Shown in pieces: positions 1 to 30,201 of a DNA stretch of 30,201 nucleotides; the stretch's first letter is position 1; the number at the start of each line of letters is the position of its first letter. A program made the position numbers and the translations under genes. The DNA lies in NCBI GenBank assembly GCA_020793555.1, contig DQIO01000332.1, positions 1-30,201 on the forward strand. The letters are read 5' to 3'. Under the pieces are notes generated by a model. It saw nothing but the letters and a program-made list of their open reading frames with translations, had not been told where the DNA came from and ran no database searches. Source of the DNA: Methanosarcinaceae archaeon. GTDB taxonomy: Archaea; Halobacteriota; Methanosarcinia; Methanosarcinales; Methanosarcinaceae.

Positions 1-195
1 GAATTACAGACACTGTTTGAATCGATTTTTCAGCTTGGTGGTGAAGCTTTTATTAACGAAGGGGAAAAGATAATTGAACTGGAGATGAATCCAAAAGAGC
101 CAAAGTTGATGGATAAACTTAATAAAGGTCTTTGTATATTGAATTCAATGGATATTCATGATCTTAATGGTCGCTTTATTAAGTTCAATGTGTGA
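1..195 (+). CDS. C-terminal fragment of an unidentified protein
   Basis: An open frame runs from the first base to a TGA at 193-195 and gives 64 residues of a gene that starts outside the window. The visible part is rich in Glu and Lys, with short alternating hydrophobic positions, and ends in GRFIKFNV. I do not recognise the family. The compact charged tail could be the end of a transposase or of a small enzyme, but nothing visible decides it. A strong hairpin about 90 bases downstream may end its transcript. That the frame is coding is likely but not certain, because only 195 bases are visible. Confidence 0.5.
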   Translation, partial: ELQTLFESIFQLGGEAFINEGEKIIELEMNPKEPKLMDKLNKGLCILNSMDIHDLNGRFIKFNV

Positions 196-551
196 CTTTT
201 GTGACATTTAGGTTGGGATGGATAGATGAATCTCCGAAAGTCATGTATTAGGAAAAATGTTCAAAATTTTCATATACCTGCGGAAAGTGCGCTATCGGAA
301 GCGCACTTTCCACATTCCATCATTGCCAATAAGATATTTACTAACGATTTAGCTTTTTCACGACAGTATATTATGGAAAATGCCGCCTAACGGCGGTCGC
401 ATTGGTTTCGATTCGTATAGATTCGAATTTTACACTAAAAAGATCAGCTATACAAATACTAAAATTAAATGGTTATCATATCCTATCTTCTGATATCCTG
501 TTTTCAACATTATACCAATCAGTATTATTCCCCACACAAAGTATCCAACCA
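196..551. other. intergenic region with hairpins
   Basis: About 350 bases lie between the partial gene and the end of taw1, with no convincing gene. The region holds a perfect 12-bp stem hairpin at 282-311, a smaller GC stem near 386-400 (CCGCC, 4-base loop, GGCGG), and a short dyad built on ATTCG near 409-428. The two flanking genes converge here, so the hairpins may act as transcription ends for both. Confidence 0.5.
282..311. repeat. perfect 12-bp inverted repeat hairpin
   Basis: GGAAAGTGCGCT at 282-293 is perfectly complemented by AGCGCACTTTCC at 300-311 around a six-base loop. It sits between convergent genes. No long T tract follows it on the plus strand, so a classical intrinsic terminator is not clear. 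A processing signal or the remnant of a mobile element end are alternatives. Confidence 0.6.
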
Positions 552-1511
552 TCAAAGATCAGAAACTTTCCCATCCTTTGACAAAAGCACAACCCTACTA
601 ATCTCTACCTCGTCTGCGACCTTATACCCAAGATCATGCGCGATATCCTTTGCAAACGCCATTACTTCATCGTGCGAAGGCATGGCTTCACGCGGCAGGC
701 GACCTCTTGAAAAACCAAGATGCATGTATGCCTTGACCTCAACAAAATCCGGTTCCGCCTTTTTTATCAATTCCGCATATCCTGCCGGGTCGAACATGTT
801 CAAACCCTTGACAGCCGTTATCCTGATTGCTATTCGCGTATCCTTGTCCTTGAGAACACTCAAGGACTCGTTGATCTTTTTCCAAAGATCAGGTAATCTG
901 GGCAAGCACGCCTTAACATAGGTATTCTCATCCGGTGCGTCCAGGCTCATGTATAACTGGCTTGGGTTGATCCTTTTAAGCATCTCAGGATTTGTGCCGT
1001 TTGTAACAACAAAAGTACTGATCCCCTGCTTGTGGAATTCCTCAACAAGTTCAGGCAGGTATGGGTACATCGTAGGCTCACCTGACAATGATATTGCCGC
1101 ATGTTTTGGATCATTCCCTTCCATCCATCGTTCCCTTGGTGCAGACCCTCCAAAACCTGATATCAATTTCCGTTGTGCTGCGATGCATGACCCCACAATT
1201 TCCACTGGAGAATCCCACTCGGTAGGCGGTGTTACATCAACTTCCGTTGGGCGCCAGCAGTGCAGACATCCCTGGTTGCACATAAGCGTTGGCGTCATCT
1301 GAATACAACGATGTGATGTGATGCCGTAAAATCGCGATTTGTAACACGAACCTTTATCCTTTATCGAACGACCAAGCCACAGACACGTCTTAACTGCCGA
1401 ATGGTTGCCTGCAAGACTGTAACCCTGTTTTTTTAACAGGGTCTTAAAATCAGGAATATCAATTGTATCCTTAGTACCCTTTATATCGATTATTTTATCT
1501 TGTTTTGACAT
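552..1511 (-). CDS. taw1: 4-demethylwyosine synthase (Taw1/TYW1 type radical SAM)
   Basis: This 319-residue radical SAM enzyme matches the archaeal Taw1 family. These enzymes build the tricyclic imidazopurine base of 4-demethylwyosine from N1-methylguanosine 37 of tRNA-Phe, using pyruvate carbons. The radical SAM cluster motif CNQGCLHCW (CxxxCxxC) is present in the N-terminal third. It is followed by the typical SLSGEPT and VVTNGTNPE segments and by SLDAPDE. A TTG would extend the frame by four codons to 1523, but the ATG at 1509-1511 gives the usual MSKQ-type start and is preferred. The gene stands alone on the minus strand, back to back with the iron-uptake operon. Family identity is clear from the motifs and overall length; activity is inferred from the family. 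Confidence 0.92.
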   Translation of the reverse strand: MSKQDKIIDIKGTKDTIDIPDFKTLLKKQGYSLAGNHSAVKTCLWLGRSIKDKGSCYKSRFYGITSHRCIQMTPTLMCNQGCLHCWRPTEVDVTPPTEWDSPVEIVGSCIAAQRKLISGFGGSAPRERWMEGNDPKHAAISLSGEPTMYPYLPELVEEFHKQGISTFVVTNGTNPEMLKRINPSQLYMSLDAPDENTYVKACLPRLPDLWKKINESLSVLKDKDTRIAIRITAVKGLNMFDPAGYAELIKKAEPDFVEVKAYMHLGFSRGRLPREAMPSHDEVMAFAKDIAHDLGYKVADEVEISRVVLLSKDGKVSDL

Positions 1512-1885
1512 TGTAATTCTCAAATTATCACTTAACAGACTGTCCTAAAAACAATTTTTCACGACACCTTGAAGTTCTAAGAGTTTTCACCACTCGAAGT
1601 TAACATCTTATATCCCTTAAATTTTGTGTATACATGCATTTAAATTCACACATTTAACCTATCCCTTATGCACTCGAATCTATTGAATTGTTAACAAGCA
1701 TTGCCAAAATAGCACGTAAATCAGGCAGTTATAAATAAAGTCGCACATTCGATTCTTAGGGGAAAAAAGTGAATAATCGCTTTTCTTTATTCGACGTCTA
1801 CGTCTAATATTTACCACCCAATATTTGAGAGATACATTTTGTTCATAGGTCTGTAAAATTATTGATTTGCAAAATTCACCAAAGC
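1512..1885. other. divergent intergenic region between taw1 and the dtxR-feoB operon
   Basis: About 375 AT-rich bases separate the divergent genes and no gene is supported in them. They should contain the taw1 promoter on the minus strand. AT-rich stretches around 1610-1645 are candidates, but no TATA box stands out. An open frame on the minus strand at 1680-1946 is low-complexity AT-rich sequence and overlaps the dtxR promoter, so it was not called. Confidence 0.4.
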
Positions 1886-1907
1886 ATATATATTTAGGTT
1901 TGCCTAA
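1886..1907 (+). promoter_or_regulatory. TATA box overlapped by a DtxR-type operator
   Basis: An archaeal TATA box, CATATATATTT, lies at 1885-1895 with the expected start of transcription near 1915. Directly on it is the dyad TTAGGTTTGCCTAA (1894-1907), with five-base arms TTAGG and CCTAA. It nearly matches the first 14 bases of the bacterial DtxR consensus (TTAGGTTAGCCTAA). Binding there would block TBP or polymerase, so the downstream repressor gene and feoB are probably autoregulated by iron. The site is visible; the regulation is inferred. Confidence 0.7.
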
Positions 1908-1940
1908 TATGACCCATTCAAACATAACAACGTGAACATC

Positions 1941-2633
1941 ATGCAAGCAGAACGTATTGAAGAATATCTTGAGACGATTCTCTACCTCATTAAAAAGAAT
2001 AACGGACCTGCCAAAACCAAGCAGATAGCGGACGAACTTAAAGTGACTCCTCCCAGTGTTACTGAAATGGTTCAGAAACTCTCAGAAAAGGGATTTGTTG
2101 AATACAAACCCTACTATGGAGTGGAATTTACGGAAAAAGGTGCGCTGGAAGCCGCCAGAATTAAACGAAAACATCAGGTGCTTGAAAAATTCCTTGTTGA
2201 TGTGCTGGATGTAGACACAAAGGTCGCCCACAGCGAGGCATGCGAACTTGAACATGGCGTGTCCGACAGGATTCTTGAGCGTATCTGCATATATCTCGGG
2301 CACCCTGCCCACTGTCCTGATGGCAACCCGATCGATGAAGGAGAATGCTGCGTCACATCAAAGAAAAATCATATTCTCCTATCCGAAATGAAAGAAGGAG
2401 AACGCGGAATTGTTAACATGATGACCTTGCCGTCCGACACAAAAGAAAGATTGACATCGCTTGGATTGATCGTTGGTGAAGAAGTCACTATTAAACGAAA
2501 ACAAAAACAGGGCTCCATATCAATACTTACACTCGGTACCGAGATCGCGCTCGGTAATGACATCGCAAGCAAGATATACGTAAATCCGGATGGTATAAAA
2601 CACAGACGACTTAGGAGACGTGGTAACAATTAA
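1941..2633 (+). CDS. DtxR-family metal-dependent repressor with fused FeoA domain
   Basis: This is a transcriptional repressor of about 230 residues. An N-terminal winged helix (IEEYLETI through VTPPSVTEMVQKLSEKG, residues about 5-65) is followed by the dimerisation and metal-binding domain (about 66-140). A C-terminal SH3-like FeoA domain (about 155-230) carries TLPSDTKERLTSLGL and VGEEVTI. The CELEH segment places Cys, Glu and His as in the iron regulator DtxR, where MntR has Glu for Cys. The residue matching DtxR Met10 is Glu, which is more MntR-like, so the ligand set is mixed. An in-frame GTG at 1932 is an alternative start; the ATG at 1941 fits the family's N-terminus better. The next gene is feoB, overlapping by 14 bases, and a DtxR-like box covers the promoter. 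The likely role is Fe(II)-responsive control of its own iron-uptake operon. Confidence 0.88.
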   Translation: MQAERIEEYLETILYLIKKNNGPAKTKQIADELKVTPPSVTEMVQKLSEKGFVEYKPYYGVEFTEKGALEAARIKRKHQVLEKFLVDVLDVDTKVAHSEACELEHGVSDRILERICIYLGHPAHCPDGNPIDEGECCVTSKKNHILLSEMKEGERGIVNMMTLPSDTKERLTSLGLIVGEEVTIKRKQKQGSISILTLGTEIALGNDIASKIYVNPDGIKHRRLRRRGNN

Positions 2634-4602
2634 AACCCTATGCTGTGGCACTGATACAGACAACAACAACAAAACTGCTGACCCCAAACATGTTACAACC
2701 ATTGCATTTGTCGGCAACCCTAGTGTCGGAAAAAGTGCATTTTTCTCACGTCTCACAGGTGTTGGAGTAGACATATCAAACTACCCGGGAACAACAGTTG
2801 AACTTACACATGGAAGCATCAAGATCGGAAAAAAAACCGTTGATGTAGTTGACCTACCCGGCATCTATTCACTTGGTGCGGCAACTGAAGATGAGAAGGT
2901 ATCCAAACGATATCTCCTAAAAGAAAAGCCGGATGCCATTGTGAATGTACTTGATGCTACACGCCTTGAGCGCAACCTCTACCTTACACTGCAACTCCTT
3001 GAACTTAACATTCCGGTAGTTGTGGCCCTGAACCAGATGGATGCCGCAAAGGATATGGGAATCGCGATAGATGTTCCAAATCTCTCAAAGATCCTTGGTG
3101 TTCCGGTCATACCGACCGTTGCCACAAAAGGAATTGGACTTGACGAGACCGTACGTAAGGCAATGGAAGAAACAACAGATAATAACCGTATCAAGATACA
3201 TTACGACGGGCATATCCGCAGTTCGCTTGACCGCCTTGACGAAATATTTCCGAATATTGATCGTGGTGTCAAGATACGGGCACTCCAAAATGATACGGAA
3301 TTCGTTAATGCATGTTGCTCACAAGAAGATGCAAAACAGTTACTTGAAGTCTCATCATCAATAACAAAAGAGATCGAGCAGGCACATGAAATGTCGATTT
3401 ACGACACGATCGCGCGCGATATCTTTGGTGAGGCAGGACAGATCGTTGACAGCGTCGTATCAATATCTAAGCGCAAAAAAACCTTTAAAGATAGGGTCGA
3501 CAGAATACTTACATCCCAGTATATGGGAATCACGGCTCTTGTTGCCGCACTTCTGCTAACGTTCGCAATAGTATTCTACGTTGGAGGATTTTTGGAAGAG
3601 GGAATTGTAAGCCTGTTTGAAATGTATCTGGTGCAACCTGCACGCGATATGACAGCAGGAATGCATCCTGTCCTGCAAAGCGTACTCATCTATGCACTGC
3701 TTGGGATCGAGGCAGGTTTTGCGATCGCTATTCCATACATCGCAGTTTTCTACGTCATCCTTTCCGTATTCGAGGACTCAGGATACCTTACCAGAGCGGC
3801 TTTTTTGCTGGATACGCTGACACATAAGGTAGGTCTTCACGGCAGAGCCATAATACCGCTAATACTCGGATATGGCTGCAACGTACCTGCGATCATGTCC
3901 ACGCGCGCCCTGAATACCATGCGCGAGCGCAGGATCGCATCACTTTTGATTGCGCTTACTCCCTGTTCTGCAAGAACGGTCATTATTCTCGGACTTGTGG
4001 GAACGTTTGTCGGATACTGGGCAGCGATATCGATCTATGTTCTGGAACTTATTATCATATTTTCCACAGGATGGATACTTGGCAAGGGACTGCCCGGAGA
4101 AAGAACAGGTTTTATCATGGAGATGGCACCGCTTCGCAACCCCGATCCAATAGCAACACTGCAAAAGACATGGCTGAGGATGCGTGAATTCGTTTACGTG
4201 GCATTCCCGATGTTGATCGTTGGCAGTGCGCTTCTTGGTGCTGCTGATGCGGTTGGGATACTTGATACATTTGAGAACGCGGTTGGTCCCATATCAATAG
4301 GATTACTCGGGCTCCCTGCATTTGCAGCGACCGCACTTGTATTTGGCATCCTGCGAAAGGAGATGGCTCTTGAAGTGCTTGCAGTTCTGGCTGGTACTGC
4401 CAATTTTGCACTGGTATTGACACCTTTGCAGATGTATGTTTTTGCTGTTGTGACAACCATCTATATCCCGTGTGTTGCAACCATTGCAATACTCAAACAT
4501 GAACTTGGATGGAAGGATACCGCATGGATATCAATGTTCACAATAACACTTGCTCTTGTTGTTGGTATGCTCATCAATTATATTGCACCGATGTTAACAT
4601 AA
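2620..4602 (+). CDS. feoB: FeoB ferrous iron transporter
   Basis: This 660-residue FeoB is a ferrous iron transporter of the cytoplasmic membrane. The N-terminal G domain shows G1 GNPSVGKS (residues 32-39), G3 DLPG, G4 NQMD and the FeoB-typical NYPGTTVE switch. The C-terminal half has about eight to ten membrane segments, with the two conserved gate cysteine regions LGYGCNVPAI and LTPCSART. The start is GTG at 2620, inside the end of the repressor gene. GGAG at 2614-2617 is only two bases from it, so initiation may depend on translational coupling. No separate feoA gene is present because a FeoA-like domain is fused to the preceding repressor. No FeoC is seen. Confidence 0.95.
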   Translation: MVTIKTLCCGTDTDNNNKTADPKHVTTIAFVGNPSVGKSAFFSRLTGVGVDISNYPGTTVELTHGSIKIGKKTVDVVDLPGIYSLGAATEDEKVSKRYLLKEKPDAIVNVLDATRLERNLYLTLQLLELNIPVVVALNQMDAAKDMGIAIDVPNLSKILGVPVIPTVATKGIGLDETVRKAMEETTDNNRIKIHYDGHIRSSLDRLDEIFPNIDRGVKIRALQNDTEFVNACCSQEDAKQLLEVSSSITKEIEQAHEMSIYDTIARDIFGEAGQIVDSVVSISKRKKTFKDRVDRILTSQYMGITALVAALLLTFAIVFYVGGFLEEGIVSLFEMYLVQPARDMTAGMHPVLQSVLIYALLGIEAGFAIAIPYIAVFYVILSVFEDSGYLTRAAFLLDTLTHKVGLHGRAIIPLILGYGCNVPAIMSTRALNTMRERRIASLLIALTPCSARTVIILGLVGTFVGYWAAISIYVLELIIIFSTGWILGKGLPGERTGFIMEMAPLRNPDPIATLQKTWLRMREFVYVAFPMLIVGSALLGAADAVGILDTFENAVGPISIGLLGLPAFAATALVFGILRKEMALEVLAVLAGTANFALVLTPLQMYVFAVVTTIYIPCVATIAILKHELGWKDTAWISMFTITLALVVGMLINYIAPMLT

Positions 4603-4646
4603 GAAATATACAATAGTTGTTGTTCGTGTGGGCACGAATGGGAAGG

Positions 4647-4655
4647 TATATATAC
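4647..4655 (+). promoter_or_regulatory. TATA box of the small ORF at 4678
   Basis: GGTATATATAC lies in a less AT-rich context downstream of feoB. Transcription would begin about 25 bases downstream, near 4675-4680. That argues that the second ATG (4678) is the true start of the following small gene, read as a leaderless transcript. Confidence 0.55.
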
Positions 4656-4677
4656 AGTTGTCATGGAGTTAACAACG

Positions 4678-4917
4678 ATGACTCGCATTACCACACCTCA
4701 CATAAAAAGAAATACAATTGCCGTTTTGACAGATCTATTTGAAATGAGTACGTCGCGCGAACCTGCTATTGAAGAAATGGGTGCACTGCTCGAAATGATT
4801 GGAACGCACGGCTCAATGATCGAAAACGTTGTTGTGTATGAGAATGAGGAAGTGTATCATGTTCACACGAAAAATATCATTCCTTCTGCCGAATTAGAGC
4901 TAACTGCACTATGTTAG
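4678..4917 (+). CDS. small hypothetical protein (79 residues)
   Basis: This small soluble protein belongs to no family I recognise. It opens MTRITTPHIKRNTIAVLTDL, followed by an amphipathic helical part (EEMGALLEMIGTHGSMIE) and a short beta-like VVVYENEEVYHVHT segment, with one Cys at the end. The frame extends five codons upstream to an ATG at 4663, but the TATA box ends only about eight bases before that, so 4678 is preferred. A good TATA box and protein-like composition support a real gene. It may be expressed alone rather than with feoB. Confidence 0.5.
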   Translation: MTRITTPHIKRNTIAVLTDLFEMSTSREPAIEEMGALLEMIGTHGSMIENVVVYENEEVYHVHTKNIIPSAELELTALC

Positions 4918-4985
4918 TGTCGAGTCAGCTTCCAAGTTTCGTGTCAACGTTGCAACGCCACATTCAACCGTAGCAGAGCTGCGTT

Positions 4986-5174
4986 ATGACAATTATTAAG
5001 ATTAATGGCAGGAAAGCTTTGATAAAATACTTGGAAAGGATACCTCAGTTCCCATATAATGGGTTTGAAGAACTGGAGCAACTACTCAGGCGAGAATTGT
5101 GTATGAACAAAACAAATGCGAAAATTACATGGGATGTATCTATATATACCCCTTTGAACTCAAATATTCAATAG
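4986..5174 (+). CDS. doubtful small ORF (62 residues)
   Basis: The frame starts at an ATG at 4986 and overlaps the 3' end of the convergent phosphatase gene by 35 bases. The first 45 residues (INGRKALIKYLERIPQF and on) look like a short helical protein. The last 15 come from the overlap and look non-native. No TATA box or Shine-Dalgarno is evident. It may be a decayed small gene or chance. No family is recognised. Confidence 0.3.
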   Translation: MTIIKINGRKALIKYLERIPQFPYNGFEELEQLLRRELCMNKTNAKITWDVSIYTPLNSNIQ

Positions 5175-5820
5175 CCTCAACCGCACCATCGCCAAAGGAT
5201 GCTTTTGTCACATGATCTGCAGCCTTTTTAGCTTCAGCATCACCATTCGCAACAGCGATTCCAAAACCTGCCGATTGGATCATTTCAGCATCGTTCACAG
5301 AATCTCCGATCGCAACAAAATCAGCAGGGGTCAAACCCATAAATTTTGCTATATTTTTTAAACCGGTATTTTTATTAATTTTATTGCTTTTTATATGGAT
5401 CGCATACTTGGTATCGATGATCTCAACCTCTAAATCCTGGGTCTTGAGCATTTCCCTGGCTTTTTCCATATCAAAATCTCTTCTAAGAGCAATTTCTGTT
5501 TTGCGATATTCAGGATCTAGTTTTGTCAGATCATAATGTTTTGACAGAAACTTGAACGCTTTTTCACATTCCTCAATATTATCGGAAATAATAGGTGATT
5601 TATCGTATCCGGTAAGAATCACTCCCCCGTTCTCAGCGATCACATAACCCTTAAGACCTATCAACTTTGCAGTAGCTATGGCATAACAGGAGATGTTGCC
5701 TGTTGCCAGCACAACGGGGATATCAAGGGTACGAAGCGTTTCTGCTGCCCGAAGGTTTAAACGTCGGTCCTTGTGTGTGATCGTACCGTCAATATCCAGA
5801 ACAATGGCTTTGAATTTCAT
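5140..5820 (-). CDS. archaeal phosphoglycolate phosphatase, HAD superfamily
   Basis: This HAD hydrolase of 226 residues matches the archaeal phosphoglycolate phosphatase/sucrose-phosphatase-like (Cof, subclass IIB) type. Motif I is VLDIDGTIT, with the nucleophile and acid/base aspartates near the N-terminus. Motif II is the ATGN segment, motif III is a Lys in the IKSNKINKNTGL segment, and motif IV is GDSVNDAEM. A cap domain lies between motifs II and III. The family removes phosphate from 2-phosphoglycolate, a product of DNA repair and side reactions. A TTG two codons upstream is the longest possible start; the ATG at 5818-5820 giving MKFKAI is preferred. It lies 75 bases downstream of radA on the same strand and might be co-transcribed with it. 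Substrate is inferred from family. Confidence 0.85.
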   Translation of the reverse strand: MKFKAIVLDIDGTITHKDRRLNLRAAETLRTLDIPVVLATGNISCYAIATAKLIGLKGYVIAENGGVILTGYDKSPIISDNIEECEKAFKFLSKHYDLTKLDPEYRKTEIALRRDFDMEKAREMLKTQDLEVEIIDTKYAIHIKSNKINKNTGLKNIAKFMGLTPADFVAIGDSVNDAEMIQSAGFGIAVANGDAEAKKAADHVTKASFGDGAVEAIEYLSSKGYI

Positions 5821-5895
5821 ACCCAATAGATTGTATCACATGGATTAAACAATTGCCCTATATCCAATCCAATATCGGTGGTATTGTTGGTACTA

Positions 5896-6870
5896 TTAAT
5901 CAACCAACCCATCGGTTGTGACAGATATTATAGCCTCTCCGTCAGGTAGATTTGGAGAATCCACAAGGCGTATGATCCTCTTGTCGCCTTTTGATTTCCT
6001 GAGATACAACCTGAATGTAGCAGTGTGTCCTAATATATGTCCGCCTATCGGTTTGGTGGGATCGCCAAAGAATGCATCCGGTTTTGACATTACCTGGTTC
6101 GTGACGACCACTGTTGAGTTATAGAGGTCACCGAATCGCTGGAGTCCGTGCAGGTGCTTGTTGAGTTTTTGCTGCCTGTCGGCAAGGGTGCCCCTGCCCA
6201 CATACTCTGCCCTGAAATGTGCTGTCAACGAATCCACGATCAATAATCGCACAGGTTTATCGGTTTCCTTAAGTTCATTCGCAAGCTCCATTGCAGAGTC
6301 CACAAGAAGTATCTGGTGATTTGAATTGTATGCACGTGCCACGTGTATATTTTTCAGGAATTCCTCAGGGTCGTACTCAACACCCTCTCTTTCCGAAAGA
6401 CCCTGTACCATCTGTTTGATCCGCTCAGGTCTGAAAGTGTTTTCCGTATCGATCATTATCACTGAACCGTCAAGTCCCCCCTGCTCCCTTGGGAGTTGAA
6501 CATTCACGGCAAGCTGGTGTGCGACCTGGGTCTTTCCTGAACCGAACTCGCCATACATCTCTGTGATCGCCTGAGACTCGATTCCCCCTCCCATCATCTC
6601 ATCAAACTCAACACATCCTGTAGAGAGTTTTCCGACAAGTTTCCTGCGCTCAAGTACCATATCCCCTGTCTCGAATCCGCCAATATCGGCAGACTGTCGC
6701 GCAAAATTGATAATCTTTGCTGCTGTCGATTCCCCTATCTCGGCAGTGTTCGCAAGTTCTGCAGGTGATGCAACCGCAACCGCTTCAATAGTATTGAACC
6801 CTGCTTCTTTTAACTTCTCTGCCGTTGCCGGGCCAACGCCTGGCAGTTCCTCTAACAATATTTCAGACAT
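5896..6870 (-). CDS. radA: RadA recombinase
   Basis: RadA is the archaeal RecA/Rad51 orthologue that forms filaments on single-stranded DNA and drives strand exchange. The 324-residue protein has an N-terminal helix-hairpin-helix domain ([12 protein letters not shown], residues about 9-20). The ATPase core has Walker A GEFGSGKT (107-114) and Walker B LLIVDS. The loop [14 protein letters not shown], typical of RadA, and no intein are also visible. The frame extends eight codons upstream to a GTG, but the ATG at 6868-6870 has GAGGAG nine bases ahead and gives the usual MSEI start. A TATA box on the minus strand near 6943-6950 predicts a leader of about 50 bases. Confidence 0.97.
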
Positions 6871-6942
6871 TTTTAGTAACTCCTCTCGGTGCACATGGTT
6901 AGTTTAGGTGCACAATTTATCATTTTACTATAGTTTTGTAGG

Positions 6943-6950
6943 TATATATA
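6943..6950 (-). promoter_or_regulatory. radA promoter (TATA box)
   Basis: Read on the minus strand the sequence is AATTATATATACC, a good archaeal TATA box about 75 bases before the radA start. The predicted transcript start is near 6920. In the leader, GGTGCACA occurs twice in direct orientation on the plus strand (6888-6895 and 6907-6914), 19 bases apart, and could be a regulator site. The decayed transposase ends only about 35 bases upstream of the TATA box. Confidence 0.6.
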
Positions 6951-6983
6951 ATTGAGGCAAGCGGGGTGAAAGTATTGTATGCC

Positions 6984-7449
6984 TCATGAAAGCCAAGATA
7001 ACTTAATCCGTTCATCCTCAGTTGTAAATTACCAATTAACTTTCGCATTTTTGTTGTTTCTAAATTTCTACCAGCCAGTACCTCTTTCCTGACAAACTCA
7101 ATGTCATCGATTCTTCTGTTTAAACACTGCCCTGTGAGCACGTTCAACTCAATCTCGGCCATATTCAACCAACTCCCATGCTTTGGAGTGTACACAAACT
7201 CGAATCTGTCCAATATTGTTTTTGCCTTATCCGGCTGAAACGTTTCATAGAGCGATCCTGGAACGTGTGTGTTCAGATTGTCCATCACCACGTTATTTTT
7301 TCTGCTGTTTCGTATTGATCCCCAATCTCCTCCAAAAAATAAGCCCAATCCTGCTTGATTCTTCTTTCTGTGACCTTCACCATGCGCTTTCCTGCCAATG
7401 GCTCACAGGCAATAAAAATATTGCACATACCGCAACGCCTTCGGGTGGC
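6984..7449 (-). pseudogene. decayed IS630-family transposase, 3' part
   Basis: The remnant matches the C-terminal DDE half of IS630-type transposases in three minus-strand frames joined by two frameshifts. In order, they read GMCNIFIACEPLAGKR, then TERRIKQDWAYFLEEIGDQY. After a shift near 7300 comes VVMDNLNTHVPGSLYE and YTPKHGSWLNMAEIEL, which carries catalytic Asp and Glu. After another shift near 7050 comes FTTEDERIKLSWLS, just after a stop that replaces a Gln codon (WQF became W-stop-F). The N-terminal helix-turn-helix half is missing. A 142-codon open frame at 6920-7348 covers only the middle and reads out of frame at both ends. The element is clearly inactive. Confidence 0.85.
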
Positions 7450-7685
7450 TCACCGCAACTAACTGCAACCAAATGAGCTTCAAAATCCCCGTCAGTTTTT
7501 TTATTTTTAAAAAAATGTCACCGAGTCCAGGAGGTAAATTTGTGAGAATTGAGGGTTTTTAGGGATTTAAGTTGCGATGCAACATGGAGTTTGCATTGTT
7601 TTGTCAAATTAGAAATGCTGAATATTGGAGATAATCAGATAATGTCAAAAAGTAACAAGAATTAATACGAAACACTTCGAAATCC

Positions 7686-7694
7686 TTATATAAT
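7686..7694 (+). promoter_or_regulatory. promoter of the cohesin-transporter locus
   Basis: CTTATATAATGG places a TATA box about 30 bases before the start codon at 7721, predicting a near-leaderless transcript. The other spaces in the plus-strand gene run through 14583 are short (19, 62 and 58 bases, then overlaps), so this is the most likely main promoter for the whole locus. Confidence 0.55.
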
Positions 7695-7720
7695 GGTTAT
7701 TAGTATGACAAATATCACAC

Positions 7721-8302
7721 ATGATATTATCAAAAATACTCTCAAGAATTGCCATAATTTCAATGATATTGATACTGTTTATGAATCCCGCAACAGCATA
7801 CCAGACAAACGTAAATGTTAATGCCCCTGAAAAAGCGGATAATGATTTCAGTGTCATAATAGAGATTGAGAATGTCACTGACCTGGATTCAGGGCAGTTT
7901 GATCTCCATTTTGATCCGGCACTCGTGCGCGTCACAGGCATAGATGATGGGACTATCGCCAAAACAACAATACCAATTGCTGACTGGGCCTCTGTAAGTA
8001 AAAATACCATTCGGGTGCTCTTCAATCTTCCCGATATAGATGGCGTGTCAGGAACAGGAACCCTTGCAACGATACACTTCGAGACGATAGTTCCCGGAGA
8101 TTGCGTTATAGATGTATCTGACGGATTGCTTGTTAATACTATGGCACAGGTGATACCTGCAAACTGGAACGGTGTCCGGAGTGTCGTACCCAACATACCG
8201 GTTTCTACAGATGAAGCCGAACATAAAACACCCGGACCCGGGCCACTATTCCTGATAAGTGCAATTGCAGCAGCGTTTCTTGTGTCCAGGAAAAAGGAAT
8301 AA
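7721..8302 (+). CDS. cell-surface cohesin-domain protein with C-terminal membrane anchor
   Basis: This 193-residue exported protein has a signal peptide (residues 1-26, ending ATA before YQ). It is followed by a single cohesin-type beta-sandwich domain (about 28-155). Cohesin-like signatures are SGQFDLHFDPALVRVTGI, GTGTLATIHFETI and the closing GLLVNTMAQVIP. After a short acidic/Pro linker (TPGPGP) comes a hydrophobic segment ending in SRKKE, a C-terminal membrane anchor resembling archaeal PGF-CTERM tails. Cohesin modules bind dockerin modules. The very next gene, 19 bases downstream, encodes a binding protein with a dockerin. That adjacency suggests this protein is the membrane-bound receptor for its neighbour. 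The domain call rests on pattern recognition of a divergent fold; the pairing is inferred. Confidence 0.8.
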   Translation: MILSKILSRIAIISMILILFMNPATAYQTNVNVNAPEKADNDFSVIIEIENVTDLDSGQFDLHFDPALVRVTGIDDGTIAKTTIPIADWASVSKNTIRVLFNLPDIDGVSGTGTLATIHFETIVPGDCVIDVSDGLLVNTMAQVIPANWNGVRSVVPNIPVSTDEAEHKTPGPGPLFLISAIAAAFLVSRKKE

Positions 8303-8321
8303 AGTATACTCGGTGATCTAC

Positions 8322-10043
8322 ATGAAAATAAAAATTCGATTCGGAATATTCATAAGCATACTGCTTTTGGTATTGATACCATCCGTAAGTGCGCATCTCT
8401 ATGGAGATGCAAATGAAGACACATATATCAATATGCAGGATGTGACCAGGCTAGAGCGAATAGTCCTTGAATATGATCCCACCACCACACCAGCCGATGC
8501 AAACCAGGATGATAATGTAAATATGCAGGATGTCACCCTCATCGAGTCAATTATCCTTGAGCAGGTCCCGTTTCCTGGTGGACATCTGAACGCAGCGATG
8601 ATATTCGGACCTTCAAGCACACTTGACCCAGCGAATGGATGGAATGGATGGTATGTGAGGAAAGCCGGTATCTATGAAACGCTGTTCAAATACGACGATA
8701 AGATGAAACTCACACCGGAACTTGCTACCGGGTATACACAGGAAAATGATACCGAATGGCTCATCCATTTGCGAGAGGATGTTGTATTTCATGACGGCAG
8801 TCCATTTAATGCGGATGCTGTGGTGTATTCCTTTGCCCGGGTCATGAATGAATCAAATTCAAGATCCAGCGAGTATGATCACATTGCCTCTATTACGATA
8901 GAGGATGAACACACGGTAAGGATCACTACAGCCGAGCCGTATGCGCCAACCATAGCAAGCCTGACAAATCCACTCGTTTCCATAGTAAGTCCTGATGCTG
9001 ACAATCTCGACACTCATCCTGTGGGTACAGGTCCTTTCATGTATGATAGTTATGAGCAGGAAGTAAGTCTTTCTGTTGTTAGAAATGAGAAATATTGGGG
9101 CGGAGGGGTCAGGCTCGAAGGTGCAACTTTATCCTATATCAGTGCTGGTGAAACCAGGGCATTGACGCTGGAAAGCAAGGACAATGATATTGCGAGGGGT
9201 CTGCCATTTCCCCAGGTAAGCACAATAGAGAGCAATCCCGGTCTTAATGTCATGAGTAAAGAGACAATGCGTCTTTACTTTATATTTGTGAACACCGGAA
9301 AAGCACCCCTCGATGATATCAGGGTAAGGCAGGCGATCAATTATGCCATCGATCGTGATGTGATTGTTGATGCGGCTTTGGAAGGTGTTGGCGGCGTTCC
9401 GGCTGCTGGTGTGTTCCCATCGATCTTCCCGTGGACAAACGTTGAACTCACTGGATATACGCATAGTAAAGATACAGCACTATCATTGCTGGCAGATGCA
9501 GGGATCACCGACATCGATAGTGACGGTATGCTGGAATATAATGGAGAGGATTTCCATCTTACCCTTATGACGTATACTACACGGGCTGCAATGCAACCCA
9601 GTGCAGAAGTGATTGAAACCCAGCTGGAAGATATCGGTATTGATGTGACCGTTGAACTCCTTGGATCATCTGCCATAAAAGAAGCGATGACCAATGGAGA
9701 TTATGATATGGCATTTTATTCATATGGTGTGGCACCAACTGGTGATCCTGACTATTTCCTGACCCATCATTTCGACTCAACAGCCGGGTACAAAGAGAAC
9801 GGATGGATTCGTTACTCCAATCCTGCAGTAGATTCGCTGTTAGCAGATTCAAGGGCTGCTATGGATCAGGATGTCAGGAAGGAATATTACGATCAGGTAC
9901 AGGATATCATTGTGGAAGAATGTCCTGAGATGTTCATTTTCCATGAAAATGAACTTGTGGGGTATAATACCGGGGTTATGGGTTATGCAATATATCCAAA
10001 CGAGATAACCTTCCTCACCAGGGACATGTATATCGGGAGATAG
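8322..10043 (+). CDS. family 5 solute-binding protein with N-terminal dockerin
   Basis: This 573-residue exported protein is the binding component of a Dpp/Opp/Nik-type ABC importer. A signal peptide (1-24, ending SVSA) is followed by a dockerin of two calcium-loop repeats, GDANEDTYINMQDV (28-41) and ADANQDDNVNMQDV (58-71), each with a helix after it. The family 5 binding domain (about 88-573) contains YETLFKYDDKMKLTPELA, WLIHLREDVVFHDGSPFNADAVVYSF and VRQAINYAIDRD. No lipobox Cys or membrane anchor is seen, so the dockerin may be the means of attachment. The frame extends 21 codons upstream, but ATG 8322 has GGTGAT at 8312-8317 and opens the signal peptide. The ligand could be a peptide, nickel or a metal chelate; the sequence does not decide. 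Confidence 0.93.
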   Translation: MKIKIRFGIFISILLLVLIPSVSAHLYGDANEDTYINMQDVTRLERIVLEYDPTTTPADANQDDNVNMQDVTLIESIILEQVPFPGGHLNAAMIFGPSSTLDPANGWNGWYVRKAGIYETLFKYDDKMKLTPELATGYTQENDTEWLIHLREDVVFHDGSPFNADAVVYSFARVMNESNSRSSEYDHIASITIEDEHTVRITTAEPYAPTIASLTNPLVSIVSPDADNLDTHPVGTGPFMYDSYEQEVSLSVVRNEKYWGGGVRLEGATLSYISAGETRALTLESKDNDIARGLPFPQVSTIESNPGLNVMSKETMRLYFIFVNTGKAPLDDIRVRQAINYAIDRDVIVDAALEGVGGVPAAGVFPSIFPWTNVELTGYTHSKDTALSLLADAGITDIDSDGMLEYNGEDFHLTLMTYTTRAAMQPSAEVIETQLEDIGIDVTVELLGSSAIKEAMTNGDYDMAFYSYGVAPTGDPDYFLTHHFDSTAGYKENGWIRYSNPAVDSLLADSRAAMDQDVRKEYYDQVQDIIVEECPEMFIFHENELVGYNTGVMGYAIYPNEITFLTRDMYIGR

Positions 10044-10105
10044 TGGTGTAGATATAGGAATTCCAGGCAAAATGGTATAAAAGACATTTAGAAAGGAGCC
10101 TATCA

Positions 10106-10852
10106 ATGGATGTTAAAAGCATTATCAGGTTGTACTGGGATAAAAGAAGCCAGACCTACGGTAAAAATACATATAGATCACCGGATGAAGCGCAGCACCT
10201 CTGGAAGGGCATATTAAAAAATGCGATTTGCACAGATGAGCGCCTAAGGATCTTGGATGTCGGAATAGGTACCGGATTTTTAGCTCTGCTTTTTTCTGAA
10301 ATGGGGCACAACGTCACAGGTATTGATATCTCCAAATGCATGCTGAGTAAGACAAGGTGTAACGCTGATAAAATGGGATTAAATGTTGATCTGATACATG
10401 CTGATGCGGAAAACTTGCCTGTTAAAGATGAATATTTTGACATTGTGATTAACAGGCATCTTCTCTGGACTATACCAAATCCAGGGACTGCTGTCAATGA
10501 ATGGAGCCGCACTGTGAGGACAGGGGGTAAGATCATTTTGATCGATGGAAAGTGGCACGATTATGCAATCGATATGCGTTTGCGTAGATTTATTAGCAAG
10601 ATGCTCGTTTTCATGACTGAAAAACGGGATCCACGTCTATTCACGAGCCATTATGATAGTATAAAAGACCGCTTACAATTTTTTTATGGAAGTACACCAG
10701 ACAATGTTATTGATTTATTCAGCAAAGCAGGATTAAAGAACATATCAATGAACAATCTTGAAGAACTTGAGAAATTTGAAACAAAAAACAGACCCCTGGC
10801 ATATAGAATTGCAAATAAACCATCACTTTATTTAGCAATTGGGGAAAAATAA
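10106..10852 (+). CDS. class I SAM-dependent methyltransferase within the transporter locus
   Basis: This is a cytoplasmic methyltransferase of 248 residues. Motif I, ILDVGIGTGFLALLF, follows LR at about residue 50. The SAM ribose-binding acidic residue is in VTGIDISK, and motifs ADAENLPVKDEYFDIVI and RTGGKIILIDGKW complete the Rossmann fold. The C-terminal third is helical and should define the acceptor. The acceptor is unknown. AAAGGAG lies seven bases before the ATG. The gene sits between the solute-binding protein and the permeases of one importer, 62 and 58 bases away. That suggests it acts on the imported compound or on something made to capture it, such as a metallophore, but this is inference. 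Confidence 0.85.
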   Translation: MDVKSIIRLYWDKRSQTYGKNTYRSPDEAQHLWKGILKNAICTDERLRILDVGIGTGFLALLFSEMGHNVTGIDISKCMLSKTRCNADKMGLNVDLIHADAENLPVKDEYFDIVINRHLLWTIPNPGTAVNEWSRTVRTGGKIILIDGKWHDYAIDMRLRRFISKMLVFMTEKRDPRLFTSHYDSIKDRLQFFYGSTPDNVIDLFSKAGLKNISMNNLEELEKFETKNRPLAYRIANKPSLYLAIGEK

Positions 10853-10910
10853 CATAAAATTCCAGTGGATCTAAACAGCAGGTTTAAACATTACCATAGG
10901 TACAATAAAC

Positions 10911-11855
10911 ATGCTTGGCTATATATTGAAACGGATATTTCAGTTGATCCCTGCACTGCTGTTGGTTTCAGTAGCGAGTTTTTCGATAATCTATTTTGCA
11001 CCCGGCGATCCTGCAGAAACGCTGATGACAGGACCTGATGGTAATGTAAACCCAAAATCAGTAGAGGAATTCCGGACTAAAATGGGTCTTGATAAACCAC
11101 TGCATATTCAGTATCTCATCTGGTTGAACAATGTTGTACACGGTAATTTTGGATACTCGTACCGAACCGAAAAACCGGTTTTTGACCATATAAAAACATC
11201 ATTTGGAGCCACATTCAAGCTTGCAGTCGTAAGCCTGATCATTTCACTGATCATCTCGATCCCACTTGGGATCATCTCTGCGATCAAACATAATTCAGGC
11301 CTGGACATATCCTGTATGGTTGGTGCATCGCTGGGAGTTTCCATGCCAAATTTCTGGCTGGGACTGCTACTTATGCTGCTTTTTGGGATATATCTTGACT
11401 GGCTTCCTGTTGCAGGTTATGGAACTGGCGGTGATCTTGAACATATCATATTACCAGCCTTGACACTGGGAACTGGTTCTGCTGCAGTCACTGCAAGATT
11501 AATGAGATCGAGTATGCTAGAGGTACTCGGGCAGGACTATATACTGACAGCTCGTGCAAAAGGTGTGCCTGAATGGATGGTCATTGGCAAACACGCCCTG
11601 AAAAACGCCCTGATCCCTTTTGTGACCATGGTCGGCCTGAATTTTGGATATCTGTTAAACGGTTCGGTTGTGGTCGAAACAATCTTTGGCTGGCCTGGTA
11701 TTGGCAGGTTGATAGTTGATTCAATTAACATGAGGGATTATATGATGGTTCAGGGATGCATGGTATTTGTTGCCCTTCTTTTTGTGACAGTCAATCTGGT
11801 CGTTGACATTTCATATCGATATCTTGATCCGAGGATCCGCTATGAAAAAGCATAA
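10911..11855 (+). CDS. ABC importer permease, DppB/OppB/NikB type
   Basis: This 314-residue integral membrane protein is the first permease half of a peptide/nickel-type ABC importer. It has the family N-terminus (MLGYILKRIFQLIPALLLVS, then FAPGDPAE) and about six membrane helices. The EAA coupling loop is ARAKGVPEWMVIGKHALKNALIP (about residues 210-232), and the C-terminal segment is ETIFGWPGIGRL. It follows the methyltransferase and overlaps the next permease by 14 bases. It should pair with the next gene in the membrane and receive ligand from the dockerin-bearing binding protein. Confidence 0.92.
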   Translation: MLGYILKRIFQLIPALLLVSVASFSIIYFAPGDPAETLMTGPDGNVNPKSVEEFRTKMGLDKPLHIQYLIWLNNVVHGNFGYSYRTEKPVFDHIKTSFGATFKLAVVSLIISLIISIPLGIISAIKHNSGLDISCMVGASLGVSMPNFWLGLLLMLLFGIYLDWLPVAGYGTGGDLEHIILPALTLGTGSAAVTARLMRSSMLEVLGQDYILTARAKGVPEWMVIGKHALKNALIPFVTMVGLNFGYLLNGSVVVETIFGWPGIGRLIVDSINMRDYMMVQGCMVFVALLFVTVNLVVDISYRYLDPRIRYEKA

Positions 11856-12705
11856 CAACCCGTTTATGGATAATATCAGGCGGCTCAGTGATAGCAGACC
11901 GGCGACTGTTGGCGCTATTATTATCATGCTGCTTTGCTTCATAGCAGTTTTTGCGCCCCAGTTATCACCAAATAACCCGACCACGGCGTGTTTGGAAGAT
12001 CGGCTGATATCTCCACTCACAGTACCCGAATATCCGCTTGGAACAGACCATCTGGGGAGATGTGTTCTATCCAGGTTGTTATACGGTGCCCGTATCTCGC
12101 TCATAGTAGGGATTATCGTGGTTGGTATATCCGCAATGATTGGCATTGCACTCGGGGTCATTTCAGGATATTATGGCGGGGTAATTGATGCTGTGATCAT
12201 GCGTTTTGTTGATGCCACCCTATCGTTTCCAAGCATATTTTTAGCTGTAACGATCGCAGGTCTGCTCGGACGAGGGCTTCCCAGTGTTATAATCGCCTTG
12301 ATTGTAGTAGATTGGACAGCTTATGCTCGTATTTCACGGGGTTCGGTACTATCATTAAAAGAGACGGAATTTGTGGAATCAGCAAGATCACTTGGCGCAA
12401 GCGACTGTTATATCATGACACGCCACATACTTCCGAATATCATCGGTCCGGTGATCGTGATAGGAACGCTTGGTATGGCTTATGTGATACTTTCAGCGGC
12501 AGCCTTGAGCTTTCTTGGTTTTGGACCACAGCCCCCAACACCGGAATGGGGTGCAATGTTGAACGCTGGTCGCATGTATATGCGGACAGAACCTTATCTT
12601 ACAATCATTCCCGGAATTGCGATAATGGTCATGGTACTGGCTTTTAATCTCCTCGGAGACGGGCTGCGGGATATACTGGATCCGAAAAAAACGGTGATTG
12701 AGTGA
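11842..12705 (+). CDS. ABC importer permease, DppC/OppC/NikC type
   Basis: This second permease has 287 residues, starting from the ATG at 11842. GAGG lies eight bases upstream, inside the end of the preceding permease gene. A longer frame from 11803 would add 13 residues that only shadow the upstream gene, so it is rejected. Family features are an N-terminal cytoplasmic stretch and first helix, then YPLGTDHLGRCVLSRLLYGAR, typical of DppC. The EAA loop is SARSLGASDCYIMTRHILPN and the end is LLGDGLRDILDPK. It forms the channel with the preceding permease. The next gene starts within its stop codon (GTGA overlap). Confidence 0.93.
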   Translation: MKKHNNPFMDNIRRLSDSRPATVGAIIIMLLCFIAVFAPQLSPNNPTTACLEDRLISPLTVPEYPLGTDHLGRCVLSRLLYGARISLIVGIIVVGISAMIGIALGVISGYYGGVIDAVIMRFVDATLSFPSIFLAVTIAGLLGRGLPSVIIALIVVDWTAYARISRGSVLSLKETEFVESARSLGASDCYIMTRHILPNIIGPVIVIGTLGMAYVILSAAALSFLGFGPQPPTPEWGAMLNAGRMYMRTEPYLTIIPGIAIMVMVLAFNLLGDGLRDILDPKKTVIE

Positions 12706-13634
12706 ACTTACTTGAAATAATCGACCTGAAAACCCACTTTCCAACTTCCAACGGCCTCGTAAAAGCAGTTGATACTATAGATATGAGTATCTCTGAACAA
12801 GAGACATTTGGCCTCATAGGTGAAACAGGCTGTGGTAAATCTGTGCTCGGACACTCGATTATACGTCTTTTGCAGTCAGATACAGTAATGAAAGGGAAGA
12901 TAATCTACAAAGGAAAAAACTTGCTTGAGATCAGCGAGGCAGAGATGAGAAACATCAGGGGGGAAGAGATAGCAATGATCCTACAGAATCCGACAACGTC
13001 TCTTAATCCGGTTATTACTGTAGGGGAACAAATCGCTGAAGCTATCAGGTTACATCAGCGGCTGAATAAAAAGGATGCGAAACAAAAGGCGATCGAAATG
13101 CTCGAAGCGGTCAGGATACCGTCGCCGTCCCAACGGGCAAATGAATATCCACATGAGTTTAGCGGGGGAATGAAACAGCGAGTGATGATCGCAATGGGGC
13201 TTGCATGTGATCCTGCACTGGTCATTGCAGACGAACCCACAAAGGGACTTGATGTTACAATCAAGATACAGATCGTCGAATTGATGAAAGAGGTAACAGC
13301 CCAAAAGGCAATGCTCCTTATAACCCATGATCTCGGCGTGGCATCTGAAATGTGTGACCGTATAGCGCTTATGTATGCAGGAGAACTGGTGGAATATGCA
13401 TCAGTAATTGAGATTTTTGAAAATCCGTTGCACCCGTACACCATAGGTTTTCTGGACTCACTCCCTGGCAGGGGACTTGTACCGATACCAGGTATGAGCC
13501 CATCCCTGATCGATCTTCCGGATGGTTGCAGATTTCATCCCAGATGTAGCCATGTGATGGAAATATGCAGACAAAAGCATCCCGGGATGACCGAAATGAA
13601 AGACGGACATTTCGTGAGGTGTTTCCATGCTTGA
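12702..13634 (+). CDS. ABC importer ATPase, DppD/OppD type
   Basis: This 310-residue ATPase is one of two that power the importer. It shows Walker A GETGCGKS, Q-loop LQNPTTSLNP, signature FSGGMKQR, Walker B LVIADEPT and switch His in ITHDLGV. The C-terminal oligopeptide-type extension has cysteines in CRFHPRCSHVMEIC and a final RCFHA. This Cys pattern is common in the family and has been linked to an iron-sulphur cluster in some OppD proteins. The start is GTG, with GGTGATTG just ahead, and overlaps the permease stop by four bases. The following ATPase gene overlaps by eight bases. Confidence 0.94.
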   Translation: MNLLEIIDLKTHFPTSNGLVKAVDTIDMSISEQETFGLIGETGCGKSVLGHSIIRLLQSDTVMKGKIIYKGKNLLEISEAEMRNIRGEEIAMILQNPTTSLNPVITVGEQIAEAIRLHQRLNKKDAKQKAIEMLEAVRIPSPSQRANEYPHEFSGGMKQRVMIAMGLACDPALVIADEPTKGLDVTIKIQIVELMKEVTAQKAMLLITHDLGVASEMCDRIALMYAGELVEYASVIEIFENPLHPYTIGFLDSLPGRGLVPIPGMSPSLIDLPDGCRFHPRCSHVMEICRQKHPGMTEMKDGHFVRCFHA

Positions 13635-14583
13635 AGTTGAAGGATTAACAAAGTATTTTTCTTCAGGATTGAACAAAAAACGCTCTGTTAAGGCAGTTGA
13701 TGGTGTTTCATTTAATATAGGTAAGGGTAAGACGCTTGGACTTGTCGGGGAGAGCGGATGCGGAAAAACGACGGTCGGCAGGTTGATCATGCGATTAATC
13801 GAACCAACAGCCGGGAAAGTATTATTCGATGGCATTGACCTTATTGCGTTGAACAGGAAAGAACTTCGTAATATCAGGCCGAGGATGCAGATGATATTCC
13901 AGGATCCTGATTCTTCGCTTGACCCGAGGATGAAGATCTCAGCCAGTATCGAAGAACCTTTGAGATTACATGGTACATATTCCAGGGACGAGAGAGAGCA
14001 GAAGGTTTTGGAATTGGTTAAAATCGTGGGACTGGGGCCAGAACATATTGAACGCTATCCATATCAACTAAGCGGTGGTCAGAACCAGCGCGTGGTGCTT
14101 GCACGGATTATGGCAATGAATCCGGATCTTATTATTGCAGATGAGCCTACATCCTCTCTGGATGTCTCGGTCCAGGCACAGATACTTAATCTTATGAAAG
14201 ATATGCAAAAGACGTTTAATCTCTCGTATCTTTTCATCTCTCATGATCTTGATGTTGTCAGGATAATGGCTGATCATATTGCAGTCATGTATCTTGGACG
14301 ACTGGTGGAGATTGGGGAAACAAACGATATTTTTAACAGCGCAAAGCACCCGTATACACAGGCTTTGCTGTTGGCTGCAACCAGATTGCAGCCAGGGGTC
14401 GGGGACGGAGCTGGACATGTGAAAGGAATAATTCTTAAAGGAGATACCCCGAGTCCGTTCGATATACCAACCGGATGCAGGTTTCATATGCGGTGTCCGC
14501 ACCAAAAAGATGTATGCCTGAGTCAGGAACCGGAATCGTTTGAGGTGGGAGTGGGGCATTATGTGGCATGTCATTTTGTCTGA
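13627..14583 (+). CDS. ABC importer ATPase, DppF/OppF type
   Basis: This 318-residue second ATPase of the importer has Walker A GESGCGKT, Q-loop FQDPDSSLDPRMKI, signature LSGGQNQRV and Walker B LIIADEPT. Its H-loop is ISHDLDV, and its C-terminal extension repeats the spaced cysteines (CRFHMRCPHQKDVC and a last VACHF). The ATG has GAGGTG eight bases ahead and lies in the end of the previous gene, so the two ATPases are translationally coupled. It is the last gene of the locus and is followed by 814 bases without a gene. Confidence 0.94.
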   Translation: MLEVEGLTKYFSSGLNKKRSVKAVDGVSFNIGKGKTLGLVGESGCGKTTVGRLIMRLIEPTAGKVLFDGIDLIALNRKELRNIRPRMQMIFQDPDSSLDPRMKISASIEEPLRLHGTYSRDEREQKVLELVKIVGLGPEHIERYPYQLSGGQNQRVVLARIMAMNPDLIIADEPTSSLDVSVQAQILNLMKDMQKTFNLSYLFISHDLDVVRIMADHIAVMYLGRLVEIGETNDIFNSAKHPYTQALLLAATRLQPGVGDGAGHVKGIILKGDTPSPFDIPTGCRFHMRCPHQKDVCLSQEPESFEVGVGHYVACHFV

Positions 14584-14766
14584 CAGCGCAGAAGTATTTT
14601 TACCAATTGCAGTTTTGAAACGTAGGTTTTGAGCACGGATATCATTCTTTCACCATACCGTTTTTTGGACACATCAAATATATATATGTCGCAAATGTAC
14701 AAAGAGCAACTGCTAACTCATTTAAAATTAACTGGATAAAGTCGAACATGTTGCTGAACTTTAATG

Positions 14767-14915
14767 TTTAGAGATTGTCGGAAAAGACTATTTTTCGAAT
14801 CTTTCAGCTTTACTGTCTAAACTTGACAGGGTGCAGCATAGTGATTTAATTTCAACAATATTTTTGGAAGTTTCAGTTTAGGTGCATTTCAGGTACTTTT
14901 CTGACAATCTCTAAA
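14767..14915. mobile_element. MITE-like element with 20-bp terminal inverted repeats
   Basis: TTTAGAGATTGTCGGAAAAG at 14767-14786 is the inverse complement of 14896-14915 with a single mismatch. The 149-base element encodes no protein. Short length, near-perfect ends and lack of coding capacity are typical of a miniature inverted-repeat transposable element. No target duplication is obvious and the parent insertion sequence is not in the window. The repeat is visible; mobility is inferred. Confidence 0.65.
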
Positions 14916-15027
14916 AAAGATAGTTAAACAGGTCGAACAAAGTGCACTTGTTATCAATTCTATGAAGACCAATGTCATAATAGAAGCCATCATCGAATGA
15001 CAGCGTTTAATCTTAATTTCAATCGTT

Positions 15028-15121
15028 ATACCCCGCAGCTCTGCTGCGATTGGGATAAGCCATGGTCAACGCAACCTCAGTAGTCTGAGACATGAGATAC
15101 CCCACAGCTCTGCTGTGGGGA
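15028..15121. mobile_element. possible IS200/IS605-derived remnant (two related hairpins)
   Basis: Two related hairpins lie 66 bases apart. The left one has arms CGCAGC and GCTGCG around TCT (15034-15048). The right one has arms CCCCACAGC and GCTGTGGGG around TCT (15100-15120). Each is preceded by ATACCCC or ATACCCCA. A shorter stem CTCAG/CTGAG lies between them. Subterminal hairpins of this kind mark the ends of IS200/IS605 elements and their short non-autonomous derivatives. No TnpA or TnpB sequence remains, so this is a candidate only. Confidence 0.45.
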
Positions 15122-15254
15122 GCTTCATTGAAGGCCAAGCGGAATACAGCCTACAAGCATATCAGAACACCCATAAGCAGGAAAAAGGTTGACTGTATTA
15201 GAAATTAACGATTGATTATAGGACAGATAGCTATAAATATAATAAAAATATCAT

Positions 15255-15303
15255 TTAGTATTACTTTTTAATACTAATATTCATTTTTGTATTAAAAAGT
15301 AAT
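15255..15303. repeat. AT-rich dyad upstream of the DUF4198 gene
   Basis: ATTACTTTTTAATAC (15260-15274) is perfectly complemented by GTATTAAAAAGTAAT (15289-15303) around 14 bases. Both arms are part of longer imperfect matches. A third partial copy, TTTAGTATTAC, follows near 15316. The cluster of related AT-rich half-sites lies about 100 bases before the DUF4198 start. It may be a regulator-binding region or an element end. Confidence 0.5.
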
Positions 15304-15397
15304 GCTAAAATCTAATTTAGTATTACAAATATTGTAAAAAACTACTTGCTAACGCTTGTGAGTTTTTAAAGTACATACGAATAGGAGAGGATAGATT

Positions 15398-16630
15398 ATG
15401 GGAAATAAAATATTCATAGTATTTGCTATGATTTGTGTATTGTTAGGGACAATCGGAATGGCAAGTGCCCATCAAACATGGATGGAGATTGATGCTATGT
15501 GCGTTGATCTTGATGAGAACGTCGAGGTTAGAATTACTGAAGGACACGGCTTTGTTAGCGAAGGTATACCACCAAATGATTTGTCAGCAGAACTGGTCGA
15601 ACCTGATGGTTCAATAATTACTCTGGATAAAACAGCTGAAGATGAAATGTACTGGTATTCCGGTTTCGAAGCAGATCAAATCGGACTATATACCATTCTT
15701 GGGACCCATATAGAAGAATATTTTCATAAAGTCTATACAGGACCTGGATCGAGAGAGGATTATCCCACTTATAATTACACCTATTTCGAGGGTGAAGTTG
15801 ACTGGGATGAGATTGATAAATCAAGGTGGGCAGATGACTGGCATGTAGTGCAATATTACAAACCATACAAATATCTGAAAACCTTTGTGAGCACAAATAG
15901 TAACTTCTACGGAACCGACAATGCTTTTGAACAGAAATTTGAAATCATTCCCGTTGATGATGTATCAACATTAGGGACTGGTGATTTTGAATTCAAAGTG
16001 TTATTTAACGGGAGACCGCTGCCAAATGGTACTGTAAAGATAAGTGGTACAAATAGTGAAGGCGCCGATGGAGTAAGTGCAATATGTGATGAAAATGGCA
16101 GGGCAGTACTTCCACTGAATTCTAATGGTGACTGGTTGATATCTGCCGGTGCAGCAGGCGATTACTGGGACGGAGAATATAATGGTGATTTCCCACACGG
16201 AGATTATTATTCTGAAGGAGACTTAGCTTTTGTAGGAAATACATATTCAGCAGCTTTAACGTTACTGGAAATTCGTGAGAGCAATACAGCTACCATGCGA
16301 ACGAAAATAAGGCCCCAAATAGAGTTCAACATGAATCCGTCATACTTTAACTTTGGTGAACTTGACCCTGGTGATATGAGTGATGTTGAAACTGCTGTAA
16401 TCCAGAATCTGGGATCAAAAGACCTAGTGATAAGTGTGAGTGTAGAAGATATGAGTGGATTATACACAACAGGACTTCAGATCGATGATACTTTGTGGAG
16501 TGAGTACAAAGTCGAAATCTTGAAGGACGATTTCGCTTCATTGGATCTACAATTGCATGTTCCTGGAAACTTTGTCGGTTCTGGTGAAATGATGGGAACA
16601 ATAATCATCTGGTCAGAAGCTATTAATTAG
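15398..16630 (+). CDS. secreted DUF4198-domain protein
   Basis: This 410-residue exported protein has a clear signal peptide (residues 1-24, ending MASA before HQTW). The mature protein begins with AHQTWMEID, then VEVRITEGHGF, and later has FNGRPLPNGTVKISGTN and ENGRAVLPLNSNGDWLIS. These match DUF4198 proteins, some of which accompany nickel or cobalt uptake systems. The first His of the mature protein is typical and could bind metal. The last 110 residues (from IRPQIEFNMN) form a separate beta-rich domain resembling immunoglobulin-like surface modules. No C-terminal anchor is visible. GGAGAGG lies eight bases before the ATG. It follows the Dpp/Nik-type importer by 0.8 kb, so a role with that importer is possible but unproven. 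Confidence 0.75.
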   Translation: MGNKIFIVFAMICVLLGTIGMASAHQTWMEIDAMCVDLDENVEVRITEGHGFVSEGIPPNDLSAELVEPDGSIITLDKTAEDEMYWYSGFEADQIGLYTILGTHIEEYFHKVYTGPGSREDYPTYNYTYFEGEVDWDEIDKSRWADDWHVVQYYKPYKYLKTFVSTNSNFYGTDNAFEQKFEIIPVDDVSTLGTGDFEFKVLFNGRPLPNGTVKISGTNSEGADGVSAICDENGRAVLPLNSNGDWLISAGAAGDYWDGEYNGDFPHGDYYSEGDLAFVGNTYSAALTLLEIRESNTATMRTKIRPQIEFNMNPSYFNFGELDPGDMSDVETAVIQNLGSKDLVISVSVEDMSGLYTTGLQIDDTLWSEYKVEILKDDFASLDLQLHVPGNFVGSGEMMGTIIIWSEAIN

Positions 16631-16635
16631 ATTCT

Positions 16636-16653
16636 GACTTTTTATTTTTTTTA
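16636..16653 (+). terminator. T-rich transcription end after the DUF4198 gene
   Basis: CTTTTTATTTTTTTTAG follows the stop codon by about seven bases. Archaeal polymerase stops at runs of T without needing a hairpin, so this is a plausible terminator. It is also only about ten bases before the next start, so the next gene probably has its own promoter or is read by partial read-through. Confidence 0.45.
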
Positions 16654-16661
16654 GATATAAA

Positions 16662-17219
16662 ATGATTTTTTCAATAAGGCTTTTAAATAAAGCATTTAAT
16701 AATAGTAAGAATATGAAATTTAGAATTGCTGGAATTGGAATTTTATCAATATTATGTTACATATTTATCTTTACTTTATGTGTATCTGCCATAGGTATCG
16801 GTGTAAATCCTGCAAAACTTGAAATTGGAATTGAAAACGGTGAAAGTATCCAGAAGAACATTACCATCTCAAATCCGGATAATATAGACCTTGCATTTCA
16901 TATATACACAGACGATGAATTTAATGACTGGATAACAATAGTTGAACCAAATTTTTCACTGGGACCATATCAGGAAAAGGAGGTATACATCCATTTTACA
17001 CCATTGACAGAAAAAGTAGGGAGATTCAACACAACAATATATGCAGTTGCTCTCAATCCAGATAGTAACCTTAACCTGGGCAGCGGTGTAAAAATACCAG
17101 TAAATATAAATCTTGAAAAAGCAACAACTTCATTCTATACTAATCCTGTGATTATTGTATTAATCCTAGTTGTATTTATACTGATTTTTCTTTCTATGAG
17201 ATATCGAAGGAACTCATGA
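16662..17219 (+). CDS. small membrane-anchored extracellular beta-domain protein
   Basis: This protein of up to 185 residues has an N-terminal hydrophobic signal (FRIAGIGILSILCYIFIFTL). An extracellular beta-sandwich of about 110 residues follows (GIGVNPAKLEIGIENGE, KNITISNPDNID, and YQEKEVYIHFTPLTEKVGRFNTT). The C-terminal membrane helix ends in RYRRNS. The pattern resembles immunoglobulin-like domains in archaeal surface proteins that polish or anchor the envelope; no function is assigned. The ATG at 16662 has no clear ribosome site. An ATG at 16713 (MKFRIAGIG) gives a better signal peptide and may be the real start. It probably works with the secreted DUF4198 protein just upstream, an inference from adjacency. 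Confidence 0.7.
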   Translation: MIFSIRLLNKAFNNSKNMKFRIAGIGILSILCYIFIFTLCVSAIGIGVNPAKLEIGIENGESIQKNITISNPDNIDLAFHIYTDDEFNDWITIVEPNFSLGPYQEKEVYIHFTPLTEKVGRFNTTIYAVALNPDSNLNLGSGVKIPVNINLEKATTSFYTNPVIIVLILVVFILIFLSMRYRRNS

Positions 17220-17233
17220 TGGAAGAAAAATAA

Positions 17234-17360
17234 GAGACTTTTTATTATTTTCTGGTCACACTTATCAATCAGTTCTGTTAAACGCGGATAATGCATACGA
17301 AATCTGCATTTATCTGCGGTTCGTTAAAATTCAAATGACCAGAAGGAATTAAAAAGTCTC
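17234..17360. repeat. 127-base hairpin element with 25-bp inverted ends
   Basis: The outer arms 17234-17258 and 17336-17360 match as inverted repeats at 21 of 25 positions (GAGACTTTTT outside, CTGGTCA inside). A second imperfect inverted repeat lies within (about 17276-17295 and 17305-17325). The whole segment can fold into one long hairpin. It ends ten bases before the first codon of the CBS pseudogene. A MITE inserted at the 5' end of that gene would explain both its decay and its missing promoter. Confidence 0.55.
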
Positions 17361-17369
17361 GAAAATATC

Positions 17370-17758
17370 ATGACAACAAAAGTCATGACGTGTTATCCCG
17401 ATGAATCTGCAAAAATATTGCTGAATATGACTATACCGGATTCCCTGTGGTATCCCATAAAAACGAAGTTGTGGGAATAATAACAAGAAGGGATGTCATA
17501 AAATCAGGATATGCCAGAACCGGATCTAGCGATACACACGGAACAAGACCCGGAGATTCAACAACAGTTGAAAAGATTATGTCAACCCCACCATATACAG
17601 TATCACAGGATACACCGATATTGAAAGCTATAGAGATGATGCTCCACTACGATACTGGAAGGGTCATTGTTGTCAATGGAAAAACACCGGTGGGGATCGT
17701 GGACCGACAGGATGTGTTGCGGGCTTGTCTGGTTGGCACAGGTTCCGAAGTTGAATAG
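17370..17758 (+). pseudogene. frameshifted CBS-pair protein
   Basis: Two CBS motifs can be read only across a frameshift. The first frame gives MTTKVMTCYPDESAK from the ATG at 17370. After a shift near 17415 the second frame gives EYDYTGFPVVSHKNEVVGIITRRDVIKSG. This continues into an intact second CBS domain (VEKIMSTPPYTVSQDTPILKAIEMM through VGIVDRQDVLRACLVG) ending at 17758. A few codons are also missing at the junction. The 103-codon frame starting at a GTG (17447) would encode a protein beginning inside the first CBS domain, so a functional truncated product is unlikely. The gene resembles the three intact CBS genes that follow and is probably a decayed paralogue. Confidence 0.75.
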
Positions 17759-17909
17759 TACAATGGAATTTTAGCATGGATTTTCTCGAATAACCAAACA
17801 CTTATTACCAAATCGGTCTTAGTTATTGATTGTAAGGAGACTTACATGGTGGCAATATTTTACAAATACGGCACCTAAAATTTTAATCATATTTTCAATA
17901 GGAATATTC

Positions 17910-18142
17910 GATAGAAAATTTAGATAGAAAATTTAGATAATAATCTTCGGTAGATGATTTAGATAATAATCTTCGGTAGATGATTTAGATAATAATCTTC
18001 GGTAGATGATTTAGATAATAATCTTCGGTAGATGATTTAGATAATAATCTTCGGTAGATGATTTAGATAATAATCTTCGGTAGATGATTTAGATAATAAT
18101 CTTCGGTAGATGATTTAGATAATAATCTTCGGTAGATGATTT
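17910..18142. repeat. tandem repeat array: eight 26-bp units
   Basis: Eight consecutive 26-bp units run from 17936 to 18142. They are identical except that the last lacks the final base. The core is AATCTTCGGTAGATGATT. Two further 13-bp units, GATAGAAAATTTA, precede them at 17910-17935, so the array has a 13-bp sub-period. Each unit contains ATCT-TCGGT-AGAT, a small dyad. There are no spacers, so it is not CRISPR. Period 26 is not a multiple of three and no frame is coding. The array ends 42 bases before the start of the CBS gene at 18185, in its promoter region. Regulator binding sites or polymerase-slippage expansion are both possible. Confidence 0.9.
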
Positions 18143-18184
18143 CCATAGAAATCATCGATAAACCTCAATAGTTTGGTGGTTTAA

Positions 18185-19186
18185 TTGAATACACGAAACA
18201 AAACATCCAAAATTGCACAGGAAAAACTGAAACTGCAAGAAAAACTGAATGCAAATGATAAAACCATTCAGAGAAATGACTCACGAATGTTAAGCACTAC
18301 GGGCACAATGGACCTCGGACCTGTGAATTTCAAAGCCAAGATATCGGAACATGAAGGAGATATCATGGCAGTTGCCACTAAAGATGTGGTCACTATCCCT
18401 CCGACAACAACGATCATGGGTGCAATTAAAACAATGACACACAAAGGATTCAGGCGTGTCCCGATCACCGATGCCGGTACAAACCGACTTGAAGGAGTTG
18501 TTACATCGGTTGATGTTATCGATTTCTTAGGTGGTGGAAGTAAGAACCTGCTTGTTGAAAATCGGTTCAAAGGCAACCTCCTTGCAGCAATCAATGCAGA
18601 TGTTCGGGAAATAATGCGACATAATATATCTCACCTGAATGAAGATGCAAATATATCAGATGCGCTTAAAATGATGAGTGAAGAAAAAACCGGTGGTCTT
18701 CCCGTATTAAGTGGAGATGGTCGAGTGCGTGCTATCTGTACGGAAAAAGATTTTGTCAAACTTGTTGCAGGCATATATGCCAACAAATCGGTTGGCGAGT
18801 ATATGACTACAAAAGTAAAAACCACCAAATCAGATACATCAATTTTCGATGCAGCCAAAATTATGGTAGATCAGGGATTTAGGAGGCTTCCTGTCGTGAC
18901 AGACAGCATACTTATTGGAGTGGTCACTGCATCTGATATCATGAATTTTATTGGCAGTGGAGAGGCATTCAATAAACTTATAACAGGAAACATCCATGAA
19001 GCATTCGACGCCCCGATAAGTTCACTCATCTCAAAAGATGTAGTTTGGGCATCATCCGATCTGGATATCGGAGAGGCGGCAGCAATTATGATAGAGAAAA
19101 ACGTCGGATCAATTCCAATAATTGATGATGGTGTCCTTTGCGGAATACTCACAGAACGCGATATCTTACGTTCAATATCCGAATAG
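18185..19186 (+). CDS. four-CBS-domain protein
   Basis: This 333-residue soluble protein is made of two CBS pairs after a charged, helical N-terminal tail (residues 1-50, KLKLQEKLNANDK). CBS1 (about 54-118) begins VATKDVVTIPPTTTIMGAI. CBS2 (about 134-195) begins VREIMRHNISHLNEDANI, CBS3 (about 200-258) begins VGEYMTTKVKTT, and CBS4 (about 273-333) ends GILTERDILRSISE. CBS pairs bind adenosine nucleotides, SAM or related ligands and act as energy or metabolite sensors. No enzyme, channel or DNA-binding domain is attached, so the partner is unknown. The start is TTG with GGTGG five bases ahead. The promoter must lie within or near the 26-bp repeat array. Confidence 0.85.
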   Translation: MNTRNKTSKIAQEKLKLQEKLNANDKTIQRNDSRMLSTTGTMDLGPVNFKAKISEHEGDIMAVATKDVVTIPPTTTIMGAIKTMTHKGFRRVPITDAGTNRLEGVVTSVDVIDFLGGGSKNLLVENRFKGNLLAAINADVREIMRHNISHLNEDANISDALKMMSEEKTGGLPVLSGDGRVRAICTEKDFVKLVAGIYANKSVGEYMTTKVKTTKSDTSIFDAAKIMVDQGFRRLPVVTDSILIGVVTASDIMNFIGSGEAFNKLITGNIHEAFDAPISSLISKDVVWASSDLDIGEAAAIMIEKNVGSIPIIDDGVLCGILTERDILRSISE

Positions 19187-19252
19187 ACAAATAAAATTTC
19201 ATTCGATCAAATGATAATTTATTGAAATAACTTTTACTCTGATTAAAGCAAT

Positions 19253-19310
19253 CGAGAAAATCTTCGCTAACGCTCAGATTGACTCGAACTATATATTTAT
19301 AAAATATGTA
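19253..19310 (+). repeat. dispersed 58-bp repeat carrying a TATA box, copy 1
   Basis: This 58-base sequence recurs at 27511-27568 with 50 of 58 identical bases and the same orientation. Both copies contain CGAGAAAATC, then TCGCTAACGCTCA, and end in a TATA box (TTTATAAAATA). Here it supplies the promoter of the CBS gene that starts at 19339; transcription should begin near 19320. A weaker relative (TTGCTAACGCTTG with an AT-rich tail) is seen near 15347-15375. Confidence 0.75.
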
Positions 19311-19338
19311 CTGACACAAAAAAAGGAGGGACATAAAA

Positions 19339-20178
19339 GTGAGTATAAAAGATATTATGAGTTCACCGGTATATGTTATTGCACCGGATGAAACCATATC
19401 CCATGCAAGAAATTTGATGCTAAAACACAAAATCGGTGCTCTTGTTGTTGTTGACAATGACAATATGATTGGTATTGTAACCAAATCAGATATGGGAAAG
19501 AGAATGGCTCAGGCAGAGCCTATATGGAGAAGACGTCCTATTGACAAAGTTCCCATAAATTTGGTGATGACAGAATCTCCGATAACGATCTACCCGGACG
19601 CTTCGATAAAACAGGCTGTTGATCTTATGCTTGAGAACAACATAAATAATATTCCTGTAACTAACGAATCTGTTGTTGGTATTGTAACCAGGGGAGATAT
19701 TGTCAAATATGTATCAGAACAAGCTATCGATACTAAAGTTTCCGAGAAGGTCAATAAAGATGTAATTTCGGTTCACAGGCATCACACGATTAACCATGTC
19801 GTCGATGAGATGGAAAGAAACAAAATCAGTAAAGTCATTGTTACAGATGATGCCGGAGAAGCTGTCGGCATTATATCTACAACCAACCTTGCACTTAGCT
19901 CTATAACAGATAATGAAAATAAACTTTCAACCAAGAGCATCAAAATGACTAGACGACCAACACCTGGCGGGGAGAAAACCTATCGTTACATAAAAGAAGT
20001 TGCGCTCGTTGCAGAAGATATTATGTCAGGACCTATTATTACAATAAATGAGGATAATACAATTAGTGATGCGGCAAAGATTATGATCAAAGAGAATATT
20101 ACGGCATTGCCTGTCGAACAGGACGAGGAAATTGTCGGAATGATCAGCAGAAGCGATATTTTAAGAATAATGCAGTAG
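19339..20178 (+). CDS. four-CBS-domain protein
   Basis: This 279-residue protein consists almost wholly of four CBS domains. CBS1 (1-59) starts [24 protein letters not shown]2 (about 76-133) runs from [17 protein letters not shown] to [15 protein letters not shown]3 (about 137-190) runs from [18 protein letters not shown] to [13 protein letters not shown]4 (about 224-279) runs from [18 protein letters not shown] to [13 protein letters not shown] linker rich in Arg and Lys separates CBS3 and CBS4. It is a likely ligand sensor without an output domain. The start is GTG, with a strong AAAAGGAGGG at 19321-19330. The promoter is the dispersed TATA repeat at 19253-19310. Confidence 0.88.
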
Positions 20179-20231
20179 AAATACAGTATAGAATTGATGT
20201 TGAATATTTTTGGATGTTACAGGTGATAACT

Positions 20232-21008
20232 ATGCAAATCAAAGATATAATGGTGCAGCCACAGACTATTGATAAAGCAGATACGATATCCCATGCGCTT
20301 GACGTGATGGATAAGACAAATACACGCCGTCTGCTTGTAAAACATGGTGGAGATGTTATGGGTGTCCTGACAATGAGAAATTTGACAAAAGAGCTTGGAA
20401 CACGTAAAAAAGGGGCAAAACCTGCATCATCACTGCATGTTGCAACAGCCGTATCCGATAATTATATCAAGGTTTTGTCTGATACAAATGTCAATGATGC
20501 CATAACCCTAATGAAGAAAAATAATGGCGTGATAATGGTCAGCGAGAATGACGAAATTGTTGGATGGGTGACTCCAAAAGAACTGATGAAAACAAACCAT
20601 TTCGGTGGATATGCAGCAGAAATTATGCAAAAAGACCCTATTGTCGCAAGCCCGGGTGATCGTGTTAGCCATATCAGACATTTGATACTTGATAATGATA
20701 TTGGAAGACTTCCTGTTATGGATAATGGAAAACTTGTCGGAATAGTTACTGAAAAGGATGTTGCAAAAGCAATGCGTGCCTTTAGGGATGTTGTTTCAGG
20801 AAACCAGCAGGATTCACGTATCAAAAACCTTATTGTCGAGGATATAATGACAAGAGGTGTGAAAACGGTATATTCGAACACTTCGGCATCCGATGTTGTC
20901 AAGATGATGATAGAGGAGAAGATCAGTGGTGTGCCTGTGCTTAACCTTGAAAATGAGATGGTTGGGTTCATCACAAGAAGATCTGTTGTCAACGTAATGG
21001 TAGATTAA
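20232..21008 (+). CDS. four-CBS-domain protein
   Basis: This 258-residue protein has four CBS domains (about 1-58, 66-125, 128-185 and 200-258). Marker segments are [57 protein letters not shown] with [12 protein letters not shown], and [20 protein letters not shown] with [12 protein letters not shown]. The frame extends six codons upstream, but GGTGAT at 20222-20227 fits the ATG at 20232. It follows the previous CBS gene by 53 bases and may share its transcript. It is the most compact of the set and, like the others, has no attached effector domain. Confidence 0.88.
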
Positions 21009-21089
21009 GCAGATAAAGTACGTATGGGCATAGTATATGTTAGTAAATTCGCGTGATGCAGGGAGATAATATCACGCGATATCAAATTC

Positions 21090-22274
21090 ATGAATGCCGA
21101 AAATGATACTGCGGATATTGAATTGGATATTGATGGTGCGGCAGAGTATCTTAACCTGCCGTCATCCAAACTTAAAGGACTTCTGGATAGGCGAATTATA
21201 TCTCCGAACTGGGGTGGAATAGATAATGAATACCGTCGATTGTTCCGGTTCGATAAAAGTGTTTCAAATATCGAGCAAGGAAGTGTATTGTACAAAAAGG
21301 ACAGATCGTTTAAGCTAATCCGTGGGTTTCCCAAGATACAAAGGGCAATGCTACTTGGTCCTGCACTAAAAAACCATTTTTCAGATATTAATACGGTAGC
21401 TGTCGAAGAGAAGATGAACGGCTACAATGTACGTGTTACTGATATTGGGGGAAATATCGTAGCATTTACACGCGGGGGACTTGTCTGCCCTTATTCAACA
21501 GAGCGTGCACGATATCTTTTGGATCGTGATTTTTTTAAAGACTATCCAGACCTTGTCCTGTGCGGCGAGATGGCGGGTCCCGATAATCCTTATGTACCAA
21601 AGGATGTCTATGGAATTGATTCTCTTGACTTTTTTGTGTTCGATATCAGGGACAATGGACATGGTATGCCTTATATGTTGCATGAGCGCAGGAAACTTGC
21701 ACAGGAGTATGGATTTAGTCAGGTGAAATTCTTTGGTGAGTTTTCGCTAAGTGATGCAGCCGATGAGATTACAAAAATTGTCAGGGAACTTGGAAAAGTC
21801 CAACATGAGGGTGTTGTTATCAAAGACCCAAAAATGATCATAAGTCCAATAAAATATACATGTTCCCAGAGTAACTGTGCAGACCTTCGACATGCGCTCA
21901 AATTTTATAATGACATTGGAAGGGATTATTTATTTTCACGGGTCGTACGTGAAGGATTCCAGTCGGTTGAGTGGAACGAAAGCGAAGCTGAACTGCAAAA
22001 ACGTTGCCTTCAACTTGGTGAAAGTATATTGCGCCCTATGACTGAGTCAATAAAACAAGTGAGGGATGGAACACGTATTGCCGATAATGTGCAAATACGG
22101 GTCAAAGATCCGAATACAATTTATCTATATAAGGAGTATCTCAAAAGGCTTGGCGTGGATGCTGTTTTTGGCGAACCGGAACCTATTGGGAATGAGTATC
22201 TTGTAAAGATTAAAAAACAAAACCAAAGCACCAACGATAAAACGGAATCGATGTGTAAGGGAGAGTTGTGGTAA
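21090..22274 (+). CDS. ATP-dependent RNA ligase, Pab1020 (Rnl3) family
   Basis: This 394-residue nucleotidyltransferase matches the archaeal Pab1020 RNA ligase family, dimeric enzymes that can join or circularise single-stranded RNA through a covalent enzyme-AMP. Motif I is VEEKMNGYNVR, with Lys108 as the adenylated residue. The downstream Arg of motif Ia (AFTRGG), motif III SLDFFVFDIR, motif IV HEGVVIKDP and motif V ISPIKYT are all visible. The last 130 residues are the helical dimerisation region. Its in-cell substrate is not settled for the family. It lies 65 bases before the SelB-like gene on the same strand, with no obvious promoter between them, so they may be co-transcribed. Confidence 0.92.
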   Translation: MNAENDTADIELDIDGAAEYLNLPSSKLKGLLDRRIISPNWGGIDNEYRRLFRFDKSVSNIEQGSVLYKKDRSFKLIRGFPKIQRAMLLGPALKNHFSDINTVAVEEKMNGYNVRVTDIGGNIVAFTRGGLVCPYSTERARYLLDRDFFKDYPDLVLCGEMAGPDNPYVPKDVYGIDSLDFFVFDIRDNGHGMPYMLHERRKLAQEYGFSQVKFFGEFSLSDAADEITKIVRELGKVQHEGVVIKDPKMIISPIKYTCSQSNCADLRHALKFYNDIGRDYLFSRVVREGFQSVEWNESEAELQKRCLQLGESILRPMTESIKQVRDGTRIADNVQIRVKDPNTIYLYKEYLKRLGVDAVFGEPEPIGNEYLVKIKKQNQSTNDKTESMCKGELW

Positions 22275-22339
22275 ATGTCAAAAAGACATATATCACAAAA
22301 CGAGCATTCGAATACCCATAATAAGAAAATGGTGCAATC

Positions 22340-23377
22340 ATGACAAAAATAGCGATTATCGGAAGTGAACAGAGTGGTCGGACAACGCTTGCTTCAAAAC
22401 TTGGTAAGAAGGGAGAGATAGCAGATATCACAATGTATGACTTTGCTAAAAGTGGCAAGGTGCTCACCACAATTGACGCGAATGGGTATCCAAAAGCAGT
22501 CAAACCCCTCATAACAGCTCTTAACCTCTCAGATATTGCACTTTTGTGTATTCCGCCAAGCGGTCTTGATGCATCTTCAGGCGAATGTATTGTTGCACTG
22601 GACCTTTTGGGTTACAAACACGGGGTCATCGTGCTAACCAAATCTGACACATCATACCCTCATGCTATCGATGAACTGAAAGGAAATATCAAAAAGATAA
22701 CATCGGGCACAGTACTTGAGAATTGGGAATACATGTCCATATCCACAACGTCATTCGAAGGCATGGAAGAACTGAAGGAAATGATATTTTCCATTAGCGA
22801 CAAGGCAGACGTGGAACTTACACAATTGAACGAATTGCCAAAACGTGTCGTTATAGACCAGTTCTTCAATGTGACAGGTATTGGATGTGTGGTTCTTGGC
22901 GTGGTTTCGCAGGGTACTATCAATGCAAAGGACAAAACAGGCATATTCCCGCCAAATAAGAATATTGAGATACGTTCTATACAGCTGCATGATGTAGATG
23001 CGAAAAGTGCTCCTACGGGTTCAAGGGTTGGATTGGCGCTTAAAAATATCCAGTCAAAGGAACTTGAAAGAGGGTTTGTGATCTCTGATGCAGAAGAAGT
23101 GACGGAAGGACTTGCGCTTAAGTGCACGCTTTCACAGTTCTCAAAAGGATTTGCTGTGGGTGATATGCTGCATGTATTCACAGGGCTTCAATCGGCACCA
23201 ATGCGTATTGAAAAGATTACAATAGATGGTGCGGATACAGATACGGCAGCGCCTGCAAGTACGTGTATTGTTTCACTTTCCGGCACAAAAGAAATTGCAT
23301 ATAGCAAAACGGACAGGTTCGTACTTGCCAATCTGGATGAAAAACAGAGATTTGTAGGATACGGTTTTTGTCAGTAA
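22340..23377 (+). CDS. SelB-like translational GTPase (SelBL) with degenerate G domain
   Basis: This 345-residue protein has an EF-Tu/SelB-like layout: an N-terminal G domain (about 1-165) and two beta-barrels. The first barrel contains VIDQFFNVTGIGCVVLGVVSQGTINAKD; the second runs to FVGYGFCQ. The P-loop is GSEQSGRTT, with Arg where Lys is normally essential. No DxxG switch II motif is evident, although LTKSD resembles G4. This combination fits the SelB-like family described in archaea. Lack of the catalytic Lys suggests weak or no GTP hydrolysis. The role is unknown; no selenocysteine gene is visible here. GGTG lies ahead of the ATG. Confidence 0.75.
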   Translation: MTKIAIIGSEQSGRTTLASKLGKKGEIADITMYDFAKSGKVLTTIDANGYPKAVKPLITALNLSDIALLCIPPSGLDASSGECIVALDLLGYKHGVIVLTKSDTSYPHAIDELKGNIKKITSGTVLENWEYMSISTTSFEGMEELKEMIFSISDKADVELTQLNELPKRVVIDQFFNVTGIGCVVLGVVSQGTINAKDKTGIFPPNKNIEIRSIQLHDVDAKSAPTGSRVGLALKNIQSKELERGFVISDAEEVTEGLALKCTLSQFSKGFAVGDMLHVFTGLQSAPMRIEKITIDGADTDTAAPASTCIVSLSGTKEIAYSKTDRFVLANLDEKQRFVGYGFCQ

Positions 23378-23394
23378 TGTTGTGATCCCTGATA

Positions 23395-23904
23395 TTACCG
23401 CCTTGGTTTGAGTGGTTTAAAACCATCGACCAGAGTGGGTCTACTAATGGATTTGGTCACTGAAGTAACTTGAGGTATATCTGTCATAGTCGGCTGTTGT
23501 GTCGGGGAATAATTATGATCGTCTATTGTGCGGGTGCCCTTGAATCCGGGTTCAAATACCTGTTCAGGTTTTTCGTGAACGACTCTCTCTTTTGAAACCT
23601 CTGCCCGTTCATCTTCCTTTTCGATTCCTTTTTTGGATAAACCTGTATGTATGTCACGCTCTTTGGATTTTACTCCATCATCTCTTCCTCTTTCATAATG
23701 AACTTTTACAAATTCTTCCAGACCGCGTTCACTGGCAAATTTGTCTAAATGGGAAAACCTCTCGCTAACCCATCCAATTTCAGAGTGTTTGTGATAGCCC
23801 ACCTCAAATCCAAGCTTGTAGGCTTCTTTTTCAACCTCTGACTTTTCAGATTCACTGATGGTCTTTTTTTTGCCCTTGTCTTCCTTTTTGAATAGACTTA
23901 CCAT
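23395..23904 (-). CDS. hypothetical charged protein paired with a KaiC-like ATPase
   Basis: This 169-residue soluble protein belongs to no family I recognise. Residues 1-20 are very basic. Residues 20-85 look folded (EAYKLGFEVGYHKHSEIGWV, then a helical FASERGLEEFVKVHYERGRDDG). The remainder, rich in Pro, Thr, Lys and Glu, looks disordered and ends GFKPLKPRR. It starts 15 bases after the stop of the KaiC-like gene, with AGAGA close to the ATG, so the two are co-transcribed. It is probably a partner or target of that ATPase, by location only. Confidence 0.65.
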   Translation of the reverse strand: MVSLFKKEDKGKKKTISESEKSEVEKEAYKLGFEVGYHKHSEIGWVSERFSHLDKFASERGLEEFVKVHYERGRDDGVKSKERDIHTGLSKKGIEKEDERAEVSKERVVHEKPEQVFEPGFKGTRTIDDHNYSPTQQPTMTDIPQVTSVTKSISRPTLVDGFKPLKPRR

Positions 23905-23919
23905 TCTCTAACCCGACCA

Positions 23920-24663
23920 TCAATCCAGACAACCCGCGACTTTTATTCCTTTTTCAGTGAAATGCACACCACGCATGTTACAGTCATGCTTGGTTCCGCG
24001 CATTTTGATAACCTGTAGTGCACGTGTCATGGTCTTCTCATAAAGGAAATTGTGCAGGAAAACCACACCATGTGAAGCGAACTGCTCTGTTGTATATGAG
24101 TTCGGATCTGTCATTTCAGAAAGCAGAATCGTAGTACATCCCAGTTTCTTGAGGTTTCGTATAAACCTGCTCATCTCTTTTTCTTCCAAAGATTGATCTT
24201 TTGTTGTAAAACGTATTGCAGATACTGAATCGATCACAAGTCTTTTTATATCATATTCTGCAACGTAGCCTTCTATTTCCTTGAAAACAACTGCAGGAGA
24301 TGGAGCCTCGCCTTCTACCGATGTATGTCCAACCTCATAATCAGGAGTGATGATTTCATGGAGTTCGTCCATATAGCCATATTCCATTCTTGGACCAAGA
24401 TCTGCAAAAAGGAGCTTTTTCATTTTGATGAGTGTCGGCACATTCATTGCATAGTTTGACATGTCATCAATAATATTCTGCGGACTTTCGAGCAAAGTGA
24501 CATACAACCCCACTTCACCAATTGCAGCACCATGTGCTAAAAACTGAACTCCAAATGTCGTTTTTCCACTGCCTGGTGGACCGCTTACAAGATATATTCG
24601 CTCGCTCAACAATCCGCCCTGAACCAGTTCATCGAATCCTTCAATACCAGTTGGTATTCTCAT
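23920..24663 (-). CDS. KaiC/RAD55-like RecA-superfamily ATPase
   Basis: This 247-residue single-domain ATPase belongs to the RAD55/KaiC/GvpD group. It begins MRIPTGIEGFDELVQGG, typical of the group. Walker A is GPPGSGKTT, Walker B is KRLVIDSVSA, and the KaiC-like RALQVIKMRGTKHD follows near the C-terminus. Such single-domain archaeal proteins are often signalling or regulatory ATPases rather than recombinases; the target is not known here. A minus-strand TATA box (GTTTATAACT, 24711-24720) and GAGG seven bases before the ATG support the start. The next gene downstream is a co-transcribed unknown protein. Confidence 0.85.
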   Translation of the reverse strand: MRIPTGIEGFDELVQGGLLSERIYLVSGPPGSGKTTFGVQFLAHGAAIGEVGLYVTLLESPQNIIDDMSNYAMNVPTLIKMKKLLFADLGPRMEYGYMDELHEIITPDYEVGHTSVEGEAPSPAVVFKEIEGYVAEYDIKRLVIDSVSAIRFTTKDQSLEEKEMSRFIRNLKKLGCTTILLSEMTDPNSYTTEQFASHGVVFLHNFLYEKTMTRALQVIKMRGTKHDCNMRGVHFTEKGIKVAGCLD

Positions 24664-24710
24664 AGTACAACCTCGTCTTAGATGAATAGATAAATTAACT
24701 AGTTAATATC

Positions 24711-24720
24711 AGTTATAAAC
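24711..24720 (-). promoter_or_regulatory. TATA box of the KaiC-like operon
   Basis: The minus-strand sequence GTTTATAACT lies 48-57 bases before the ATG. The region also contains a small dyad, TTAACTAGTTAA (24695-24706). It lies between the TATA box and the start codon, over the expected transcription start, and could be an operator. Confidence 0.5.
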
Positions 24721-24790
24721 ATACTTTAATCCATCGATTCATTATTATAAAATGTATTCAATTGCTAGAGATAACCAACGAGTGATTATA

Positions 24791-25663
24791 ATGATCAATA
24801 TAGCAATTCCAAAAGGCAGTTTAGAGGAACAGACACTTTTGCTGTTCAAACAGGCAGATCTTGAAATTAAGAAGACTGAACGTGAATATAATCCAAAAAT
24901 AAACGACCCAAGGATCAATAAGATTAAGATCCTGCGTCCGCAGGAGATCCCAAAGTATATTGAAGAGGGATATTTTGACCTGGGGATATCAGGGCGCGAT
25001 TGGGTGGTTGAATCCAATTCCGATGTGGTAGAGGTTGCTGATATGCCGTACAGCAAGCAAGGCGCAGGTATTGTGAAGATCGTGATAGCCGTGCCGCAAG
25101 AGAGCGATATGAAATCCGCAGCCGACATTAAACCTGGTAGCAGGGTTACTACAGAGTACCCAAATATTACAAAAACATTCTTTGACAATCTCGGCATCCC
25201 GATCGATATGCATTTCTCCTATGGAGCAACAGAAGCTAAGGTACCGGATCTCATGGATGTTGTGGTCGACCTTACAGAAACAGGTTCAACGCTTCGCAAG
25301 AACGGTCTTAAGATCGTGGATGTGATGATGGAATCCTCATCAAAACTTATCGCAAATAAGGAAAGCTGGGCTGACCCTGTAAAACGTCAGGAAATTTCGG
25401 AGATTAAGACACTTCTGCTTGCAGTTATTGAGGCACGTGGCAAGGTACTCATTGATATGAATGTGCCTGCCGATAAACTGGATGACGTGATAGATGCACT
25501 GCCTTCTATGAAACATCCAACCGTCTCCCAGTTGTACAAATCGGATTACTACGCGGTTGAGACTGTTGTCAGCAAGAATAATGTGAATATACTTATACCA
25601 AAACTCAAGAATCTTGGAGCAGAAGATATCATTGAAATGAATATTTCAAAGATTGTGCATTGA
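24791..25663 (+). CDS. hisG: ATP phosphoribosyltransferase, long form (HisG)
   Basis: HisG catalyses the first step of histidine synthesis, joining ATP and PRPP to give phosphoribosyl-ATP. The 290-residue length is the long form with a C-terminal ACT-like regulatory domain (about 215-290), which mediates histidine feedback. Key segments are MINIAIPKGSLEEQ, DLGISGRDWVVE, and the PRPP loop VVVDLTETGSTLRKNGLKI. A frame starting at 24752 would add 13 residues; ATG 24791 with GAGTGAT ahead is preferred. A TATA-like TTATTATAAAATG lies near 24741-24753. No other his genes are visible, so it is a stand-alone gene here. Confidence 0.96.
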   Translation: MINIAIPKGSLEEQTLLLFKQADLEIKKTEREYNPKINDPRINKIKILRPQEIPKYIEEGYFDLGISGRDWVVESNSDVVEVADMPYSKQGAGIVKIVIAVPQESDMKSAADIKPGSRVTTEYPNITKTFFDNLGIPIDMHFSYGATEAKVPDLMDVVVDLTETGSTLRKNGLKIVDVMMESSSKLIANKESWADPVKRQEISEIKTLLLAVIEARGKVLIDMNVPADKLDDVIDALPSMKHPTVSQLYKSDYYAVETVVSKNNVNILIPKLKNLGAEDIIEMNISKIVH

Positions 25664-25685
25664 TGTTTGAATTTTTATTCGACGC

Positions 25686-26711
25686 ATGAGCAAAACTTCG
25701 GGCAACCAGTTTCGTATTGGCATTACAGAATTTCTTTGGTCGGTGAAACTGTTTGCCATATCGGCTATTATAGCGTTCACATTATGCATTGCCGTGTATG
25801 TGGTTATGACGATATTTGCTGAGCCACAACCTGTAAATACTGTAATTTCTGCAACTGTATCGACTGCCATGGCAAAGGTTGAGGTGGGAGCAAGATACGT
25901 TAGCCCGATGTCGTCTATTTTTGTGTTTAATACGATCGCTATTTTTACAGCATCTGTTGGCACCGGATTTTTATCATATATACACAACGTTTTTAGCGGG
26001 GAATTTTCCTTTCGCTCAAAACACAGGATATATGGCGGGATATCCATCAGGGTCGATAAACTGTTCACTGTATTTTATAGATATATACGACACATTGTTC
26101 CGATATTCGACCCCGGATTCTCTAAAATTAATGTTGAAGAACACGTCCTCCAAGATGATGGAACATCATCTGTATGGGATTTTTTTGGCTGCACCAGAAA
26201 TGATTACCGTATGTTCGCATACATCTTGCCCTACACTGTACCGGTATTGATACTTTTGGTAAACGGATTTCTTATTGGGGTTTTTCTTGCATTCTTCATA
26301 TTCAATGGTGCAATGTCAGGATATGAGATCATGGGATTACAGGGCATGATCATTGGGGTTTTCTACACATTTTCATATTTTGTATTTTCCATCCTGCCAC
26401 ATGGCATTATCGAACTACCTGTGCTTTTTTTGGCAGCGTCACTCGGATACAAATTCGCATATATACAATCGAATGCTGTCGCTGATGATGGCTTTTTTTT
26501 GAGCGACGATATGGAAAGCATAAAAGAGGATGTTTTACGCATCAATTCGATAACTGCGATGTATCTAAGGTCACGATACCTGTGGACCATGTTCGGAGTG
26601 GCTGTTGGGCTGCTGCTTATTGCTGCGTACATTGAGATTTATGTGACACCTTCGGTTTTGGGATATGCCATGAGTGTTGTTGAAATGGTGTTGAACAATG
26701 GGTTTGTTTAA
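25686..26711 (+). CDS. SpoIIM-like (DUF95) integral membrane protein
   Basis: This 341-residue polytopic membrane protein has about six to seven hydrophobic segments. The stretch LIGVFLAFFIFNGAMSGY and the following PHGIIELPVLFLAASLGYKFAY match the SpoIIM/DUF95 family signature (PHGxxE). The first helix is at about 20-45. A hydrophilic stretch of about 70 residues near the middle (SKHRIYGGISIRVDKL to FFGCTRNDYR) is unusual and may form an extra loop. The family's role in archaea is unknown. It follows hisG by 22 bases and converges on the DUF99 gene with only 32 bases between stops. Confidence 0.75.
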   Translation: MSKTSGNQFRIGITEFLWSVKLFAISAIIAFTLCIAVYVVMTIFAEPQPVNTVISATVSTAMAKVEVGARYVSPMSSIFVFNTIAIFTASVGTGFLSYIHNVFSGEFSFRSKHRIYGGISIRVDKLFTVFYRYIRHIVPIFDPGFSKINVEEHVLQDDGTSSVWDFFGCTRNDYRMFAYILPYTVPVLILLVNGFLIGVFLAFFIFNGAMSGYEIMGLQGMIIGVFYTFSYFVFSILPHGIIELPVLFLAASLGYKFAYIQSNAVADDGFFLSDDMESIKEDVLRINSITAMYLRSRYLWTMFGVAVGLLLIAAYIEIYVTPSVLGYAMSVVEMVLNNGFV

Positions 26712-26743
26712 GGGCTCAAACTGCAAAAAAGCCCATATACCAA

Positions 26744-27334
26744 CTACGCCTTTCCCCGCGACTCCCCACAAACAACACCTGTTGCAATCAAATGCGCAAT
26801 GCGTATGGGCTCGGGAACATTACTCCTTGTAGATGCCAATTGTATGATACTGCATGCATCATTCACATCGATCCCTGTGCACTGCATATATATCGGGTTT
26901 GAAACATCCTTTGTAACAACTTGTGTAATTTTACCTGCGCGCTTTATTATTTCAAACCGCTCATCAGGATTGGAAAGATTTTCAAGTGCAGACTTAATCT
27001 TTTCAAGATTAGGACATGCGCGCATAATCACGATTACAGGCAATCCTGTTTCCTCACATATACGTACAATATCCACCGGATTAAAACCGCCATACGTTAC
27101 CCCATCCAGCATGATGACACGAATCTGGGGATAGTGTTTGGTCGAAGTGATCATCTCAATAATAGCATCAGTAGCATCCATTCCATCGCGCGTGATCTTA
27201 GAGCGCAGCACACCATCAAGCCACTCACCCCCACGAAATACCGCACCTATTATCATAATACTGTCACTGATAAGTGCAGAATCATCTATTCCAAGTATTC
27301 GGATCTCGGGTTTTATGTGGAATCTGGAGTTCAC
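26744..27334 (-). CDS. DUF99 (UPF0215) protein, endonuclease-dU-like
   Basis: This 196-residue protein belongs to the archaeal DUF99/UPF0215 family, related to the endonuclease V fold. Members have been reported to cut DNA at deaminated bases (endonuclease dU). Family segments are IRILGIDDSAL near the N-terminus, which carries the first acidic residues, and VIMLDGVTYGGFNPVDI, followed by GLPVIVIMR. The C-terminal PEPIRIAHLIATGV is typical. The start is a GTG at 27332-27334; no ATG lies near the start. It stands alone on the minus strand. Confidence 0.85.
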   Translation of the reverse strand: MNSRFHIKPEIRILGIDDSALISDSIMIIGAVFRGGEWLDGVLRSKITRDGMDATDAIIEMITSTKHYPQIRVIMLDGVTYGGFNPVDIVRICEETGLPVIVIMRACPNLEKIKSALENLSNPDERFEIIKRAGKITQVVTKDVSNPIYMQCTGIDVNDACSIIQLASTRSNVPEPIRIAHLIATGVVCGESRGKA

Positions 27335-27369
27335 ACTAACTTATTGTAATGTATTGTAAAAATAGTTAA

Positions 27370-27400
27370 CTTGAAATTTAGCACGACATATCCAAAACGA
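27370..27400 (+). repeat. 31-bp direct repeat, left copy
   Basis: The sequence matches 27740-27770 at 26 of 31 positions, sharing GGAAA-type and ATATCCAAAAC segments. The left copy is also the left arm and loop of a dyad, CACGACA (27382-27388) with TGTCGTG (27402-27408). Confidence 0.6.
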
Positions 27401-27510
27401 GTGTCGTGTTAACCATACAATGTCGGTAGATGGGAGGGGGTAAAGCAGATGCGAAAAACGATGCGACCGCGCGCAAGAGCGCGGCACGTTCCTACACCAT
27501 GAACATGAAA

Positions 27511-27568
27511 CGAGAAAATCCTCGCTAACGCTCAAATTAACTCGGAGTATATCTTTATAAAATACATA
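27511..27568 (+). repeat. dispersed 58-bp repeat carrying a TATA box, copy 2
   Basis: This sequence is identical at 50 of 58 positions with 19253-19310, in the same orientation, and ends in CTTTATAAAATACATA. In copy 1 the repeat is the promoter of a CBS gene. Here it would start a transcript near 27580, reading toward the 3' end of pan. The only frame in that transcript is 42 codons long. Confidence 0.75.
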
Positions 27569-27608
27569 CACTACAAAACGATTTTTAAGCGGTGTCGTAT
27601 TTATAGAC

Positions 27609-27737
27609 ATGAAAATTGCATGGTTGGGTTTGTGGGTTTGGTGGCAGTGGAATGCGCCGCCTGTGGGGCAGACTGATGCTCCGTTTTCTTTAGTTCAGAT
27701 CAATTGCTGTGTCTTTCTCTTTAGCATCGGCACTTGA
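27609..27737 (+). CDS. possible 42-residue Trp-rich small protein
   Basis: The ATG at 27609 opens a 42-codon frame beginning MKIAWLGLWVWWQWNAPP, ending at a TGA at 27735-27737. It lies about 30 bases after the expected transcription start from the promoter repeat. The N-terminus is rich in Trp and could lie in the membrane interface. No Shine-Dalgarno is visible and no family is recognised. It may instead be part of a non-coding transcript. Confidence 0.25.
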   Translation: MKIAWLGLWVWWQWNAPPVGQTDAPFSLVQINCCVFLFSIGT

Positions 27738-27739
27738 CA

Positions 27740-27770
27740 CTGGAAAGTTGGCACGATATATCCAAAACAA
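27740..27770 (+). repeat. 31-bp direct repeat, right copy
   Basis: This is the second copy of the repeat at 27370-27400, ending two bases before the last codon of pan. The two copies bracket the 340-base segment with the promoter repeat and the small frame. They may be the scar of an insertion, or paired protein-binding sites. Confidence 0.6.
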
Positions 27771-27772
27771 AA

Positions 27773-29056
27773 TCAGACAAACATTGCTTCGGGGTGTGTT
27801 CCTGTTGATTGTTGCACGGATTTTGATACTTTTTCGATCGCATCAATAAAATCATACATATCCACTGATTCCTTGTCGGCACGTATAGCAAGCATGCCTG
27901 CTTCTGTTGCAATGGCTTTTATGTCTGCACCGCTTGAACCTTCAGTGAGCCTTGCCAATTTGCCAAAATCAATGTCATTGGAGATTGCCATATTCTCAAT
28001 ATGTATCCTGATGATATGTTCCCTGGCTTCGATATCCGGCATCGGGACCTCTACCACACGGTCAAATCGGCCCGGTCGCAGTATTGCAGGGTCAAGGGCA
28101 TCCGGTCGGTTTGTTGCAGCAATAAGCCGTACTTCACCACGACTGTCGAACCCGTCCATCTCGGACAACAGTTGCATGAGGGTTCGCTGTACTTCGCGAT
28201 CTGCTCCGCTTGTTTCGTTCAATCGTATAGTCGCTATTGCATCCAATTCATCAATAAATATTATACTTGGTGCCTTTTTCCTTGCCATCTCAAAAATATC
28301 GTGCACAAGTTTTGCACCATCACCTATGTATTTTTGGACAAGTTCCGAGCCAACCACCCTGATAAAAGTAGCATCCGTCCTGTTGGCAACAGCTTTTGCA
28401 AGCAGTGTTTTTCCAGAACCGGGCGGACCATATAAAAGAACACCTTTTGGCGGCGTAATACCTATGCGTTCAAATGTTTCCGGCTTTTTGAGAGGCAGTT
28501 CAACAGACTCCACAAGTTCCTGTATCTGTGCATCAAGTCCACCAATCCTGTTATAGTCTATATCAGGCGATTCAATAATCTCCATGGCACTAACCATTGG
28601 CTCTTCAGTTGATGGAATTATATCCACGACCGCAAGTGTGTGCTGGTTTAATGCCACCTTTGCACCAACCACAAGCGCATCATCTTCAATGTACTGTGAT
28701 ACATTTACCATAAACTGTGGACCTGTGGTACTTCTTACCAACACCTTGTCACTGTCAACCACATCCAGAATTGTTCCGACAATAAGAGGTGCCGCTTTTA
28801 ACTTGTCGATCTCAGCCTGCATCCTGCGAAGTTCACGCTCATATTTTAGTTTCTGATTCTCCACAAAACGCTTTTCGGATCTGATCTGGTCACATTGTTC
28901 CCTTAAAAAAATATTTCTTGCTTCTAGCTGTTTCATTCGATCCAGCATATATTTAGAAAAATCTTTGTCACTATCAACTCCGACATGGTCATAACTTTTT
29001 GTACCCATACCGGTAATTTCATAGTTTTCACTTTCTACAGTATCACTATCAATCAT
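27773..29056 (-). CDS. pan: proteasome-activating nucleotidase (PAN)
   Basis: This 427-residue AAA ATPase matches PAN, the hexameric unfoldase that feeds proteins to the archaeal 20S proteasome. In order: an acidic N-terminal tail (1-30), a coiled coil (about 34-88), an OB-type domain (about 90-150), and the AAA domain. The AAA domain has Walker A GPPGSGKT (210-217), Walker [12 protein letters not shown], sensor 1 [12 protein letters not shown] and arginine fingers in RPGRFDR. The C-terminus ends EAMFV, so the docking motif hydrophobic-Tyr-X appears as Met-Phe-Val. Phe in place of Tyr may weaken or alter proteasome gating. The ATG has GGAG five bases ahead. A minus-strand TATA box lies at 29088-29095. 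Confidence 0.95.
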
Positions 29057-29087
29057 GGATGCTCCGAATATTATTTAAGCACAAACG

Positions 29088-29095
29088 GTATATAG
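29088..29095 (-). promoter_or_regulatory. pan promoter (TATA box)
   Basis: The minus-strand sequence GGCTATATACCG lies 32-39 bases before the pan start codon. It implies a very short leader that begins close to the GGAG at 29062-29065. Confidence 0.6.
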
Positions 29096-29211
29096 CCTTT
29101 TCGACGTGATTTCTATTAGACAGATATCAGTCTGGTTTAACTTTGTTGAACTCCTTCAATAATTTCCAAAGTCTCCAAGCAGATATGGTAAAAAAGGAAT
29201 TCATTTTGCAT

Positions 29212-29220
29212 AAATTTATA
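29212..29220 (+). promoter_or_regulatory. promoter of the MBF1 gene
   Basis: GCATAAATTTATAAG ends about 14 bases before the ATG at 29235. Spacing this short implies a leaderless transcript, and by the usual 25-base rule would even put the start at or just inside the gene. The Zn-ribbon begins at residue 3, so the start codon itself is well fixed. Confidence 0.5.
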
Positions 29221-29234
29221 AGTGTTGATGCGAT

Positions 29235-29714
29235 ATGGAATGTGAAATATGCGGTGCAGAAATACATGGTAAATCGATTAAAGTTACCATTGACGGAAGT
29301 GAACTGGATGTGTGCGTTAAATGTTCCCAGCATGGAACTGTTTCCAACAAACGCATGCCTGTATCAAGAAAGGTAGCACCTGTTGCACGCATTCTTCCAA
29401 CAAGACGTGCCCCAAGAAAATCATTTGAAACTTTAAGTGACGAACTTGTTGATGATTACGAAATGATTATTCGGGATGCACGTAGAGAACACGACTGGTC
29501 ACAAGATCAACTGGCTGTAAAGATCAAGGAAAAAGCATCCCTTCTTAAAAAGATCGAGCGTGGTGACATTACACCGGAAGATCCAATTATCAAAAAACTT
29601 GAATATACACTTGATGTTAAACTCACTGAACGTACCAGAGAATCCGAATGGGGTGGTGAAAGCTTGAATAAAGGCACAACTCTTGGGGATATTGTGAAGA
29701 TCCAACGAAAGTGA
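29235..29714 (+). CDS. archaeal MBF1 homologue (Zn-ribbon plus HTH)
   Basis: This 159-residue protein is an archaeal multiprotein-bridging-factor-1 type protein. Two Cys pairs (CEIC at 3-6 and CVKC at 27-30) form an N-terminal zinc ribbon. A basic linker rich in Arg and Pro follows. A Cro/C1-type helix-turn-helix (about 75-130) contains RREHDWSQDQLAVKIKEKAS and LLKKIERGDITPEDPIIKKLE. Eukaryotic MBF1 is a coactivator; archaeal members associate with ribosomes or transcription factors, and a role in stress or translation is thought likely. It reads away from pan and toward the 4Fe-4S gene. Confidence 0.9.
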   Translation: MECEICGAEIHGKSIKVTIDGSELDVCVKCSQHGTVSNKRMPVSRKVAPVARILPTRRAPRKSFETLSDELVDDYEMIIRDARREHDWSQDQLAVKIKEKASLLKKIERGDITPEDPIIKKLEYTLDVKLTERTRESEWGGESLNKGTTLGDIVKIQRK

Positions 29715-29755
29715 ACTTTTTTACAAATTGCAATAATTACAGCAAAAAAGAAGCG

Positions 29756-30201
29756 ATGAATATGGAGCAGGACAAAGATCGGGAGCAAGTATCTATCTCC
29801 CAGACATTGGCACTAACCATCGTGCCTGAACGTTGTTCCGGATGTCGTACATGCGAGATCGTCTGTGCTATCCACAACAATAAGGTTAACAATCCCAAAA
29901 AAGCACGCATAAGGGTACTTTCGCTATACCCTCACCCCGTCATCAAGATGCCGATCGTGTGCAAACAATGCAAGGACCCAAAATGCATGGAAAGTTGTCC
30001 TACCGATGCAATATACATTGAGAACGGAATTGTTAAAATCAACAACAGTGAATGCATGGGGTGTCATGCATGTGTTATCTCATGTCCATTTGGTGCGATC
30101 TATGTGCATGCCGACCTGGACGAGCCAATTAAATGTGAACTGTGCGGTGGCGACCCACAGTGTGTAAAAGCATGCCCAAAGAACGCTATTATTTATGTAC
30201 C
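29756..30201 (+). CDS. multi-cluster 4Fe-4S ferredoxin-like protein (partial)
   Basis: The first 148 residues are visible and the gene runs off the window. Four Cys groups occur in order. They are CSGCRTCEIVC, CKQCKDPKCMESCP, CMGCHACVISCP and CELCGGDPQCVKACP. This is the pattern of HycB/CooF/AorB-type electron-transfer subunits with up to four 4Fe-4S clusters. Such proteins pass electrons to or from partner enzymes such as hydrogenase, formate dehydrogenase or aldehyde oxidoreductase. The partner is not in the window. No signal peptide is seen, so it acts in the cytoplasm. The ATG at 29756 is chosen; an ATG two codons later is an alternative. Confidence 0.88.
   Translation, partial: MNMEQDKDREQVSISQTLALTIVPERCSGCRTCEIVCAIHNNKVNNPKKARIRVLSLYPHPVIKMPIVCKQCKDPKCMESCPTDAIYIENGIVKINNSECMGCHACVISCPFGAIYVHADLDEPIKCELCGGDPQCVKACPKNAIIYV

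Follow-up and report, generated by a model that had tools for sequence, protein, structure and literature searches.

Outside Gram-negative periplasms, the binding protein of an ABC importer is normally attached through a lipid or a membrane tail. A locus in a Methanosarcinaceae archaeon, in which a binding protein bears a dockerin and the preceding gene encodes a C-terminally anchored cohesin, raises the question of whether such a protein can be held beside its importer by a non-covalent plug and, if so, by which socket. The locus lies on contig DQIO01000332.1 of assembly GCA_020793555.1, and the whole 30,201-nt stretch analysed is termed the window. All genes of the operon are on the + strand. 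The anchor cohesin P0001 (7721..8302) comprises a signal peptide, a cohesin module at about residues 27-155, a spacer and a C-terminal hydrophobic stretch followed by RKKE. On the same strand, 19 bases downstream, the solute-binding protein P0002 (8322..10043) has a signal peptide, an N-terminal dockerin and a family 5 binding protein. A UbiE-like class I SAM methyltransferase (10106..10852, Pfam PF08241 2e-23) is followed by two Opp/Nik-type permeases, B (10911..11855, BPD_transp_1 3.3e-46, NCBIfam Opp2B 375.4 bits with a cut-off of 350) and C (11803..12705, BPD_transp_1 1.3e-32, NCBIfam Opp2C 306.1 bits with a cut-off of 300), and by two ATPases, the OppD-like D (12702..13634, ABC_tran 8.6e-27) and the DppF/OppF-like F (13627..14583, ABC_tran 1.8e-33), each with an oligo_HPY domain. 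The family 5 importer (Opp/Dpp/Nik) set of binding protein, two permeases and two ATPases is complete in one operon. A first-pass annotation of the sequence had described a secreted, anchored cohesin, a family 5 binding protein 19 bases later, and permease and ATPase genes downstream; Pfam domains and gene coordinates agree with all of this, and the methyltransferase gene is one that it had missed. The listed start of permease C is TTG, which gives a 53-base overlap with permease B, and the true start may be further in. Downstream of the importer genes, a DUF4198 protein gene follows after an 814-base gap. A similar methyltransferase gene occupies the same place in an ANME-2-type operon (L083).

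Both modules are well defined. P0001 scores 38.9 bits against the Pfam Cohesin model (PF00963, curated cut-off 24.1), and its module has a cohesin fold with the archaeal cohesin 2xdh as best Foldseek match, which upholds the earlier assignment of residues 28-155 as cohesin-like. P0002 matches SBP_bac_5 with 300 bits (2.5e-89) and Dockerin_1 (PF00404) with 26.8 bits (6.2e-6, cut-off 22.9). The dockerin module covers residues 27-82 (8400..8567 on the + strand, with the Pfam match at 8400-8549), and the two loops previously noted at the mature N-terminus are both canonical. Dockerin calcium loops follow the pattern D-x-N-x-D-3x-N-2x-D; both loops of P0002 fit it, such a loop pair arises in none of 20,000 residue shuffles of P0002, and the module is internally symmetric, with 14 of 25 positions identical. 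The nearest solved chain to P0002 by sequence is the nickel-binding protein 3t66 (E 1.8e-62), and P0002 falls far below the NikA equivalog cut-offs (NF045468, 320.9 versus 600; TIGR02294, 200.8 versus 393). The importer substrate is probably a nickel chelate, a metallophore or a small peptide.

P0001 ends in a PGP variant of a PGF-CTERM-like tail. Among the tails of 120 proteins, 83 are of PGF type, 20 SGF, 13 PGP (P0001 included) and one PGL, and three have none of these. The PGF-CTERM model TIGR04126 has no match to the P0001 tail even at E up to 1; at that threshold it matches 12 of 18 anchor cohesins (best 2.5e-7), and 4 of the 18 match NCBIfam TIGR04281 (PGF-CTERM-anchored ABC binding proteins), presumably through the tail. 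Archaeosortase A scores above cut-off in 9 of 12 genomes tested, among them two (G001 and G004) of the five ANME-3 genomes; none does so in the window's own assembly (G000). The predicted tail is possibly processed by an archaeosortase, that is, trimmed and lipid-linked, or alternatively left as a transmembrane segment.

The two-gene order, which the first-pass annotation had proposed to look for elsewhere, recurs in other genomes. Named genomes were scanned with an alignment of 18 anchor cohesins, which yielded 68 loci; retrieval was by the cohesin alone, and the 18 alignment members had been chosen partly with their neighbours known. Anchored single-cohesin genes were taken as frames of 150-300 aa that have one cohesin and a hydrophobic C-terminus but lack a dockerin. 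Where several frames started near the cohesin gene end, the dockerin-bearing frame was taken first, and in one further match set 30 of 44 matches were turned into loci. The 68 loci contain 48 anchored single-cohesin genes (one row, L078, being the window), and a dockerin gene is located no more than 260 bases downstream in 31 cases. These neighbours comprise 19 binding proteins, 16 of PF01497 type and three of family 5, and 12 on the scaffoldin side (11 scaffoldins and a truncated frame whose dockerin is of scaffoldin type). The next gene lacks a dockerin in 10 of the 48 cases: eight are members of a different cohesin family, whose proteins end in IYSFIGLLAF or a like sequence, and stand before another cohesin gene; the other two are L095 and L109. 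No next gene was called in the remaining seven, six of which are near contig ends; the seventh, L130, has a short dockerin frame that stands apart from the rest. Hosts of the 31 pairs are ANME-3, ANME-2, other Methanosarcinales bins, Ethanoperedens, Argoarchaeum, ANME-1, Methanosarcina and Desulfospira joergensenii. A further locus (L129) carries the label Desulfuromonadales, but with a binding protein close to those of ANME-2 it may belong to a stray archaeal contig.

Local profiles derived from these same loci, less strict than Pfam, served to call dockerins and cohesins. A Pfam scan (E 0.001) of 11 PF01497-type proteins from the dockerin set finds Dockerin_1 in two, L105 above and L133 below the cut-off, and the other nine are dockerins by the local profile alone; the first loop of PF01497-type dockerins usually starts with N, not D. 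All five family 5 proteins scanned (P0002, L092, L098, L118 and L138) exceed the Dockerin_1 cut-off. Scaffoldins with an N-terminal dockerin and up to four visible cohesins, several being cut by contig ends, come after the anchor in ANME-2-type loci. Where these scaffoldins are followed, they precede binding proteins (L081, L083 and L098); in L081 and L083 a dockerin-bearing binding protein comes next, and L083 has a methyltransferase and ATPases in the same operon. The window is a two-part form in which no scaffoldin stands between anchor and binding protein.

The module also accompanies another importer class. Two Methanosarcina loci, L105 (strain 2.H.T.1A.6) and L133 (DH2), encode in order a cohesin, a PF01497-type dockerin-bearing binding protein, a DUF4198 protein, a methyltransferase, one further gene, a FecCD permease and an ATPase, and M. 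spelaei (L122) has cohesin, dockerin-bearing binding protein, methyltransferase, FecCD and ATPase. In Desulfospira joergensenii (L116), a sulfate reducer, a TonB receptor, a methyltransferase, a cohesin, two dockerin-bearing binding proteins, a FecCD permease and an ATPase occur together. Since FecCD operons in three Methanosarcina strains and D. joergensenii carry it, the cohesin-dockerin module is not tied to the Opp/Nik class.

Whether the dockerin stands in for an anchor can be judged from 91 distinct, complete binding proteins from the fetched loci, with dockerins called by the local profile. This set is no census because it is limited to frames of at least 300 aa that resemble eight query proteins; it excludes 55 duplicates and 11 truncated frames, and three proteins without a dockerin and with a C-terminal tail (L176, L177 and L179) are absent from it. 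A dockerin is borne by 71 of the 91 proteins, N-terminally in 67 and C-terminally in four, and none of these 71 has a lipobox or a C-terminal helix, ten rows flagged for a helix by a loose rule having been cleared by a stricter one. In keeping with the first-pass reading, P0002 shows no lipid anchor motif, and the same is true of every dockerin-bearing binding protein examined. Of the 20 dockerin-free proteins, a rule assigns a lipobox to 13 (inspection by eye to 10) and six have a C-terminal helix, so that 16-19 of 20 are anchored (Fisher test on lipobox 4e-11, or 2.9e-8 with 10 lipoboxes). The three rows with a doubtful lipobox and one anchorless row have a single EF-hand-like loop after the signal peptide. 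Within one family 5 subfamily, whose bodies are 34-39% identical, L161, L162, L173, L174 and L175 end in a C-terminal helix tail, and L156, L160 and L165 have a dockerin at the same alignment point instead. Genomes G091 and G096 each hold both helix-tail and C-terminal-dockerin paralogues. This apparent exchange of anchor tail for dockerin is, in our view, the strongest functional evidence at hand, and the dockerin very probably acts as a non-covalent anchor of the binding protein.

Cohesins and dockerins also appear to have diverged together. In 20 direct pairs the distance correlations are 0.76 for cohesin and dockerin, 0.63 for dockerin and body and 0.44 for cohesin and body, with a partial cohesin-dockerin correlation given the body of 0.69 (permutation p 0.0002, which, like the other permutation p-values, is too small because the permutations ignore shared ancestry). 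The 15 PF01497 pairs give 0.73, 0.66 and 0.43, respectively, and a partial value of 0.67. Correlations in 11 scaffoldin pairs are 0.41 for cohesin and dockerin, 0.58 for dockerin and body and 0.59 for cohesin and body, and the cohesin-dockerin link is gone given the rest of the scaffoldin (partial 0.11, p 0.30). The dockerin seems to track a separately encoded cohesin at least as closely as its own fused body. Ten loci have two to six dockerin-bearing binding proteins, and the dockerins are more alike than the bodies in all 33 within-locus pairs (mean identity 85% versus 40%), 15 of which come from one locus (L128) and one of which (from L118) compares two families. L128, from ANME-1, has six such proteins with dockerins that are 85-100% identical. 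Similar dockerins on divergent bodies would fit interchangeable receptors for one socket, and duplication with a conserved N-terminal region would also give this pattern. The first-pass suggestion that the binding protein could be swapped gains support from these clusters.

The contig is ANME-3. Its RadA, single-copy in the own assembly, is 99, 97, 95, 93 and 93% identical to that of five same-genus genomes and at most 87% identical elsewhere among the matches listed, and mis-binning is rejected on these identities. A second occurrence, contig C205 of G004 (an HMMV bin; L059 and L078), is not an independent copy: it is 99.97% identical to the window over 11,204 bp, and the two are probably the same DNA in two assemblies. 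L078 is kept as one row of the 48-gene anchor count and represents the window in the correlation and tree sets. In the retrieved pieces of G001, G003 and G005 a conserved ANME-3 site for the operon is rejected: the operon was not found beside RadA there, and only window positions 5119-6976 (HAD and RadA genes) lie with it. Short matches to window 28053-28543 are an exception in this comparison. Upstream of the operon is a transposase fragment (6920-7348). The closest relatives of P0001 in 119 genomes are 53-68% identical and, G004 aside, belong to other families of the order; identity is at most 29% to other genera of its own family among the matches listed, and 34-41% to Methanosarcina loci. 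The absence of the operon beside RadA in the fetched pieces, the transposase fragment and the closest relatives in other families together suggest that the operon was acquired by transfer.

Gene adjacency, the exclusion and replacement of anchors, and correlated divergence point to P0001 as the membrane receptor of P0002, as the first-pass annotation had proposed; docking models and the kin of P0001 that precede scaffoldins point away from it. Two AlphaFold2 single-chain P0001-P0002 devices give confident modules and pTM values of 0.52 and 0.49, for which our own estimates are 0.48-0.52 with independent modules and 0.62-0.65 with docked ones; judged by pTM alone, neither device docks confidently. 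Because their linkers (about 65-75 residues) contain two hydrophobic helices and few alignment rows are paired, the devices are weak negative evidence. The P0002 dockerin might instead anchor its protein through another cohesin, on a scaffoldin or a second anchor, with P0001 binding a different dockerin, much as its ANME-2 kin may bind those of scaffoldins, and the operon being the remnant of a three-tier system minus its scaffoldin. Besides the docking models, the anchor tree speaks for this: P0001, represented by L078, has as its sister L092, also a direct family 5 pair (88/92 support), and both sit inside a clade that mostly precedes scaffoldins with a different dockerin type. Dockerins of ANME-2-type family 5 proteins are also 60-76% identical to that of P0002, and two of these proteins (L083 and L098) come directly after a scaffoldin. 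The tree requires three changes of partner type, of which well-supported branches force only one, and because of such changes adjacency alone cannot fix who binds whom. On the other side, the same tree divides the direct two-part pairs into four separate groups, and no scaffoldin occurs among the window proteins scanned or at the five cohesin places of G000, none of which lies in a gene that combines several cohesins with an N-terminal dockerin. Caveats to that search are contig C49, on which a dockerin frame and a further cohesin gene come after a short cohesin frame, and the completeness of G000, about 93% (2,557,143 bases in 334 contigs). Residue 88 is N in all 12 scaffoldin-partnered anchors and D, D, G and S in the four direct anchors of the clade. 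A specificity-residue switch between the two groups is thereby no more than a hint: column 88 is the only one of 58 to stand out, the direct anchors score anchor-like overall and none is near the scaffoldin-internal type (anchor scores not leave-one-out). We consider anchoring through another cohesin unlikely, and P0001 is the likely membrane-anchored socket for the P0002 dockerin in this organism.

Two further explanations dispense with a tether for import altogether. The modules could serve cell-cell or matrix assembly in the consortium, with the binding protein displayed on the matrix or a partner cell, and proposals of this kind appear, in the accessible parts of the literature, for cohesin and dockerin proteins of ANME and their bacterial partners. 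Complete importer operons, the exchange of dockerin for membrane anchor on the same kind of protein, and the presence of the module in Methanosarcina strains make this quite improbable. Alternatively, P0002 could be a free, diffusible binding protein under the S-layer with vestigial modules that no longer bind. The docking models would agree, but both calcium loops are intact and the modules are kept in many lineages with correlated change, and we give this explanation very little credence.

If P0001 is the socket, it would be secreted, and its C-terminal tail would hold it in the archaeal membrane, with the cohesin displayed under the S-layer. P0002 would be secreted without a lipid, its covalent anchor having been exchanged for an N-terminal dockerin plug, which, loaded with calcium, would dock on the P0001 cohesin; both the binding and the need for calcium are inferred. 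Docking would keep P0002 beside the Opp/Nik-type permeases and ATPases of its own operon, and several binding proteins could use one socket. A wider generalization, which we advance tentatively and with more doubt than belief, is a modular plug-in form of import: each operon would have one socket, with scaffoldins adding more in ANME-2 and ANME-1, and the socket would take several interchangeable binding proteins with the same kind of dockerin. The module would be independent of importer class and would have passed between archaea and one or more sulfate-reducing bacteria. A cell could then fit a single importer for various metal chelates or peptides. A non-covalent and possibly exchangeable tether would be a different way of building an ABC importer. 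Some of the many cohesin and dockerin genes in ANME archaea, so far treated in the accessible parts of the literature mainly as adhesion parts, would also gain a function. The Methanosarcina strains and D. joergensenii are cultured hosts suited to testing the tether.

Several known systems resemble this one in part. Cellulosomes combine anchoring scaffoldins that carry cohesins with dockerin-bearing enzymes, and they share with the present loci a surface-anchored cohesin, a calcium-loop dockerin and, in ANME-2 loci, a two-tier arrangement with scaffoldins. Here, in contrast, the cargo is an ABC binding protein and not an enzyme, the tail is PGF-CTERM-like, and the window has one cohesin only; the multi-cohesin scaffoldin and dockerin-bearing carbohydrate enzymes that define a cellulosome were not found, with no scaffoldin among the window proteins scanned or at the five cohesin places of G000. 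The non-cellulosomal cohesin of Archaeoglobus fulgidus (2xdh) is likewise an archaeal cohesin and the best Foldseek match, and we know of no transporter context for it. In PGF-CTERM-anchored ABC binding proteins (TIGR04281) the PGF-type tail belongs to the binding protein itself, whereas here a separate cohesin protein carries it. Chadwick et al. 2022 (PMC9012536) reported dockerins on NikA/OppA- and TroA-type binding proteins, together with multi-cohesin proteins, in ANME-1, -2a and -2c. That study is alike in its dockerin-bearing ABC binding proteins and scaffoldin-like proteins; its section on them names no paired anchor cohesin in the operon, anchor exchange or import tether, and leaves open which modules bind. 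The first-pass impression that no transporter using this mode had been described stands for the paired anchor and not for the dockerin-bearing binding proteins. Among the open-access papers listed in searches, no title or abstract opening reports a paired anchor or the anchor exchange. Dockerins on ANME binding proteins were already known, and the new elements are the paired socket, the anchor exchange, the correlated divergence, the shared dockerins and the use with FecCD importers.

The operon that carries the anchor cohesin and the dockerin-bearing family 5 binding protein also includes a UbiE-like methyltransferase gene (10106–10852), which it has in common with the ANME-2-type operon L083. 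Methyltransferase genes are also present in FecCD-type clusters, both in Methanosarcina (L105, L122 and L133) and in Desulfospira joergensenii (L116). Downstream of the operon lies a gene for a DUF4198 protein (15398–16630), and in three Methanosarcina loci (L100, L105 and L133) a DUF4198 gene likewise comes after the dockerin-bearing solute-binding protein (SBP). Farther along the window, a perfect tandem array (17931–18142; 26-base unit, 8.2 copies, 100% matches) sits between the gene at 16662–17219 and the CBS-domain genes.

The cohesin gene is in frame with the binding-protein gene in all four of L102, L103, L117 and L120, where the two are separated by a TGA and two codons (TGA TGC TGT/TAT ATG). 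PF01497 binding proteins of genome G096 (L180, L182 and L188) have a single EF-hand-like loop after the signal peptide, where a two-loop dockerin would be. Within the window's own genome, contig C49 (L004/L006) has a short cohesin frame followed by a short dockerin frame, which is the strongest Pfam dockerin match of that genome, and then by another cohesin gene; these frames are perhaps one broken gene and its neighbour.

Two giant ANME-2c scaffoldin-like proteins at L096, of 1415 aa (5558–9805) and 3144 aa (9809–19243), each combine several cohesins with a dockerin at the N-terminus. A second family of anchored cohesins, with a C-terminus like IYSFIGLLAFIYTL, is found at L091 (201–2433), L094, L095, L104, L125, L126, L135 and L139; another cohesin gene comes next in the 8 cases called, and at L094 and L126 the anchored cohesin is placed after the importer ATPases. 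In the Gram-negative sulfate reducer D. joergensenii strain DSM 10085, one cluster (L116) brings together a TonB receptor, a cohesin with a C-terminal tail, two dockerin-bearing SBPs, FecCD and an ATPase.
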